From positions 1 through 60,481 of the forward strand of contig JAFXTM010000063.1 in NCBI GenBank assembly GCA_017535865.1: a stretch of 60,481 bases of DNA, given 5' to 3'. A program made the position numbers and the translations under genes. Below are positions 1-60,481 of this stretch, one piece after another (the stretch's first letter is position 1; every line of letters starts with the position of its first letter). The stretch is from Oscillospiraceae bacterium. GTDB taxonomy: Bacteria; Bacillota; Clostridia; Oscillospirales; Oscillospiraceae. The notes beneath the pieces are model-generated. The model had not been told where the DNA came from. It did no database searches and worked only from the letters and a program-made list of their open reading frames with translations.

Positions 1-339
1 CTCCTGCAGAATGACGTCGGCATCCCGGCCGACTATGACACAGTCATTGCCGGCTTCCGCGATATCCTGGATGATTTCACGCTGACGCAGGAGGAGCCGG
101 GTACGCATACCATGGTCGAAGCCCAGTTGCGCGAAGCTGTTCCTGTACGTCAGCTGCACGTTGTGCCAGCCGTGGTGGCTCAGGGTCTCCCGTACATGCT
201 CCGGGCTCATTCCCTGATCCTCTGCGAGGGCCTCAATGATTTCCTTATCATAATAGTCCCAGCCGAGAAGGTCCGCGAGCCGTTTGCCGAGTTCACGCCC
301 TCCGCTGCCAAACTGTCTGCTGACTGTGATGATTCGCAT
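1..339 (-). CDS. Cytidylate kinase-like protein (3' end outside window)
   Basis: The first 113 residues of a protein that continues past the left edge. It begins MRIITVSRQFGSGGRELG, with a P-loop-like glycine run, followed by LADLLGWDYYDKEIIEALAE, which is the signature start of the cytidylate kinase-like family of P-loop nucleotide kinases. Such proteins are cytoplasmic; some phosphorylate CMP but many members have no assigned substrate. The ATG at 337-339 follows a weak AGGCAGG ribosome binding site. A TATAAT box lies about 110 bases upstream on the same strand. The catalytic C-terminal half is not visible, so the reaction is unproven. It could also be a longer fusion. Confidence 0.85.
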   Translation of the reverse strand, partial: MRIITVSRQFGSGGRELGKRLADLLGWDYYDKEIIEALAEDQGMSPEHVRETLSHHGWHNVQLTYRNSFAQLGFDHGMRTRLLLRQREIIQDIAEAGNDCVIVGRDADVILQE

Positions 340-449
340 GATGTTGACCTGCCTTTCGGATGTTTCTATCAAATTTGGAATCTATCCCATTGTGCTGCAT
401 TGCTGTCTGTGCTGAGCCAAACCAGATTTATGCCAAGCGTGTTTTTTAT

Positions 450-478
450 ATTATAGCATGAGACACCATTGGATTCCA
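450..478 (-). promoter_or_regulatory. Candidate promoter of the cytidylate kinase-like gene
   Basis: A perfect TATAAT on the minus strand (plus coordinates 450-455) with a poor -35 match (TGGAAT, 473-478) at 17-base spacing. The -10 box is convincing and the -35 is not. The leader would be about 105 bases long. Confidence 0.4.
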
Positions 479-680
479 GTATGTATACACAGTGCTCCTT
501 ACTCATTAAGCTTGAACAATTCGGAGTATCTAAAGGAACGCCAACTTGTACAGGGATGCACAATGCAAGTATCTGTTTATAAGCCGGAATCCGAAAAATG
601 CCAGACAGGCAGATGCATGGCTGCACCTACCTGTCTCGCTTTGCCTTGCTCTTATTTTTTGGGGCTTGTTATTGGAATAC
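479..680. other. Gene-free stretch
   Basis: Between the candidate promoter of the kinase-like gene and the tRNA-Tyr terminator I see no start codon with a ribosome binding site, no tRNA fold and no clear repeat. Open frames across this stretch and the tRNA genes are chance frames. Confidence 0.6.
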
Positions 681-717
681 AAAAAGTACCCAGGCTATTG
701 TATCATGGCCTGGGTAC
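681..717 (-). terminator. Rho-independent terminator of the tRNA-Thr/tRNA-Tyr unit
   Basis: A 10-bp perfect stem, GTACCCAGGC with GCCTGGGTAC, is followed on the minus strand by TTTTT. It sits six bases beyond the encoded CCA of tRNA-Tyr. Confidence 0.85.
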
Positions 718-722
718 CAGTG

Positions 723-807
723 TGGTGGGGGAAGGTGGATTCGAACCACCGAAGGCATTGCCAGCAGATTTACAGTCTGTCCCCTTTGGCCACTCGGGAA
801 TTCCCCC
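723..807 (-). tRNA. tRNA-Tyr (anticodon GTA)
   Basis: A cloverleaf read on the minus strand. The acceptor stem is GGGGGAA/TTCCCCC, the anticodon loop centres on GTA within CTGTAAA, there is a long type II variable arm, the T arm is GGTTCGAATCC, and CCA is encoded at the 3' end. It lies 20 bases downstream of tRNA-Thr and shares its promoter and terminator. Confidence 0.95.
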
Positions 808-827
808 ATATTCAACTGTACTCTGGA

Positions 828-903
828 TGGAGCTGGTGGACGGACTCGAACCCCCGACCTGCTGATTACAAATCAGCTGCTCTACCCACTGAGCTACACC
901 AGC
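828..903 (-). tRNA. tRNA-Thr (anticodon TGT)
   Basis: The acceptor stem is GCTGGTG/CACCAGC, the D arm is GCTCAGTGGGTAGAGC, the anticodon stem-loop is GCTGATTTGTAATCAGC with anticodon TGT, the T arm is GGGGGTTCGAGTCC, and CCA is encoded. It is first in a two-tRNA unit. Confidence 0.95.
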
Positions 904-920
904 ATCGAACCGGCTTGACT

Positions 921-949
921 ATAATAGCAAACCGACCTCAAATTGTCAA
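921..949 (-). promoter_or_regulatory. Promoter of the tRNA-Thr/tRNA-Tyr unit
   Basis: Consensus TTGACA (944-949), 17-base spacer and TATTAT (921-926) on the minus strand, 18 bases upstream of tRNA-Thr. A near-perfect sigma-A promoter, as expected for stable RNA. Confidence 0.85.
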
Positions 950-1044
950 GTATTTATTTCAGCAAAAATACAATATTAAAACCGTGGAAACCAGCCGGTT
1001 TTTCTCTGTTGAATAAAGTGGAAATTTACGCTTCTCCGTTGCAA

Positions 1045-1073
1045 TTGCAAAAACGGGCGTGATGTGTTAAACT
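1045..1073 (+). promoter_or_regulatory. Promoter of the muramidase gene
   Basis: TTGCAA (1045-1050), 17-base spacer, TAAACT (1068-1073). The leader before the ATG at 1100 is short. Confidence 0.6.
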
Positions 1074-1099
1074 GTGAAAAAACCATTGAGGAGTGCAGT

Positions 1100-1993
1100 A
1101 TGAGAACTGCCGCGCGGCGCAGGATCCGCCTTTTCCCCCTCCTGCTTCTGATTCTGTTTCTCACCGTCCTGGGTATTCTGCTTTATCGGTTTCTTCGTGT
1201 TGAGCTGGACCCGCACAAAGGACAGGTGTATATTTACGACGGTTTTGACTGGATCTGGTACACGCCCCTGGAGGGCGTGGAAGCGAACCCGTGGACGGCT
1301 GAGGATTTTCTGTTTATCGGCAATCGACCGGTTTACCTGAAAGACGACTTCGAGACCAAAATCGGCATCGACGTCTCCGAGCATCAGCACGCGATCGACT
1401 GGACACAGGTTGCCGCCGCAGATCTCGATTACGCTTATATCCGCATTGGGCGTCGCGGCTATACCGAGGGCGGGCTCTTTGAAGATCCCTATTTCCGTCA
1501 GAACATGCAGGGTGCACGGAACGCCGGGCTTGAAGTAGGCGTCTATTTCTTTTCGCAGGCCATCAGCGTCGGGGAGGCAATCGAAGAGGCGCGATTTGTT
1601 CTGAAGCTTCTGGATGGCTACCGCGTCGATCTGCCGGTCGTGTTCGACTGGGAGAAGATCTCAAGCGAGGATGCGCGTACACTGGGGCTCCCCGTGGCGA
1701 CACGTACCGACTGTGCCGTCGCTTTCTGCGAGACGATCAAGAACGCAGGCTATACGCCCGCCATCTATTTCAACCGCAATATCGGGTACTACGGTTATGA
1801 TCTGAGCCGTCTGACAGAATATGAATTCTGGTTCGCGCTGCCGGAGGCTGGCTACCCCAGCTTCTATTACGCGGTTGACAGCTGGCAGTACAGCTTTGCG
1901 GAACGCATCCCCGGGATCGAGACTGAGACGGATATGAATCTGCGCTTCATCCCCGTCCCGCAGCAGGAGGAAACAGAAGGCGACGCCGCATAA
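1100..1993 (+). CDS. Membrane-anchored GH25 muramidase
   Basis: Glycoside hydrolase family 25 enzymes cut the N-acetylmuramic acid to N-acetylglucosamine bond of peptidoglycan. The 297-residue protein has a basic start (RTAARRRIRLF) and one transmembrane segment at about 11-29, so the enzyme should face the wall while tethered to the membrane. The catalytic domain fills roughly residues 90-285 and shows KIGIDVSEHQHAIDW at its start, the family VFDWEK acid pair in the middle, and SWQYS near the end. The ATG at 1100 is chosen because GAGGAG lies six bases before it; an upstream in-frame ATG at 1064 has no ribosome binding site. The thermonuclease gene follows seven bases later, so the two are probably one operon of surface hydrolases. 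Confidence 0.9.
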   Translation: MRTAARRRIRLFPLLLLILFLTVLGILLYRFLRVELDPHKGQVYIYDGFDWIWYTPLEGVEANPWTAEDFLFIGNRPVYLKDDFETKIGIDVSEHQHAIDWTQVAAADLDYAYIRIGRRGYTEGGLFEDPYFRQNMQGARNAGLEVGVYFFSQAISVGEAIEEARFVLKLLDGYRVDLPVVFDWEKISSEDARTLGLPVATRTDCAVAFCETIKNAGYTPAIYFNRNIGYYGYDLSRLTEYEFWFALPEAGYPSFYYAVDSWQYSFAERIPGIETETDMNLRFIPVPQQEETEGDAA

Positions 1994-2000
1994 CATCAGA

Positions 2001-2612
2001 ATGAAAAGAAGACAAAGAACAAAAAGCAGAATCAGTCGGATCCTCCTTGGCAGCTTGGCTTTTCTTCTGCTGCTCGCCGCCTGTGCGCTGTATTGTCTGC
2101 CGGATCGGCTTCCGGCCGCGCTGACACCGGCCTCGGATACGCTCCGGGAAGGCGTCGAAGTCCTGAAAAACTGGATCGCGCCACAGCCTTCTGCCCCGCT
2201 TAAAACGTACAAAGTCCTCCGTGTGATCGACGGCGATACGCTGCTGATACGCATCGACGGAGAAGAAACACCCGTTCGGCTCATCGGTATCGACGCGCCG
2301 GAGAGCGTCCACTGGGACGAAACGAAGAACACGCCCGAGGGGGAAACTGCCTCCGCCTGGCTGAAAGCATATCTGGAGGGGAAACGGGTCTCCCTGGAAT
2401 ACGATCAGGAGCTCGTCGACCGTTTTGGCCGGACACTCGCATATGCATACGTTGACGGCTCCCTGCTGGAGGACGCGATCCTGCGTGCAGGGATGGCCGA
2501 GACACTCTCCATGGAACCGAATACCCGCTATGAGCTGCACTTCGCAGCCGTGGAACGGGAAGCGCGCGACACCGGTGCGGGATTCTGGGGGACCGGCTTT
2601 TTCCGGAAATGA
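2001..2612 (+). CDS. Membrane-tethered thermonuclease (staphylococcal nuclease family)
   Basis: A calcium-dependent phosphodiesterase of the SNase fold that cuts DNA and RNA, predicted to act outside the membrane. Residues 13-31 form a hydrophobic anchor ending in LLAACALY, which resembles but does not cleanly match a lipobox. The catalytic region (about 72-200) contains VRLIGIDAPE, carrying the first active arginine, the metal aspartate and the glutamate, and DRFGRTLAYAY, carrying the second active arginine. All key SNase residues are therefore present. It starts seven bases after the muramidase stop and has no strong ribosome binding site of its own, so translation may depend on the upstream gene. 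A wall hydrolase next to a surface nuclease suggests scavenging or envelope clearing. Confidence 0.88.
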   Translation: MKRRQRTKSRISRILLGSLAFLLLLAACALYCLPDRLPAALTPASDTLREGVEVLKNWIAPQPSAPLKTYKVLRVIDGDTLLIRIDGEETPVRLIGIDAPESVHWDETKNTPEGETASAWLKAYLEGKRVSLEYDQELVDRFGRTLAYAYVDGSLLEDAILRAGMAETLSMEPNTRYELHFAAVEREARDTGAGFWGTGFFRK

Positions 2613-2757
2613 ATCAAGGCTTTCACAAAAAGCAGGCTGTCTGTTCAGAAGTTCGCTCGTATTGTGCCTGTTGGGTAGGGGAAGCGCGAGAGAGGATGGC
2701 AGTCCCCTTTCGCATTTGTGCGCAGCGGATCACCCCGCGCCATGGGCGAGACATCAG

Positions 2758-2790
2758 AAAAGGGGAAATCCTGTTCGGATTTCCCCTTTT
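2758..2790. terminator. Bidirectional terminator
   Basis: A 14-bp stem, AAAAGGGGAAATCC with GGATTTCCCCTTTT, and a 5-base loop. It gives a T-run on either strand, so it can end the nuclease transcript (plus) and tRNA-Leu (minus). About 145 bases between the nuclease stop and this hairpin hold nothing recognisable. Confidence 0.85.
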
Positions 2791-2791
2791 C

Positions 2792-2877
2792 TGGTGCCGG
2801 TGGTGGGACTCGAACCCACACGATGTCGCCATCGGCGGATTTTGAATCCGCTACGTCTACCATTCCATCACACCGGC
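2792..2877 (-). tRNA. tRNA-Leu (anticodon CAA)
   Basis: The acceptor stem is GCCGGTG/CACCGGC, the anticodon stem-loop is GCGGATTCAAAATCCGC with anticodon CAA, there is a long variable arm typical of leucine tRNAs, the T arm is GTGGGTTCGAGTCCCAC, and CCA is encoded. The terminator follows directly. Confidence 0.95.
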
Positions 2878-2949
2878 GTTGCTTTTGTAGTATAGTACAA
2901 AGGCCCGGAAATTTCAAGTAAAAAGCGGAAAAATGAATCCTGCGCCGCT

Positions 2950-3432
2950 TTACTCGTCTCTCTTGTAGTCGCCATGCACGCCGCCGGTCTTTTCCAGCAG
3001 ACGCACGTCCGTGATAAGCATGTCCTTCTGGACTGCCTTGCACATATCATACACAGTAAGAGCTGCCGCACTGACAGCTGTCAGCGCCTCCATCTCCACG
3101 CCGGTGCGGCCGCCGCAGCTGACCTCCGCCCGGATCTCAATCGAGCAGCGCTCCTCGTCCAGACTGAGCTGCATGTCGATCCCGTCGATCAGGATCGGAT
3201 GGCACATGGGAATCAAGTCCGGCGTGTGCTTGGCTCCCATGACGCCGGCAACCTGCGCCACCGTCAGAACGTCGCCCTTTTTCATGCCGCCGGAGCGGAT
3301 CAGCTCAAAAGTTCTGCGGTTGACCAGCACACGGGCAGCGGCAATCGCCGTGCGGACCGTGACAGGCTTCTCGCCGACGTCGACCATTTTGGCTCTTCCC
3401 TGTTCGTTGAAATGCGTGAAATCCGAACTCAT
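2950..3432 (-). CDS. moaC: Cyclic pyranopterin monophosphate synthase MoaC
   Basis: MoaC converts the MoaA product (3',8-cyclo-7,8-dihydro-GTP) to cyclic pyranopterin monophosphate, the second step of molybdenum cofactor synthesis, in the cytoplasm as a homohexamer. The 160 residues carry the hallmark segments GAKHTPDLIPMCHPI near the middle and EMEALTAVSAAALTVYDMCK near the C-terminus, at the normal family length. I start at the ATG at 3432 (MSSDFTHF); an in-frame TTG two codons earlier is the alternative. No other cofactor gene is nearby, so moaC stands alone, divergent from the ACT-domain gene. Confidence 0.95.
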   Translation of the reverse strand: MSSDFTHFNEQGRAKMVDVGEKPVTVRTAIAAARVLVNRRTFELIRSGGMKKGDVLTVAQVAGVMGAKHTPDLIPMCHPILIDGIDMQLSLDEERCSIEIRAEVSCGGRTGVEMEALTAVSAAALTVYDMCKAVQKDMLITDVRLLEKTGGVHGDYKRDE

Positions 3433-3464
3433 CGTCAATCCCAGCCTTGTCCAAAGATACTTGA

Positions 3465-3493
3465 AGTATATACTTTTTTTCGATGTATTGCAA
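3465..3493 (-). promoter_or_regulatory. moaC promoter
   Basis: On the minus strand: TTGCAA (3488-3493), 17-base spacer, TATACT (3465-3470). The -35 box is palindromic and is also used by the divergent promoter. Confidence 0.65.
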
Positions 3494-3517
3494 TCCCCGC
3501 GTGGATGCTGATATAAT
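3488..3517 (+). promoter_or_regulatory. Promoter of the ACT-domain/UPF0210 operon
   Basis: TTGCAA (3488-3493), 18-base spacer, perfect TATAAT (3512-3517). It shares its -35 hexamer with the moaC promoter. Confidence 0.65.
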
Positions 3518-3557
3518 GAGCATCACACACCTAAATCAGCATACGAAGGAGAACGAT

Positions 3558-3827
3558 ATGAAAGCAATCGTCAGTGTTTTTGCGCGTGATTCCAAGGGCA
3601 TCACGGCTTACGTCACTTCCCTGCTTGCCCAGAACGAGATCAACATTCTGGATATCAGCCAGACGCTCATGCAGGAGTATTTTGCCATGATCATGCTGGT
3701 CGACCTTGCCGACTGCCCGCTCCCCTTCGATAAGCTCGCCGAGCTGCTGAAAGAAAAAGGCGCCGAGCGCAGTCTGGATATCCACATTCAGCGCCAGGAT
3801 ATTTTTGAAGCCATGCACCGCATCTGA
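3558..3827 (+). CDS. ACT-domain protein (UPF0237 family)
   Basis: A single ACT domain of 89 residues, the small ligand-binding fold that senses amino acids. It opens [19 protein letters not shown] and has the ACT pattern of [19 protein letters not shown], as in UPF0237 proteins related to the glycine regulator GcvR. It is probably a cytoplasmic regulator; the ligand is unknown. GAAGGAG lies six bases before the ATG. The UPF0210 gene follows 17 bases later, and the two families are known to travel together, so they probably act as a pair. Confidence 0.9.
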
Positions 3828-3844
3828 TTCCGGGAGAAAACGCC

Positions 3845-5200
3845 ATGAGCTATCTGATCAACAGCAATGAGATCCTGCAGACGATCGAAATGATCGATCA
3901 GCAGCATCTGGATGTGCGCACCGTTACCATGGGCGTCAATCTGCTCGACTGCGCCGACCGGGACATGGCCGTCTGCTGCAGCCGCATATATGACAAAATC
4001 TGCCGCAAGGCCGAGCATCTTGTATCCACCGCTGGGGAGATCGAGCGTGAGTTTGGTATCCCGATCGTCAACAAACGCGTTTCTGTCACCCCCGTTTCTC
4101 TGGTGGCGGCCGCCTGTTCGGACATGGATTACACGCCCGTCGCCCTTACGCTTGATCGCGCTGCCAAAACGCTCGGGATCGACTTTATCGGCGGGTTTTC
4201 CGCTCTGGCACACAAGGGGCTGACAGAAAGTGACAGGCGGCTGATCGATTCCATCCCGCGCGCCCTCACGGAGACCGACCTCGTCTGCGCAAGTGTAAAC
4301 GTCGCTTCCACACGGGCGGGGATCAACATGGATGCGGTCGCGCGCATGGGCCAGGTCATCCGGGAAACAGCAGATATTGATCCGATCGGCTGCGCAAAGC
4401 TTGTCGTTTTTGCCAATGCCGTGGAGGACAACCCCTTTATGGCCGGCGCGTTTCACGGGATCGGCGAGCCAGAATGCGTCATCAACGTCGGGGTGTCCGG
4501 CCCCGGTGTGGTAGCGCACGCTCTGAAAGCCTGCAAGGGGCAGCCTTTCGATATCGTCGCCGAGACGATCAAGCGCACCGCATTTAAGATCACCCGTATG
4601 GGCCAGCTGGTCGCGCAGGAGGCTTCGCACCGTTTGAAGGTTCCCTTTGGCGTCGTGGATCTCTCTCTGGCGCCGACGCCGGCCCGCGGGGACAGCGTCG
4701 CCGAGATCCTGGAGATCATGGGTCTGGAGATCTGCGGAACGCATGGAACGACAGCCGCGCTGGCGCTTTTGAACGACGCAGTCAAGAAGGGCGGCGTGAT
4801 GGCCTCTTCCCATGTCGGCGGACTGTCCGGCGCCTTCATCCCCGTTTCCGAGGACAGCGGCATGATCGCGGCGGCAGAAGTCGGGGCACTGTGCCTGGAC
4901 AAGCTGGAGGCCATGACCTGCGTGTGCTCGGTCGGTTTGGACATGATCGCGGTGCCCGGTGATACTGAGGCGTCTACGATCTCGGCGATCATTGCGGACG
5001 AGGCGGCTATCGGCATCGTAAACAACAAGACTACCGCTGTCCGTCTGATCCCGGCAAAAGGAAAGCAGGTGGGCGAGCGGATCGATTTCGGCGGTCTTCT
5101 CGGCTCTGCCCCGATCATGCCGCTCCACACCGGCTCCTCTGCGGAATTCATCGAACGCGGGGGACGAATCCCCGCTCCTCTGCACAGTCTTCGAAACTGA
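3845..5200 (+). CDS. UPF0210 (PFL-family, DUF711) protein
   Basis: A 451-residue cytoplasmic protein matching UPF0210 in length and motifs: an opening [22 protein letters not shown], the central [20 protein letters not shown], and a glycine-rich C-terminal half ([30 protein letters not shown]). The fold is related to pyruvate-formate-lyase-like barrels but I do not see a glycyl radical RVxG-type motif, and its reaction is not established. It is co-transcribed with the upstream ACT protein, which suggests that the pair senses and handles one small molecule, perhaps an amino acid. Confidence 0.88.
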
Positions 5201-5214
5201 ACTCTTAACGCAGT

Positions 5215-5247
5215 ATCGCCCGGGATAATCCCGGGCGATTCCGTTTA
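5215..5247. terminator. Terminator between convergent UPF0210 and sortase genes
   Basis: A 10-bp perfect stem, ATCGCCCGGG with CCCGGGCGAT, and loop ATAAT, followed by TCCGTTTATT on the plus strand. The T-run is interrupted; the hairpin probably serves both converging transcripts. Confidence 0.7.
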
Positions 5248-6078
5248 TTCCATTCGGTTCATAAAGTCCAGCCATTCCGGCTCCCAGGACGTCAAAACGC
5301 CAAGGACCAGAAGGCGGTTATTCGGCATCCCGCCGATGCAGGTGCTCATCGTGACCAGTTTGGAATCCGTGTTGATCTCCAGATCATCCGTGAGAAACAG
5401 TCCGTATGAGGCGAATATCGAGTCCAGATATGCTCTTCGGCTGTCCGGGTCTGCGTCGTCATATATCATGGTGATCAGACGATCGTCGTAGGTCACGGCG
5501 GCAAACAGCGTGTAATACAATGTGGATTCCGGCGTGTAGAGCACAAGCTGACGGTGTGCGCGCATGTAATCCTCACTGCGGTAGTTTTTCAGATTTCCGA
5601 ACATCGATCCGTCGATCATATTATGGCCGTAAATCACGGTATTGAACTGGTCGAAACGTTTCCCTTCTTCGACAAAAGTAAAGAGTGAGCCGGGATAGCC
5701 GCTCGCGCCGTCCACCGTACGGTTTAGATAATAGGTGTCCTCGGTCGGATGCTGCAGGACCGGATATGAAAGCCAGGTCCCCGGTACTTCGATCCAGGCG
5801 TAGATGTCGGCGTTCTGTACTCTCAGCGCATCAAAATCCCTTTTGCTGATATAGGGCGTTGGCGTCGGTTCCGGCGTAGGCTCCGGCGTAGGCTCCGGTG
5901 TAGGCTCGGGTGTAGGTTCCGGCGTCGGTGTCGGGCTCGGCGTCGGTTCCGCCGTGGACACAGGCTCCGGAACGTGCCTTTCGAGGATGTAGGCGGAAAA
6001 ACGAAACACCGCGTAGCCGAAGAGCCCAGCCCCGATCACGAGGCAAAGCAGGAACACCGCCAGTGTTTTTTTCTTCAT
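5245..6078 (-). CDS. srtB: Class B sortase
   Basis: A cysteine transpeptidase that cleaves a C-terminal sorting motif and joins surface proteins to the wall. It has 277 residues: a transmembrane anchor at about 7-27, a proline/threonine linker of repeated TPEP units (about 44-75), then the sortase B domain. Active residues are visible: His152 in VIYGHNM, Cys247 in MSTCIGG and Arg255 in NNRLLVLGVL. The ATG at 6078 follows GGGAGGG. It starts 31 bases after luxS and probably shares its promoter. No sortase substrate with an NPxTN-type tail is visible in the window, so the target is elsewhere. Confidence 0.93.
   Translation of the reverse strand: MKKKTLAVFLLCLVIGAGLFGYAVFRFSAYILERHVPEPVSTAEPTPSPTPTPEPTPEPTPEPTPEPTPEPTPTPYISKRDFDALRVQNADIYAWIEVPGTWLSYPVLQHPTEDTYYLNRTVDGASGYPGSLFTFVEEGKRFDQFNTVIYGHNMIDGSMFGNLKNYRSEDYMRAHRQLVLYTPESTLYYTLFAAVTYDDRLITMIYDDADPDSRRAYLDSIFASYGLFLTDDLEINTDSKLVTMSTCIGGMPNNRLLVLGVLTSWEPEWLDFMNRME
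5855..5950. repeat. 12-base tandem repeat coding the TPEP linker of sortase
   Basis: About five near-identical copies of a 12-base unit (plus strand GGCTCCGGCGTA and variants), flanked by degenerate copies. They encode Thr-Pro-Glu-Pro between the membrane anchor and the sortase domain. Gain or loss of units would keep the frame. Confidence 0.85.
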
Positions 6079-6109
6079 CTCGTTTTCCCTCCCTTCGCGT
6101 TGGACCGTA

Positions 6110-6571
6110 TCAGTCCCGGTATCGCATATCCTCCACAGTCCAATCTGCCAGAACACGGCACATATCCTCCGCCACGGAACGGGCGCCGGGCAGATCGTGT
6201 TCAAGGTAGTTCCCGCACTCCCGGCGTTTGCTGCCCGGGATCTCGCCATCAAATGCGGCGATGAAGCGGAAACAGTCCCGCACGAGCTGCAGCGCAGTCT
6301 CCGGCTTGACACAATCGCGCACCAGAAAATAGAAGCCGGTACGGCAGCCCATGGGACCGACGTATACGACCTGCTCACCGAACTCTGAATTACGTGCACG
6401 GGTAGCAAACAGATGCTCGAAAGTATGCATGGCGCCGTTGGAGAGATAATCGCCCCCGTTCGGCTTCTTCATGCGAATATCATAGGTGACCACATCCCCG
6501 TCGATCCGCGAGATATACATCCCCTTTTCGAGCAGATCGTGGTTCACCGTAAAGCTGGCAATGGTTTTCAC
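6110..6571 (-). CDS. luxS: S-ribosylhomocysteine lyase LuxS
   Basis: LuxS splits S-ribosylhomocysteine into homocysteine and the autoinducer-2 precursor, in the activated methyl cycle. The 153-residue protein has the metal site His49 and His53 (GAMHTFEHLFATRAR) plus Cys119 (RRECGNY) and the catalytic Cys76 in VGPMGCRTGF. The start is a GTG at 6569-6571, chosen because CGGAGG lies seven bases upstream and the length then equals that of known LuxS; there is no ATG at the correct place. It is transcribed ahead of srtB. No pfs or methionine-cycle gene is nearby. Confidence 0.95.
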   Translation of the reverse strand: MKTIASFTVNHDLLEKGMYISRIDGDVVTYDIRMKKPNGGDYLSNGAMHTFEHLFATRARNSEFGEQVVYVGPMGCRTGFYFLVRDCVKPETALQLVRDCFRFIAAFDGEIPGSKRRECGNYLEHDLPGARSVAEDMCRVLADWTVEDMRYRD

Positions 6572-6647
6572 AGCGGGGCCTCCGTATATATTTTTATCGC
6601 AGCGGTTTCCGGGATCCCTGATCGGTTTCGCTGTCCGATGCTCATCC

Positions 6648-6676
6648 ATTATAACGGATACCTTTGCAAACGACAA
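6648..6676 (-). promoter_or_regulatory. luxS-srtB promoter
   Basis: On the minus strand: TTGTCG (6671-6676), 17-base spacer, perfect TATAAT (6648-6653). Confidence 0.7.
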
Positions 6677-6698
6677 GTCTCTTTCGAAACAACTCCAC

Positions 6699-6727
6699 TT
6701 GACATGACAAATCAAATCTGATAGTTT
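6699..6727 (+). promoter_or_regulatory. Promoter of the small secreted protein gene
   Basis: Consensus TTGACA (6699-6704), 17-base spacer, TAGTTT (6722-6727), followed by a short leader with AGGAGGT. Confidence 0.6.
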
Positions 6728-6755
6728 GAAAGCAAGAAAACGTAGGAGGTCTATT

Positions 6756-7301
6756 ATGAAAAAAGCAAGACGAATCCTGTCCGTTCTGGTGGTTCTGGTC
6801 CTCTGTCTGTGTGCCGCCAGCCCGGCTTTTGCCTCCAGCCCCTCAAAGTACATTGGTTCGCTTTCTTCCACCGCGGCTTATTCAAGCTCCCAGGGCTTTC
6901 TGGACATCATGGACAGCAATAAGATCATTTACACCTATCGCGGTCTCGACGCGGACGAAGACGATTGGGTCGAAATCAAATACACAGGCGATTACTGCGA
7001 TTGTATCGACATAGACGTCTATTTCAGTTCTTCTGAAGACTGCGCCAGCTTTCGGTTCTGGAACGTGATCGACTTCAACAGCGCGGATTACCGTGAGGTC
7101 CTGGTCATCGTCAACAGACTCAACGCGCAGTACAAATGGGTAAAATTCGTCGTCGATACCAATGACTACTCGGTCACAGCGGAACTCGATACTCTGTTCC
7201 CCGTCGGTGATTCCGGCGAGGTCTGTCTGGAATCCCTGAACCAGATCGTGGGGATCTCGGATCTCGGATACCACGAACTGGAGCCGTACATCAAAAAGTG
7301 A
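6756..7301 (+). CDS. Secreted protein, possibly YbjN-like fold
   Basis: 181 residues with a clear signal peptide (MKKARR, a hydrophobic core, cleavage probably near SPAFASS). The mature part is acidic and lacks catalytic motifs. Its pattern of alternating strands with FRFWNVIDFNSADYREVLV and LNAQYKWVKFVVDTNDYSV resembles the YbjN/type III chaperone-like fold, which often binds partner proteins. This is a weak resemblance and I cannot assign a function. AGGAGGT precedes the ATG by five bases, and a strong terminator follows, so it is a single-gene unit between luxS and htrA. Confidence 0.75.
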   Translation: MKKARRILSVLVVLVLCLCAASPAFASSPSKYIGSLSSTAAYSSSQGFLDIMDSNKIIYTYRGLDADEDDWVEIKYTGDYCDCIDIDVYFSSSEDCASFRFWNVIDFNSADYREVLVIVNRLNAQYKWVKFVVDTNDYSVTAELDTLFPVGDSGEVCLESLNQIVGISDLGYHELEPYIKK

Positions 7302-7324
7302 ATCCTCTCCCCTGTCTCCGTCAG

Positions 7325-7357
7325 CATCGGTCCGCATCCGCGGACCGATGTTTTTTT
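7325..7357 (+). terminator. Terminator of the small secreted protein gene
   Basis: An 11-bp stem, CATCGGTCCGC with GCGGACCGATG, a four-base loop and TTTTTTT. Confidence 0.92.
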
Positions 7358-7360
7358 GGC

Positions 7361-7390
7361 AAACAAAGAACCGCACACCGAAATGTGCGG
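7361..7390 (-). terminator. Terminator of htrA
   Basis: On the minus strand, CCGCACA pairs with TGTGCGG and is followed by TTCTTTGTTT. It lies 46 bases beyond the protease stop. Confidence 0.7.
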
Positions 7391-7436
7391 CCCTTCGTTT
7401 TGGGAGAAAAGAGAGGATGATAGGAGTAGAAAAGTG

Positions 7437-8849
7437 TCAGTTTTGTTCGCTGGAATACGGGTCCAGCACCTCGTTGGAGCTCTCGACGATACCGGCCGGT
7501 CGCGCTTCGTCAAAGGTGATCGAAACAACAATCGATTCTCCGGCGCGGAAGAGCACGATATCGACGGAATCTCCAGCGGAAAAAGCACGTACGGCGGCTT
7601 TCAGATCCGTGTAGCTGCTTATCTCGGTGTCGCCGAGCTTTGTGATGATGTCGCCCGCCTGCAGTCCGGCGCGCTCCGCTGCGCTGCCGTTATCGACCGA
7701 GTAAACATAGGCGCCGAGCGGCATATTGTAGTACTCCGCATACATGGCGTTGTACCGCTCGTCCAGACGAACGCCCATATAAGCCTTGCCGGTCACATAG
7801 CCCTTGGTCATCAGATCATCGGCGATGGACGAAGCGTCATTGGAGGGGATCGCAAAGCCAAGGCCCTCCGCATTGGTCGCCCCGGATTTGGCGGTGACGA
7901 TTCCGATCACCTCGCCGTGGCCGTTGTAAACGGGGCCGCCGGAGTTGCCGGGGTTGACGGCCGCGTCGATCTGGAACATATTGATGCCGACGACCGACTC
8001 GTCGGTCACGATCTCACGGTCAAGGCCGCTGACCGTGCCGGTGGACATGGAGTAGGCCAGCTCGCCGAGCGGATTGCCGACCGCGTATACGGTCTCGCCC
8101 ATTGTGATCTCATCGCTGTTGCCGAAAGCAACGGGGCTCAGGCCCGTGGCGTCGATCTTCAAAACCGCAATGTCATTGCCGGACTCAAACCCGACGATAG
8201 CCGCGGTATACTTTGTCCCGTCATAGGTCATAACGGTGATGTCCAAGTTATTGGAATACGCGGTCTCGATAACGTGATAGTTTGTCAGGATGTAGCCGTC
8301 CTCAGAGATAACGAAACCGGAACCGCTCACGGCGGAGGAACTTGACATGCCGAAGAAATTCTGATAGGTCACTTCGGTCGTAATACCGACGACCTGTTCC
8401 TTGGCCATCTCAAAGATCTGTGCGCCGCCCAGGCCGCTGCTGCTCTGCGCAGCGCCGGAATTGCCGAGCTTGATCGAATGAATTTCTTCCCGGAGCGAGG
8501 AGATCTGCGTCTCCATTTCCGTTTTGACGCTCTCCTGGAGGGCGGCGATCTTCAGATCGATGCTTCGCTCCGCAAACAAGGCTCCGAGACAGCCACCAAG
8601 CAATATGCAGGCCAGGCAAAGAGCAAGGGCTTTGGGCCACACACGCTTCTTTTTCTTTTTTCCACGCGGTTCCTTCACAGTCCGTTCGGGCGGTGTATAA
8701 TAGCGGGGCGGTTCGGTGGAGGACCCGGCCGGTTCGAAATGCGCGTCGGAATAGATTTCATTCCGGGTAAAACGGTAGCTTCCTTCTTCGCTCGTTTCAG
8801 CTCCCGTTTTTCTCTCAAGATCAGCCCGTTCGCTTTCAGGCTCTGCCAT
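7437..8849 (-). CDS. htrA: HtrA/DegP-type serine protease with PDZ domain
   Basis: An envelope quality-control protease of family S1C. Of 470 residues, 1-70 form an acidic, disordered cytoplasmic tail ending in a lysine run, 71-93 is the transmembrane anchor, and about 94-127 looks coiled-coil. The trypsin-like domain has His192 (LTNYHVIE), Asp226 (NDIAVLK) and Ser303 (NPGNSGGP). A single PDZ domain occupies about 355-450. The ATG at 8849 is preceded by AAGAGGT; a longer frame upstream lacks a ribosome binding site. The gene is monocistronic. A single C-terminal PDZ is usual for Gram-positive HtrA proteins. Confidence 0.94.
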   Translation of the reverse strand: MAEPESERADLERKTGAETSEEGSYRFTRNEIYSDAHFEPAGSSTEPPRYYTPPERTVKEPRGKKKKKRVWPKALALCLACILLGGCLGALFAERSIDLKIAALQESVKTEMETQISSLREEIHSIKLGNSGAAQSSSGLGGAQIFEMAKEQVVGITTEVTYQNFFGMSSSSAVSGSGFVISEDGYILTNYHVIETAYSNNLDITVMTYDGTKYTAAIVGFESGNDIAVLKIDATGLSPVAFGNSDEITMGETVYAVGNPLGELAYSMSTGTVSGLDREIVTDESVVGINMFQIDAAVNPGNSGGPVYNGHGEVIGIVTAKSGATNAEGLGFAIPSNDASSIADDLMTKGYVTGKAYMGVRLDERYNAMYAEYYNMPLGAYVYSVDNGSAAERAGLQAGDIITKLGDTEISSYTDLKAAVRAFSAGDSVDIVLFRAGESIVVSITFDEARPAGIVESSNEVLDPYSSEQN

Positions 8850-8974
8850 GATATATGACCTCTTTTTCCGGATTCTCTTCCTTTCGGTGAATGTACTATA
8901 CCGAACAATTATGACCCTGTTATGAACAAAGTCCCAAGTTTTTTTTAACATTCCGAAAGAAGACTATGAACGGA

Positions 8975-9001
8975 CAGCCCCTCCGGAAACCGGAGGGGCT
9001 G
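8975..9001 (-). terminator. Hairpin after the ABC permease gene
   Basis: A 12-bp perfect stem, CAGCCCCTCCGG with CCGGAGGGGCTG, and a three-base loop, four bases beyond the permease stop. The T-run after it on the minus strand is poor. Confidence 0.6.
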
Positions 9002-9004
9002 CTT

Positions 9005-10876
9005 TCAACCGACGCCGTAGTAGTCGACTGGATAGCCGCTGTCTATCGAGACCGGTCGTATCCCGGCGTGTTTCTCGATCCAGTCCAGACAGTGCGCCGA
9101 GTCCGTCGCGATCTCAAGATCCACCCACTGCTGCTGGGAAATGCTGCCGCCGGAGCGCTGATACGCTTCGCGATCCTCTGTCAGGCAGAGGAACAGGTCC
9201 GCGTTCGTATAGCACCAGCCGCGGTCATAATCGCAGATGACGCGGCGGGCGATATGCCCCTCCGCGAGATCCGGAAGGACCCCGTTCTCCCAGAAATCCA
9301 GGAACTCCTCGCCCGACAGGGTATACGAAGGAACGCTGATGTAATAGTTTTGGTTTTGATCCCCGAACACGGGACTGAATTGGATGGACGCGCTGACCAC
9401 ATTCTCAGCCTTGAGCGGATAATCGAACGTGCATCGATACTCCAGTGCTTCCCGGAGGTTCAGGATCGCTTCCAGCTTTCTCAGGTCCGAGTCCGGGTCC
9501 GTGACGTCCTCCCCGTCGGCGCGGACACGATAGAATCGGGTCAGGATCTTTCCGTTTTTCAGGATATAGGTGATCTCCGCATTCCGCGCGAGCTCCATTC
9601 CCCCGTCGTTTACGTACAGGTATTCGTTCCCCTGCCGGGGCTGCGCTTCATGCTTCGCCTGGTTTGCGATCATGCTGCTGTGAAACGCCAGAACGTTTTC
9701 TATGCTGTCCGCCTCTTTCAGTTCCACGCCGTTGATCACGACCTGCTCGACCGTCCCGGCAGACGGGACACGTTTTTCGACGCCGAAGAGATCAAACTCG
9801 CAGGCGGTGAAGAGCAGCACGATCACAAGCGCGCAGATGAGAAAGCCTTTTGCGTTCTTCCGAAAGACGCGGAAGCTCTTCTCGATCAGCATCCGGGCTG
9901 CAAAATAGCCCAGGAAGGCGCCGACAAGAAGCAGCGCGAGCAGGACCAGCGCCGCCCCTCTTCCGCTGAGCCGGAGGTCGGCGATCTCATAAACCAGCGC
10001 CGCGAACACGACCGCGCTCCCAAAACACATGCAGTACTGGAAGACCGGCTTCAGCACGCGGATCGCCACCGTGTCCCCGGCCGTCTCCATCCTCCTGCGG
10101 AGGAACAGACGCCAGGCAAACAGCATGAAAACGATCCCGACAAGCGCGTAGACCGCCGTCGCAGGAATACCGGTGAACTCAACATTCGACGGCCATTCCG
10201 TATAGCAGACGCCGAGGCTGCTCAGCATGTAGACGAGCGGACTGAGGAAGACCAGATGAAACCCGTTTCCCGACAGACCATATACGATCTTGCTCAGAAT
10301 ATCTTTTGCGCAGGCCTCGGCTATGATCGCGGTAAAATTCAAAACAAAATAGACGCAGGGAAGAATCAGCAGGCTGCCGGTCAGCATCGCACAGAAGGCC
10401 GCAAAGCCGTACAGGAAAGTCTTGCTGAAAACCAGCACGGCGAAGAAGACGAGCACCGAGCGAGCTTTCATATAACCGCTCAGGCAGAGCAGCGCCGTGA
10501 CGCCGCAGGCCAGCACATCCGCCGCGAGAAGCGAGAGCGCGCCGGTCAGGAGCGAGGTAAAAAACAGGCTGGTTCTCGTTACAGGCAGGCTGTTCATAAG
10601 GCCGCAGGAGCGGGTGTTGTACAGAAAGCTGAACACGGCCATCGCGCTGAGGATACTGATCAGAAACGAAAGACGCACGATCGGCTGGAAGGTGTTCCCG
10701 AGCGTCAGATCCAGAGCCGGGGACAGATCGGTCCCCGGGTCAAAGCTTTGCAGGCGGCTGTACAGGGCAAGCGGGATCAGCAGGAGGATAAGAAGATACC
10801 CGATCCACAAAGGCCAAAAGCGCCTCAATAGATTCTTCGCGATCCCGGAGTTAAAACAGGATGTCTTTGACTTCAT
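9005..10876 (-). CDS. Large ABC transporter membrane protein (YtrC/D-like)
   Basis: 623 residues with about eight hydrophobic helices in the first 360 residues and another near 335-350, then a long extracytoplasmic C-terminal half from about residue 375 to the end with no membrane segment. The layout resembles ABC-2-type permeases with a sensing domain. The substrate is unknown; YtrA-regulated ABC systems usually respond to cell-wall-active agents. The ATG at 10876 follows GGGAGGTG and lies inside the end of the ATPase gene (26-base overlap), so the two are translationally coupled. Confidence 0.8.
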   Translation of the reverse strand: MKSKTSCFNSGIAKNLLRRFWPLWIGYLLILLLIPLALYSRLQSFDPGTDLSPALDLTLGNTFQPIVRLSFLISILSAMAVFSFLYNTRSCGLMNSLPVTRTSLFFTSLLTGALSLLAADVLACGVTALLCLSGYMKARSVLVFFAVLVFSKTFLYGFAAFCAMLTGSLLILPCVYFVLNFTAIIAEACAKDILSKIVYGLSGNGFHLVFLSPLVYMLSSLGVCYTEWPSNVEFTGIPATAVYALVGIVFMLFAWRLFLRRRMETAGDTVAIRVLKPVFQYCMCFGSAVVFAALVYEIADLRLSGRGAALVLLALLLVGAFLGYFAARMLIEKSFRVFRKNAKGFLICALVIVLLFTACEFDLFGVEKRVPSAGTVEQVVINGVELKEADSIENVLAFHSSMIANQAKHEAQPRQGNEYLYVNDGGMELARNAEITYILKNGKILTRFYRVRADGEDVTDPDSDLRKLEAILNLREALEYRCTFDYPLKAENVVSASIQFSPVFGDQNQNYYISVPSYTLSGEEFLDFWENGVLPDLAEGHIARRVICDYDRGWCYTNADLFLCLTEDREAYQRSGGSISQQQWVDLEIATDSAHCLDWIEKHAGIRPVSIDSGYPVDYYGVG

Positions 10877-11744
10877 GGTCGACACCTCCCAGCTCATAGA
10901 TAAAGATCTCTTCCAGGCTCAGCGGAACCACATCCAGAAACAGCGGATTCGTGGCAGCGAGCCGCTTGTTTAGCTCCTCCGCGCTGCCTCGCAGGATCAA
11001 CTGCAGTACGCGTCCGGAATCGCTGCGATGCAGCAGTTCCAAGCCTTCGGGTAACTCGCGCTCTTCCGGATAGGCAAGCTGTATCTTCACGATGTTGTCC
11101 TGCAGCTCACTCAGACTGCGCTCAAGAAGAAGCTTTCCTTTATGCAGGATCCCGACATGGTCGCAGACGTCCTCGAGCTCACGCAGATTGTGCGAGGAGA
11201 CCAGCACGGTCGTTCCCCTTTCCGCTACGTCCTGCAGAAGCAGGCTCCAAATCTGGCGGCGCATCACCGGGTCCAGACCGTCAACCGGCTCGTCGAGCAG
11301 TACCACGTCCGGGCAGATCGACATGAGCAGCCAGAAAGCCGCCTGTTTCTGCTGCCCTTTGCTGAGCTTGCGCATCAAGCGTTTGGGATCCAGATCAAAG
11401 GCGGGTGCGAGCCTCGCAAAGCGCTCTTCCGAAAAAGAGAGATACAGATCGCGATAAAACTTCATCATGTCCTGTACCGTCGCCTGATTGAAAAAGAATA
11501 TTTCATCCGGAATGTACGCCACACGGGTCTTGACTGTCGGATCGTCGTACACCGGCCGCCCGTCGATCAGCACCTCGCCCCGATCCTGCCGGTAGATCCC
11601 TGCCAGATGCCGGATCAGCGTTGACTTGCCTGCGCCGTTGGGCCCGACAAGGCCGTAGACCGCGCCTTTCTTCACATGCAGATCCAGCCCGTCCAGCACG
11701 GGGAAATCATCAAAGCTCTTGAAAAGTCCCTTCACTTCAATCAT
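10851..11744 (-). CDS. ABC transporter ATPase
   Basis: 297 residues starting MIEVKGLFKSFDDFPVLDG. Walker A is GPNGAGKST, the signature motif LSKGQQKQ, Walker B VVLLDEP followed by VDGLDPV, and the H-loop lies in VSSHNLRELEDV. It resembles the YtrB/BcrA class of export ATPases and powers the large permease encoded next. The ATG at 11744 is preceded by CGAGGAGG and overlaps the regulator gene by eight bases. Confidence 0.93.
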   Translation of the reverse strand: MIEVKGLFKSFDDFPVLDGLDLHVKKGAVYGLVGPNGAGKSTLIRHLAGIYRQDRGEVLIDGRPVYDDPTVKTRVAYIPDEIFFFNQATVQDMMKFYRDLYLSFSEERFARLAPAFDLDPKRLMRKLSKGQQKQAAFWLLMSICPDVVLLDEPVDGLDPVMRRQIWSLLLQDVAERGTTVLVSSHNLRELEDVCDHVGILHKGKLLLERSLSELQDNIVKIQLAYPEERELPEGLELLHRSDSGRVLQLILRGSAEELNKRLAATNPLFLDVVPLSLEEIFIYELGGVDHEVKDILF

Positions 11745-12102
11745 GGCTCTCGCCTCCTCGTAAGGTCTGTAACATCTCATCTTCGCTCGTTCCCAGCACG
11801 CGCAGTTCCCTGCCGATTTCCCAAAGCTTTTCCAGAAGCTCCGCTTTCCTCGCCGCGGCCGGGCTGCTGCGTTCCATGACGAAGCTCCCCCGTCCAGGCA
11901 CCGAACAGATATAGCCCTCAGCCTCCAGCTCCCGGTAAGCGCGCTGGATCGTGTTGGGATTGATGGCAAGCGAGGCGGCAAGCTCACGCACAGAGGGCAT
12001 CTTCTCGTCAACAGCCAGCGCGCCGGTCAGGATCAGCTGACGAAAGCCCTCTTTCACCTGTTCGTAGATTGGCCTGCTGTCACGGTAGTTCAAAGAGATC
12101 AA
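11737..12102 (-). CDS. GntR-family repressor, YtrA subfamily
   Basis: 121 residues: an N-terminal winged helix (PIYEQVKEGFRQLILTGAL, then MPSVRELAASLAINPNTIQRAY and GYICSVPGRGSFV) with only a short helical tail of about 45 residues, which defines the YtrA subfamily. It should bind the inverted repeat just upstream of its own start and repress the whole regulator-ATPase-permease operon. The inducing ligand is unknown. Confidence 0.93.
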   Translation of the reverse strand: MISLNYRDSRPIYEQVKEGFRQLILTGALAVDEKMPSVRELAASLAINPNTIQRAYRELEAEGYICSVPGRGSFVMERSSPAAARKAELLEKLWEIGRELRVLGTSEDEMLQTLRGGESHD

Positions 12103-12119
12103 TCCGTATCACGCCCTTT

Positions 12120-12144
12120 ACTGTATTATTTGTCTTAGTACAGT
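12120..12144. promoter_or_regulatory. YtrA-type operator
   Basis: A perfect inverted repeat, ACTGTA (12120-12125) and TACAGT (12139-12144), with a 13-base spacer, just downstream of the -10 box of the GntR operon. It covers the likely start of transcription, as expected for an autorepressor site. Confidence 0.75.
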
Positions 12145-12145
12145 T

Positions 12146-12174
12146 AAGATAGCATAAAAACGCCCCGTTGTCAA
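12146..12174 (-). promoter_or_regulatory. Promoter of the GntR-ABC operon
   Basis: On the minus strand: consensus TTGACA (12169-12174), 17-base spacer, TATCTT (12146-12151). The -35 box lies in the loop and loop-closing bases of the glyA terminator. Confidence 0.8.
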
Positions 12175-12187
12175 CGGGGCGTTTTTT
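12156..12187 (-). terminator. glyA terminator
   Basis: An 11-bp stem, AACGCCCCGTT with AACGGGGCGTT, a three-base loop (GAC on the minus strand) and a T-run. The plus strand also has a T-run, so it may work both ways. Confidence 0.88.
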
Positions 12188-12203
12188 AATCTTTTCTTAA
12201 GCC

Positions 12204-13445
12204 TCAGAGCTCCGGGTACAGAGGAAAGCGCTCGCAGAGGGCAATGACCTGTTCTTTCACCTGCGGGACGGCAGCTTCGCCCTCCTCCATCAGCCGGGAG
12301 ATCATGGCGCCGATCTGGCGCATCTCTTCCTCCTTCATGCCGCGGGTCGTGACCGCGGGGGAACCGAAGCGCATGCCGCTCGTGAGCTTGACCGGCTGGG
12401 TGTCGAAGGGGATGGCGTTCTTGTTGGCGGTGATGTTGGCCGCATCCAGCAGCTCCTGCACCTCGTTGCCGGTTTTGCCGCGGCTCATCACGTCCGCCAG
12501 CATAAGGTGGTTGTCGGTACCGCCTGAGACGAGACGCACACCGTTTTCCTGCAGGGTCTGCGCGAGCACGGCGGCGTTTTTCACGACCTGGGTCTGATAC
12601 TCCTTGAATGCCGGCTGCATGGCTTCGCCGAAACAGACAGCCTTGCCCGCAATGGTGTGCATCAGCGGACCGCCCTGACTGCCGGGGAAAACGGCGCTGT
12701 TGATCTTTTTGCGCAGCTCCTCCTTGCAGAGGATCAATGCGCCGCGGGGACCGCGCAGGGTCTTGTGCGTCGTAGTCGTCACGACATCCGCATAGGGCAC
12801 GGGGCTCGGGTGTACGCCCGCGGCTACCAGGCCCGCAACATGGGCCATATCGACCATCAGATACGCGCCGGTCAGGTCGGCGATCTCACGCATCTTTTTG
12901 AAGTCGATGAAACGGGGATAGGCGCTCGCACCGGCGATGATGATCTTCGGTTCTACCTCCTCCGCCTTTTGGAGCAGAGCCTCGTAATCGATGGTCTCCG
13001 TCTCGGGGCTGACCCCGTAGAATGTGGCGTTGAAATACTTTCCGGAGATCGACGCCTTCGAGCCGTGGGTCAGATGCCCGCCGTGGCTGAGATCCATGCC
13101 GAGGATCGTGTCGCCCGGCTTGAGAAGCGCGAGATAAACCGCGACATTGGCCTGTGAGCCGGAATGCGGCTGCACATTGGCATGCTCGGCACCGAAGAGG
13201 GTCTTGGCACGCTCGATGGCAAGCGTCTCGATCTCGTCCACATATTCGCAGCCGCCGTAATATCGCGCACCGGGATAACCCTCCGCATACTTGTTGGTCA
13301 GATGGCTGCCCATAGCCTGCAAGACGGCCTCGCTTACAAAGTTTTCCGAAGCGATCAACTCGATGTGGTCACGCTGACGCTGCAACTCGCGCATCATGCT
13401 TTCGTAGACCTGCGGGTCCTGCTGACGGATCTTATCGTAGCTCAT
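12204..13445 (-). CDS. glyA: Serine hydroxymethyltransferase
   Basis: A PLP enzyme that interconverts serine and glycine while charging tetrahydrofolate with a one-carbon unit, in the cytoplasm. The 413 residues match the normal length. Visible motifs are [12 protein letters not shown] near the start, [17 protein letters not shown], the loop [10 protein letters not shown], and [15 protein letters not shown] with the Schiff-base lysine. The ATG at 13445 follows AAGGGGA; an upstream in-frame extension is unlike other GlyA proteins. It has its own promoter and terminator. No glycine riboswitch is seen in front. Confidence 0.97.
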
Positions 13446-13485
13446 ATTCAATCCCCTTGCTCCAGAATTCGACATGTTCCCGGAT

Positions 13486-13514
13486 ATTATAACGCATGCC
13501 CGGACTTCTGACAA
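13486..13514 (-). promoter_or_regulatory. glyA promoter
   Basis: On the minus strand: TTGTCA (13509-13514), 17-base spacer, perfect TATAAT (13486-13491). Confidence 0.82.
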
Positions 13515-13546
13515 GCGCACAGAATTCACGAAGTTTCATACAACAC

Positions 13547-13575
13547 TTGCTACTTTTATTCCTAAATGCTACAAT
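13547..13575 (+). promoter_or_regulatory. Promoter of the anchored endonuclease/phosphatase gene
   Basis: TTGCTA (13547-13552), 17-base spacer, TACAAT (13570-13575). It is back-to-back with the glyA promoter, only 32 bases apart. Confidence 0.65.
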
Positions 13576-13606
13576 ATATACAATCAAAAGACCGGGAGGC
13601 ATCCGA

Positions 13607-14659
13607 ATGAAAAAAATTTTTCGTTTTCTCCTCACGCTGTTGCTCATCGCGGTTATCGTCGTTGGGGCCCTGCTCGGATGGCTGAGCGCGACAGAGTATC
13701 GGCCTGAGCCCGTTGAATCGCTCGCGGTCAGATCCATCTCTTCCGACAGTGTCGTCCTTCCCTCCGAGGGTCTCCGCATACTCAGCTGGAACATCGGATA
13801 TGCCGGGCTTGGCGCGGAATGCGACTTCTTTATGGACGGCGGTACGATGTCCCGGCCGGACAGCGTGGCGACCGTGAACCGCTACCTCGACGGCATCCGG
13901 GAAACCATCTCCGCCGCGGATCCCATGCTGGTCATGCTGCAGGAAGTCGATACCGATTCCGGCCGGACTTACCGGATCGACGAGACGACGTCTCTTTTGA
14001 AGAACAGCGCCGCCTATGCTCTCAATTACTCCTGTCCCTTTGTGCCCGTGCCAGTCCCGCCGATCGGCCGTGTCCACAGCGGGCTCTTTACCACGACCGA
14101 TTACACGATCGACAGCGCGGAGCGCATCTCCCTGCCTTGTCCTTTCTCCTGGCCGCTGCGCATCGCGAACCTCAAGCGCTGCCTGCTGGTGAGCTATCTC
14201 CCTCTGGAGCGCTCCGACAAACAGCTCGTGCTGGTCAATCTGCATCTCGAAGCCTATGACGACGGCGAGGGCAAGATCGCGCAGACGAATCAGCTGTGCG
14301 AATTCATCCAGAGCGAGTATGAAAAAGGCAACTACGTCATCGCGGGCGGGGATTTCAACCAGACCTTTCCCGGCAGTCTTGACGCGTATCCCATCCTGAC
14401 CCCCGATTTCTGGACGCCGGGCGTGCTGGAAGCGGATCTGCTGCCGGAAGGCTGGCAGCTCGCCTACGACACGGCGCTCCCCTCCTGTCGCCTGCTGAAC
14501 CAGCCCTATGATCCCGCCGATGCCGAACACACACAGTACTATGTGATCGACGGCTTCATCCTCTCACCCAACGTGGAACTGACGAGCGTCAAGACGCTCG
14601 ACTGCGGCTTTGCGAACTCCGATCACAACCCGGTCGAGCTGCTGGTCGATCTGAAATAA
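13607..14659 (+). CDS. Membrane-anchored endonuclease/exonuclease/phosphatase-family protein
   Basis: 350 residues. A transmembrane anchor at about 7-26 is followed by a complete EEP domain: ILSWNIGY (metal asparagine), LQEVDTDS (metal glutamate), IAGGDFNQT (Asp/Asn pair) and the terminal NSDHNPVELL with the catalytic histidine. The family includes nucleases, sphingomyelinases and inositol phosphatases; the membrane tether and outside location favour a phospholipid, nucleotide or nucleic acid substrate, which I cannot decide. The ATG at 13607 follows GGGAGG. Single-gene unit with a strong terminator. Confidence 0.87.
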   Translation: MKKIFRFLLTLLLIAVIVVGALLGWLSATEYRPEPVESLAVRSISSDSVVLPSEGLRILSWNIGYAGLGAECDFFMDGGTMSRPDSVATVNRYLDGIRETISAADPMLVMLQEVDTDSGRTYRIDETTSLLKNSAAYALNYSCPFVPVPVPPIGRVHSGLFTTTDYTIDSAERISLPCPFSWPLRIANLKRCLLVSYLPLERSDKQLVLVNLHLEAYDDGEGKIAQTNQLCEFIQSEYEKGNYVIAGGDFNQTFPGSLDAYPILTPDFWTPGVLEADLLPEGWQLAYDTALPSCRLLNQPYDPADAEHTQYYVIDGFILSPNVELTSVKTLDCGFANSDHNPVELLVDLK

Positions 14660-14670
14660 GCCGGATAACA

Positions 14671-14706
14671 GATAAAGCCTGTCACGTTTTCGTGACAGGC
14701 TTTATC
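14671..14706. terminator. Bidirectional terminator with the MacB-core gene stop inside
   Basis: A 16-bp perfect stem, GATAAAGCCTGTCACG with CGTGACAGGCTTTATC, and loop TTTT. It separates convergent genes; the TAA of the minus-strand gene (14702-14704) lies in the right arm. Confidence 0.85.
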
Positions 14707-15787
14707 TTCTTTCATGCCGTCCGTGCCTTTTCTCCCAGGCGCGGCGCTCCCGCACGCGCACGGCTTCACCGATGCGCTCCGACATATCCGGAATGATCTC
14801 GTCCACGAGCGTATCTCTCGCCCGGCGCAGAAGACGCAGCGCATTGCGCATCAGATGAATGAACGGGAACACGGCGAACAGGAAGCCCAGCAGCAAATAG
14901 AGGGCACCGTGGTCCTCCGCGCTACGGCAGGCGTTCTCCCAATAGGGATAGATGATGCCGCGGGTCTGCATCGAGCGCGTACCGAAGGCAAGCAGGATCT
15001 TTGCCAGTCGGGAGAAAGAAAAGCGATCCGTGTTCTGCAGGATCTCTCCGTTTCCGATTGGGAATTTCTGTTTAGCAAGCTGGACGGCGAAGCCCCTGAC
15101 CGGTTCGCCCATGACGAGTTCATAGGAGGTGATCCCCGCCTTATCGTTCAACTGGCTGTATGCCTCATAGGACATGAACAATCCCATGCCGTCCGTGTAG
15201 GCGAGACGGCTGAAGCGGTCCTGCTCCCGCTGGATCACACCGGCCACCACAAACGGGACGCCCTCGATCTTCAGCTCCATTCCGGTCAGCTCGGTTCCGC
15301 CAAAGAGGAGCCAGGCAAGATCCTCGTCGAGCAGGACGCGGTCTTTCATGTAGTCCGACTCCGCGATATAGTTCCCGTTGAGCAGGCGGAGCGGATGGAA
15401 CTGAAAGAAATCGCCGCCCACCGCGATCACGCGCGCTTCACCGCTCCCCAACGCGGTCGAGACGCGCAGCTTGCCGACAGCGCTCCAGGCATCCACCTGA
15501 AGCTGACCGCTGTACTCTACGTCGACAGACGCGGCATGCAGCGCTTTCTGGACTTCTTCCCGGAAAGCATAGATCTTGTCAGGCTGCAGCGCCTCATCGA
15601 CCGGGAGAAAGCAGGAAACCTGGCTGAAGCGCAGGTCGCTCTCCCCCTGCCAGCGCTGCGCCGCCTGCTGGGAACTCAAGGGCAGGCCGATCCGATATGC
15701 CAGCAGGAAAAAGGTGATCGACAGCAGCGCCAGAAAGCCCGCCAGGAGCCATAAGGCCCGCCTTCTTTTTCTTTTTCTCTTTCTCAT
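14702..15787 (-). CDS. MacB-type periplasmic-core membrane protein without FtsX helices
   Basis: 361 residues. A very basic start (RKRKRKRRR), a transmembrane helix at about 11-31, an extracytoplasmic domain of about 255 residues, a second helix at about 292-312 (LYLLLGFLFAVFPF), and a basic helical cytoplasmic tail. The extracytoplasmic part follows the MacB core pattern: VIAVGGDFFQFHPLRLLNGN, DRVLLDEDLAWLLFGG, GVPFVVAGVIQ. In MacB or FtsX proteins three helices follow this core; here there is one. It starts at the base after the HlyD-like gene stop, so the two are surely co-translated. It probably works as a partner for that adaptor. Its own transport ability is doubtful. Confidence 0.72.
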   Translation of the reverse strand: MRKRKRKRRRALWLLAGFLALLSITFFLLAYRIGLPLSSQQAAQRWQGESDLRFSQVSCFLPVDEALQPDKIYAFREEVQKALHAASVDVEYSGQLQVDAWSAVGKLRVSTALGSGEARVIAVGGDFFQFHPLRLLNGNYIAESDYMKDRVLLDEDLAWLLFGGTELTGMELKIEGVPFVVAGVIQREQDRFSRLAYTDGMGLFMSYEAYSQLNDKAGITSYELVMGEPVRGFAVQLAKQKFPIGNGEILQNTDRFSFSRLAKILLAFGTRSMQTRGIIYPYWENACRSAEDHGALYLLLGFLFAVFPFIHLMRNALRLLRRARDTLVDEIIPDMSERIGEAVRVRERRAWEKRHGRHERR

Positions 15788-17827
15788 TTACCCGTTGTCC
15801 GCCAGCCGGACCATATCGCCGTTTTTGACAGGCGCGTTGCTGGTCGTGATCACATAATCGCCATAGCTGAGGTCGGCCGTCACGGCGGAATTCAGATCGT
15901 CCTCCGCCAGGACCTTGACCTCAACGCGGCGGGCGATGTAGCGGTTTCCGAGCGGTGAGTTCTTCGACTCGATCGCCAGAACGAAGCTGCCGTTGGTATC
16001 GCTGCGGATCGCGCTGTTCGGCACGACGACGTCGTAGTTGGCGCTCTTCTGGCCGACGGAGATCGTGATCTCCGCCCCCGGCGTCACATCTCCCTGTACA
16101 TCAAAGGTCAGGAGCTTTTGGGTCTGCGGGTTCTTGGGATCCGCCTTGATGGACTCGAGCGTCGCGACAACCTGGTTGCCCCAGTAGTAGTTGGAGACAG
16201 TGGCGGAGTCGCCCGGTTTCAGACGGCGCGCCTGCTCGTTGGTGACGGAAAAGCTCATGGTATAGCCGAGGTCCGGGACCTGGATCGTGCAGAGCAGATC
16301 CCCTTTGAGCTTGGTATCGCCGGGCACACAGTCGACCGTCTCGATCATGCCGCTCGTTTTCGCCAGGATCTGGTTCTCCTCGCCCCCGGAGAGCTCCGTG
16401 ACTTTCTTCCGCGCGGCTTCGATCTGCGCGTTGAGATCGGCCATCTCCAGATAGGCCATCGCCTGTGTGCGGCCGTCCGACGCTTTCTTCTCATCCAGCG
16501 CCTCTTTCAAGGAGTAGTAAGTCTCCCGCGCGGTGTCATAAGCCTCTTTCGCTTTCGTGTACTCTTCAGAATCCGGTTCGGAGGCGATGATCCTGTCGAT
16601 CTCCTGCTGCAGCCCGTCGTATTTTTCCTGCAGCTCATTCACAGCGTCCTGCGCGTCATCGAGATTTTTTCTTGGAATGCTCTCCAGACTTTTCTGGGCC
16701 GCATCCACGGCTTTCTGTTTCAGCTGAAACTCCCGCATGAGCGCGAGGTCTTCCGGCTTGGGCTCATAGGGCGTCGGGGCCGGATCCTGCGGCGGCTCGG
16801 TGACGGTCGGCGGCTCGGTGACGGTCGGCTGCTCCGACGTCGGAGTCGACGATCCTCCCCCGCCGCTCTCCGTTTCGCCGTCCGGATCCGTGACCGATCC
16901 GACGGGATCCGTGGTCGATGCTGTCGTATCCGCAGACTGATCCGTTGACGCATCGGAGGCCCCGGGCGCTTCGTTTGATTCGTTTCCACCGGTGAACAGC
17001 GAAAGCGTGCTCACTTCATAGCGATACACAGTATAAATTCTTGCCTTCATCCCCTGTGCCGCCGCCGTCTGATCCTGTATCAGGTCTCCGGAATCGTCGA
17101 GGTACACGGTTTTGCCGTTGGAATCGATAAACATCCATTGATCGTTCGTTTTGGAAACAAAACTGATCCCGTTCAATGAAAGCGCCCGCTGTGCATCATC
17201 GCGTTCCTGCGCTTTCTGTGTCAAAACATCCTTGGCCTCCGCGACAAGCTGATCGTAGGCTTCCTTCTCGGCGTCCCGGATTTTCTCAGCCTCTTCAATC
17301 TGCTTGGCGGTTTCCTCCTGTTTTTTCAGAAGCTCAGGCACGGTACTGTCGGAGCCGGCGCCGGCTATGGCGTCAAGCTTTGCCTTGGCCGCTTTATAGG
17401 CCTCCTTAGCCGCTTTGATGCGGCGCTCATCCCCGGCATAGCTCGGATAGCTGACACCGACTGCGGTGCGCTGGTAGCTGAGTTCAAGCTGGCGGAGCTG
17501 CTCCTGCGCGGCCTCCAGCTCGCTCGCCTCGCCCTGGCCGAGCACAAACAGCACATCGCCGACCTTGACCTCCTGGCCGACCTTGACCATGACCGCACGG
17601 ATCTCGCGCGTCTGTTCCGCCTTGACGCTCGTCACGCCGACGGAGCTGACCGTACCGGTCCCGCGTACCTTGGCGGTGATCGTGCCGTTGGTAACGTACT
17701 GCGTGGCGACCTCCGGCAGGCTGCGGTTCATCCATGTATTGGAGAAAAAGGTCAGCACAAGAAGCACGGAGAGAAAAATAATCGCCGCGTTCTTGACCCA
17801 ATCTCTTTTTCTGTGTGTGAACTCCAT
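15788..17827 (-). CDS. HlyD/MacA-like adaptor with two coiled coils and a Pro/Thr linker
   Basis: 679 residues, much longer than usual adaptors (about 350-450). Order: anchor helix at 13-29; first half of the lipoyl/barrel domain (about 48-100, with VKVGQEVKVGDVLFVLGQGE); coiled coil (about 102-220); a small inserted globular part (about 222-275, with DQWMFIDSNGKTVYL); a disordered Ser/Thr/Pro/Gly linker (about 280-360); second coiled coil (about 365-490); then the second half of the lipoyl domain (LAKTSGMIETVDCVPGD), beta-barrel and membrane-proximal domains. Adaptors of this type link inner-membrane transporters to outer partners; in a Gram-positive cell it would reach into the wall. It begins six bases after the permease stop and belongs to the sugar-permease operon. 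Confidence 0.85.
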   Translation of the reverse strand: MEFTHRKRDWVKNAAIIFLSVLLVLTFFSNTWMNRSLPEVATQYVTNGTITAKVRGTGTVSSVGVTSVKAEQTREIRAVMVKVGQEVKVGDVLFVLGQGEASELEAAQEQLRQLELSYQRTAVGVSYPSYAGDERRIKAAKEAYKAAKAKLDAIAGAGSDSTVPELLKKQEETAKQIEEAEKIRDAEKEAYDQLVAEAKDVLTQKAQERDDAQRALSLNGISFVSKTNDQWMFIDSNGKTVYLDDSGDLIQDQTAAAQGMKARIYTVYRYEVSTLSLFTGGNESNEAPGASDASTDQSADTTASTTDPVGSVTDPDGETESGGGGSSTPTSEQPTVTEPPTVTEPPQDPAPTPYEPKPEDLALMREFQLKQKAVDAAQKSLESIPRKNLDDAQDAVNELQEKYDGLQQEIDRIIASEPDSEEYTKAKEAYDTARETYYSLKEALDEKKASDGRTQAMAYLEMADLNAQIEAARKKVTELSGGEENQILAKTSGMIETVDCVPGDTKLKGDLLCTIQVPDLGYTMSFSVTNEQARRLKPGDSATVSNYYWGNQVVATLESIKADPKNPQTQKLLTFDVQGDVTPGAEITISVGQKSANYDVVVPNSAIRSDTNGSFVLAIESKNSPLGNRYIARRVEVKVLAEDDLNSAVTADLSYGDYVITTSNAPVKNGDMVRLADNG

Positions 17828-17833
17828 AGAGCT

Positions 17834-18709
17834 TTATCCTTTCACACTTCCGGAATTTGCGATGCCCTCCACCAGGTATTCCTCGCCATGCAGGAACAGC
17901 AGCAGGGACGGGACCATATAGATCGTGGCCATGGCAAAGGCCAAACCTATCTCGCCTGCGTTGACCTGCGAGAGGAAGACCGACAGGGGCTGCTGGTCTG
18001 CATCCTGCAGCAGAATCAGAGGCTGTTCCACCATGTTCCAGTAATCGATGAACACGAGGATCGCGATGGAATAGATCGCCGAACGACACTGCGGCAGACA
18101 GATCCTGGTGAAGATCTGCCACTCTCCCGCACCGTCGACCTTGGCCGATTCGATCAGCGAATACGGAATACGGCGCATGAACTTCGTCAAAAGGAAGACC
18201 GAAAACGGAGCGAAAACGCCCGGCAGGATGATCGACCAGCGGGTATTGATAATACCCAGCCAATCGCTGACCAGATAATTCGGGACCAGCGTGACCTGAT
18301 AGGGCATGAGCATCAGGATCACGTAGAAAAAGAAGATGCCGCTGCGCAGCTTGCCGCGCCAGCGCGTGAAGCTGTACGCCGCCACGCAGGCCACCAGAAC
18401 CTGAAACAGCACGATGGGGACGACCAGGATCAGGCTGTTCCAGAATTTCAGCAGATACTCCGGGGACTTGATCAGACCCGTCACGTACTGCGAGAGCGTG
18501 ACCTTGTCCGGAATGAATTTCAGATTGACCGTTTTGGACACATAGCCGCCCGTCGTAGTCGAAAAGATCATGCCGTAGTTGGATTTGATCTCCGCCTCGG
18601 ACATGAAAGAGTTGGTGATAGTCAGGACGGTCGGCAGAAGAAACATCACCGCAAACGCCGCGCACACAAGGAACATCACCCCGCGGCTGAAATAGCGCTT
18701 TTTCTTCAT
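17834..18709 (-). CDS. Carbohydrate-type ABC permease, MalG-like
   Basis: 291 residues, six predicted membrane helices, and the cytoplasmic EAA loop ESAKVDGAGEWQIFTRICLPQ that docks onto an ATPase. This is the second permease of a CUT1-type importer. The start at 18709 overlaps the MalF-like stop by four bases. The usual partner ATPase is not encoded nearby, so a shared MsmK-type ATPase elsewhere must be assumed. Confidence 0.93.
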   Translation of the reverse strand: MKKKRYFSRGVMFLVCAAFAVMFLLPTVLTITNSFMSEAEIKSNYGMIFSTTTGGYVSKTVNLKFIPDKVTLSQYVTGLIKSPEYLLKFWNSLILVVPIVLFQVLVACVAAYSFTRWRGKLRSGIFFFYVILMLMPYQVTLVPNYLVSDWLGIINTRWSIILPGVFAPFSVFLLTKFMRRIPYSLIESAKVDGAGEWQIFTRICLPQCRSAIYSIAILVFIDYWNMVEQPLILLQDADQQPLSVFLSQVNAGEIGLAFAMATIYMVPSLLLFLHGEEYLVEGIANSGSVKG

Positions 18710-19593
18710 CCCTCCACATCCTTTCCGAACCAGTCCTCCACACGGAAAAGAAGCGCGATCAGCACCACCATAACGACGGCCATGACCACAGCCGCGGCGG
18801 AGAGCTTCTGATAGTCGAGGGATTTAAAGGTGTTGTTCATGAAATGCTGCAGCATGTACAGCTTCTCATAGGGATAGTTACCGGTCAGCAGATAAACTTC
18901 ACGGAAGACCTTGAACGAATTGATGAGCGAGAGGATCGTCACGAACAAAAGCGTCGGTGAGAGGTAGCGCAGCTTGATGGCAAAGAACTTGTACCATTCG
19001 CTCGCGCCCTCCACGTCCGCCACCTCGAGCAGTTCCCGCGGAATATTGGCAAGGCCGGCCATAAACAGGATCATGTTATAGCCCAGGTTTTTCCACAGGA
19101 AGAGCAGGGTCACGACGATCTGGCTGTAATCAGATTGAAGCCAGTCGATACGTTTCCAGCCGAAAACCTGCATAAACTCGTTGATCGTGCCGTTGAAATT
19201 GAAAAGCACCTGCCAGATCAGTACGACGGAAGCCACCGGAACCATCATCGGGCTCAGAAAGAATGTACGAAACTGGGATTTCAGCGGAATACGTGCCTCC
19301 AGCATCAGCGCAAGCACGATGGACAGGGTCACGGCGAGCGGCACCGCGAGCGCGGAAAAGCTCAGCGTGTTTCGTGCCGCAAGCAGAAAAGCCGAGTTTT
19401 GGAACAGCTTGCGGAAGTTCTCCAGCGCGACATAATTATGTGTGCTTACGCCGTCGATCAGCGAGTAATAGACCACGACGCCGAAAGGGATGATAAAAAA
19501 TACACCCACACCAAGCAGGCTCGGGGAAAGAAAACAGAGGCTCCTCGCGAAGTCGCGGCAATGCTCCCGACGCCGTATCGCGTTTTTCTTCAT
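18706..19593 (-). CDS. Carbohydrate-type ABC permease, MalF-like
   Basis: 295 residues, about six helices, with the EAA loop LEVADVEGASEWYKFFAIKL near residue 200. First gene of the permease-adaptor-MacB-core operon. I start at the ATG at 19593 (MKKNAIRRREHC); an in-frame ATG at 19605 would add four residues, and neither has a strong ribosome binding site. Transcription starts from a near-consensus promoter just upstream, which lies inside a long inverted repeat. Confidence 0.92.
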   Translation of the reverse strand: MKKNAIRRREHCRDFARSLCFLSPSLLGVGVFFIIPFGVVVYYSLIDGVSTHNYVALENFRKLFQNSAFLLAARNTLSFSALAVPLAVTLSIVLALMLEARIPLKSQFRTFFLSPMMVPVASVVLIWQVLFNFNGTINEFMQVFGWKRIDWLQSDYSQIVVTLLFLWKNLGYNMILFMAGLANIPRELLEVADVEGASEWYKFFAIKLRYLSPTLLFVTILSLINSFKVFREVYLLTGNYPYEKLYMLQHFMNNTFKSLDYQKLSAAAVVMAVVMVVLIALLFRVEDWFGKDVEG

Positions 19594-19611
19594 TTTTATT
19601 TCCATTTCGAA

Positions 19612-19665
19612 AAGTATTGTATGTTCAAACATATTGATTATACAATACTTCAGGTATGCTTTCAA
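19612..19665 (-). promoter_or_regulatory. Permease-operon promoter inside a palindromic operator
   Basis: On the minus strand: TTGAAA (19660-19665), 17-base spacer, perfect TATAAT (19637-19642). Two 10-base arms, AAGTATTGTA (19612-19621) and TACAATACTT (19641-19650), form a perfect inverted repeat around the -10 box. A second palindrome, TATGTT-CA-AACATA (19620-19633), covers the likely transcription start. Confidence 0.8.
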
Positions 19666-19716
19666 GGCTGAGCGGAATATTTAAGAATCACAAGAAACGC
19701 CCTCAGCCCACGTATA

Positions 19717-19744
19717 GGAAAGGGCCGCCTCGGCGAGGCGGCCC
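19717..19744 (-). terminator. Terminator of the solute-binding lipoprotein gene
   Basis: A 10-bp stem, GGGCCGCCTC with GAGGCGGCCC, and loop GGC, followed on the minus strand by TTTCC. It separates the lipoprotein gene from the permease operon, which has its own promoter. Confidence 0.75.
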
Positions 19745-19755
19745 GAAATCCTTTC

Positions 19756-22167
19756 TCAGCGCTGCTCGTTAACGAAAATATTGATCTTGCTCTGGGTCAG
19801 ACGAGCAACCTCCTCGGCGCTCTTCTGGCCGGCGAAGAAAGCCTGCGCCTCTTCGATCGCGATCTGGATCAGGCTGTCGTTGTTGTTCATGACGCGGGTA
19901 GTCGTGTCAATGACCTCGAGCAGCTTGTCGGCCTGCTCCTGCGTCATGGCATAGAACTCGATCACGCTGCCGTCCGCCATGCCGATCCCGCCGCGGCTTA
20001 TCTGCTTCTTGTTTCCGTCTTCATCCAGCAGGATGTTCCCATCCGCGTCTTTCTCATACTGAGGCTCCATGATCTCCTTCAGCTTGACATCGAACGCGTG
20101 TCTGTTGATGGGAAGTCCCCAGATATTCTTCTGATAGCTCTCGCTGAGCACCGTGCGGAGGAAGGCCCAGGCGGCCTCCTTGTCGGAGCACTTGGCGCTC
20201 ATGGCAAAGCCGGAGGTAATGGCCATCATATTGCCCACTCCGCTGGAGGTCGGGTAACCGATATAGGTGGCGTCGCCGCCGAAATAGAGATCGTTGTAGA
20301 GCAGATCCTCAAGGCTGTAGATATTCGCAGCCATCAGCATCTGACGGCCGTCGGCAATGCGCTTTTCCGTGCTCTCGTCCTCGGTCCACTCATAGTTTTC
20401 CCAGTCGAACTCGGCCTGGAAGCGATTTGCGAAGTTCAGGATACTGATGTATTCCGCACTGTCAAAATTGCATTTGCCGGTGTTCCAGTCCACAAGATTG
20501 TCCAGCTCCATGGTGAGCAGGCGCTGCAGCATATCGTCGCGCGTGGTGTACTGGTCCAGCGGCGTGCAGCCCGATGGCATCGAGGCGAGCGCAGCGTTGA
20601 ACTCATCATAGGTCCAGCCCGGCTTGTCGCCGACGACGGAGCTGGCGCCGAGCAGCGTCAGGATCTGGAAGGAAGGCGCGACCTGATAGAGGCCTCCGTT
20701 GACCTCAAGGGCCTTGAGCACGTTCGGGAAAAAGTCCTCACGGTTGAGGTCTTTATCGGCGTCCAGGTAGGGGTACAGATTCTCCAGGAGTCCTTTCGAG
20801 GCAAGCTGCGTATAGGGAAGCTCATTCATGGAGAGCAGGTCCGGGACATTGCCGGCAAGGATCTCGGTCGTGAGCTTCGTGAGACCGGCGGAGTAATCCT
20901 CATCCGTGTTGTATTCGGAATAATCCTGGACCACGATGCGGGTCGTTTCACTGCTGCGGTTGAACTCGATGATCTTCTGCTGGACCTCATATTCCAGATT
21001 CATCACCGCCAGCGTCAGTGTCTGCTTGACCGGGAGAGAGGATTCGGGAACGAGCGTCAGTTTCACGATCTCGTTGTCCGGATTATCCGTGCTGAATTCC
21101 GAGCTCATGGCGAGGATGCTGCCGTCTTCACTGATACGGATCCCGTTGAGGGAATTGCCGTTGACATCGACGTTGATCCAGTTGAGCAGCTTGGTCCCGG
21201 TCTCCTCTCCCAGCTTGAAACCGTAGAGATTCATACCGTCCTGGAAGCAGAGGTCATACTCCCCGCCGCCGGACATAAAGCTGTAAGCGTTGCGCGGGAC
21301 CTTGATCGCCGCGCCCAGGCTCTTTTTTTCCAGGTCGACCGGGTGCAGCTCCATACCGAGATTGCCCCAGGTCGAAACCACAATAGTCCCGTCTTTCAGA
21401 GTAAAAAGTCCGTCAAAATAATCGTCGCTCTCGATCGTAAAGAACAGACTGCCGTCTGTCGAGAAGCAAAGGATCTTCTGTTCGCTGGTGCAAAGGAAGT
21501 TCCCCTTGTCGTCCAGCTGCGCGTTGTAGAGCTCGAAGTAGCTGTCGCCTACGTCGTAATCCAGTTCCGCGGAGCTCAGTTCCTTTCCGTCCTTGTCCAG
21601 CGTACGGATGTAATAGTGCTGCTCATATTTCATATACTCCCACTGGTTGTCGCCGTAGCGTTCACTTTCCGGTCCATCGTACCAGTTGATGTAAACGGTC
21701 TCGATCGTCGTCAGCGAACCATCTTCGTTCACGAACATTCTCGCCAGACTGGAGTTGCCGAAATAATCCATACGGTCTTCGGTGTCTTCGGGAACGGCGA
21801 TGCCTTCATAGGCATCCAGCTTTTTGGCGTTTCCGTCCAGGTCGATATAATACAGTGCGGCGCCGTAAATATCGTATTCACCCTCGTAATGGACAACGGC
21901 GTCTTTCGGGATAGGCCGCTCACCGGTCTTTTCCCAGCTTTGTGCGTAAATGCCATTCTCGGTATAGGCAAGCGGGCTGATGCCGTTTTCGATCTTTGTC
22001 TTGACCGGAATAAAATCCGCCTTATAGACCATGCGCTCCGCCGCGGCCTCAGTCGGAGCGGGAGCCTCGTTCTTTTCCGTACTGCTCTTGCTGCCGCAGG
22101 CTGCCAGGCTCAGGACCATCGCCAAAACCAGGCACAGGCAGAGAAGCGCTTTCACGGTATGTTTCAT
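19756..22167 (-). CDS. Giant extracellular solute-binding lipoprotein
   Basis: 803 residues, about twice a normal family 1 binding protein. A signal peptide ends in SLAACGSK, so Cys24 is lipidated. Residues about 45-370 look like beta-propeller blades, with repeated patterns such as DGSLTTIETV, DKDGKELSSAEL, DDKGNFLCTSEQKI and SEDGSILAMSSEF. Residues about 375-800 are a family 1 solute-binding domain (KIIEFNRSSETTRIVV, DLLSMNELPY, GCTPLDQYTTRDDMLQ, SAKCSDKEAAWAFLRTVLSE). It should deliver a ligand, probably a sugar or glycopeptide, to the downstream MalFG permeases. AAGGAGGC precedes the ATG. It is divergent from the two-component system that probably controls it. Confidence 0.88.
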   Translation of the reverse strand: MKHTVKALLCLCLVLAMVLSLAACGSKSSTEKNEAPAPTEAAAERMVYKADFIPVKTKIENGISPLAYTENGIYAQSWEKTGERPIPKDAVVHYEGEYDIYGAALYYIDLDGNAKKLDAYEGIAVPEDTEDRMDYFGNSSLARMFVNEDGSLTTIETVYINWYDGPESERYGDNQWEYMKYEQHYYIRTLDKDGKELSSAELDYDVGDSYFELYNAQLDDKGNFLCTSEQKILCFSTDGSLFFTIESDDYFDGLFTLKDGTIVVSTWGNLGMELHPVDLEKKSLGAAIKVPRNAYSFMSGGGEYDLCFQDGMNLYGFKLGEETGTKLLNWINVDVNGNSLNGIRISEDGSILAMSSEFSTDNPDNEIVKLTLVPESSLPVKQTLTLAVMNLEYEVQQKIIEFNRSSETTRIVVQDYSEYNTDEDYSAGLTKLTTEILAGNVPDLLSMNELPYTQLASKGLLENLYPYLDADKDLNREDFFPNVLKALEVNGGLYQVAPSFQILTLLGASSVVGDKPGWTYDEFNAALASMPSGCTPLDQYTTRDDMLQRLLTMELDNLVDWNTGKCNFDSAEYISILNFANRFQAEFDWENYEWTEDESTEKRIADGRQMLMAANIYSLEDLLYNDLYFGGDATYIGYPTSSGVGNMMAITSGFAMSAKCSDKEAAWAFLRTVLSESYQKNIWGLPINRHAFDVKLKEIMEPQYEKDADGNILLDEDGNKKQISRGGIGMADGSVIEFYAMTQEQADKLLEVIDTTTRVMNNNDSLIQIAIEEAQAFFAGQKSAEEVARLTQSKINIFVNEQR

Positions 22168-22203
22168 ATATTGCCTCCTTATGCTTGTTTTCTTGCGGGT
22201 CTG

Positions 22204-22279
22204 ATTATAGCATAGCTTCTCCTGAATAGTTCTTAAACTTTCTTAAAATGTTTCTTCAAGCGGAAATATGTGGTATACT
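22204..22279. promoter_or_regulatory. Divergent control region with tandem response-regulator boxes
   Basis: It holds a minus-strand TATAAT (22204-22209) for the lipoprotein gene and a plus-strand TATACT (22274-22279) for the regulator gene, both with poor -35 boxes. Between them are three tandem copies: TTCTTAAA (22230-22237), TTCTTAAA (22240-22247) and TTCTTCAA (22252-22259). Tandem direct repeats next to a weak -35 are typical of OmpR/PhoB activator sites. Confidence 0.6.
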
Positions 22280-22311
22280 GCATCCATATTCAACGAAATG
22301 GGAGGTTTGAC

Positions 22312-23001
22312 ATGTCTACTCTTTCCCGTATTCTGATCGTTGATGACGATCCCGACATCCGCAAGGTCCTGAGCCTTCTTTTAAAAGACAGCTACATCGT
22401 GGCCGAGGCCGGGGACGGACCCGAGGCGATCGCATACATCGGCAGCAATCCGGATACAGATCTGATCGTGCTGGACGTCATGATGCCCGGCATGTCGGGG
22501 ATCGATGCCTGTGCGGAGATCCGGAAACTCTCGAACGCCCCCATCCTGTTTCTGACGGCAAAGTCCGCCGAACAGGACCGTGTCAGTGCGTACCAGAGCG
22601 GCGGAGACGACTTTCTCTCCAAACCCTTCTCGCAGGCCGAGCTTCTCGCGAAGATCCGCTCCCTCCTGCGCCGTTACCATGAATATCGCGGCAAGCAGGC
22701 AAGCGTGCTTACGATCGGTAACCTCGAACTCGACTTTGCCAATCACGCCGTAAAAAGCAACGGCGAGCCTGTCGTGCTGACGGATACCGAGTACAACATT
22801 CTGGAGTATCTGGTCAAAAACCGCGGGACAATCGTGACCGCCGCACAGCTCTATGAGGCGGTCTGGGGGGAGAAATTTCTCGCCGGTTCCGGCAATACCG
22901 TTATGGTCCATGTGCTGAATGTACGCCGGAAGATCGAGGAGAATCCGTCCAATCCCAAGATCCTCCGCACCGTCTGGGGAAGAGGGTATCAGATTGATTA
23001 A
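22312..23001 (+). CDS. OmpR/PhoB-family response regulator
   Basis: 229 residues. The receiver domain (1-115) has the acid pocket Asp11/Asp12 and phospho-acceptor Asp55 in LIVLDVMMPG, and Lys at FLSKPFS. The C-terminal winged helix (about 130-229) has VVLTDTEYNILEYLVKNRG and TVMVHVLNVRRKIEENP. The ATG at 22312 follows GGGAGG; an upstream in-frame ATG is discarded. The sensor kinase gene overlaps its end by eight bases. It probably activates the divergent lipoprotein gene. Confidence 0.95.
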   Translation: MSTLSRILIVDDDPDIRKVLSLLLKDSYIVAEAGDGPEAIAYIGSNPDTDLIVLDVMMPGMSGIDACAEIRKLSNAPILFLTAKSAEQDRVSAYQSGGDDFLSKPFSQAELLAKIRSLLRRYHEYRGKQASVLTIGNLELDFANHAVKSNGEPVVLTDTEYNILEYLVKNRGTIVTAAQLYEAVWGEKFLAGSGNTVMVHVLNVRRKIEENPSNPKILRTVWGRGYQID

Positions 23002-24313
23002 GAAGTTTCTCCATCCGCCGCGCTCACTGGATGGGAAAATGCTCTATATGGTCCTTCTCTCTCTGCTCTTCGCCGGGCTGGTCTATTTCTCCGCATACCG
23101 CCTCGCGAGCTGGGCCCTGCAGGAAATCTATATGAGCCCGGAATCCCGCGCCGCGAGGCAGGCGGAGATCTACTCCGATTTTTATCTGTATGTGACGAGC
23201 AATCAGATCAAGGGGGACAATACCGAGGCAGTCGCCCGCTGGACAACCGAGCACCCCTATGTGACGATCCTGGTCTACCAGGATGAGACGACAGCCATGC
23301 GTCCTGCGCCGGGTACCTTTCCTGCCGGACAGCAGAGTCAGCCTCTTCAGTACTCCAGTATATACGGCAGGCTCTATCCGATGCGCTTTGCCGACGGTGT
23401 TTACCGCGTCGCGATCGGGGACAGCAGCAACGTGCGGGAGGACAACATTAACCGCATCCTATCCGTTCTCCTTGCCAGCATTGCCTTCATCAGCATCATG
23501 TTCTGGTATATCCGGCGACTGACGAACCGGATCATCCGTCTCTCACGTGAGGCCGATGCGATCGGGGCCGGGGATCTGGAAGCCCCGATCACGGTCAAGG
23601 GCGAGGACGAGCTGGCGACGCTGGCGGTCGAGATGGATTCCATGCGCCGTTCCGTTATTGAGCGGATGTCGGGCGAACGCCGCGCCTGGGAGGCCAACTC
23701 CGAGCTTATCACTGCCATCTCCCACGACATCCGCACGCCCATGACCGCGCTGATCGGTTACCTCGGTCTGCTGAACGGGAACGGCGTCCCAGACGCCGAC
23801 AGGAACCGCGCCTTCATCTCCTCCGCCTATGACAAGGCCATGGAGCTGAAGGACCTCACTGACGAGCTGTTCAAATACTTTCTCGTCTTCGGACGGGCAG
23901 AGCTGGATCTCCATTATGAGGACCTTGACGCGCGATTTCTGCTGGAACAGCTGTTGGGCGAGGCGGAGTTTGATCTGCGCGACGCAGGCTTTGAAGTCGA
24001 ACGAAGGGAGTTTGAGGGCGATTGCAGCCTGCGCACCGACCCTCTCTATCTCAAGCGCGTCGTGGACAACCTTGTCTCGAATGCAAAAAAATACGCCGAT
24101 CGCGCAGCTCCGATTCGTCTGTCCTCAGTGTTAGAGGGAAAACGCCTGACTGTACGGCTGGAAAACCGCATCGCCGAAAAACGTCCGCAGGTCGAGAGCA
24201 CCAAGATCGGTCTTCGGACCTGCGATAAAATTCTCTCCTCTCTTGGCGGCGAGTTTCATACGGAAGCGGACGGCAGCCGTTTCGCAGCCTTTTTCACTCT
24301 GCCGACCGATTAA
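22994..24313 (+). CDS. Sensor histidine kinase
   Basis: 439 residues. Two transmembrane helices (about 17-40 and 155-173) enclose an extracellular sensor loop of about 110 residues. A HAMP segment (about 175-225) leads to the dimerisation helix with phospho-acceptor His244 in ITAISHDIRTPM, then the ATPase domain with N-box LVSNAKKYAD. The usual DxGxG box is replaced by VRLENRIAEKRP, but STKIGLRTCDKIL supplies a second glycine box. The start is a TTG at 22994 inside the regulator gene, preceded by GAAGAGGG; no ATG fits. It pairs with the upstream regulator. Confidence 0.9.
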   Translation: MIKKFLHPPRSLDGKMLYMVLLSLLFAGLVYFSAYRLASWALQEIYMSPESRAARQAEIYSDFYLYVTSNQIKGDNTEAVARWTTEHPYVTILVYQDETTAMRPAPGTFPAGQQSQPLQYSSIYGRLYPMRFADGVYRVAIGDSSNVREDNINRILSVLLASIAFISIMFWYIRRLTNRIIRLSREADAIGAGDLEAPITVKGEDELATLAVEMDSMRRSVIERMSGERRAWEANSELITAISHDIRTPMTALIGYLGLLNGNGVPDADRNRAFISSAYDKAMELKDLTDELFKYFLVFGRAELDLHYEDLDARFLLEQLLGEAEFDLRDAGFEVERREFEGDCSLRTDPLYLKRVVDNLVSNAKKYADRAAPIRLSSVLEGKRLTVRLENRIAEKRPQVESTKIGLRTCDKILSSLGGEFHTEADGSRFAAFFTLPTD

Positions 24314-24318
24314 AAGAA

Positions 24319-24346
24319 AAAGGGTCTGTCCGTTGACAGACCCTTT
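24319..24346. terminator. Terminator between the kinase and NifX-like genes
   Basis: A 12-bp stem, AAAGGGTCTGTC with GACAGACCCTTT. The better T-run (TTTTCTTTTA) is on the minus strand, after the NifX-like gene. Confidence 0.82.
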
Positions 24347-24362
24347 CCAATTGCAAGCTGTT

Positions 24363-24821
24363 TCACCAATTGTCCTCTCCGCCGTCGTACCCGCCGTCAC
24401 CGCAGCCACAGCCGCAGCCTCCGCCGCAGGAGCAGCCGCCGTCCTCGCTCTCTCCGCCGCAACAGCCGCCCCCGCAGGAGCAGCCGCCCCCGTACTCGTT
24501 CCCAGGCGCGACGGGAAGCTGTCCGGTGACGAGCAGGTCGGAAGCGGTATCGGCGTCGCCGGAATACCCCACGACCGGTACGATCCCATAGGCAAGCAGC
24601 GCCGTTTTAGCCTCCGGGCCCATATTCCCGACGATCACAGCGGCTACCCCCAAGTCTCTCATAAGGTCCGCCATCGCCTGATGGCCCTGACGCTCCCCCG
24701 TTTCGACCAGTGTTTTCTTACAGTCGGTGACGTATTCGCCGTACTCATAGACGGCAAATACACCGCAATGTCCAAAGTGGCCGAAAATCTCACCGTTATC
24801 GTAAGCTACCGCAACTTTCAT
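24363..24821 (-). CDS. NifX/NifB-type dinitrogenase cofactor-family protein with Cys/Gly tail
   Basis: 152 residues. About 1-105 is the small domain of the dinitrogenase iron-molybdenum cofactor family (MKVAVAYDNGEIFGHFGHC, then AVIVGNMGPEAKTALLAYGI). Residues about 108-152 are almost only Gly, Cys and acidic residues with nine cysteines in Cys-Ser-Cys and Cys-Gly-Cys steps, ending in DNW. In known relatives such proteins bind iron-sulfur clusters or heterometal clusters. Its start overlaps the Mrp gene stop by four bases, which links it to cluster handling. There is no nitrogenase gene in the window. The tail may be a metal-binding or flexible docking segment. Confidence 0.85.
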   Translation of the reverse strand: MKVAVAYDNGEIFGHFGHCGVFAVYEYGEYVTDCKKTLVETGERQGHQAMADLMRDLGVAAVIVGNMGPEAKTALLAYGIVPVVGYSGDADTASDLLVTGQLPVAPGNEYGGGCSCGGGCCGGESEDGGCSCGGGCGCGCGDGGYDGGEDNW

Positions 24822-25651
24822 TCCTTCTGTCCCTTTTCAATATAATCGGCCAGACCGGCGAGCTGGTCGCCGGGTACGGATTCCACCTCGCCCGCGTCCA
24901 CCATGGCGGCGACGACCGGGTCGATAGGCAGGCGCGTGAAGTGCTCGATGCCGAATTCCTTTCCGACGGCCTCCACCCTGCTCTCTCCGAAAACGGCGTG
25001 TTCTTTTCCGCAGTCGGGGCATTTGAAGTAGGACATATTCTCCACAAGGCCCAAGACCGGAACGTTCATCATTTCGGCCATTCGGACAGCCTTGGCCACG
25101 ATCATTCCGACAAGATCCTGCGGCGTCGTCACGATCACGACGCCATCGATGGGCAAAGACTGGAAGACCGTCAAAGGCACATCGCCCGTTCCGGGAGGCA
25201 GGTCAACAAACATATAATCCACGTCCTGCCACAGCACGTCGCTCCAGAACTGGGTAACCGCGCCGGCGATCACCGGTCCGCGCCAAACGACAGGCTCTGT
25301 CTCATTCTCCAGAATAAGGTTGATGGACATCACCTGTATTCCGCTGTGCGTGGTAACGGGGAGCAGGAATTCATCCGTACCCATCGCTTTGGCGGTGATG
25401 CCGAAGGATTTGGGGATGGAGGGGCCGGTAATATCCGCATCGAGAACGGCGCAGCGGTGTCCGCGGCGCTGCATCTCAGAGGCGAGAAGGCTGGTCACAA
25501 GAGATTTGCCGACGCCGCCCTTGCCGCTGACGACGCCGATCACTTTATCTACGCGGGAATAAGGATTGAGCTCCTTCAAAAAGCTCTGCGGTTCCGTACG
25601 CTCGCCGCAGTTCTGCGAGCAGCTGGAACAGTCATGGGTGCATTCGCTCAT
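24818..25651 (-). CDS. Mrp/NBP35-type iron-sulfur cluster carrier ATPase
   Basis: 277 residues. An N-terminal cluster motif has Cys4, Cys8, Cys11 and Cys15 (ECTHDCSSCSQNC). The deviant P-loop VSGKGGVGKS ends at residue 50, with switch motifs DADITGPS and VDLPPGTGD, and a later CxxC in YFKCPDCG. These proteins bind and hand over [4Fe-4S] clusters using ATP. The ATG at 25651 is preceded by AAAGGAA and yields the N-terminal cysteine set directly. It is followed by the NifX-like gene with overlapping ATGA, so the two probably form a cluster transfer pair. Confidence 0.93.
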   Translation of the reverse strand: MSECTHDCSSCSQNCGERTEPQSFLKELNPYSRVDKVIGVVSGKGGVGKSLVTSLLASEMQRRGHRCAVLDADITGPSIPKSFGITAKAMGTDEFLLPVTTHSGIQVMSINLILENETEPVVWRGPVIAGAVTQFWSDVLWQDVDYMFVDLPPGTGDVPLTVFQSLPIDGVVIVTTPQDLVGMIVAKAVRMAEMMNVPVLGLVENMSYFKCPDCGKEHAVFGESRVEAVGKEFGIEHFTRLPIDPVVAAMVDAGEVESVPGDQLAGLADYIEKGQKE

Positions 25652-25753
25652 GTCAATAGTTCCTTTCCTTTGCTGTAATAGCTTTTTCACACCGGATTCC
25701 ATTATACCGCTTTTGATCAAATAGTCAACTCATGCACCGCAGCTCACTGCAGG

Positions 25754-25783
25754 TTGTCTTGTAATACGACATTGTGGTATAAT
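25754..25783 (+). promoter_or_regulatory. Promoter of the FHA-FtsW/PBP operon
   Basis: TTGTCT (25754-25759), 18-base spacer, perfect TATAAT (25778-25783). Confidence 0.6.
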
Positions 25784-25820
25784 AGAATATAATACGAACA
25801 CAAAAGGAGGTGAGGTCTCG

Positions 25821-27560
25821 TTGGATCAGTTTGCGTCCTACATGATGACATTCTCCAAATTTGTCATGATTATCCTTTCCGCATCCATCATGGTCCGCTG
25901 CATCCGTTCCATGCTCCGTGAAAAATACGAGCCGGAGACATGGGCGTATTTGCGCGTCGGCCGGGAGACCTTGCCTGTCCGCCACTGGGAGAATCTCATC
26001 GGTCGTTCCCGGTCAGCCGACATCCGGCTGGATCTGGAAAAAATCAGCCGCGTTCACGCCGTTCTCAGCCGCAACGACCGTGGGAACTGGGTCGTATACG
26101 ATATCTTCTCCAAGGGCGGGGTGTGGGTAAACGGTCTGAAAGTTTCCCCGCGCGGCATTCTGCTTCAGGACGGCGACGTCATAAACCTCGCCGGCCACAC
26201 GGCGCGCTTTCTCGCGATCCCCCCGGAAAAGCGCGACAAGTTGGAGGCAAAGCGCCAGCCGGCCGGAAAAGTCTCTCCTACGCTCACGTTGCTGGAGCTG
26301 ACGGTGTTTCAGCTGTTTCTGCTCATGCAGCATGCCTTCAACGCCAAGGAAGAACATCTGCCTGCCATCGCGCTGGCTTTCGTCTCACTGATCGCGCTCG
26401 AGTGGAGCGTATACAACGCCATGCGGGTGATCGGCCGCATGGGCTTCGAGGTGGAGACTCTTGCCTTTTATCTCACCACGCTTGGCATGTCTGTCGCCGC
26501 CAGCTCCACACCGGAGGATATGTATAAGCAGATCCTGCTTACCGCCGCCGCCGTTTTTCTGTTTGTTCTGGGCGGTTGGTGGCTCCGCAATCTCCACCGC
26601 ACCTCCGTTCTTCGCATTCCGATCGCAGGCGCTGCGCTGCTTTTGCTCGCTGTCAATGTTGTAGCAAGCGACGTCGTGCTCGGCGCGCGGAACTGGCTGG
26701 AATTCGGCGGCTACTCCTTCCAGCCCTCCGAGCTTGTCAAGGTCGCGTATATCTACGTCGGTGCCTCGACCCTGGATCTGGTTTTCCGCCGGCGCAACCT
26801 GTTCAGCTTCATCGTCTTTTCCGCGACCTGTGTCATCGCCCTCGCGCTGATCGGAGACTTTGGAACGGCGCTCGTCTTCTTCGTGACCTTTCTTGTCATT
26901 TCTTTTCTGCGTTCCGGTTCGATCGCCACGGTCTTTCTGGCGATCTCGGGCGCTGGCCTTGCCGGTTTTCTGGCAGTCAGCATCCGTCCCTATATCGCGC
27001 AGCGCTTCGCCTCCTGGGGGCATGTCTGGGAGGACATCTACGACACCGGCTACCAGCAGACACGTGCCATGTCGGCGGCGGCCTCAGGCGGACTCTTTGG
27101 AAAGGGCGCGGGTGCCGGCTGGCTGAAGAGCGTCTTTGCCGCCAATACTGACATGGTCTTTGCCATGGTCTGTGAGGAGCTTGGTCTGGTGATCGCGCTC
27201 TGCATGGTGCTGGCGCTTCTGACGCTGACATTCTTCGCCATGCGCAGCGCGGGCAGCGGACGCTCCGCCTACTACGCCATCGCTGCCTGCGCCACGATGA
27301 GCCTGCTGCTCACACAGCTTGCGCTGAACGTGTTCGGATCGCTGGACCTGCTTCCATTCACCGGCGTGACCTTTCCCTTTGTCTCGCGCGGCGGTTCCTC
27401 ACTTCTCTCCTGCTGGATGCTTATGGCCTTTCTCAAAAGTGCGGACAGCCGCCGGGAGGCCAGCTTCGCCGTACGTCCGGTAAACCGGATGAACGATCTT
27501 TCCCCTCGGCCGGAATACGGTCCGGAGGAGTCCCGTCTTCCCGAGGAGGTGCGCCGATGA
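25821..27560 (+). CDS. FHA domain fused to FtsW/RodA/SpoVE-family glycosyltransferase
   Basis: SEDS-family proteins polymerise lipid II into glycan strands. The 579 residues have a membrane helix at about 9-27, a forkhead-associated domain at about 42-135 (LIGRSRSADIRLDLEKISRVHA, then FSKGGVWVNG), and about ten helices from 150 on with the SEDS landmarks GARNWLEFGGYSFQPSELVK, GDFGTALVFF and PFVSRGGSSLL. An FHA domain reads phosphothreonine, so wall synthesis may be tied to a PASTA-type Ser/Thr kinase. The start is a TTG at 25821 after a perfect AGGAGGTGA; ATG codons further in would lose the first helix. It overlaps the PBP gene by four bases. Confidence 0.92.
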   Translation: MDQFASYMMTFSKFVMIILSASIMVRCIRSMLREKYEPETWAYLRVGRETLPVRHWENLIGRSRSADIRLDLEKISRVHAVLSRNDRGNWVVYDIFSKGGVWVNGLKVSPRGILLQDGDVINLAGHTARFLAIPPEKRDKLEAKRQPAGKVSPTLTLLELTVFQLFLLMQHAFNAKEEHLPAIALAFVSLIALEWSVYNAMRVIGRMGFEVETLAFYLTTLGMSVAASSTPEDMYKQILLTAAAVFLFVLGGWWLRNLHRTSVLRIPIAGAALLLLAVNVVASDVVLGARNWLEFGGYSFQPSELVKVAYIYVGASTLDLVFRRRNLFSFIVFSATCVIALALIGDFGTALVFFVTFLVISFLRSGSIATVFLAISGAGLAGFLAVSIRPYIAQRFASWGHVWEDIYDTGYQQTRAMSAAASGGLFGKGAGAGWLKSVFAANTDMVFAMVCEELGLVIALCMVLALLTLTFFAMRSAGSGRSAYYAIAACATMSLLLTQLALNVFGSLDLLPFTGVTFPFVSRGGSSLLSCWMLMAFLKSADSRREASFAVRPVNRMNDLSPRPEYGPEESRLPEEVRR

Positions 27561-28855
27561 AAAAGATCACAACGCGCGCTGCCTCTGTGCTGCTTCTGGC
27601 CATGCTCGTCATCATGGGTATGAACGTCTATATCCTGCGCTACATCGATCAGGGGCGAAGCTGGGCGCTGACCTTTGCGCGGCTCAACACAGAATCGACC
27701 GGTACCGTGCTCGACCGCAACGGCGAGCTCCTCGCATACTTCGACGCCAATCGCAACGATTACAGCAGCGACCAGACGACCCGCATCGCCAACTATCACG
27801 TGACCGGCGATTACTGGGGCCGCACGCCGACCGGCGTCCTGACCGCCTTTTGGAGCGAAATGCAGGGCTACAGTCTGCTGACCGGGACGACACACAACGA
27901 GAACAGCGTTCTGAACCTGACGATCGACGCGCAGTTGAATCGGATCGCCTACTATGCGATCCATGACCAGAAGGCCGCCGTATTGATGATGAACTACAAG
28001 ACGGGCGAGTTGATGGCGATGATCTCCACACCGTCGGTCGATCCCGCCGATCCGGACGAGATTCCCGGCGACGGCGCGTATATCAACCGCTGTCTCTCCG
28101 CCGTCTATGCCCCCGGCTCTGTTTTCAAGCTCGTCACCGCGGCCGCTGCCATTGAGACCATCCCGAACATTTTTGAACGCAGCTTCTATTGCGAAGGCGA
28201 ATATGAGGTTGCAGGCGTGCCAATCACCTGCATCGACGCGCATTACACCCAGACCTTTGAGCAGGCCCTTTCCAACTCCTGCAACATCGCCTTTGCCCAA
28301 ATCGCCATCCGCGTCGGGCAGGATACGATGGTCAAGTATGTACGTGATTTCGGCTTTCTGGACAGGCAGTCGCTCAACGGCATCAAAACGGCCGCCGGGC
28401 GCTTCCCTACCGAGTTTGTCGGTGATCCCGAACTCGGCTGGGCCGGCGTCGGCCAGTCGATCGATCTTGTCTGCCCCTATACCATGCTCCGCTTTGTCGC
28501 GGCAGTCGGAAACGGCGGCGTGCTCTGTGAACCCACGATGCTTCTCAACGGCGAGGAGCCTGTCCGCTCGCGCTTTATGTCCGCCGAGACCGCGGAGCGG
28601 CTGGGTGAAATGATGAATTACAACGTCGTCTCGCATTACGGCGGCGAGGACGTCTTCCCCGGACTGCGCCTCTGTGCCAAAACCGGCACGGCGGAGCGCG
28701 GCGACGGGACGAACAACAGTTGGTTTGCCGGTTTTCTGGACGACGACGCCCACCCCTACGCTTTTGTGGTGCTGGTGGAGGGCGGCAGCTTCGGCATCAC
28801 GTCCGCGGCGCCGATCGCCAACACCCTCCTGCAGGCGGCTGTCAAGAAATACTGA
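27557..28855 (+). CDS. Class B-like penicillin-binding protein (PbpA type)
   Basis: 432 residues. An anchor helix at about 8-27, a short linker, and a transpeptidase domain with SxxK (Ser188 and Lys191, YAPGSVFKL), SxN (ALSNSCNIAF) and KTG (CAKTGTAE). The N-terminal region is short (about 115 residues), as in mycobacterial-type PbpA proteins that pair with an FHA-linked RodA. It cross-links peptidoglycan made by the preceding SEDS protein. The ATG overlaps that stop codon (ATGA), so the pair is made in equal amounts. Confidence 0.93.
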   Translation: MKKITTRAASVLLLAMLVIMGMNVYILRYIDQGRSWALTFARLNTESTGTVLDRNGELLAYFDANRNDYSSDQTTRIANYHVTGDYWGRTPTGVLTAFWSEMQGYSLLTGTTHNENSVLNLTIDAQLNRIAYYAIHDQKAAVLMMNYKTGELMAMISTPSVDPADPDEIPGDGAYINRCLSAVYAPGSVFKLVTAAAAIETIPNIFERSFYCEGEYEVAGVPITCIDAHYTQTFEQALSNSCNIAFAQIAIRVGQDTMVKYVRDFGFLDRQSLNGIKTAAGRFPTEFVGDPELGWAGVGQSIDLVCPYTMLRFVAAVGNGGVLCEPTMLLNGEEPVRSRFMSAETAERLGEMMNYNVVSHYGGEDVFPGLRLCAKTGTAERGDGTNNSWFAGFLDDDAHPYAFVVLVEGGSFGITSAAPIANTLLQAAVKKY

Positions 28856-28867
28856 TGAGGAAAACAC

Positions 28868-30736
28868 ATGGTTGAAGTCTCTGTAAACAATCTTGTCAAA
28901 TCCTTTGAGATCGGCAAGAATATATTGGACGGTCTCAGCTTCACGGTCAACACCGGAGAGCGCGTCGGCATACTCGGCCCCAACGGATGTGGAAAAACCA
29001 CGCTCTTTCGCATCCTGGTCGGCGAGATCGACCGGGACGAGGGTCAGATCTCCGTTGCACAGGGCCGCCGGATCGGGCTCATCTCGCAAATCCCCGTCTA
29101 TCCCGCTGACTGGACAACCGAAGATGTCCTCAAGGATGCGCATCGGCGGCTCTTTGCCATGAGCGAACGTCTGGATACGCTCACGCTGCAGATGGAGACG
29201 GACTTGTCCCCCGCCCTGCTGCAAGAGTATGACCGTCTTTCCGACGAGTTCCGCCGTCTCGGCGGGTATTCGATGGAGGTTGAGCGCAATCGCGTCGCGA
29301 ACGGTCTGCAGATCCCAGCCCTGCAGCGCGCTCAGCTCTTTTCCTCCCTTTCCGGCGGTGAAAAGACGCGCGTGAATCTGGCGCGTCTGATTCTGGAGGA
29401 CACCGATATCCTGCTGCTGGACGAGCCGACGAACCATTTGGATCTGCGCGCGACAGAGTGGCTGGAAGACTATCTTCTGCATTTCAAGGGAACGGTCCTC
29501 ACCATCAGCCACGACCGGTATTTTCTCGACAAGGTCGTGCAGCGCTGCGTAGAGATCAGCGAGGGCAAAGCCGAACTGTACAGCGGGAATTACAGCTTCT
29601 ATGTACAGGAGCGGCAGCGCCGCTTTGAAGAGAAGCTCAAGCAGTATGAGCGTGATCAGGCCAAGGTCGAGCAGCTTACGCGCGCCGCCGAGCAGATGCA
29701 CCTCTGGGCCTTCATGGGTGCCGACAAGCTGCACAAACGCGCCTTTGCCATGGAAAAGCGCATCGAGAAGCTCCAGCAAAGCGAAAAGCCAAAAGAGCAG
29801 AAAAAGCTGAACGTGAAGTTCAAACAGCGCGAATTCAACGGGGACGAGGTACTTGTAATCGAAGACCTTGAGAAGTCTTTCGGGGACAAGGCTCTCTTTC
29901 GGGATCTGTCTCTCACGGTGACGGGCGGCGAGCGCATCGCGCTGATCGGCGATAACGGCACCGGTAAATCCACGCTCTTAAAGCTTATCATGAATCAAGA
30001 GAAACCGAACCGCGGTTTTCTCTATCAGGGTCCGGCCGTGCGCACAGCCTATCTGCCCCAGATCGTGGAATTTTCCGTCGACGAGCGCTCCGCGCTCGAC
30101 ACGATGCTCTACGACGCCAAATGCCAGCCGCAGGAAGCACGCGATCGGCTGGCCGCGTTCGGCTTCCGGGGCGAGTCTGTCTTCACGCCGGTCGGCGCTC
30201 TTTCCGGCGGCGAGCGGAGCCGCCTGAAGCTCTGCATGCTGATGGGGAGCGATATCAACTTTCTGATCCTTGACGAGCCGACTAACCACCTGGATATCGC
30301 CAGCCGCGAATGGATGGAGGACGCGCTCTCCGATTTTGAGCAGACCCTCCTGTTTGTCTCGCACGACCGGTACTTCAGTGAGAAATTCGCGGACCGCATC
30401 TGGGCGCTGAAGGACGGGAGGATCACCGATTATCGCGGCACATATCGGGATTACTGTGCCTGGCGGGACAGACAGGCGCTGCAGCAGGTCGAGGCAAAAA
30501 AACGGCCGTCCGAAAAACGGTCCGAGAAAAAAGCGCACACTCCGAACACGGACAAGCAGCTTGCCAGGATCGAGCGCGAAATCGCGCGACTCGAGGCAAA
30601 GCTCGCCGAGTGGGACACTCTGGCTGAGGAAAACGCCACTGACTATCAGAAATTGATGGAGATCGAAGAACATAAGGAGGAGCTGAACACACAGCTCCTG
30701 GAACTCTATGAAAAATGGGAGGAGCTGAGTACATGA
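28868..30736 (+). CDS. ABC-F family ATPase (ribosome-associated)
   Basis: 622 residues, two ABC cassettes in one chain and no membrane domain. Walker A motifs are GPNGCGKTT and GDNGTGKST, signatures are LSGGEKTRV and LSGGERSRL, and Walker B segments are ILLLDEPTNHLDL and FLILDEPTNHLDI. A linker of about 80 residues between cassettes carries the charged P-site-type arm, and a C-terminal coiled coil occupies about 545-620. ABC-F proteins act on ribosomes in translation control or antibiotic protection. The subclass is not certain. It follows the PBP gene by 12 bases. Confidence 0.93.
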   Translation: MVEVSVNNLVKSFEIGKNILDGLSFTVNTGERVGILGPNGCGKTTLFRILVGEIDRDEGQISVAQGRRIGLISQIPVYPADWTTEDVLKDAHRRLFAMSERLDTLTLQMETDLSPALLQEYDRLSDEFRRLGGYSMEVERNRVANGLQIPALQRAQLFSSLSGGEKTRVNLARLILEDTDILLLDEPTNHLDLRATEWLEDYLLHFKGTVLTISHDRYFLDKVVQRCVEISEGKAELYSGNYSFYVQERQRRFEEKLKQYERDQAKVEQLTRAAEQMHLWAFMGADKLHKRAFAMEKRIEKLQQSEKPKEQKKLNVKFKQREFNGDEVLVIEDLEKSFGDKALFRDLSLTVTGGERIALIGDNGTGKSTLLKLIMNQEKPNRGFLYQGPAVRTAYLPQIVEFSVDERSALDTMLYDAKCQPQEARDRLAAFGFRGESVFTPVGALSGGERSRLKLCMLMGSDINFLILDEPTNHLDIASREWMEDALSDFEQTLLFVSHDRYFSEKFADRIWALKDGRITDYRGTYRDYCAWRDRQALQQVEAKKRPSEKRSEKKAHTPNTDKQLARIEREIARLEAKLAEWDTLAEENATDYQKLMEIEEHKEELNTQLLELYEKWEELST

Positions 30737-31590
30737 ACAACAAGATCTGGGTCATAGCCGCCGTGCTGCTTTTGCTGCTCAGTCTGGGCCTGTATTTCTG
30801 GCTCCCCGGCTCCGGTGAATGGCCGCTGATTCCGGCCGCGCTTGCGTTTCTGTCCCTGCTCGTCCCGCTGAAAAAGCACTGGAAGCTCCTGTGCTCCGCC
30901 CTGATCGCGCTGGCGATCTTTCTGCGTTTTGCCCTGCGCGGTTACGTCTATTGGGGCTACGCCATCGCGTTCGTCGCTTTTCTGATTTTCGCGCACCATG
31001 TCTTTTCTCGCCTTCTCTGGCGCATCCTGCTTGTTTTGACCTGCATCGGTCTCGTTTATTTCTGTATTGTGGAGATACCGATTATCAAAAGCGCCCGCAC
31101 CGACGCGGACGATGAACGACCGTACCTGATTGTCCTGGGCGCGGCGGTCTACGGCGATCAGCCCTCCCTCACGCTGGTCCGTCGTATGGAAGGCGCGCTG
31201 GAATACCTGGAACGATACCCCGATAGCCGCGTGATCGTCTCGGGAGGGATGGGCCCCGGTGAGACCGTCACAGAGGCGCAGGCCATGCACGACTGGCTTG
31301 TGGCGCACGGCGTCGCCGAGGAACGGATCCTGCTCGAAAACAGAGCGACCTCCACGCAGGAGAACCTTTCGTACTCGTTTGCGATCATCCGTGAATGCGG
31401 AGACGATCCGGACAGAAAAGTTGCCATCGTGTCGAGCGCTTATCATCTCTTCCGCGCCAAGTCTATGGCCAGACTGCAGGGGGTAGAGGCCGTCGGCGTG
31501 GCCGCGCCCTGGGGATACCCGATGGTCATGCTGAATTACTTTATTCGCGAAGCTTTCGGCGTGACGCATCTCTGGGTCTTTGGCTGGTAA
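30733..31590 (+). CDS. YdcF/DUF218-family membrane protein
   Basis: 285 residues. About four N-terminal helices (to residue about 112), then a DUF218 domain: YLIVLGAAVYGDQPS, LVRRMEGALEYLERYPDSRVI, VSGGMGPGETVTEAQAM, ENRATSTQENLSYS and VSSAYHLFRAKSMA. Relatives such as SanA and ElyC affect envelope permeability and lipid carrier use. The ATG at 30733 follows GGGAGG and overlaps the ABC-F stop by four bases, making it the last gene of this operon. Its place after SEDS and PBP genes favours an envelope role. Confidence 0.88.
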   Translation: MNNKIWVIAAVLLLLLSLGLYFWLPGSGEWPLIPAALAFLSLLVPLKKHWKLLCSALIALAIFLRFALRGYVYWGYAIAFVAFLIFAHHVFSRLLWRILLVLTCIGLVYFCIVEIPIIKSARTDADDERPYLIVLGAAVYGDQPSLTLVRRMEGALEYLERYPDSRVIVSGGMGPGETVTEAQAMHDWLVAHGVAEERILLENRATSTQENLSYSFAIIRECGDDPDRKVAIVSSAYHLFRAKSMARLQGVEAVGVAAPWGYPMVMLNYFIREAFGVTHLWVFGW

Positions 31591-31625
31591 AGAATCAAGA
31601 ACATTTTGTGGATAAAGACAGAAAA

Positions 31626-31653
31626 GGACCGGAGATCCCGCGATCTCCGGTCC
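31626..31653. terminator. Terminator between ydcF-like and ireB genes
   Basis: A 12-bp stem, GGACCGGAGATC with GATCTCCGGTCC, and a four-base loop. The minus strand continues into TTTTC, so it probably also serves ireB. Confidence 0.82.
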
Positions 31654-31668
31654 TTCATCTGCATGGAT

Positions 31669-31911
31669 TCATTTATCCAGATAGGTACGCAACAGCTCCT
31701 GCATCAGTTCATCCCGGTCGATCCGGCAGATCAGCGTGCGGGCGTTGTTGTAGTTGGTGATGTAAGTGGGGTCCTCCGAAAGCAAATAGCCCACGATCTG
31801 GTTAATGGGGTTGTAACCCTTTACCATCAGGGAGTTATACACAGACGACAGGATCTCACGCATCTCCGCTTTGCTGTCCAGCGCAGTAAATTTTCTGGTC
31901 GCATCTTCCAT
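31669..31911 (-). CDS. ireB: IreB-family regulatory phosphoprotein (UPF0297)
   Basis: 80 residues that follow UPF0297 closely: LSSVYNSLMVKGYNPINQIVG, YLLSEDPTYITNYNNARTLI and DRDELMQELL. In enterococci IreB is phosphorylated on N-terminal threonines by the PASTA kinase IreK and negatively affects cephalosporin resistance; Thr5 and Thr9 could be the acceptors here. In most Firmicutes it lies between alaS and the ruvX-like gene. Here it stands alone, downstream of the wall synthesis operon on the opposite strand. Confidence 0.93.
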   Translation of the reverse strand: MEDATRKFTALDSKAEMREILSSVYNSLMVKGYNPINQIVGYLLSEDPTYITNYNNARTLICRIDRDELMQELLRTYLDK

Positions 31912-32046
31912 GACTCGTCCCCCCTTAATTCGAATGGATTGATTTCATTATAGCAGGAATATTCTACAAGTAAAGTCGAAAATGGGGAGAAAACCTTAAA
32001 AAACCTTAATTTTTTCCGTCAGATGGGGGATGCTGTTGAGAAAGAC

Positions 32047-34740
32047 TCAGCGCATGACGGCGCCGAAGCGCTCCTTCAAGGCCTCCAGGACCTTCCGTAC
32101 CGTATCCTCGGCATCCTCATCGGTCAGCGTCTGCGAATCCGAACGCATGGACAGAGAGAAGGCGACGGACTTCATCCCCTCCGCGATATGATGACCCGTG
32201 TAGACGTCAAAGGGCGTGCAGCCAACGAGATACTTCCCGCCGCTGGCGAGAATGTGCTCGGCCATTTCCCCAACGGGGATCTTCGCATCGCAGACGATGG
32301 CGATGTCGCGCGAGACCGAGGGGAAGCGCGGGATCGGCTTGTACACCGGGGCGCCGCCCTTGAGCGCATACAAGGCCTCAAAGCTCAGCTCCGCGCAGTA
32401 CACCTCGGTATCCATCCCGTAGTTGGCCGCCACTTCCGGATGGATCTGGCCCAGAACACCCGCCAGCGTTTCTCCCACGTATACGCGGGCGCAGCGACCG
32501 GGATGATAGGAAGGATTCTCCCGCTCCTGAACAAAACGCGGATCGGGCGCGCCAAGCGCCCGGAAAAGCGTCTCGATCCAGGCCTTTATGACGAAGAAGT
32601 CCATCCCGTCGCCATAGGCGCCGAGCGACACGATACGCGGTTCATCCGCCAGCCCGTCCGGCCGTTTCCTGTAGATTCGGCCGATCTCATACAGGGCCGC
32701 CTCTCTGTTGCGATAGTTATAATTCCGGCTCAGGATCTCAAGCATGGACGGCAGGATCGTCGTGCGCATGATTGAGGTGTCTTCGCCGAGAGGGTTGAGG
32801 ATCTTCAAGCTGTCGCGGCGCGGATCATCCTTTGACATGCGGATCTTGTCATAGTAGGAGGGGCTGATGAACGAGTAGGTAATGATCTCGTCCAGACCGA
32901 GGCTCCGGCAAGTCTGCCCGATCAGGCGCTCGCATAGTTGATAGTCGCTGAAGCCGCCGCAGGTGGCGATGCCGCCTGTGAAGCGCGTCGGGATCTCGTT
33001 ATAGCCGTAGAAACGGGCGACCTCCTCCGCGATATCCGAGTAGTGCTCTACGTCCGCGCGCCAGGAGGGCACCAGGATTGTGTCGCCGTCAAAGCCGAAG
33101 CCGAGGTCCGTCAGGATCTTGCGCATGGCTGGCTCGTCGATGTCGGTGCCAAGCAGAGCGTTGATCTTCTCCGGCTCCAGCTTCAGCGTGGTCTGCGGCT
33201 TTCTGCCGGGATATACGTCGAGGATCCCCTCGACGACTTCGCCGCAGCCGAGCATTTCCACAAGCTCGCAGGCCCGCTGCACCGCGCGCACCGTTCCCTC
33301 CGCGTCGAGGCCCTTTTCAAAGCGGGAGGAGGCGTCGGTCCGCATGCCGAGCGTTGTGGCCGTGCGTCGCACGGAGGGTCCGTTGAAGCAGGCGCTCTCG
33401 AAGAGCACCATCGCGGTGTCGCCCACGATCTCGCTGTTTTCGCCGCCCATGACACCCGCCACGGCGACCGGCTTCTCCGTATCGCAGATGCAGAGCATCG
33501 AGGGATTCAGCGGCCTGTCGTTCCCGTCGAGGGTGCGGATGCTCTCCCCTTCCCTCGCACATCGGACATGGATCTCCCCGTCTTTGACACAGCTGAAGTC
33601 AAACGCGTGCATCGGCTGTCCATACTCCAGCATCACATAGTTGGTGATATCGACCAGATTGTTGATGGGGCGCATGCCGGCGTTGCGGATCCGTTCCTTC
33701 ATCCAGGCGGGCGAGGGGCCGATCTTGACATTGCGTACCATGCGGGCCGTGTAGCGCGGGCAGAGCGCAGCGTCCTCGATCACGATCTTCGCAAGGTCTT
33801 CGATACGGCCGCCGGCGTCGGCGCGCACCACAGGCTCGTGAAGCTTCAGCTCCTTGCCGAAGGTGACGGCCGTCTCACGCGCCAGGCCGATCATGCACAG
33901 GCAGTCGGGGCGGTTTGGCGTGATCTCAAACTCCACCACGTGGTCGTCTCTGCCGAGCAGGGTCGCCACATCGTCTCCGGGCTTGCAGTCCTCGTGCAGG
34001 ATCAGGATACCGTCGGGAATACAGTGCGGGAACTCCTCCTGCCTGGCATGCAGGTCCTCCGGGGAGCAGATGCTGTCTTTTCCGGTATCGTAGGCGACGA
34101 GGTCGTCGGCGTGGATGTTCTGGCAGTCAGTAACCGTCTCGACCTTCTTCTCACCGAGATCAAGCCCGCAGCGCCAGAGATTGACGCCGGCAACCTCCAC
34201 GCTCAGCACTGCGGCCGCGCAGACCTTTCCATAGATGCGCTCTCCGGCCCGGATGGAAGAAGAGATCGAGGGTTTGAGCGGATCAATGGGATGGTAGTCG
34301 TCCAGAATGGCAGCCGGCTTGACAGCGGCGTACTCAAAATCGTGCGTCGTGAGCTCCAACTCCTTGAGTGAGCAGAGCATGCCGTCGGATTCAACGCCGC
34401 GCAGCTTTCCCTTCGTGATCTTCACACCACCGGGCAGGAACGCGTTATGGAGCGCCGCCGGGACAAGATCGCCTTCATGGACGTTCCACGCGCCGGTGCA
34501 GATCTGGACCGGCGCCTCCGCACCGACATCGAGGCTGCAAACCAGCATGTGGTCGGAATTCGGATGCTTTTTAAGCGACAGGATGCGTCCGACCTTGACA
34601 TTCTTCAAGCTCGCAGAGAGATCCTCCGTTACCTCGACCTTGGAGCCGGACACGCTCATCGCCTCGGCAAAGCGTTTGTCGTCGGCTTCCTCCAGGCTAA
34701 GCTCCACGAACTCATTGAGCCATTTTCTCGAAAGATTCAT
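32047..34740 (-). CDS. pheT: Phenylalanyl-tRNA synthetase beta chain with an extra N-terminal segment
   Basis: Beta subunit of the (alpha-beta)2 enzyme that charges tRNA-Phe; it edits mischarged tyrosine. It has 897 residues, against about 800 in relatives. In order: N-terminal domain with an OB-fold (about 40-130, with HPNSDHMLVCSLDVG), an unusual extra segment (about 137-232), B5 and editing modules (EFEITPNRPDCL, NNLVDITNYVMLEYGQPMHAFD), the catalytic-like core and a C-terminal anticodon-binding domain (PRFPSVSRDIA). The extra segment itself looks like a second OB-type half (LWRCGLDLGEKKVETVTDCQ). It begins 14 bases after pheS and depends on the pheS T-box. Confidence 0.96.
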   Translation of the reverse strand: MNLSRKWLNEFVELSLEEADDKRFAEAMSVSGSKVEVTEDLSASLKNVKVGRILSLKKHPNSDHMLVCSLDVGAEAPVQICTGAWNVHEGDLVPAALHNAFLPGGVKITKGKLRGVESDGMLCSLKELELTTHDFEYAAVKPAAILDDYHPIDPLKPSISSSIRAGERIYGKVCAAAVLSVEVAGVNLWRCGLDLGEKKVETVTDCQNIHADDLVAYDTGKDSICSPEDLHARQEEFPHCIPDGILILHEDCKPGDDVATLLGRDDHVVEFEITPNRPDCLCMIGLARETAVTFGKELKLHEPVVRADAGGRIEDLAKIVIEDAALCPRYTARMVRNVKIGPSPAWMKERIRNAGMRPINNLVDITNYVMLEYGQPMHAFDFSCVKDGEIHVRCAREGESIRTLDGNDRPLNPSMLCICDTEKPVAVAGVMGGENSEIVGDTAMVLFESACFNGPSVRRTATTLGMRTDASSRFEKGLDAEGTVRAVQRACELVEMLGCGEVVEGILDVYPGRKPQTTLKLEPEKINALLGTDIDEPAMRKILTDLGFGFDGDTILVPSWRADVEHYSDIAEEVARFYGYNEIPTRFTGGIATCGGFSDYQLCERLIGQTCRSLGLDEIITYSFISPSYYDKIRMSKDDPRRDSLKILNPLGEDTSIMRTTILPSMLEILSRNYNYRNREAALYEIGRIYRKRPDGLADEPRIVSLGAYGDGMDFFVIKAWIETLFRALGAPDPRFVQERENPSYHPGRCARVYVGETLAGVLGQIHPEVAANYGMDTEVYCAELSFEALYALKGGAPVYKPIPRFPSVSRDIAIVCDAKIPVGEMAEHILASGGKYLVGCTPFDVYTGHHIAEGMKSVAFSLSMRSDSQTLTDEDAEDTVRKVLEALKERFGAVMR

Positions 34741-34754
34741 CTGTCCAGCCCTCC

Positions 34755-35780
34755 TTAAAACTGCTCCAGGAACCGCACGTCGTTTTCAAAAATCAGACGC
34801 AGGTCGGTGATCTTGTACTCGCCCATCGCCAGCCGCTCAAGGCCCATGCCGAAAGCCCAGCCCGAGTACACATCAGGATCGATGCCGCAGCCGGAAAGAA
34901 CTTTCGGATGCACCATGCCGGCGCCCAGGACTTCGATCCAGCCCTCGCCCTTGCAGGTGGGGCAGCCCTTGCCGCCGCACTTGTGACACTGGATGTCCAG
35001 CTCGCAGCTCGGCTCGGTAAAGGGGAAATGATGGGGGCGGAAGCGCGTGACGGTGCCTTCACCGTAGATTTTCTCCACGACCAGGTTCAACGTCGCCTTC
35101 AGATCGGCCATCGTCACGCCCTTGTCGATCACCATGCCCTCGATCTGGTGGAACATCGGGGAGTGCGTGGCGTCGACCTCGTCCTTGCGATAGACGCGGC
35201 CGGGTGCGATCATACGGATCGGCAGGCTCTTGGTCTCCATCGCATGGACCTGCATGGGCGATGTCTGCGTGCGCAGCAGGATCCGGCTGTCCTCGGTGAA
35301 ATAGAAAGTGTCCGTCCACTCGCGGGAGGGATGTCCCTCATCGATATTCAGCTTCGTAAAGTTGTAATCGGCCAGCTCCACCTCGGGTCCGTCCACGATC
35401 TCGAAGCCCATGCCGATGAAGATATCCTTGATCTGATCGAGAACGCTGTACATCGGGTGCTTGTGGCCGAGCCGCATGTCCTTTGCGGGAAGCGTAACGT
35501 CGATCGTCTCCTGCTCCAGCTTTTTCTGCATCATCACGCGGCTCAGCTCGGCACGCCGTTTTTCGATCGCCGTTTCGAGCTCGGCGCGCAGCTGGTTAGC
35601 CAGCTGTCCCATAACGGGACGTTCCTCCGCGGAGAGCTTACCCATCTGGCGCAGGATCGCCGTAAGCTCGCCCTTTTTGCCGAGGTAGCGAACGCGCAGG
35701 TTTTCCAGCTTCTCCGCGTCGTCCGCGTTCAAGATCGCCTGAACGGCGGATTCCCGAAGGCTCTGCATCAATTCTTTCAT
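34755..35780 (-). CDS. pheS: Phenylalanyl-tRNA synthetase alpha chain
   Basis: The catalytic alpha subunit, 341 residues. An N-terminal coiled coil (1-85) precedes the class II core with motif 2 (PGRVYRKDEVDATHSPMFHQ) and motif 3 (GWAFGMGLERLAM). A zinc-like CHKCGGKGCPTC stretch lies between the motifs, as in bacterial PheS. The ATG at 35780 follows GGAGGGAC; longer in-frame readings run through the T-box leader and are not coding. First gene of pheST. Confidence 0.97.
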   Translation of the reverse strand: MKELMQSLRESAVQAILNADDAEKLENLRVRYLGKKGELTAILRQMGKLSAEERPVMGQLANQLRAELETAIEKRRAELSRVMMQKKLEQETIDVTLPAKDMRLGHKHPMYSVLDQIKDIFIGMGFEIVDGPEVELADYNFTKLNIDEGHPSREWTDTFYFTEDSRILLRTQTSPMQVHAMETKSLPIRMIAPGRVYRKDEVDATHSPMFHQIEGMVIDKGVTMADLKATLNLVVEKIYGEGTVTRFRPHHFPFTEPSCELDIQCHKCGGKGCPTCKGEGWIEVLGAGMVHPKVLSGCGIDPDVYSGWAFGMGLERLAMGEYKITDLRLIFENDVRFLEQF

Positions 35781-35792
35781 GTCTGTCCCTCC

Positions 35793-36015
35793 AAAAAATA
35801 AAGCTTCCGTCCCACACAGGGACGAAAGCAAAACTTCCGTGGTACCACCCACATTCGGCGTCAAACGCCGCACTTGACTGAGCTTAACGCGCTCATAACG
35901 CCGGGGATTGGCCGGAGCTCCCGGGCGAACCAAACACGGACAGCTCAGGAGGCTTTCAGCCGGCGACCTCCATTCTCTGACAGCCGTTTTACGCGTTATT
36001 TTCCCGTTCACAGCA
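35793..36015 (-). promoter_or_regulatory. T-box riboswitch of pheST
   Basis: A leader read on the minus strand, which senses uncharged tRNA-Phe. The T-box core GGGTGGTACCACGG lies at about 35836-35849. The terminator is GCTTTCGTCCC against GGGACGGAAGC followed by TTTATTTTTT, ending at 35793. A candidate specifier TTC (Phe) lies at 35927-35929 after the upper stem I strand; that placement is by eye. The pheS start codon follows twelve bases after the T-run. Confidence 0.9.
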
Positions 36016-36021
36016 TGGTTT

Positions 36022-36050
36022 AGATTAACACATCGGCCTCTTGAAAGCAA
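36022..36050 (-). promoter_or_regulatory. pheST promoter
   Basis: On the minus strand: TTGCTT (36045-36050), 17-base spacer, TAATCT (36022-36027), just upstream of the T-box. Confidence 0.65.
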
Positions 36051-36105
36051 GTGATTTTTCGAATTTTCCTTCAAAAACTGTCTGTGAAAAAGTCTGCACT
36101 TTGAT

Positions 36106-36134
36106 TTGACGAAACAAAGCACCGGTATTATAAT
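36106..36134 (+). promoter_or_regulatory. Promoter of the lipoprotein-alr operon
   Basis: TTGACG (36106-36111), 17-base spacer, perfect TATAAT (36129-36134). Confidence 0.82.
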
Positions 36135-36180
36135 GGCAAAAAGCGCATAGACTTGGGTATCTTCTATCAGGGAGGGTCCC

Positions 36181-36729
36181 ATGAAACGTGTAAGCCTTGC
36201 GCTGCTGCTCGCCTTTTGCCTTCTGCTGACCGGCTGCCAGGGAAAAGAAAACGAAAAGCGCTTTTTCGCCTTTTCCGATAAACTCAACAGGACTGACGCA
36301 CTTTCGTTCACCGCAGAGCTCCGCGCGGAATACGCGGACCGAACGCTGAGCTTTACGCTCGGCTATGAAAAGGGTTCCGAGGGCGAAACCGTCAGCGTTG
36401 TGAAGCCCGAGCAGATCGCCGGCATCCGCGCCCGACGCGCGGCCGGAAAAGATACGCTTGAATTTGAAGGCCTCATCTTGGACCCCGGCCCCCTGGATCC
36501 TTACGGACTCACGCCGATGAGCGCGTTGCCAAGCCTCGTGGAAGCGCTCTGTTCCGGTCATCTGGACTCTCACTGGGAAGAGAGCGGTTCGCTCGTGTAC
36601 CGTCTGATTCTGGACGACCATGTTTCCGCTTCCGTGTGGTTCGAGCCGGAGTCCATGACCCCGCATTACGCGGAGCTGCAGAGCGACGATACCGTGCGGG
36701 TATTCTGTACGATAGACGATTGGAGATAG
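36181..36729 (+). CDS. Lipoprotein of unknown function upstream of alr
   Basis: 182 residues with a lipoprotein signal (LLLTGCQGKE, Cys19 as lipid site). The mature part (DALSFTAELRAEYADRTLSFTL, ..., EPESMTPHYAEL) reads like the half-open beta-sheet lipid-binding fold of LolA-type proteins, with alternating strand patterns. This is a fold guess; the substrate is unknown. GGGAGGG precedes the ATG. The alanine racemase gene follows after three bases, so the two are certainly co-transcribed. Confidence 0.8.
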   Translation: MKRVSLALLLAFCLLLTGCQGKENEKRFFAFSDKLNRTDALSFTAELRAEYADRTLSFTLGYEKGSEGETVSVVKPEQIAGIRARRAAGKDTLEFEGLILDPGPLDPYGLTPMSALPSLVEALCSGHLDSHWEESGSLVYRLILDDHVSASVWFEPESMTPHYAELQSDDTVRVFCTIDDWR

Positions 36730-36732
36730 ACC

Positions 36733-37869
36733 ATGAACGATCTGCAAAAGAGAAGCTGGGCCGAGATCTCTCTGCCGAATCTCCGCCACAACTATCAGCA
36801 AATACGCGCTTCCCTGCCTGAGGGCTGTCGCTTTCTGGGTGTGGTCAAGGCCGACGCGTACGGGCACGGCGCACTGACGGTTTCCCGTTTTTTACAGGAA
36901 ATCGGAGCAGACTATCTGGCGGTGTCCTGTCTGGATGAAGCGCTGGAGCTGCGGCGGGGCGGCATCCACATGCCGATTCTGATCCTCGGCCATACGCCCC
37001 CCGAATATACGGAAACGCTCATTGAAAACGATATCACGCAGACCGTGAGCGCACTTGCAAAAGCGGCACAGTACTCAGAGGCCGCTACCGCTCTCGGAAA
37101 GACGCTGAAGATCCACATCAAGCTCGACACCGGCATGTCCCGACTCGGTTTTCTCTGCGCGGGAAATTATTTTGAGAGCGGCGTGAGCAATCTCCTGCGC
37201 ACGCTCGCGCTGCCGCATCTGGCCTGCGAGGGCATCTACACGCACTTCGCCGTTTCTGACGAGCCGGACCCAGCAAGCGAGGATTATACCCGCGGGCAGT
37301 TCAAGCTCTTCACAGATGTGATCGCTGCCGTTGAGGGAAAAAGCGGCTTCCGTTTCTCGATCCGGCACTGCGCCAACAGCGGGGCTGTGGTCAGTTATCC
37401 TGAAATGGCGCTGGACATGGTGCGTCCCGGCCTGCTGCTCTATGGCTACGGAGATACAAGCGGGAAGTTGGATCTGCGTCCCTGTATGCGTCTCGTCACC
37501 ACGGTCAGCACGATCAAAATATATGAACCAGGGACCTACGTCAGTTACGGGCGCCGCTATGTAACGGAAGGCAAGACCCGCATGGGCGTGCTCGCGATCG
37601 GATATGCGGACGGGCTTCCGCGGCTCATCTCCAACAAGTGCCGCTTCGCCGTCCCGGGCGGCTTCGCGGCGCAGCGCGGAACGATCTGCATGGACATGTG
37701 CATGGTGGATCTGACCGGTCTCCCGCAGGTAGACGTCGGCAGCGAGATCGAACTGTTCGGCGAAGAAAACAGCCTCCTGCAGCTCTCTGACGCTGCGCAG
37801 ACCATTCCCTACGAGTTGCTGTGCGCCGTCTCCAAACGAGTCCCGCGCGTGTATATAGAAATAGAATAA
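36733..37869 (+). CDS. alr: Alanine racemase
   Basis: A PLP enzyme that makes D-alanine for peptidoglycan, 378 residues. The PLP lysine is Lys39 in VVKADAYGHG, the catalytic tyrosine lies in TYVSYGRRYV, and CMDMCMVDLT and GYADGLPR are standard landmarks. It is cytoplasmic and dimeric; the length is normal. It starts three bases after the lipoprotein gene stop. Confidence 0.97.
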   Translation: MNDLQKRSWAEISLPNLRHNYQQIRASLPEGCRFLGVVKADAYGHGALTVSRFLQEIGADYLAVSCLDEALELRRGGIHMPILILGHTPPEYTETLIENDITQTVSALAKAAQYSEAATALGKTLKIHIKLDTGMSRLGFLCAGNYFESGVSNLLRTLALPHLACEGIYTHFAVSDEPDPASEDYTRGQFKLFTDVIAAVEGKSGFRFSIRHCANSGAVVSYPEMALDMVRPGLLLYGYGDTSGKLDLRPCMRLVTTVSTIKIYEPGTYVSYGRRYVTEGKTRMGVLAIGYADGLPRLISNKCRFAVPGGFAAQRGTICMDMCMVDLTGLPQVDVGSEIELFGEENSLLQLSDAAQTIPYELLCAVSKRVPRVYIEIE

Positions 37870-37907
37870 GAAAAGGAACTGCCGTCCGGCAGTTCCTTTT
37901 CTTATTC
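37864..37907. terminator. Long bidirectional terminator overlapping the alr stop
   Basis: A 20-bp perfect stem (arms 37864-37883 and 37888-37907) with loop GTCC. The outer part holds the A- and T-rich tracts needed on both strands. The alr stop (37867-37869) is inside the left arm. It also serves the convergent secreted repeat protein. Confidence 0.9.
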
Positions 37908-37916
37908 CGTGTCAAC

Positions 37917-38546
37917 TCACTTGAAATAGATCTTTCCGTTCCAGCCGTAGCGGCCGTCTTCCGTCTTGAAGAAGTAGAAGCCCATCATATCGGCCAGGAT
38001 CGTGACCTCCTCGTCATCGTCCACGATGCCGAGGTTGCCGTGCCCGGCCTCCGGCATGGGCATCAGATAGATGCGGCCGCAGGATCTGATCTCGGCGGTG
38101 AAAGGCTCGGAGAGATACTCCTTCTCTTTCGGGAAGACAAGCCGCTCGCCCTTGGTGGAGACCATGGGGAAATCGGGCACGACCTTGTTGCCGTCCTCAT
38201 CCTTATACCAGGCAAAAAACTTTTTGCCGTTCCAGCCCTGTTCGCCGTCCTCCGTCTCAAAGAAGAAGAAGCCGCCTCGCCGCGCCAGGATCGTCACGAT
38301 CGTGCCGGCGTCGACCGTTCCGAGATGGCCGTTTCCTTTTTCCGGTTTCGGCATGAAGTAAATACGACCCCATTCCGTGCCGGTCTCGACACGCGCCTCA
38401 AACGGCGTTTTATAGTATTCGCTTTCCTTGGGAAGCTCCAGCTTTACCCCGCGGTTGGAAACCTTGGAATAGGAAGCCGAAGCGCTCGCCGGAAACAGCA
38501 TGACGATCATCACGATGCACAGCAGCATGGCCAGAATGCGTTTCAT
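37917..38546 (-). CDS. Secreted protein with two SH3-like repeats
   Basis: 209 residues. A signal peptide ends near ASASYSK. The mature protein is two tandem repeats of about 85-90 residues; compare GRIYFMPKPEKGNGHLGTVD with GRIYLMPMPEAGHGNLGIVD, and FFFETEDGEQGWNGKKFF with YFFKTEDGRYGWNGKIYF. The pattern of VTILA followed by a small aromatic strand and GWNG resembles bacterial SH3 wall-binding domains. It probably binds wall polymers or itself; no enzyme motif is seen. Monocistronic, with GGAGG before the ATG. Confidence 0.8.
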   Translation of the reverse strand: MKRILAMLLCIVMIVMLFPASASASYSKVSNRGVKLELPKESEYYKTPFEARVETGTEWGRIYFMPKPEKGNGHLGTVDAGTIVTILARRGGFFFFETEDGEQGWNGKKFFAWYKDEDGNKVVPDFPMVSTKGERLVFPKEKEYLSEPFTAEIRSCGRIYLMPMPEAGHGNLGIVDDDEEVTILADMMGFYFFKTEDGRYGWNGKIYFK

Positions 38547-38606
38547 CTTGCGTCCTCCTTGTGTTTGTATTCGATGACTCCATTATACGAAGATGCTTTC
38601 CCTCTG

Positions 38607-39161
38607 TCAATCGACATTCCAGGGAAGCTCAACAAAGACGGGATCATGCCCCAGCGACGGCAGGAGCGTATGGAACAGCGCCTCGGTCGAAAAACGCAGG
38701 CTGGATGTGTTGAGACAGGGATGGCAGCCGAAGTTGTTTTCCTTCAGCAGGTCCCGATCTACCAGCAGGCGGACAGCTTTATCCTTGTCGTTCATCAAGC
38801 CAAGCACGCTGACCGATCCCGGCGTAAGGCCGAGATGCGTCATCATGTGCTCGGGCGAGGCGAAGCTGAGCCGGGCGGACCCGATCTGTTTGGAGATGAG
38901 CTTCGTTTTGAACGGCTTTTCCCCCGGCATGATGAGCAGATAAAAGTCCGTCTGCTGACGGTTTGTCAGAAACAGATTCTTGCAGATACGGCAGCCAAGG
39001 AGCTGCTCAACCTCTTCACACATCTCGATCGTGTCGGCATGCTCGTGGTCCACACGGTAATAGACGACGCCCAGGCTGTCAAGCAGGTCGTAGCAGCGCT
39101 CTTCGACCGGGCTTCGCTTTTCGTTGGGACGCCCGGCGTATAAAACAGGATCGATCCTCAT
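38607..39161 (-). CDS. Prolyl-tRNA editing protein (ProX/YbaK family)
   Basis: 184 residues of the INS/YbaK editing fold that removes wrong amino acids, classically alanine, from tRNA-Pro. Landmarks are YYRVDHEHADT, GCRICKNLFLTNRQ (catalytic lysine), SFASPEHMMTHLGLTPGSVSVLGL and the loop GCHPCLNTSSL. GAGGTG precedes the ATG. It follows the CoA-transferase gene by four bases and is probably its operon partner, with no obvious metabolic link. Confidence 0.9.
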   Translation of the reverse strand: MRIDPVLYAGRPNEKRSPVEERCYDLLDSLGVVYYRVDHEHADTIEMCEEVEQLLGCRICKNLFLTNRQQTDFYLLIMPGEKPFKTKLISKQIGSARLSFASPEHMMTHLGLTPGSVSVLGLMNDKDKAVRLLVDRDLLKENNFGCHPCLNTSSLRFSTEALFHTLLPSLGHDPVFVELPWNVD

Positions 39162-39165
39162 TCTC

Positions 39166-40500
39166 TCACCTCTTGTTGCTGGGCAGCCAGATCCGCTGTT
39201 CTTCCGCCGCGCGGATCAGCTCTTCGCGAAAATCCGGGTGCGCCAGGGAGATCAGGAGCTCCGCCCGCTGCCAGGTGCTCTGTCCGGCGAGCATCGCCGC
39301 TCCGTACTCGGTCACGATATAATAGGCCTGGCTGCGCGGCGTGGTGATGATATCCCCCTGAAAGCGAGGAACGATGCGGGAATGCATCTCTCCGTTCCGA
39401 TCCGTATAGGTGGAGCTCATGCAGAGGAAGGCCTTGCCGCCTTTCGCCATGGCCGCGCCCGTCACGAAATCCAACTGCCCGCCCGTCCCGCTGATCTGCC
39501 GCGTCCCGGCGCTCTCGGAACAGACTTGACCATAGAGGTCCGCATTGAGGCATCCGTTGATGGAGATCATGTTTTCATTCTGCGCGATAACGGCCGGATC
39601 GTTCACGTAGCGAAGCGGATAGCCGGCCACGCCCGGGTTGTCGTCAAGCCAGTCATAGAGCTCTCTTGAGCCGATTGCCAGGCCGAGTACGCCTTTGTAC
39701 GGCAGGAGCGTTTTACGGCGATTCGTCAGCTTTCCGGCCTTGTGGAGCGCCAGATAGCCGTCCGAACAGAGTTCGGTGTGCATACCAAGATCCTTCAGGT
39801 CCGAGCCGGCGATCAGTTCACCGAGCGCGTTCGGCATTCCGCCTATCCCGAGCTGGATCGTCGCGCCGTCGCGGATATAGGGGAGAATGTGCTTTGCGAT
39901 CATCAAGTCGGTTTCCGTCGGCTCGGGCGCCTTCATTTCCCAGATCGGGCGGTACCCCGCATCGACGACACGATCCACCTCGGAGATATGGACCGATTCG
40001 CAAAAACCGCCGTGGATGCGCGGCAAAGCCTCGTTGACCTCGAGAATCACGACGTCTGCCTTGTCGATCGTTGCCCGGTTGATGCCGAGCGCGCAGGAAA
40101 GATTGAAATACCCGTGCCTGTCCATCGGCGCGACAGAGAGCATCGCCACGTTCACGGTCAGAAACTGCTCATAATACCACGCCTCGTTTCGGAAGATCAT
40201 CGGCGTAAAGAAAGCGCGTCCCTTGTCGCAGAGCTTACGCTCATAGCCGGAGCAGTGCCAGGTGTGATAGACGAAATGCTCCATCTCCGGATCGCACTCC
40301 GCGACCTGTACCGGCCCCTGCATCAGATTGCCGCGAACCTTGACGCTTTTCAGCTCATCCCGACGCGCCGCAAGCGCGGCATCCAGAAGGGCCGGATAGC
40401 TGTTGTTTGTGCCGTAATCCACCCAGTCTCCGCTCTTGACGCAGCGCACGGCCTCTTCGGGTGTGCAAAGCTTCTGACGATATTCACTGAAATAGTCCAT
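39166..40500 (-). CDS. Butyryl-CoA:acetate CoA-transferase-type enzyme
   Basis: 444 residues of the acetyl-CoA hydrolase/transferase family, which moves CoA between acids. Motifs are IQLGIGGMPNALGELIAG, MHTELCSDGYLALHKAGKLTN (the glutamate of TELCSDG should be the covalent CoA site), GTGGQLDFVTGAA and EYGAAML. Length and motifs match enzymes that make butyrate from butyryl-CoA and acetate; 4-hydroxybutyrate CoA-transferase is the main alternative. The ATG at 40500 follows GGGGGAG. ProX follows; cstA upstream is separated by a terminator. Confidence 0.85.
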   Translation of the reverse strand: MDYFSEYRQKLCTPEEAVRCVKSGDWVDYGTNNSYPALLDAALAARRDELKSVKVRGNLMQGPVQVAECDPEMEHFVYHTWHCSGYERKLCDKGRAFFTPMIFRNEAWYYEQFLTVNVAMLSVAPMDRHGYFNLSCALGINRATIDKADVVILEVNEALPRIHGGFCESVHISEVDRVVDAGYRPIWEMKAPEPTETDLMIAKHILPYIRDGATIQLGIGGMPNALGELIAGSDLKDLGMHTELCSDGYLALHKAGKLTNRRKTLLPYKGVLGLAIGSRELYDWLDDNPGVAGYPLRYVNDPAVIAQNENMISINGCLNADLYGQVCSESAGTRQISGTGGQLDFVTGAAMAKGGKAFLCMSSTYTDRNGEMHSRIVPRFQGDIITTPRSQAYYIVTEYGAAMLAGQSTWQRAELLISLAHPDFREELIRAAEEQRIWLPSNKR

Positions 40501-40540
40501 TCTCTCCCCCGCCTTTCCTGACTCCAAGTATAGCACAGTA

Positions 40541-40580
40541 TCAAAAAAAAGAAAAGGGCCGCCCCAAATGGGACGGCCCT
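40541..40580 (-). terminator. cstA terminator
   Basis: On the minus strand, AGGGCCGTCCC pairs with GGGGCGGCCCT and is followed by TTTCTTTTTTTT. Confidence 0.88.
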
Positions 40581-40614
40581 AAAGCGATTGCTTTACAAAG
40601 CCTAAGGGAGAAAC

Positions 40615-42309
40615 TTAAGCCTGCTTCTTGCCCTGATTGGAGAGAGTCTTGACAGCGGTAACAGCAAGGATCACAGCCAGAACGACCAGCAGCGTGGACC
40701 AGATGCAGACATACCAGTCGCCCCAGGGAGCACCGCCGGCAGTAATGACGCCGATTTCCTTCTTGATGGTCATGCACAGAGAAGTGATGGTGGCAACGAG
40801 CATGAAGCACATCGGGAAGTAGAACATCTTGTTGTTCTTGCCGACCTTGCCGAGCCAGGTGCAGACAGCCAGCATGGCGATACCGGCGAGCAGCTGGTTG
40901 GCAGCACCGAACACGCCCCAAATCTGGGACAGGCCCAGGAAGCCCATGCCGCAGCCGATAACGACCATGATCAGAGTGGAGACGATCGGGGTGGAGAAGA
41001 ACTTCGCGGCGCCGGTCAGGTCGGCGTGGGTCTTTCCTTCCGGAGTCAGCAGCTCAGCGAACAGATAGCGGCAGAGACGGGTGGCGGAGTCGAGGGAGGT
41101 CAAAGCGAAGACGGAGACAGCGAGGGTGAACAGGTTGTAGATGACCGCATAGCTCTTCTGGCCCGCGAAGGAAGCGAACATAGTGGCAATGCCGCCGGCA
41201 AACGCAGCGGGAGGTGCCGTGAACTCAGAGCCGCCGCCGTAAGTGGAACGGGAGAAGATAACGCCGACAGCGATCAGGGAGATGACGCCGAGAGCGGACT
41301 CAACGATCATGGAGCCGTAGCCGATGACCTGAGCATCCTTCTCATTGTTGATCTGCTTGGAGGAAGTACCAGAGCTGATCAGAGAGTGGAAGCCGGAGCA
41401 GGCGCCGCAGGCGACCGTGATAAACAGGGTCGGGAAAATCGTGCTGGTCTTTTCGGGAACGACCGCAGGAATCTCCACAGTGGCCGCACCGGTAAAGGTA
41501 CCGCCGATAACGGCGATAAACGCAAGGGCCATCATGCCATAGAGCAGGAAGGAGCTCAGGTAGTCACGAGGCTGGAGCAGGATCCACACGGGCAGCAGGG
41601 AGGCAACCGTGACATACACAGCAATGAAGAGCACCCAGAAAGTACGGCTGAAGTGCAGGCCGACAAACTGGCCGAGGAACACGATCGCGACAATACCGAT
41701 GATGCCGACGATGGTCGCGGGACCGATCTTGGCGTTCTTGCGATACACAAAGAAGCCGAAGATCGCGGCAATGACGATGAAGAGGATGGAGGTCATCGCC
41801 GTGGAGCCGTTCGCCGTGTAGTTGGCAGCAGCGGTATCCACCGAGACAAAGGTGCCGGCCACAACCGCCGTGAAGGAGGCAATGACCAGGATCAGAACGG
41901 CCAGAGCGAAGATGATGAACAGCCGCTGGGCCTTGATGCCCATGGAGTCCTTGATGACCTCGCCGATGGAGCCGCCGTTGTGACGGATGGAGGCGAACAG
42001 AGCGCCAAAGTCATGCATGGCGCCGAAGAAGATGCCGCCGAGCACGCACCACAGGAAAACGGGAACCCAGCCAAAGACAGAGGCCATGATGGGTCCGTTG
42101 ATGGGGCCTGCACCGGCGATCGAAGAGAAGTGGTGGCCCATCAGCACGGCGGGGTTAGCAGGAACAAAGTCCTTGCCGTCGTAGCTGGTATGAGCCGGGG
42201 TCTCGCGATTGGGGTCAACGCCCCACTGCTTGGCCAGCCAGCTACCGTAGAACACGTAGCCAAGAGCCAAGAGTACGATCGCGATTACGAGAATAAGTAA
42301 TGCGCTCAC
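40615..42309 (-). CDS. cstA: Carbon starvation protein CstA (pyruvate/peptide transporter family)
   Basis: 564 residues with about sixteen membrane helices. Family landmarks are GPNRETPAHTSYDGKDFVPA-like near residue 35, VLMGHHFSSIAGAGPINGPI, HDFGALFASIRHNGGSIGEV and ACGACSGFHSLISSGTSSKQ. CstA and BtsT relatives import pyruvate or peptides by ion symport. The start is placed at a GTG at 42309 (MSALLILVIA); a GTG three codons earlier is itself part of the AAGGAG ribosome binding site. Second gene after the unknown 175-residue protein. Codon use is strongly biased, which suggests high expression. Confidence 0.95.
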   Translation of the reverse strand: MSALLILVIAIVLLALGYVFYGSWLAKQWGVDPNRETPAHTSYDGKDFVPANPAVLMGHHFSSIAGAGPINGPIMASVFGWVPVFLWCVLGGIFFGAMHDFGALFASIRHNGGSIGEVIKDSMGIKAQRLFIIFALAVLILVIASFTAVVAGTFVSVDTAAANYTANGSTAMTSILFIVIAAIFGFFVYRKNAKIGPATIVGIIGIVAIVFLGQFVGLHFSRTFWVLFIAVYVTVASLLPVWILLQPRDYLSSFLLYGMMALAFIAVIGGTFTGAATVEIPAVVPEKTSTIFPTLFITVACGACSGFHSLISSGTSSKQINNEKDAQVIGYGSMIVESALGVISLIAVGVIFSRSTYGGGSEFTAPPAAFAGGIATMFASFAGQKSYAVIYNLFTLAVSVFALTSLDSATRLCRYLFAELLTPEGKTHADLTGAAKFFSTPIVSTLIMVVIGCGMGFLGLSQIWGVFGAANQLLAGIAMLAVCTWLGKVGKNNKMFYFPMCFMLVATITSLCMTIKKEIGVITAGGAPWGDWYVCIWSTLLVVLAVILAVTAVKTLSNQGKKQA

Positions 42310-42352
42310 ACTTTTCACTCCTTAATGAAAAAGTTTTATATAAGCATCTGCT

Positions 42353-42880
42353 TTACGCTTTCTCCTGACGCAAAGCAAACAGCTTACCAAAGAATTTGGG
42401 CAGATCGTTCCCCGCCGGATTGGCAAAGGTCTTCTCGCGGCTCAAATCGACCGCCGCAGTGATCAGCTCCGTATATCCTTGCAGAGAGAAGGGTCCATAG
42501 CTTTTGGAAAAGCGCTTTTTCTGTACTGCCCTGGCCGTGGCGTCGTCCAGCGAATCCGCCACAAAAATGACCTTTGCGTTCGTGTACTGGTGCTCCTTGT
42601 GCGGTTTCACCCGGGGCAGCATATCCTGCAGTGCCCAGTCCGTGCACCGGCTCACCGTCTCCACGTCAAACGTCGGCGCGGAAAAGACGTAGGCGTACTC
42701 GTTTTTTTCATTTCCCCAGATGTTCGCGCTCTTCACGAAGAAAAACAACTCGTCGCGCGCGCCGTACACGGCACGAAAGCTGAGCGGCAGATCTCCCTCC
42801 GCTTCGGCGGGGCTGATGGAGTAGTAGGCGCTGTATGCATCCTTGAGCACTTCAAGAAAGGTATTCCGCTCAATGGCCAT
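42353..42880 (-). CDS. Unknown cytoplasmic protein upstream of cstA
   Basis: 175 residues, no signal peptide and no membrane segment. It is rich in aromatic residues (AYSAYYSISPAEAEGDLPLSF, ELFFFVKSANIWGN, YAYVFSAPTFDVETV). KVIFVADSLDDATARAVQKKRF suggests an alpha/beta fold, and the last part is helical. I do not recognise the family. GGAGGG precedes the ATG. It is the first gene of a two-gene operon with cstA, 43 bases apart, so a role in regulating or serving the transporter is likely but unproven. Confidence 0.8.
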   Translation of the reverse strand: MAIERNTFLEVLKDAYSAYYSISPAEAEGDLPLSFRAVYGARDELFFFVKSANIWGNEKNEYAYVFSAPTFDVETVSRCTDWALQDMLPRVKPHKEHQYTNAKVIFVADSLDDATARAVQKKRFSKSYGPFSLQGYTELITAAVDLSREKTFANPAGNDLPKFFGKLFALRQEKA

Positions 42881-42920
42881 TCCGCGCCCTCCAAAAATGA
42901 ATAAACTATGTACGTTCCAT

Positions 42921-42949
42921 ACTATACTGCGAATCCTTCAAAAATTCAA
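42921..42949 (-). promoter_or_regulatory. Promoter of the unknown gene-cstA operon
   Basis: On the minus strand: TTGAAT (42944-42949), 17-base spacer, TATAGT (42921-42926). The 140 bases from here to the methyltransferase start are AT-rich and hold no gene; they must contain the plus-strand promoter, which I could not place. Confidence 0.7.
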
Positions 42950-43090
42950 TACCTTTTTTCGTCAAAAAACCGATTTTCCTCGCTAAAGCACAAAATTATT
43001 TTTGAAAAATGGCAGTTTGACTCCCCCCATTTACAAAAACAACATTTTGTAGTAAGCTGTTTTATATATTACAACATGGAGGGAAGCCCT

Positions 43091-44203
43091 TTGGAAATGA
43101 CGTTTTGCGTTCCCTGTCTCTTCGGTCTGGAGGGGTTGATCGCGGACGAACTCAAGCGGCTCCGCTTCGACGGCGTGCGAGCGGATAACGGACGCATATT
43201 CTTTCAGGGTGAGGAACTCGCGCTCGCACGGGCTAACATCTGCCTGCGCATGGGGGAGCGCGTTCTGATCGAACTGGGCAGCTTTGAAGCCACAAGCTTT
43301 GATTCCCTCTTCGAGCAGACAAAGGCGCTGCCCTGGGAGCGCTTCGTTCCCAAGGACGCCGCCTTCCCCGTAACAGGACACAGCCTCAATTCCGCTCTCT
43401 TCTCCGTCTCAGACTGTCAGAAGATCATCAAGAAAGCCATCGTGGAGCGGCTGAAGAAGGTCTATCATCTCAGCTGGTTCCCCGAGACTGCAGAGACCGT
43501 TCAGATCCGTTTTTCCATTCTGAAGGACCATGTCTCCCTCTGCCTCGACACCAGCGGTGTCGGGCTCCACAAGCGCGGCTACCGGCCGGCGCACAATGCC
43601 GCGCCTCTGCGTGAAACGCTGGCGGCCGCACTGGTCACGCTCTCGCACTACCGTGGGCGGGAGGATTTCGTCGATCCCTTCTGCGGCAGCGGCACGATCC
43701 CCATCGAAGCCGCGCTTATCGCGCTCAACCGGGCCCCCGGCCTGAACCGATCTTTTGTCGCCATGGACTGGCGAACGCTGGACAAACGAATTTGGAAAGA
43801 TGCCGCGGAGGAGGCACGCAGCCGCGAGTTTCACGGCAGCTATTCCATTCTGGGCAGTGATATCGATCCGAAAGCCATCGCCATCGCGGCCGCAAACGCC
43901 GAGCGCGCGGGGGTAAAAGAGATCGTCCGTTTCGAGACCTCGGATGCCCTGCGCTTTGATCGCCAAACCGAGCGCGGCGTAATCGTCTCCAATCCCCCCC
44001 ATGGGGAGCGTATTCTCGAGAAAGAACAAGCTGAGGCGCTCTATCGCGGTTTTGGCGCGGCGCTGCGCGATAAACCCAACTGGCAGGTCTATCTGCTCTC
44101 TTCGCACACGGAGTTCGAGCGCTGCTTCGGCCGGCAGGCGGATAAGCGCCGCAAGCTGTATAACGGTATGATCAAATGCGATCTGTTTATGTATTATAAG
44201 TAG
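43091..44203 (+). CDS. THUMP-domain RNA methyltransferase (RlmL/YpsC-like)
   Basis: 370 residues. A THUMP-type RNA-binding region (about 1-160, FGLEGLIADELKRL, RANICLRMGERVLIELG) precedes a Rossmann methyltransferase with FVDPFCGSGTIPIEAALIA and the catalytic VSNPPHGERI; most relatives have NPPYGER. It should methylate guanine N2 in 23S rRNA or a similar RNA site. The start is uncertain: TTG at 43091 lies seven bases after GGAGGG and is preferred; an ATG at 43097 is two codons later. Confidence 0.88.
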   Translation: MEMTFCVPCLFGLEGLIADELKRLRFDGVRADNGRIFFQGEELALARANICLRMGERVLIELGSFEATSFDSLFEQTKALPWERFVPKDAAFPVTGHSLNSALFSVSDCQKIIKKAIVERLKKVYHLSWFPETAETVQIRFSILKDHVSLCLDTSGVGLHKRGYRPAHNAAPLRETLAAALVTLSHYRGREDFVDPFCGSGTIPIEAALIALNRAPGLNRSFVAMDWRTLDKRIWKDAAEEARSREFHGSYSILGSDIDPKAIAIAAANAERAGVKEIVRFETSDALRFDRQTERGVIVSNPPHGERILEKEQAEALYRGFGAALRDKPNWQVYLLSSHTEFERCFGRQADKRRKLYNGMIKCDLFMYYK

Positions 44204-44232
44204 ATTAAAGAAAGAAAAGAAGGCGGAAAAGA

Positions 44233-45150
44233 ATGAAGCACCTGTTCATCGTCAATCCTACGGCCGGCGGGAAAGACAAAACGGAAGAGGTCCGGGCCCG
44301 TGTCGAAGCTGCGTTTCATGGCCGAAGCGACTACTATGAGATCTATGTGACGCGCGCGCCGCTGGATGCAGTCGACAAGATCCGCCGCGACGCGGCCTGC
44401 TGCGAGGAATTGTGGGTCTACGCCTGCGGCGGGGACGGGACCTTCAATGAATGCGTGAACGGCGCCGCGCTGCTCGAGAATATTGCGGTCTGTCCCTTCC
44501 CTACCGGCACCGGCAACGATTTCTGCCGGATGTTCGGAGATGAGAAGGAGCTCTTTCGAGATCTGGATGCTTTGCTGAACGGCAGTGTCCATACGATCGA
44601 CCTGATCGACTGCAACGGTCGCTACGGAGCCAACATCTGCTCTGTCGGCATCGACGCGCGCATCGGAACGAGCGTACATAAATACAGCAAACTCCCGCTG
44701 ATCGGAGGCGCTACGGGCTATGTCGTCTCCGCCGCCGTCAATGTCTTTCACGGCATTTCCCGCCCCATGCGCATCCGCTGCGGCGAGCTCACGATTGAGG
44801 GGGAGACGAGCCTCGCCTGTGTCTGCAACGGGCAATATTACGGCGGCGGCTTCCACCCTTCGCTGACTGCCAGGCCCGACGACGGCGTGCTGGATATGTT
44901 TATCGCAAAAAAGGTCAGTCTTTTCCAGTTTGCGAGGCTGATCGGAAAATACGCCGCCGGTAAGGCGGCCGAGCTCACAAAGTATGTCACGCACGTGCAG
45001 GGCGCCGAGATGGATATCCGCTTCGACCGTGAGGACGTTGTGAATGTCGACGGCGAGGCGCTCTATACCGAGCATGTCATCATGAAGCTCGTTCCGGACG
45101 CGCTGAGACTGATCGTCCCGCGCGGGATGCGTTTCTTTGAACAGCCGTAA
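44233..45150 (+). CDS. Diacylglycerol kinase-family lipid kinase (YegS/BmrU type)
   Basis: 305 residues. MKHLFIVNPTAGGKDKTEEV opens the domain, VYACGGDGTFNECVNG is the nucleotide-binding glycine loop, and PFPTGTGNDFCRMFG is the third landmark. These enzymes phosphorylate diacylglycerol or related lipids at the membrane surface. It follows the methyltransferase gene by 29 bases with GGCGGA-type spacing, and is probably co-transcribed. The CIRCE-groESL unit follows. Confidence 0.9.
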   Translation: MKHLFIVNPTAGGKDKTEEVRARVEAAFHGRSDYYEIYVTRAPLDAVDKIRRDAACCEELWVYACGGDGTFNECVNGAALLENIAVCPFPTGTGNDFCRMFGDEKELFRDLDALLNGSVHTIDLIDCNGRYGANICSVGIDARIGTSVHKYSKLPLIGGATGYVVSAAVNVFHGISRPMRIRCGELTIEGETSLACVCNGQYYGGGFHPSLTARPDDGVLDMFIAKKVSLFQFARLIGKYAAGKAAELTKYVTHVQGAEMDIRFDREDVVNVDGEALYTEHVIMKLVPDALRLIVPRGMRFFEQP

Positions 45151-45182
45151 CAAAAAGTTCAAAAGTTTTTTCCCTCAGGGAC

Positions 45183-45210
45183 TTGCAAAAATAGAAAAGT
45201 GTGGTATCAT
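45183..45210 (+). promoter_or_regulatory. groESL promoter
   Basis: TTGCAA (45183-45188), 16-base spacer, TATCAT (45205-45210), directly upstream of CIRCE. Confidence 0.7.
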
Positions 45211-45218
45211 TAGCATCG

Positions 45219-45245
45219 TTAGCACTCAGGCCTTATGAGTGCTAA
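45219..45245. promoter_or_regulatory. CIRCE element (HrcA operator)
   Basis: The perfect consensus inverted repeat TTAGCACTC, nine-base spacer, GAGTGCTAA. It shows heat-shock control of groESL by HrcA, which is not encoded in the window. Confidence 0.97.
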
Positions 45246-45288
45246 CGATGCTGAATTTTGTATTATTTAAAATGGAGGTATATGCACG

Positions 45289-45573
45289 ATGAAACTGAAG
45301 CCTTTAGCCGACCGTGTCGTTCTCAAGCAGAACGCAGCCGAAGAGCGCACCTCTTCCGGTATTTTCCTGACGGCCTCCGCCCAGGAAAAGCCCGAGGTCT
45401 ATGAGGTCGTCGAAGTCGGCCCCGGCGGCGTGGTCGACGGCAACGAGGTCATTATGATCGTGAAGCCCGGCCAGAACGTGCTGGTCGGCAAGTACAGCGG
45501 CAGCAAGGTCAAGCTCGACGAGCAGGAGTATACCATCGTTCGTCAGTCCGACATTTTGGCCGTTATTGAGTAA
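45289..45573 (+). CDS. groES: Co-chaperonin GroES
   Basis: 94 residues, the lid of the GroEL folding chamber. It opens MKLKPLADRVVLKQNAAEER; EVVEVGPGG and the final VRQSDILAVIE are standard. The mobile loop (SSGIFLTASAQEKP) is of typical length. Preceded by GGAGGT, under CIRCE, 22 bases before groEL. Confidence 0.98.
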   Translation: MKLKPLADRVVLKQNAAEERTSSGIFLTASAQEKPEVYEVVEVGPGGVVDGNEVIMIVKPGQNVLVGKYSGSKVKLDEQEYTIVRQSDILAVIE

Positions 45574-45577
45574 TTGA

Positions 45578-47221
<1,644 letters not shown>

Positions 47222-47235
47222 TTTCCCGCAATCGC

Positions 47236-47272
47236 AAAAGCTCCCGGTTGTATAAAACAACCGGGAGCTTTT
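47236..47272 (+). terminator. groESL terminator
   Basis: A 16-bp perfect stem, AAAAGCTCCCGGTTGT with ACAACCGGGAGCTTTT, and a five-base loop. It lies between convergent genes and can act on both strands. Confidence 0.92.
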
Positions 47273-47292
47273 CTTGTCATATCAGCGGGATC

Positions 47293-47943
47293 TTATTCTT
47301 CCGTTCCCTCAACAGGCACGCTGTCTTCTTCCGTTCCCTCATCGGGATCTTCCGCTTCGTCAAGGGGCGCGCTGCCTTCTTCCGCTTCGTCTGCCTGCCC
47401 GTTCATGAGGTTTGCCATACCGTGGCGAAACGCCAGTTCTTCCTCCGAAAGCTCACGCTCGTCCTCCACGAACTCCGGCTCAGCCTTTTTATCACGCCGC
47501 TTTTTCTCAACGACGCGCTTTGGCTTTCTCTCCTTGTGGAGGCTGTAAAAGAAGCGCAGGTATTCCTGTGTTTCGGTGCGGCCGACGCGGATGCGGCTGC
47601 CGACCTGACGCGCCTCTTTCCCGCCGTCAACGCAGCGGACGCGCGCCCGCTCATACGCCTCGAGGTCCTCCCCTGTCAGTCCGTCCGGATCCTTCACGTA
47701 GAAGATCTCCTCTTCATACAGCAGCCATTTCTCCGGGTTCTCCTTGTAGCTCTGCTTGATCGCGTCGAGCGGGGCTTTTTTCGCGCCGTCCGCGCCTGCT
47801 TTGTATAGTCGGCGGGAAGGAACGCGCGCGATGGCGATGCTGAGCATGCAGATAAAGAGGAAAAGCACACACCAGGCGATAAACAGGATCCGCACAAGCG
47901 GTATAGCCATTCCGGTTTTAAAGGCGATAATGATGGAATCCAT
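47293..47943 (-). CDS. Single-pass membrane protein with acidic tail, unknown function
   Basis: 216 residues. One transmembrane helix at about 14-38 (PLVRILFIAWCVLFLFICML), then a charged cytoplasmic part (LDAIKQSYKENPEKWLLYEEE, RVGRTETQEYLRFFYSLHKE), a basic stretch and an acidic tail with repeated Glu-Gly-Thr-Glu-Glu and Asp-Glu-Ala-Glu steps encoded by partly repeated DNA. I do not recognise a family. I start at the ATG at 47943 because CAGGAG lies seven bases before it. Confidence 0.72.
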   Translation of the reverse strand: MDSIIIAFKTGMAIPLVRILFIAWCVLFLFICMLSIAIARVPSRRLYKAGADGAKKAPLDAIKQSYKENPEKWLLYEEEIFYVKDPDGLTGEDLEAYERARVRCVDGGKEARQVGSRIRVGRTETQEYLRFFYSLHKERKPKRVVEKKRRDKKAEPEFVEDERELSEEELAFRHGMANLMNGQADEAEEGSAPLDEAEDPDEGTEEDSVPVEGTEE

Positions 47944-48113
47944 ACGCAAGCTCCTGAAGATGATCAGCAGACCGGCTCTTTGGGGGATGTATCCGACCCG
48001 CTTTTTTTCAATTGTATCATCGTTCTCACAGAATATCCAGTCTTTTTTTGAAAAACGTTTGCCCCGGCTTTTGCCTTAACCACTTTCCTGTCATTGCGAA
48101 CCAGTTACCATTT

Positions 48114-48153
48114 TTTATCCGGGCAGCGCACGATCCTGCGCTGCCCGGATAAA
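48114..48153. repeat. 17-bp perfect inverted repeat
   Basis: Arms 48114-48130 and 48137-48153 (TTTATCCGGGCAGCGCA and its complement), loop of six bases. It lies 34 bases beyond the LCP gene stop but has no T-run after it on the minus strand. It may be an atypical terminator, an mRNA 3'-end stabiliser or a protein site. Confidence 0.75.
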
Positions 48154-48187
48154 GGCATATATTTGAGATATTGGTCGCGTCGCGTTC

Positions 48188-49291
48188 TTACGTTCCCTCC
48201 CCAAACAGATACTGATGCAGGTATGCGCTGTTCGCATTCAAATCCGGCACCAGCACGTCCATTCCGTACACGATCTCGGCCGAATAGGTCCCCTCGACCG
48301 GAAGCCGGTAATTGCCGCCGAGCCTCATCCGGTTCGTGATCACGGTATAGACCAGATTATAAATCTCCGTGTTGCTCAGATCCGTCGACACGCACGGAAG
48401 TGCGGCCTGAGCCAGATCGATGAATTCTTTCAGGCTGAGCTTTCTTGTTTTCTCAAAAGCTTTAGTCAAAACGGTGCGCTGCCGCTCGGTGCGTTCCCAG
48501 TCCGATTTTCCGACATGCCGCATACGGGCATAGGTCAAGAGCTGTTCAGCAGTCAATGAATTCACACCGGCACGCAATCCCCAGCCCGTATTGCGGTTCA
48601 TATGACTGGCTTCATAGTCCTTTAGTTCGATCTCCAACGGTGCGATGAGATCCATCACCTGAATGAAACCGTTAAAGTCCACCTCCACATTTCCGTCGAT
48701 CGTGATGCCGAAATCCTCTTCGATCAACGTGTCGAGCATGGACATCCCGCCCCAGGCATATGCGTGGTTCATACGCGAAGCCGCATAGTCCCCCGGGAAC
48801 GGGACATACATATCGCGCATGAAAGATACCAGCGTGATCTTGCCGGTGTCCTCGTTTATGCTGCAAAGGATCATACTGTCCGAGCGTGCACGTGTCTCAC
48901 CCGGCCGCCTGTCCTGCCCGATCAGCAGGATGTTTTTGACTTTGGGCTTCCTGACGATCGGAACGGGCGCTGTCCATTCCACTGACTCCGGGGTAATCGT
49001 ATCCTCGGTGGCCGTCTGCCCCCCTTCTTCTGAAGAATCCGACTCTGTCCCCTCCGGTTCCATCGTCGCTTCCGAAGGTGCGATCCAAACCTCCTGTGCT
49101 TTATCAACACGTCCGATCTGGTTGAGCATACGGTTGGAGAAATAAAAAAAGGTTCCGCCGATAATCAGTATAAGGCTGAAAAAGGTCAGCAGCACGGCTC
49201 CCAAAACAGAGCCGTGTTTTTTCCTCCGCTTCCTGCGGCGCTTCTTTACTCTATGAATTTGTTCCGGTTCACGATAGTGCTTCTCTGCCAT
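48188..49291 (-). CDS. LytR-CpsA-Psr family glycopolymer ligase
   Basis: 367 residues. LCP enzymes move lipid-linked polysaccharide onto peptidoglycan outside the membrane. A very basic cytoplasmic tail, a helix at about 29-50, an acidic Ser/Glu/Thr linker, then the LCP domain from about residue 118: KNILLIGQDRRPGETRARSDSM (metal and phosphate site), VSFMRDMYVPFPG, LNHAYAWGG-like MNHAYAWGGMSML and LLTYARMRHVGKSDWERTERQ. It lies at the 3' end of the polysaccharide gene cluster, which fits attachment of that polymer to the wall. CGGAGG precedes the ATG. Confidence 0.94.
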   Translation of the reverse strand: MAEKHYREPEQIHRVKKRRRKRRKKHGSVLGAVLLTFFSLILIIGGTFFYFSNRMLNQIGRVDKAQEVWIAPSEATMEPEGTESDSSEEGGQTATEDTITPESVEWTAPVPIVRKPKVKNILLIGQDRRPGETRARSDSMILCSINEDTGKITLVSFMRDMYVPFPGDYAASRMNHAYAWGGMSMLDTLIEEDFGITIDGNVEVDFNGFIQVMDLIAPLEIELKDYEASHMNRNTGWGLRAGVNSLTAEQLLTYARMRHVGKSDWERTERQRTVLTKAFEKTRKLSLKEFIDLAQAALPCVSTDLSNTEIYNLVYTVITNRMRLGGNYRLPVEGTYSAEIVYGMDVLVPDLNANSAYLHQYLFGEGT

Positions 49292-49436
49292 GAATATCCT
49301 CCGTTACATTCATCGTCTTTTCTAAACGAGAAAAATGCAGTTAATGAGTTTCAAAAACTCCGTCTTTGCTTTCTTCCGGACTGGCAAGGCTTTCCCCGGT
49401 CGGACCGTGCGATGTTATCAGTGCTGGTCAGAAGGT

Positions 49437-49997
49437 TCAGTATCCATCCTTTTCAGCTTCATTATTGTTTTCCGTTCCGGCCTCAAATAATAAGGTTTCA
49501 ATCGGCAGCGAGAGCGCGCCGAAAAAGCTGCCAAGCGTATTGCAGATCACATCGTCCACCTCTGCGTTGCCCAGCGAAAAGGCAAATTGACACATCTCCA
49601 GTCCGACGCTGAACAAGAGTCCGCATAGACACGTTAATAAGACCCGCATACGGATAGAATGCTTTTCAGGGAGGACATGGACTGCGGCTGCACCAAAGGG
49701 TTCAAACAGCAGAATGTTTAACAGAAGACTTCTCACAATTTCCCTGTTGTGTAAAACCGCCGTCCAGAGGAGTTTAAAAGGGGGATTCACAAGAGCCGAG
49801 CGGATTTCCGGTGTACGGTTGAACAGCGTCTGGTTCAGTATCCCATAGATACCGACTATCAGCAGCAGCCACCAGAGAAAGCGCTTTGCGTTTTCCCGGG
49901 AAATCATCCGTTCAACAACAAGCATCAGCACCAGAGGCAGCAGAACGATTTCCGCTATCATTTGAAGGATCGGCTGACCGTATAGAATCCTGCTCAT
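49437..49997 (-). CDS. VanZ-like membrane protein
   Basis: 186 residues with four to five helices and the VanZ pattern: NILLFEPFGAAAVH and LEMCQFAFSLGNAEVDDVICNTLGSFFG. VanZ proteins lower teicoplanin sensitivity by an unknown path; distant relatives occur often in polysaccharide clusters. The start is two bases after the formyltransferase stop, so they are in the same operon. Confidence 0.88.
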   Translation of the reverse strand: MSRILYGQPILQMIAEIVLLPLVLMLVVERMISRENAKRFLWWLLLIVGIYGILNQTLFNRTPEIRSALVNPPFKLLWTAVLHNREIVRSLLLNILLFEPFGAAAVHVLPEKHSIRMRVLLTCLCGLLFSVGLEMCQFAFSLGNAEVDDVICNTLGSFFGALSLPIETLLFEAGTENNNEAEKDGY

Positions 49998-49999
49998 CT

Positions 50000-50764
50000 T
50001 TATCTGCTTTTCCTGATATTCTTCAAATACTGAAACAGAGTAGGATGCGACCAGATCATCGAGGGCAAATCTACCGATATGGTTTCGATCTTGCCGGTCT
50101 CCTCCAGTTCTTTCAGGACTTCCAGCTCAAGCTTTATGCCTTCGCCGGTTTGAAGCAACGGATAGGTTACGTAATTATCCTCCGAAGTGGTTTCGATCCT
50201 CTTCTGTCGGATCACGCCTCCGGTGTCGATTCCTTTGTTCACAAAGTGAATCGTCACTCCGCAATTCGATTTGTCATCATTGACAACGGCCCAGTACCCG
50301 CCATGGCTTCCTCGATATTTGGGCGTGATACCGGCATGCATGTTGATAATTGGAACATGGATCCGATCCAGAATGGATCCCGCGATAATGCGAGTACCAT
50401 TCACGACGATCACATCCGGTTCAAAATCGTTATAATACGCTATCGTCTCATCGTTGTTTATGCTTGAGACCGTGTGGATCCTTACTCTGTCAGAGAACTT
50501 ATCCGACTGGTCCAAATGATAGAATTGAACGATCTCCCGGATTCGTTTTCTGCTGACTCTTCTTAAATGCCGCGGGATCAATGATACAAACGCGACCTGA
50601 CCGATAACCGTCCGCAGTCCCAGCTTTTTGATTCTCTTCTTCAAGAATTGAGTCCTCGGTACTCCGTCTTCAAATAGTACCATAATATCATCATACTGTT
50701 CGGACAATGCATGAATAACTGCATACGAATTTTTGCCTCTCCCGGCGAACACCATTACTCTCAT
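50000..50764 (-). CDS. Formyltransferase-domain protein in the polysaccharide cluster
   Basis: 254 residues. The core is the folate-dependent formyltransferase fold: PDVIVVNGTRIIAGSILDRI, IINMHAGITPKYRGSHGGYW (the HxGxxPxYRG-type active site), CGVTIHFVNKGIDTGGVI. In glycan clusters such enzymes N-formylate amino sugars, which is my inference here; a tRNA role is excluded by the missing C-terminal domain. It overlaps the deacetylase gene by four bases. Base composition is AT-richer than that of the window. Confidence 0.85.
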   Translation of the reverse strand: MRVMVFAGRGKNSYAVIHALSEQYDDIMVLFEDGVPRTQFLKKRIKKLGLRTVIGQVAFVSLIPRHLRRVSRKRIREIVQFYHLDQSDKFSDRVRIHTVSSINNDETIAYYNDFEPDVIVVNGTRIIAGSILDRIHVPIINMHAGITPKYRGSHGGYWAVVNDDKSNCGVTIHFVNKGIDTGGVIRQKRIETTSEDNYVTYPLLQTGEGIKLELEVLKELEETGKIETISVDLPSMIWSHPTLFQYLKNIRKSR

Positions 50765-51750
50765 TTGATCATCTCACCCAATTCACTCAAATTCAGACTT
50801 CTCATCCCGTACTCTCGTTTTAAGTTCTCAAAGTATTCAACAATCTCTGTTAGGTTCCTGATATTCTCTTCTGTATTCACTCCAAAATTATGAGGATGCC
50901 ACCACATATGAAATACTTTGTGATTCTTAGCCGCATATTTCATTTGCCGCTTGATTCGATGGATCTTAAGCGGCTCCAAAAACGAAAAACGTTTGGAGTA
51001 CGGTCTCAAAAAACGGCTGCTTCGGATATTGTTAAGCCCGTTTGCGTCCTTTATCTCCTGATAAGGATAGCAATTGTGCCCGGACAGGCTGATATAGCTG
51101 TCAACAAGCCGGAGCGCCCGGTTCAGTGTTCTCTTGCCCTTGATGATTCCCGGTCCGCCCCAAAATCCAGCTCTTTCCGTTCCTCTGTAGTTTATCAGAC
51201 CGTTCTCTTTCTGTATCTCCGCATAATCGGGATTGCTCTGATTGCGGGGAAGAATAAGGGATCTCAGTTCCGGATTGTAAGCAGTCAGCGCATTTCGGCC
51301 ACATTTCAGATCCTGACTGTATGCCTCTTTTGTTTGTCCTGCTTCCCTGCAGTAGTAATGGGAATACGTATGTGATGCGATTTCCTGATGTTCCGTCGAT
51401 GCTATGCGGGAAATCAGATCCGGCGCAAACAATAACGAAGCGTCGAATCTTTGCAGTTCCGAACCGTGATGATAAGGCGAAAGCTTTTCTTTCTCATATT
51501 CAGGCAGCACACTCGGAAACCCTTCCTTCCACTGTGCATAGTCTCTGCATGCGATCATCCCCACCGTGCCCCAGGTAGCATGAATGCCATGTTTGTGAAA
51601 GAGGCTGAGGATCTCCGGAATCGCACGGTAAACTCCGCGAACATTCTCTTCATAAGAAAGCGGGTCCTGCCAATCCAGTATTCCCCACATCAATTCAAAA
51701 TCCAACGAAATAACCAGCGTTCCGAAGTCGAAACCATCATTCCTGATCAT
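50761..51750 (-). CDS. Polysaccharide deacetylase-family (NodB-like) protein
   Basis: 329 residues. The NodB metal and catalytic motifs are SLDFELMWG near the start, SHTYSHYYC (HxxxH-type) in the middle, RNQSNPDY and HMWWHPHNFG near the end. It should remove N-acetyl groups from an amino sugar, which would supply the free amine for the formyltransferase encoded next. I start at ATG 51750 because the likely promoter (51803-51831) puts the transcript start near 51795, downstream of the longer TTG start at 51804. Confidence 0.85.
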   Translation of the reverse strand: MIRNDGFDFGTLVISLDFELMWGILDWQDPLSYEENVRGVYRAIPEILSLFHKHGIHATWGTVGMIACRDYAQWKEGFPSVLPEYEKEKLSPYHHGSELQRFDASLLFAPDLISRIASTEHQEIASHTYSHYYCREAGQTKEAYSQDLKCGRNALTAYNPELRSLILPRNQSNPDYAEIQKENGLINYRGTERAGFWGGPGIIKGKRTLNRALRLVDSYISLSGHNCYPYQEIKDANGLNNIRSSRFLRPYSKRFSFLEPLKIHRIKRQMKYAAKNHKVFHMWWHPHNFGVNTEENIRNLTEIVEYFENLKREYGMRSLNLSELGEMIK

Positions 51751-51802
51751 TCTTTCTGTCAGCCTTTCTGCAAATAATTCGACGAAGGCATAGAGCTTCG
51801 AC

Positions 51803-51831
51803 AATATAGCACGTTATAACCGTTATAACAA
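51803..51831 (-). promoter_or_regulatory. Promoter of the deacetylase-formyltransferase-vanZ operon with tandem palindromes
   Basis: On the minus strand: TTGTTA (51826-51831), 17-base spacer, TATATT (51803-51808). Two tandem copies of CGTTATAAC (51812-51820, 51821-51829) lie in the spacer and reach into the -35 box. Confidence 0.6.
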
Positions 51832-51962
51832 AGAGAGTTTTCCGTACCGGTTTCTTACTCCAGCATGACTATGCAGAGTCATAAGCATCCCCTAGCTCTG
51901 CGGAAGCAAACTCTGGAGATCTCAATAAAAAACATCTCTTCTTGTAAAACCCGATGTCTCCG

Positions 51963-52931
51963 CTAAACAAACCCCAAAAGCTTGCTGTTCTTTCCTGACA
52001 ACCTGTTTCCCGTATAAGCGATAACAAATGATAAACCAATAGTCAGTATTGTTTTTAACGGGAAGAACAAGAACGCAAGCTTGGCTTTGTCGATGATTCT
52101 GATGATCAGCATATGAGACAGCATTATGCCAAAAGAGTAATCACCGATCTTGGCAAGCACACGTGATATCGTAGAATCTGAAAGACTCTTTCTGGCTATA
52201 AACGAATATGCCAGAAGACAAGCCATCATAGAAGAAAGAAATGATGATAATCTAATCTGGGTCGTTGCCATATCCATGTTACCCATATTATACCAGGCAA
52301 TTCCTTCAACCGTCGAAAAAACAAGTGCCAGTGAATAATAAAGAACATACTTCCTTATCGATATGGCCGGAGAAAGAATCCCATTTCCGATCGCAAGGCC
52401 AAAGTAAAAGAAGGAAAACCAAACCAGAAAATTCGCTGCCGGAAAAGGGAAACCCAATTTGACTCCAGTGAATGCCGGAAGATATCTGGCAAGAAGAATT
52501 GTAACAGGAGTTATCAACCACCCTAACCGGCGGATTCTTGACCGAAGCAATCGTGCAATAACGGGCGTCAAAAGAACAAACTGGATATAAACCAAGAAGA
52601 AGTGGAAAGGAGCTGCGGCACTCCCCGTCAACACTTACACCCCAAAACTAAGCGGCGATTTGTAGACCACGGAGTATATAAGAGTCCATATCAAATAAGG
52701 ATACAATACTCTTTTGATTCTTTTCCCGTATAAAATGCGCCAATCGATCGAATCGATTTTTGTCAGATAACCTGAAAGAAATATAAACAGTGCAACACAG
52801 TAATTGACATGCGGCCGTATCCACACGCCAGCTATTCCCTCTGCGTTAGTATGAATCGTCACAACCGCGCATATGGCCAGGCCTCGCAGGCACTGAACAG
52901 TCCTGTCTTTTCTTATACCATCTTGAGCCAC
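51963..52931 (-). pseudogene. Acyltransferase 3-family membrane protein broken by one in-frame stop
   Basis: Both halves are in one frame, separated only by a TAA at 52635-52637. The first part has a GTG start at 52931, RTVQCLRGLAICAVVTIHTN and FIFLSGYL, which are the landmarks of O-acetylating acyltransferases. The second part continues VLTGSAAAPFHFFLVYIQFV with about eight helices to FGIMLSHMLIIRII. Nothing else seems lost. Translation from an internal start would give a 223-residue part without the active histidine region. The gene is AT-rich against its neighbours. A sequencing error is possible. Confidence 0.85.
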
Positions 52932-52978
52932 CGAGAACCCTCTCCCGCTCTATCGATCTTCTTCAGAGACGACCCATC

Positions 52979-54508
52979 TCATGGATGCAGCTTCGATTTT
53001 ATTCTGCGTATAGGTTTTCTGACGACATCTTTTTCATACTCGTTCATTGCGAATCGGTACATCAGGAAAGAATACACCAGCGTGTACAGGATAACCCCCG
53101 AAAAGAAACCGAACCAGCCTCCGAACTGGATGTATTTCAAAGCCGCAAAGCCGCAAAGGATCATGGCCAAGCAGATGGCCGACATAGGAAGGATCCGTCT
53201 CCAGAAAAACGGAATGTCGATCCCGATCACTTTATCGTAGTAGATATTCATCACAACGCCCTGACCGACAAGATACGATACGCATGAGCATAAGGCCGCG
53301 CCGATGCCGCCCAGTTTCGGTACCACCAGATACGTTGAGATCACGTTGATTACCGCAATGATGAAATACACGATCGATCTGAACTTCTGCTTGTTTTGAG
53401 CAACAAGGATTGAAATACCGGTGTTCTGGATCAGAGGGATGCTGAGGGGAATGATCGTCAGCAGCGCAATCGTATAGGAATCGGCGTAGTCCGGCCCGAC
53501 CCAGATGAGAATAAACTGTTTTCCAAATACGATAAAACCGGACACAACCAGCCCGATGACAAGGAACTGGAGCCTTCCGACGCGCACGAAAAGCTCGGTA
53601 AGCTCGTTTCGATCCGCTTTTTTCACGACCATTCCGGTCACTTTGGGCGCCAGCACACCGGAAATGGAGGTCGACAATCCCACGATCATGTTATTGAAGG
53701 TGGCGCCGATGTTATAAACGGCTACCGCCACGCTTCCGGCAAGCATGCCGAGAATGAATTTATCGGTTGCCCAGAAGAGCATGTCCACAATAGACGCGAC
53801 AAAATTGTAGAACGAGACTCTGACCATTTCGAAGAACAGCGCCTTGGGTATTCTGGCGAAGCGAGGCTTCAATCCCAGCTTTCTTCTGCAGTACAGGATG
53901 TTCCACGGCAGGAAAAGGAAGGATACAATCAAGCCGGCGAAGGCCATCCCGACAGACTTATAGCCGAGCCAGAGAGCTATCAGATTGGCTGCCGGCGAGA
54001 AAACCGTCATGATCACATGCAGCACATTGCGAAAGACGAATCTTTCATGCGCGACGACCATGGAGGAAAAAACGCTTAAGGGAAACGAGAGGGCTGAGCT
54101 GGCCGCCATGATCAGCACCAGACTGCGCATCTTGATCTGCTCGTCTGATGACAAGCCCTTGTGGAAGATCGCTTCCACATTGTTTGCGAGGAAAACCCCG
54201 CAGACCGCAACGATCAAAGCCAAGGCGCAATACAGAAGAATAAAGAAGCCGTAGACCTTTTCGAGGCTCTCTCTATCCTCCTCCGCCCGATACTTGGAAA
54301 TGTATCGGACAATCGTTGTTCCGAATCCGAAGCTCAAAAGGCTGAGATAGGAAACGACCGAATGTGACAACGAAAGCAGACCGTACTCCGCCTGCCCCAG
54401 CATCCGAAGAACCACCGGGGTATAGAAGAACGGGATCAGCATTCCCAAAAACATGTTGATATAACTCAGCACGACACCGGAACGCAGCTGATTGATCTTA
54501 TTGGGCAT
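52979..54508 (-). CDS. Polysaccharide flippase (Wzx/MATE-like)
   Basis: 509 residues with about fourteen helices and a start typical of oligosaccharide flippases (SGVVLSYINMFLGMLIPFFYTP, MLGQAEYGLLSLSHSV). It moves lipid-linked oligosaccharide units across the membrane for assembly outside. No polymerase (Wzy) gene is visible in the window; it may lie beyond the right edge. GGAG lies ten bases before the ATG. Confidence 0.92.
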   Translation of the reverse strand: MPNKINQLRSGVVLSYINMFLGMLIPFFYTPVVLRMLGQAEYGLLSLSHSVVSYLSLLSFGFGTTIVRYISKYRAEEDRESLEKVYGFFILLYCALALIVAVCGVFLANNVEAIFHKGLSSDEQIKMRSLVLIMAASSALSFPLSVFSSMVVAHERFVFRNVLHVIMTVFSPAANLIALWLGYKSVGMAFAGLIVSFLFLPWNILYCRRKLGLKPRFARIPKALFFEMVRVSFYNFVASIVDMLFWATDKFILGMLAGSVAVAVYNIGATFNNMIVGLSTSISGVLAPKVTGMVVKKADRNELTELFVRVGRLQFLVIGLVVSGFIVFGKQFILIWVGPDYADSYTIALLTIIPLSIPLIQNTGISILVAQNKQKFRSIVYFIIAVINVISTYLVVPKLGGIGAALCSCVSYLVGQGVVMNIYYDKVIGIDIPFFWRRILPMSAICLAMILCGFAALKYIQFGGWFGFFSGVILYTLVYSFLMYRFAMNEYEKDVVRKPIRRIKSKLHP

Positions 54509-54629
54509 TTCTTGCTATCTCCACCTTGAAAACGACATTTACAGCAAAGCAGAATGTAACGCAGAGGATCCGAATCGACATTCCATCAGGGAGCAACCGG
54601 GAATCCGCCGAATCATCTGTTTCCCGCGC

Positions 54630-55772
54630 TCATTTGATTTTCCTCATGATCCTTCGAAAAAGCGATGCCTTGGATGGATTTAGGATTTTCTGGCACGCGC
54701 CGAAGTCTCCCGCCACACAGGCAGCCAGCGCCTCGTCTCTCTTTTCGCTCGGTTTGTACGGCTTGATGATGGCCTGGTTCTCGGCATAAGCGCTCTCAAG
54801 CGCAACACGAGTGGACTTCATTGCGCCGCTGGTCAACGCCTCTATCGCCTTTTTCCCTTTTTCGCTATGGACAAGCAGCAAAGACGTTCCTTTATTGTCA
54901 TCGAACTCCGGACAGATATCCCATATCCCCCAAAAATCTCCCAGGGTAATATCGCTGATCCGGTCGAGGCCCTTGAATCTGCAGCTTGCGCAGGACTCAC
55001 GGCTCAGATATCCTCCGACAAACAGCTTCCTGTACAGATCGTCACTTGGGGAAGCGCAATACGTCGTCCCGTTTTCATATTCAAAGAGACTGGAATACGC
55101 ATATCGGCTCCAACCGCTGCGTTTCGAACGCTGGTTGATATGTTTTGGCAGGGCGCCGCCGTTATCGCAATCCGCTCTGTATTTCACATATTGAAGCCAC
55201 GCAGCAGGCGATGGGACAGAATGACAAACCGTATCGACGAGCAAAAGGGTATCGTACTCTTTTCCCAGAAAGGAATGCAAGCCCGCCGCCTGACAGGGGG
55301 TTCCCGAGAAAAGGATCTGCTGTCCTCTTTCGAGCCCCTCTCTGATTTCCCGAAAGCACTCTGCCACATCACTCTGCGCGTATTTCGCCCCTCGGAGTCT
55401 GCTCAGTTCCGAGACTTTTTCCACGCAAATATGCTTGATGGCAAATCGTTCATCAAAGGCGGCGCCGTATACCGCTCCCCCTCTTTCCAACACATCCAGC
55501 GCGAGCAGGGAGAACACCCCGCCGGAGGAGCTGTCGGCCCTGATTGTCTCGTCTTTCGCATAGGCCGCATAGGCTTCCGTGCAGTCTGGTTTCCCGTTCT
55601 CTCCCATCTGAACAGGGCAGATACTGTCGCACTTTCCGCAGCCCGCGCACGTGCCCGTCAACTGCGGATACAGAAATCCGAATTCATCCGCCTGCATGGT
55701 AATCGCGCGAGAATCGCAGATATTCACACAGGCTCCGCAGCCCGTACAGTTTTGTCTGCTTGCGAGATTCAT
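54630..55772 (-). CDS. FrhB-like F420-hydrogenase beta-family ferredoxin protein
   Basis: 380 residues. Two ferredoxin-type clusters open the protein (NCTGCGACVNIC and TCAGCGKCDSICP), followed by the FrhB N and C domains (SSGGVFSLLA, ILFSGTPCQAAGL, GYLSRESCASCRF). Such proteins transfer electrons to flavin or F420-like cofactors. In polysaccharide clusters they are often beside pyruvyltransferases and their substrate is not settled. Its start overlaps the pyruvyltransferase gene by four bases. About 120 bases between it and the flippase gene hold nothing recognisable. Confidence 0.9.
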   Translation of the reverse strand: MNLASRQNCTGCGACVNICDSRAITMQADEFGFLYPQLTGTCAGCGKCDSICPVQMGENGKPDCTEAYAAYAKDETIRADSSSGGVFSLLALDVLERGGAVYGAAFDERFAIKHICVEKVSELSRLRGAKYAQSDVAECFREIREGLERGQQILFSGTPCQAAGLHSFLGKEYDTLLLVDTVCHSVPSPAAWLQYVKYRADCDNGGALPKHINQRSKRSGWSRYAYSSLFEYENGTTYCASPSDDLYRKLFVGGYLSRESCASCRFKGLDRISDITLGDFWGIWDICPEFDDNKGTSLLLVHSEKGKKAIEALTSGAMKSTRVALESAYAENQAIIKPYKPSEKRDEALAACVAGDFGACQKILNPSKASLFRRIMRKIK

Positions 55773-56926
55773 AGTTTTTTCACCGTTTCGGCAGCCGCAT
55801 AGGCCGAGCGGCTGTATTCCGGCATGATCCTCTCCAGCTGCCGTCTGACTTCATCCCCGTGCCGGTCAAGCCAGGCAAAGGCCTCGGTCATCTGACCGGG
55901 AGCCTTCAAGCTCTGAACGGGAAGGACGAAGTTCTCCTCCGTGCCGAACAGATCGGCCGCGATGCCCCTGGCCTTCGTCGAGTACCCGATCACCAGAGTG
56001 GGCACGCAGGAAGAATACGCCGCGATCGTGGCGTGTGTCCTCGCGCCGACAAACAGGGCGCAGCGGGAGATATAGCCCTTCAGTTGCTCACAGGTACCGT
56101 CTTCGATCACGCACACACGGCTCTTGTCCGCCACTTCCTCATAAAGCTTTTGAAGCGGCTCACGATCATCGTTCCCGGGCTGAACGACATGCGGGATCAG
56201 TGCGATACGGTACTGCGTGTTATCCAGAATATACCGAAGCATCTTCCTGTAGTTCTCGTACGTGATCCCCTCCATGCGTTCGTTCTTTTGGATAAGCGGG
56301 CTGATATTCACGCCGACCGTCTCACCCGCTGCAAATTCCTGCGGCAGAGGAAGCTCCTGCTTTGCCAGAGTAAACGCGGGATCGCAGGCAAGGATCGTAT
56401 TCGTATTGTATTGTTTCAGAAAACTAAAGGAAATGCTCTCGCGGGCAGCAATCAGATCATATCGGGAAAAGTCTTTCTTCATCTCTTCGGTGACGGAATC
56501 CGGATTGATCGAGCAGCCCCAGAGAACCGTTTTAACGCCCCGTTTATGCAGACTCCTGTTGAGTCCGGCAAGGTGCCAGTTATACGTATCGCCGTAGCAA
56601 TAATTGTCTCCGCCGACGGATAATGCCACCGCTCCCCTGGCGTAGTTTTCCGCTTCATGCTTCGCCTTTAATTCATAGGCGAGCTTGTCACTGCCGGAGA
56701 GCTTGATCTGCAGCTTTTCCAGCGTGGAATACGCCCCGGCGGCGGCAGACCGAACGTCCGCGATCACGTCGACGCCGTATTTTGCATCTGCCTTTGGATC
56801 CTCGGAAAAGAGAGTAGGCCTGACGCCGAGCAGGGCCTGGGTGGAGCGCACAATGGCCTCACAGCCATGGTTTTCGCTTCCGGCATGAAAGTACAGAACT
56901 ATCTCAGAGCAGTTTTTATTCTCCAT
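55769..56926 (-). CDS. Polysaccharide pyruvyl transferase family protein
   Basis: 385 residues of the PS_pyruv_trans family: LYFHAGSENHGCEAIVRSTQ at the start, SVGGDNYCYGD, WGCSINPD, LIAARESISFSFLKQY, and FVGARTHATIAAYSSCVPTL. These enzymes add pyruvate ketals from phosphoenolpyruvate to sugars, giving the polymer negative charge. It is paired with the FrhB-like gene and overlaps the preceding glycosyltransferase by 28 bases. Confidence 0.92.
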   Translation of the reverse strand: MENKNCSEIVLYFHAGSENHGCEAIVRSTQALLGVRPTLFSEDPKADAKYGVDVIADVRSAAAGAYSTLEKLQIKLSGSDKLAYELKAKHEAENYARGAVALSVGGDNYCYGDTYNWHLAGLNRSLHKRGVKTVLWGCSINPDSVTEEMKKDFSRYDLIAARESISFSFLKQYNTNTILACDPAFTLAKQELPLPQEFAAGETVGVNISPLIQKNERMEGITYENYRKMLRYILDNTQYRIALIPHVVQPGNDDREPLQKLYEEVADKSRVCVIEDGTCEQLKGYISRCALFVGARTHATIAAYSSCVPTLVIGYSTKARGIAADLFGTEENFVLPVQSLKAPGQMTEAFAWLDRHGDEVRRQLERIMPEYSRSAYAAAETVKKL

Positions 56927-57819
56927 TTTACATAGTCCAATCTGAATGTATAGTATTCCGGCTTATGGTCGGCCCTCGCAAAAAAAGACGTCCTGCGCAG
57001 CTCATCATATGAGCGCTTCAAATCAAAGCCGTGCTCGTAGATATACCAGCGGCAGAAACTTACGGCGGAATTCGCCATCCCGGTCAGACTGCTGTCCGAT
57101 TCTCCGAGGAAGCTTGTCCAGGCCCGGAACGCTTTCTCCTTTTTTTCGATCAGATCCGCGTGGGTCTGCGCCATGATAGACTGATCCGAATCCGACACCT
57201 GATAGAAAAACGCATCCGCGTTGTATTTCTCCGGTGCGATCATCAGCTTTTCCGCTCTTTCCGCAGCCTGCAGAGCGAAGATCTCATCCTCAAAAAGATT
57301 CAGGCTCTCATCGAAGCGCACGCCTTCAAGGACACGCTTTCCATATGCCTTGCAGCATGTATAGCCGAAGCAGTCCTGCAGGTGCAGCGCAAGGCACAGC
57401 GTCTTTTTCTCTTTTGCTTCCGCTCTCGGGAATCTCCGCTCTGTGATCACGCCGCTCTTTAAGCGGCAGAACCCGAAAAACACCACGTCTGCGTTTTCTT
57501 CCCGGAAGCATTCTCCAAGCATTTCAAGAACTCTCTCTCCCAAGGAATCATCGCTGTCAAGGAAAACGATCCATTCCCCTCTTGCCATCTCCAGTCCGAA
57601 GTTGCGCGGTCTCGACGGGCCGGAGCATTTCCCGATATCATACGCGCGGAACCGCGTGTCCTTCGCTTGATATTCAAGGCACATTTTCAGGGATCTGTCA
57701 CCTGAACCGTTCTCGATCAGCAGCACCTCATAATCGGGAAAGCTCTGCGCCAGCAGCGAATCCACGCAGCGTGCCAGCGTTTTTTCCGCATTGTGTACGG
57801 GTATGATTATGGAGAACAT
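56899..57819 (-). CDS. Family 2 glycosyltransferase
   Basis: 306 residues. A GT-A fold with SIIIPVHNAEKTLARCVDSL at the start, LLIENGSGDRSLKM in place of the usual DDGSxD, and the metal DxD within VFLDSDDSLGE. The aspartate to glutamate-asparagine change in the first motif is seen in some GT2 enzymes. It should add one sugar to a lipid carrier at the inner face. It overlaps the next glycosyltransferase by 13 bases. The C-terminal tail has no membrane helix. Confidence 0.92.
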   Translation of the reverse strand: MFSIIIPVHNAEKTLARCVDSLLAQSFPDYEVLLIENGSGDRSLKMCLEYQAKDTRFRAYDIGKCSGPSRPRNFGLEMARGEWIVFLDSDDSLGERVLEMLGECFREENADVVFFGFCRLKSGVITERRFPRAEAKEKKTLCLALHLQDCFGYTCCKAYGKRVLEGVRFDESLNLFEDEIFALQAAERAEKLMIAPEKYNADAFFYQVSDSDQSIMAQTHADLIEKKEKAFRAWTSFLGESDSSLTGMANSAVSFCRWYIYEHGFDLKRSYDELRRTSFFARADHKPEYYTFRLDYVKWRIKTALR

Positions 57820-58730
57820 AGGGCTTTCACCTGGTGATAAAACTTTTTGGGCGGCATATGCGTAAGACTGAACCCGATATTATCCCTTATCTCTTTTCTC
57901 AGCCGCTCTTTTTCCGCTTTCTCTTCCGCCTTCAATTCCTTGGGAAACTGACTGATGAGAGGGGGGATATGCTCAAGCCAGAAGGCCCGCGCCAGATCTG
58001 CGGCCGCGGGATAGTGGTCCCGGCAAAAAAGATAGTTCTCTTTCCACGCATCGCTGATCCCTACCGTTTTCAGCGAAAAAGCCGAGGTCATGATGCTGTT
58101 CTCCCGGATCCGGTAATGATATAAGCCATCCGGGATCTGAACGATCCTGTCGGCCAGATCAAATGCCTTGTAGGTTGTCAGTGCATCTTCATAGAGCCTG
58201 CCTTCCGGAAAGCGCATCGTTTCCCATATCTTTCGTTTATAGAACTTCATTGCCGCAACGACGATACGGGTTTGATCGTACAGCAAACACAGCGCCTGTT
58301 CCGTTCCTCCGGAAAAGAATTCTTTCGGCTTGCAGACGCTTTTCCCGCTCTGTTCATACTCATTCACAAAGCTGCAGGAGATGATGTCCGCGTGTTCCTC
58401 CTTCATCGCCGAGAGCATACGCTCCACATACTTCGGCTCGATCCAGTCATCGGAATCGATAAAACAGACATACTCTCCCCGGCAGATGTCCAGTCCTGCG
58501 TTCCGGGCGCTGGAAAGGCCGCCGTTTTCCTTGTGCACGACCGTAATACGCGGGTCACGGCGCTGCCAATCCTCGCACATCAGCGGGCAGCGGTCGGGCG
58601 ACCCGTCGTCCACAAGGATGATCTCGAGATCCGGATAGGTCTGTTTTACGATACTCTCAACACACTGGTCGAGGTATTTCTCCACCTTGTAGACCGGGAT
58701 TATAACTGAGACCAGATCATCCTTCTTCAT
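57807..58730 (-). CDS. Family 2 glycosyltransferase
   Basis: 307 residues. It opens VSVIIPVYKVEKYLDQCVES, then LVDDGSPDRCPLMCE and the metal site CFIDSDDWIEP; GGLSSARNAGLD is the usual acceptor-side helix. A typical GT2 enzyme for a surface polysaccharide; sugar unknown. Its start overlaps the upstream glycosyltransferase stop by four bases (ATGA). Confidence 0.94.
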   Translation of the reverse strand: MKKDDLVSVIIPVYKVEKYLDQCVESIVKQTYPDLEIILVDDGSPDRCPLMCEDWQRRDPRITVVHKENGGLSSARNAGLDICRGEYVCFIDSDDWIEPKYVERMLSAMKEEHADIISCSFVNEYEQSGKSVCKPKEFFSGGTEQALCLLYDQTRIVVAAMKFYKRKIWETMRFPEGRLYEDALTTYKAFDLADRIVQIPDGLYHYRIRENSIMTSAFSLKTVGISDAWKENYLFCRDHYPAAADLARAFWLEHIPPLISQFPKELKAEEKAEKERLRKEIRDNIGFSLTHMPPKKFYHQVKALCSP

Positions 58731-59677
58731 TTCTTCACCAGAGCTCTCATTTTATACAACCCGTCATAGAGATCCGGGATAAGTCGGATCGCGCTCAACT
58801 GCATTTCTGTTTTTCTGTTTGTCGAATGCAGATCCTTTGGCATCTGTCTGCGGAATTCTCTGCAAACCGCTCTGCCCTCTTTAATTCTGCGATTATACCT
58901 TTGGACACATACCGCCGCTCTCTTATTCAACACGAACTGCCGGATCTCCGGATCGTTCTGTGAGAATCGGTCCATAAATTCCATGACGGTGTCCACGTCT
59001 TTTTCCTGACGGCTCCGTTTGGACGTTTTGCTGTAAGACGTTGCACGCCTCACATAGTGATAGGGCGTAATGTCCTCATAGATCGCCCGTCGGCTTTTGG
59101 AAAACAGCATGAAATTCAGCATCAGATCTTCCGCCGTGTCGATCCTTGTTTCGAAATCCATCCCATCGAACAGGGATCTTTTATATATCTTGGTACAGGC
59201 TGTCGGCTCGATGAACCTGCCGCTCAACAGATCCCGCACGCCTTCCGGTCTGGTTTGAACAAGCACTTTCCCCGTTCCGTAATAAAGCGTTTCCTTGTCA
59301 CCGTAAACCATTTTATAGCCGCAATGAGAGATATCGGCGTCATACTGGGCCATATTGGCCAGCAATCTCTCAAACATGTCCGGTTCGATGACGTCGTCGC
59401 TGTCAATGAAGCCGATCACGTCGCCGTCTGCGACCTTTACGCCGGCCAAACGGGCAAGAAGGATCCCCCGGTTAGGCTGGTGGAGGCACTTGACCTGTGC
59501 ATGCGTCAAAGCGAACTCATCGCAGATTTCCGAAGAACCATCCGTCGAACCGTCGTCTACCAGGATTATCTGCAGCTTTTTCCAGCTCTGGTCCAGCAGG
59601 CTTTTCACACCTGCCGACACGTACTCTTTGGAATTGTAGACAGGAATGATAACGCTGAGAAGCGGTTCCTTTTCCAT
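58727..59677 (-). CDS. Family 2 glycosyltransferase
   Basis: 316 residues. It opens LSVIIPVYNSKEYVSAGVKS, with LVDDGSTDGSSEICDE and the metal site GFIDSDDVIEP, then a conserved SGRFIEPTACTKIYKR. The basic C-terminal region (about 225-316) is helical and may hold the enzyme at the membrane. GAGGTGAT lies ten bases before the ATG. First of three adjacent GT2 genes in the operon. Confidence 0.93.
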   Translation of the reverse strand: MEKEPLLSVIIPVYNSKEYVSAGVKSLLDQSWKKLQIILVDDGSTDGSSEICDEFALTHAQVKCLHQPNRGILLARLAGVKVADGDVIGFIDSDDVIEPDMFERLLANMAQYDADISHCGYKMVYGDKETLYYGTGKVLVQTRPEGVRDLLSGRFIEPTACTKIYKRSLFDGMDFETRIDTAEDLMLNFMLFSKSRRAIYEDITPYHYVRRATSYSKTSKRSRQEKDVDTVMEFMDRFSQNDPEIRQFVLNKRAAVCVQRYNRRIKEGRAVCREFRRQMPKDLHSTNRKTEMQLSAIRLIPDLYDGLYKMRALVKK

Positions 59678-59791
59678 CGATCAAATCACCTCACAGAATG
59701 CATAGCGAAAAAAGAAGGCCGCCCATTCCACCAAGGAGCGTCGCGGACAAAAGTAGCTCCAGCATATATGGAAACAGGCAGCGCGGAACAC

Positions 59792-60481
59792 TCACTGTCC
59801 CGCGACCTCGCGGAGCATGTCTTCCACTGCGCCGATCGTTGTTTTCGTTGAGAAAAACGCGCTTCTCTCCTTCGCTTTCTCTCTCCACTCTGCGCTGTTC
59901 CGGATATTCTTCCTGATGCCGTCATACAGCCCTTCATCCGAGTTTTCCGTAATGACTCCGTAGCGGCTGTCGCCAAGCATCTCCCGCATGCCGGAGCACT
60001 CCGTCGTAATGACCGGCACGCCCAGGATCAGGCTCTCGGCAACGACAGAGCTGAAGCCCTCCGAATAAGAACTGCAGATAAACCAGTCGCTGTTTTGTAT
60101 GTATGGGTACGGGTTGGGATCAAAGCCGGGCAAGGACACCCGCTTTTCCAGCCGATGTTCCTGTATGTATTCTTCAAGCTGTTTTCTCTCCGAGCCCTCC
60201 CCTACGATCGTCAGAGTCAGGTCCAGCCCGTCCTGGTTCACAAGCCTGTCGAACACGTTCAGGAGGCGCCGATACCCTTTGACCTCTTCCAGCTTGCCGA
60301 CGGATACCAGACGCAGGCCGCTGCCTCCGGGCTTTTCGCCTTTCTCCGCCAGCCTGCGGATCGCAGCCACATCAAAGGTATTATATAAAACCTGGACTTT
60401 GTCTTCGATTCCGGTCATATGGACAAATGAAGACTTGACCGTTTCCGAACAGGCGATGATACGATCATAGCTTTCGAAGCA
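59792..60481 (-). CDS. Family 4-type (GT1 domain) glycosyltransferase, 5' end outside window
   Basis: The last 229 residues of a GT-B glycosyltransferase, read from the right edge (first visible CFESYDRIIACSETVK). Donor-side landmarks are LVSVGKLEEVKGYRRLL, IVGEGSERKQLEEYI, LPGFDPNPYPYIQNSDWFIC and the EX7E-type SEGFSSVVAESLILGVPVI. The N-terminal acceptor domain is missing because the window ends. An apparent ATG at 60416-60418 is internal. About 115 bases between it and the GT2 gene hold no gene. Confidence 0.93.
   Translation of the reverse strand, partial: CFESYDRIIACSETVKSSFVHMTGIEDKVQVLYNTFDVAAIRRLAEKGEKPGGSGLRLVSVGKLEEVKGYRRLLNVFDRLVNQDGLDLTLTIVGEGSERKQLEEYIQEHRLEKRVSLPGFDPNPYPYIQNSDWFICSSYSEGFSSVVAESLILGVPVITTECSGMREMLGDSRYGVITENSDEGLYDGIRKNIRNSAEWREKAKERSAFFSTKTTIGAVEDMLREVAGQ

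Follow-up and report, generated by a model that had tools for sequence, protein, structure and literature searches.

The window analysed here is a stretch of 60,481 nucleotides from an Oscillospiraceae bacterium. An ORF check of the window placed the genes for the MacB core, the HlyD-type adaptor, MalG, MalF, the lipoprotein, the response regulator and the histidine kinase all at the coordinates at which they were first read. These genes and the signals around them are as follows.

14670..14707, no strand assigned: perfect hairpin (17 pairs) separating the core operon from the convergent gene at 13496-14659
14702..15787, minus strand: MacB-core protein, 361 aa (Pfam MacB_PCD, 2.4e-8; profile; alignment)
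15788..17827, minus strand: HlyD/MacA-type adaptor, 679 aa (Pfam HlyD_3, 1.6e-7)
17834..18709, minus strand: MalG-type CUT1 permease, EAA loop present (Pfam BPD_transp_1; tree)
18706..19593, minus strand: MalF-type CUT1 permease, EAA loop present (Pfam BPD_transp_1; start at 19593 or 19605)
19612..19665, minus strand: promoter-like site for the core operon, with TTGAAA at 19665-19660 and TATAAT at 19642-19637
19722..19744, minus strand: terminator-like hairpin 3' of the lipoprotein gene (consensus match only)
19756..22167, minus strand: giant binding lipoprotein, 803 aa (SBP_bac_8, 3.4e-13, residues 424-683)
22230..22246, plus strand: direct repeat TTCTTAA-N3-TTCTTAA between the lipoprotein and response regulator genes, a candidate response regulator box
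22313..23001, plus strand: OmpR-family response regulator (Response_reg, Trans_reg_C; listed start GTG 22270)
22919..24313, plus strand: HAMP histidine kinase (HAMP, HisKA)

MalF and MalG overlap by 4 bases, 6 bases separate MalG from the adaptor gene, and the gap between the adaptor and MacB-core genes is 0. Gene positions and packing agree with a previous sequence-only reading of this DNA, whose claim that these four genes form one operon is borne out by the tight spacing and by the same order being kept in relatives. Both permeases match BPD_transp_1 (Pfam E-values of 1.1e-15 and 1e-17). The promoter-like site of the core operon (TTGAAA-17-TATAAT) scores 11/12, as a consensus match only, and a perfect 11-base inverted repeat overlaps it (19650-19640 / 19622-19612). 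The TTG listed as the start of MalF, at 19665, is part of the -35 box of this site, so the start is probably further downstream, at 19605 or 19593. Because the promoter-like site and the terminator-like hairpin lie between them, the lipoprotein gene is probably a transcription unit apart from the core operon. The 17-pair hairpin at the far end covers the final bases of the MacB-core gene and is likely a terminator. On the plus strand, the response regulator probably starts at ATG 22313, behind GGGAGG, and the kinase probably starts later than the listed 22919, since that position is 83 bases inside the response regulator gene.

Conservation of the four-gene core

The sequence-only reading had proposed that the order MalF-MalG-HlyD-MacB core, if conserved across several genera, would point to a system. 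We searched for this order and found it in 28 of the 34 strong MacB-core places of the host's order, and contig ends interrupt the remaining 6; it recurs in several families, in other orders and in a second class of the phylum. The carriers are gut Clostridia and their relatives. We compiled 66 system loci, 55 with a two-TM form and 11 with a full-length form of the MacB protein; they were selected for holding MalG, HlyD and MacB, and the set therefore cannot reveal the loss of any of these. The four-gene order is kept at 55/55 two-TM loci and 9/11 full-length loci. The loci are partly non-independent, since L063 and L064 (identical over 7214 bases) come from the same genome, as do L108 and L126. 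One more full-length locus, L171, lies outside the 66. In a MalG tree, all 35 sampled rows of the two-TM form fell into one clade (support 100/100), and a plasmid search with MalG returned 2656 records, every one below 60% identity. An adaptor profile matched 19 of 245 genomes, 16 of them known already from the MacB searches, and MalG and MacB partners were present in 19/19.

Weaker matches were read in part. The MacB search of the host's order gave 18 places weaker than 4.1e-9, and the 6 that were read were all ordinary MacAB. In wider searches 22 weak places were read and most were left unread; of the 28 read overall, 9 were hybrid loci with full-length MacB and 19 were ordinary. One wider search gave 22 places of at least 79 bits besides the window, of which 21 were read (G632 was left out).

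That two unrelated operons are chance neighbours, local to the window's genome, has next to no probability as an explanation. Although the part with the lipoprotein and two-component system can be separated from it, nothing in the core speaks for chance, and the conserved order in relatives rules out a local join there. The signs of such a join had been given beforehand as related genomes with the genes apart, or with an ABC ATPase and a full FtsX permease beside the adaptor; the core genes were not found apart, the ATPases in the operons are of the MalK type, and the FtsX coupling motif is absent. The comparison supports the view that MalFG, the adaptor and the MacB core belong to one conserved system, beyond chance.

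Import-type permeases, a reduced MacB protein and a long adaptor

The EAA loop is kept in MalG (E in 66, D in 66, G in 67 and P in 66 of 67 rows) and in MalF (E in 64 and A in 61 of 66 rows). No ABC ATPase was found at the window locus, whereas a MalK-type ATPase is in the operon at 16/66 loci (10/55 two-TM, 6/11 full-length), and all six of those scanned carry ABC_tran, OB_MalK and TOBE_2. The window's genome holds MalK-type ATPases elsewhere, unlinked to the locus, and one of them is 63-72% identical to 7 operon ATPases. Because MalK was not seen in the operon at 50/66 loci, we infer, rather than observe, that the MalFG of the window pairs with such an ATPase. A stand-alone shared ATPase has been reported for transporter B of C. 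thermocellum (PMC9601137; this and the other papers cited here were available to us in part), so a missing ATPase is ordinary and in itself no sign of a new machine. The earlier description of the locus as lacking an ATPase was correct for the window, but does not amount to a novelty, and the unlinked and operon-borne MalK-type ATPases rule out reading the absence as the mark of a non-ABC machine.

Folds are assigned here from sequence profiles; the MacB-core profile matches the structures of MacB and YknZ. Alignment and hydropathy show in the window protein TM1, a MacB/YknZ-like extracytoplasmic domain and TM2, with this MacB-type domain lying between the two helices; MacB has four TM helices, and TM3 and TM4 are absent here. 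Counted by hydropathy only (in the window protein also by eye), there are two TM helices at 51/55 two-TM-form loci, one at L053 and L101, and three at L094 and at L002, whose MacB reading frame is overlong at 768 aa in our own ORF call. From the MacB alignment we derived a coupling motif, REIGxxKAxG, in the major coupling helix region after TM2. It is present in 19/19 ordinary MacB proteins and at 0/66 system loci; the window protein lacks it in alignment with ordinary MacB, and the MacB of L171 gives no match either. Its absence rules out that the full-length MacB proteins found in distant relatives act as functional FtsX permeases. No MacB/LolD-type ATPase, fused or adjacent, was found at the window locus, nor any non-MalK ABC ATPase of less than 300 aa within 1.5 kb at the 66 loci.

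The window adaptor has, as judged from its sequence, a TFFSxT signature in its N-terminal TM helix, a split lipoyl domain whose two halves lie about 390 residues apart with a hairpin between them, and an HlyD_3 region. The signature is found in 61/67 system adaptors as against 0/15 ordinary ones (those above 30 bits and below 700 aa), and is missing from the adaptor of L171. The inter-lipoyl stretch has a median of 350 residues, against 131 and 132 in comparison. The unusual parts of the locus are the repurposed MacB core and the long adaptor, not the absence of an ATPase.

HlyD/MacA-type adaptors are familiar from export machines. In MacAB and YknWXYZ (type VII ABC with an adaptor), as here, the adaptor gene is followed by one whose product has the extracytoplasmic domain of MacB. 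That the adaptor and this domain are of the MacA/MacB type is what a MacAB/YknXYZ-like machine for export or self-protection, with borrowed MalFG, would explain. Such a machine is highly improbable: here there is no adjacent MacB-type ATPase and no coupling motif, the two-TM form is without TM3/TM4, and solute-binding lipoprotein genes lie near 40/55 two-TM and 11/11 full-length loci. The system also differs from MacAB and YknWXYZ in having MalFG and, in the two-TM form, a much longer hairpin region in the adaptor.

CUT1 importers (MalFGK) share with the system the two BPD_transp_1 permeases with EAA loops, a family 1 binding lipoprotein and a MalK-type ATPase, encoded within some operons or at an unlinked site; some of these importers use a shared stand-alone ATPase. 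They differ in that the system has an HlyD-type adaptor and a MacB core in every unbroken strong locus seen, and a binding protein that is roughly double the usual size and carries an additional N-terminal half. An ordinary CUT1 oligosaccharide importer, in which the adaptor and MacB core would be a mere wall anchor or stabiliser and bring no new mechanism, would account for MalFG and a binding protein in CUT1-type families, and the 23 paralogous binding-protein matches in one genome would suit a nutrient importer with many ligands. We consider it unlikely because the adaptor and the MacB core are kept, with conserved signatures of their own, in 28/28 unbroken strong loci, which goes beyond what dispensable parts would lead one to expect.

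The lipoprotein and two-component module

The lipoprotein has a lipobox (Cys24), a C-terminal half of SBP family 1 and an N-terminal half that is possibly a beta-propeller. At 15/55 two-TM loci no lipoprotein gene was detected within 6 kb of the adaptor; contig ends cut L007, L044, L054, L061 and L071 among these but leave intact L001-L003 and seven loci that share a genus. The lipoprotein gene of the three closest relatives lies away from the core. The orthologous response regulator adjoins it in two of them and is about 6 kb off in the third; the kinase is seen in two, and in the other the contig ends within the response regulator. Orthologues of the two-component system, at 49-79% identity, were found only in these three relatives, and more distant relatives of the regulator or kinase are near a minority of loci. 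The lipoprotein and two-component system are a second module, separable from the core, and this gene placement rules out the two-component system as a constant core part. The single hybrid locus of the sequence-only reading holds for the positions in the window but not as a fixed linkage.

The direct repeat at 22230..22246 is the sole perfect copy in the window's genome. In the genome of L001, one of the three closest relatives, the repeat is found both in the gap between the lipoprotein and response regulator genes and at the core. A scan of the window's genome at 2 mismatches gave 21 matches against 10 for a reversed control, which was too noisy, and counts were therefore limited to 0-1 mismatch.

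Modules of the BceAB/BceRS type in Bacillota likewise combine an ABC system, with a MacB permease, and a two-component system, but the window locus is without a BceB-type permease or ATPase. BceABS is named in a review of MacB (PMC5985334).

Among solved structures, the lipoprotein is closest to CbpC of C. thermocellum (1.3e-37, profile), which at 438 residues in its entry is without the N-terminal half. It belongs to transporter C (Cthe_2125-2128 / clo1313_2783-6), a four-gene operon with two membrane domains (PMC11212667), whose content is known to us from the text of the papers. CbpC was reported to have a blocked pocket and to bind none of the carbohydrates tried, and growth of a transporter C mutant was normal on each of glucose, cellobiose and Avicel (PMC9601137); in an earlier study, CbpC binding was found (table in PMC11212667). 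The figure legend on C. thermocellum sugar ABC clusters lists an acrA that is not tied to one cluster, and no comment on this adaptor was found in the available portion of the text on these transporters (PMC9601137). This legend is a hint in print, and the earlier statement that no such system has been described was nearly right.

These observations bear on whether the locus might be a trans-envelope sensor, in which the lipoprotein, MalFG, the adaptor and the MacB core would register a state derived from the wall or from a ligand and relay it to the kinase, while net import would be slight or absent. The response regulator staying beside or near the lipoprotein gene while the core is elsewhere, the repeat common to both places in the genome of L001, and the blocked pocket of CbpC would all suit a sensor. 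We nonetheless find it doubtful, given the restriction of the two-component orthologues to three relatives and the EAA loops and MalK linkage, which argue for ATP-driven movement.

A proposed importer built with an adaptor

The explanation that we hold, with slightly better than even confidence, is a conserved CUT1-type importer that is driven by MalK and built with an HlyD/MacA-type adaptor and a MacB protein unable to couple an ATPase. On the outside, large solute-binding lipoproteins would capture the ligand. The adaptor, which from the analogy to MacA and YknX is probably hexameric, would sit on a dimer of the MacB core, either surrounding MalFG or next to it, and would bridge the periplasm-like zone and the wall. 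ATP hydrolysis by MalK, shared or operon-borne, would power MalFG alone, and the two-component system adjoining the lipoprotein would set the level of the system. We infer the physical complex, the direction of import, the adaptor hexamer, the MacB-core dimer and the control by the two-component system. On the sequence evidence the reading of an importer with an adaptor stands, but the blocked pocket of CbpC and the normal growth of the mutant would, by analogy, fit a non-importing role equally.

More tentatively, and with the odds somewhat against it, uptake by the MalK-powered importer could proceed through a hexameric adaptor tube on a degenerate, ATPase-free MacB dimer, with many large lipoprotein receptors and two-component signalling coupled to transport. 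This would be a new class of ABC machine, in which a single core is shared by these many receptors across the wall zone of Gram-positive cells.

Adaptors in Gram-positive bacteria, which have no outer membrane, have been called somewhat unanticipated (PMC5985334). A conserved and widespread operon in which an adaptor is tied to permeases of the import type would extend the role of such adaptors to uptake or sensing, and would show a MacB protein persisting without its ATPase; with 55 two-TM loci alongside 11 full-length ones, the step of MacB reduction is open to testing. Because permeases of the sugar-importer type travel with an adaptor of the efflux-pump type and a stripped MacB, our findings suggest an undescribed envelope-spanning machine for uptake or sensing, and the system may offer a handle on the passage of large ligands through the wall of gut and rumen Clostridia.

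A conserved four-gene core

The gene content of the window locus stands as the sequence-only reading had it, and Pfam and NCBIfam back the gene families; in NCBIfam, the MacB-core protein has no match. The locus is laid out as follows:

minus strand: giant lipoprotein, 803 aa
minus strand: MalF, then MalG, 3' of the lipoprotein gene
minus strand: adaptor, 679 aa
minus strand: MacB-core protein, 361 aa
divergent from the lipoprotein and core genes: OmpR-family response regulator (RR) and HAMP histidine kinase (HK)
19744-19722: terminator-like hairpin between the lipoprotein gene and MalF (consensus-type match)
19665-19637: promoter-like site between the lipoprotein gene and MalF (11/12 consensus bases)

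Because the hairpin and the promoter-like site separate the lipoprotein gene from MalF, the core operon (MalF, MalG, adaptor and MacB core) probably has its own promoter in the window. By consensus match, the TTG given as the MalF start coincides with the -35 box of this site. A perfect 11-base inverted repeat with a 17-base spacer (19612-19650) overlaps its -10 box and is a possible operator.

The four core genes had been read as one operon, and the relatives bear this out. A MacB-core search of the order gave matches in 50 of 394 genomes. All 34 places with an E-value of at most 4.1e-9, window excluded, were fetched with their flanks; 28 hold MalF-MalG-HlyD-MacB in the same order, and in the other six (L051, L058, L065, L067, L069, L070) the contig stops ahead of the next gene. 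Among seven named contigs the set is seen in five (loci L001-L004 and L007), L005 and L006 being cut by contig ends. Six of 18 weaker places were fetched, and these six are ordinary MacAB loci. MacB profile A1, run against 391 genomes from the class and 398 from the phylum, gave 22 places of at least 79 bits besides the window in the class (21 fetched) and two new places above 370 bits in the phylum (both fetched); the same partner genes occur in 23/23 fetched places, in genome G533 spread over two contigs. A search ascertained on the adaptor (profile A3, cut-off 1e-30), in genomes that overlap heavily with those of the MacB searches, matched 19 of 245 genomes, with MalG and MacB partners in 19/19; one of these loci has lost MalF to a contig edge and three are new relative to the earlier fetches. 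The core is a real, widespread system.

Sixty-six loci hold MalG, HlyD and MacB. In 55 the MacB homologue is short, as in the window, with two transmembrane segments by hydropathy in 51, one in L053 and L101, and three in L002 and L094; in 11 it is full-length, with 5-6 hydrophobic segments. The order MalF-MalG-HlyD-MacB is found in 55/55 short-form and 9/11 long-form loci. One long-form exception lacks MalF at a contig edge; the other reads HlyD-MacB-MalF-MalG, as does L171, a locus outside the 66.

A MalG tree was built without MacB data from the window, 34 of the 55 short-form loci, 12 long-form rows and five generic CUT1 MalG. All 35 short-form rows fall in a single clade (support 100/100). 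The long-form rows lie outside it, with relationships among themselves not resolved, and a 99/98 branch separates the generic MalG. The tree program warned that the long outgroup branches may be joined falsely, which makes the rooting unsure, and with it whether the short form is the derived state. Whatever the rooting, MalG and MacB are inherited jointly.

Several further features were seen around these loci. Near the system, the window (24818-25720) and three loci of one other family (L060, L062 and L066; 58-60% identity) carry an Mrp-like gene, which may be shared synteny or chance. In one genome the whole locus occurs twice on contig 29 (L063 and L064); the copies are identical over 7214 bases, point in opposite directions and are separated by about 67 kb, which may reflect an inverted repeat or an effect of the assembly. 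In L051 (G390 contig 46, locus positions 5029-10000), the contig-end MacB core has an RR, an ABC ATPase and a large protein with 8 TM segments a few kb away; this set looks unrelated to the system.

MacB homologue and adaptor

In ordinary MacB the motif REIGxxKAxG sits after TM2, where PMC5985334 locates the major coupling helix. The motif is present in all 19 ordinary MacB proteins that these fetches brought in, 16 of which have an ABC ATPase nearby. In contrast, it occurs in 0/66 system loci of either form, in 0/8 additional contig-cut system loci and not in L171, and none of the 66 has a non-MalK ABC ATPase below 300 aa within 1.5 kb, in keeping with the earlier description of a MacB core without an ATPase. 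L007 has a non-MalK-type ABC ATPase at 2.0 kb, paired with its own membrane gene. A full FtsX permease with an ABC ATPase beside the adaptor, looked for in the related loci of the system, was not encountered; the long form, too, lacks the coupling motif. Since the motif and an adjacent non-MalK ABC ATPase are both missing, the system's MacB homologue is probably not a type VII permease of the usual kind driven by ATP.

The adaptors carry TFFSxT or a near variant in the N-terminal TM helix in 61/67 system proteins and 0/15 ordinary ones; L171 lacks this signature. The stretch between the lipoyl halves has a median of 350 residues in the short form (172-500, n=56 including the window), 131 in the long form (95-273, n=11) and 132 in ordinary adaptors (74-303, n=15). 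If helical, the short-form insert would make a much longer hairpin; in the window adaptor, part of the insert is Thr/Pro-rich and non-helical by eye. PMC5985334 matches the height of SpMacA to a Gram-positive periplasm-like zone and reports that YknX binds peptidoglycan, from which we infer that the longer adaptor could extend into the cell wall.

Lipoprotein and two-component system

The lipobox Cys of the lipoprotein is almost invariant among 26 aligned proteins. The N-terminal half is likely a beta-propeller, judging from weak profile matches to 7eq5 (1.5e-9), a kinase with a propeller domain, and to SconeE (9.5e-9) and Bagel8 (6e-6), which we take to be designed propellers; no individual stretch passes the limit. 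The C-terminal half best matches CbpC, the C. thermocellum binding protein of transporter C (profile 1.3e-37; window protein by itself 2.4e-10). A table in PMC11212667 lists sugar binding by CbpC, but PMC9601137 reports that its pocket is blocked, that none of the carbohydrates tested bound, and that growth of the transporter C mutant on glucose, cellobiose and Avicel was unimpaired.

The lipoprotein, two-component system and core had been read as one locus. The lipoprotein and RR do stay near each other: an orthologous two-component system lies beside the lipoprotein in L166 and L178 and about 6 kb away in L186, with 65-79% RR identity to the window in all three relatives and 49-56% HK identity in two, the third contig ending inside the RR. 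The core, however, stands apart in the window's three closest relatives (L001-L003), where no lipoprotein gene adjoins it and the lipoprotein lies elsewhere in the same genomes (L166, L178 and L186). Lipoprotein-profile matches number 23 in L001's genome (20 genes by count), 5 in L003's, 1 in L002's and 2 in the window's. Binding-protein paralogues have multiplied greatly in L001's genome (G1150), in which one core locus was seen. Several further binding-protein genes and fragments of this family cluster in L176 (G446 contig 33, 39000-58000), whose genome has the full-length MacB form.

The lipoprotein-RR gap of the window holds TTCTTAA-N3-TTCTTAA, the sole perfect copy in its genome assembly. 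L001's genome has perfect copies at four places:

lipoprotein-RR gap
ahead of MalF in the unlinked core
61 bases upstream of another lipoprotein gene
L190 (G1150 contig 2, 52060), more than 500 bases from any system gene

With 0-1 mismatch allowed, 14 matches fall at 12 places in this genome, against 2 for the reversed control; five of the places are at most 500 bases upstream of the core or a lipoprotein gene and seven are not. Other genomes speak against a link. One of four such sites in L003's genome precedes the RR and none the core. Of the two sites in L002's genome, neither is on the contig of the lipoprotein gene or, going by contig numbers, on that of the core, where only 2-mismatch copies occur. 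Upstream of MalF in the window there are loose half-sites only, with no copy at up to 3 mismatches. The repeat ties the lipoprotein module to the core in one relative, L001's genome, and suggests that this two-component system may be the regulator.

ATP coupling and a candidate importer

The EAA loop, docking site of MalK-type ATPases, is kept in MalF and MalG of system loci. By motif test, a MalK-type ATPase lies inside the operon in 10/55 short-form and 6/11 long-form loci, and 6/6 scanned operon ATPases combine ABC_tran, OB_MalK and TOBE_2. OB_MalK was matched four times in the window's genome. The match on contig C93, truncated where that contig stops, shares 63-72% identity with seven operon ATPases, and that on C72 adjoins a different MalFG pair. 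PMC9601137 reports that transporter B of C. thermocellum has a stand-alone ATPase.

We found no published paper on the combination of adaptor, MalFG and MacB core, and no interpretation of the system in print, in a literature search that most subscription journals and the 2009 Cbp-operon study lay beyond. Going by its ATP-coupling features, the system would work like a CUT1 importer and is a candidate importer. In a putative complex, the CUT1-type importer would be assembled with an adaptor of the export type and with a MacB core that does not qualify as a MacB transporter by the tests applied.
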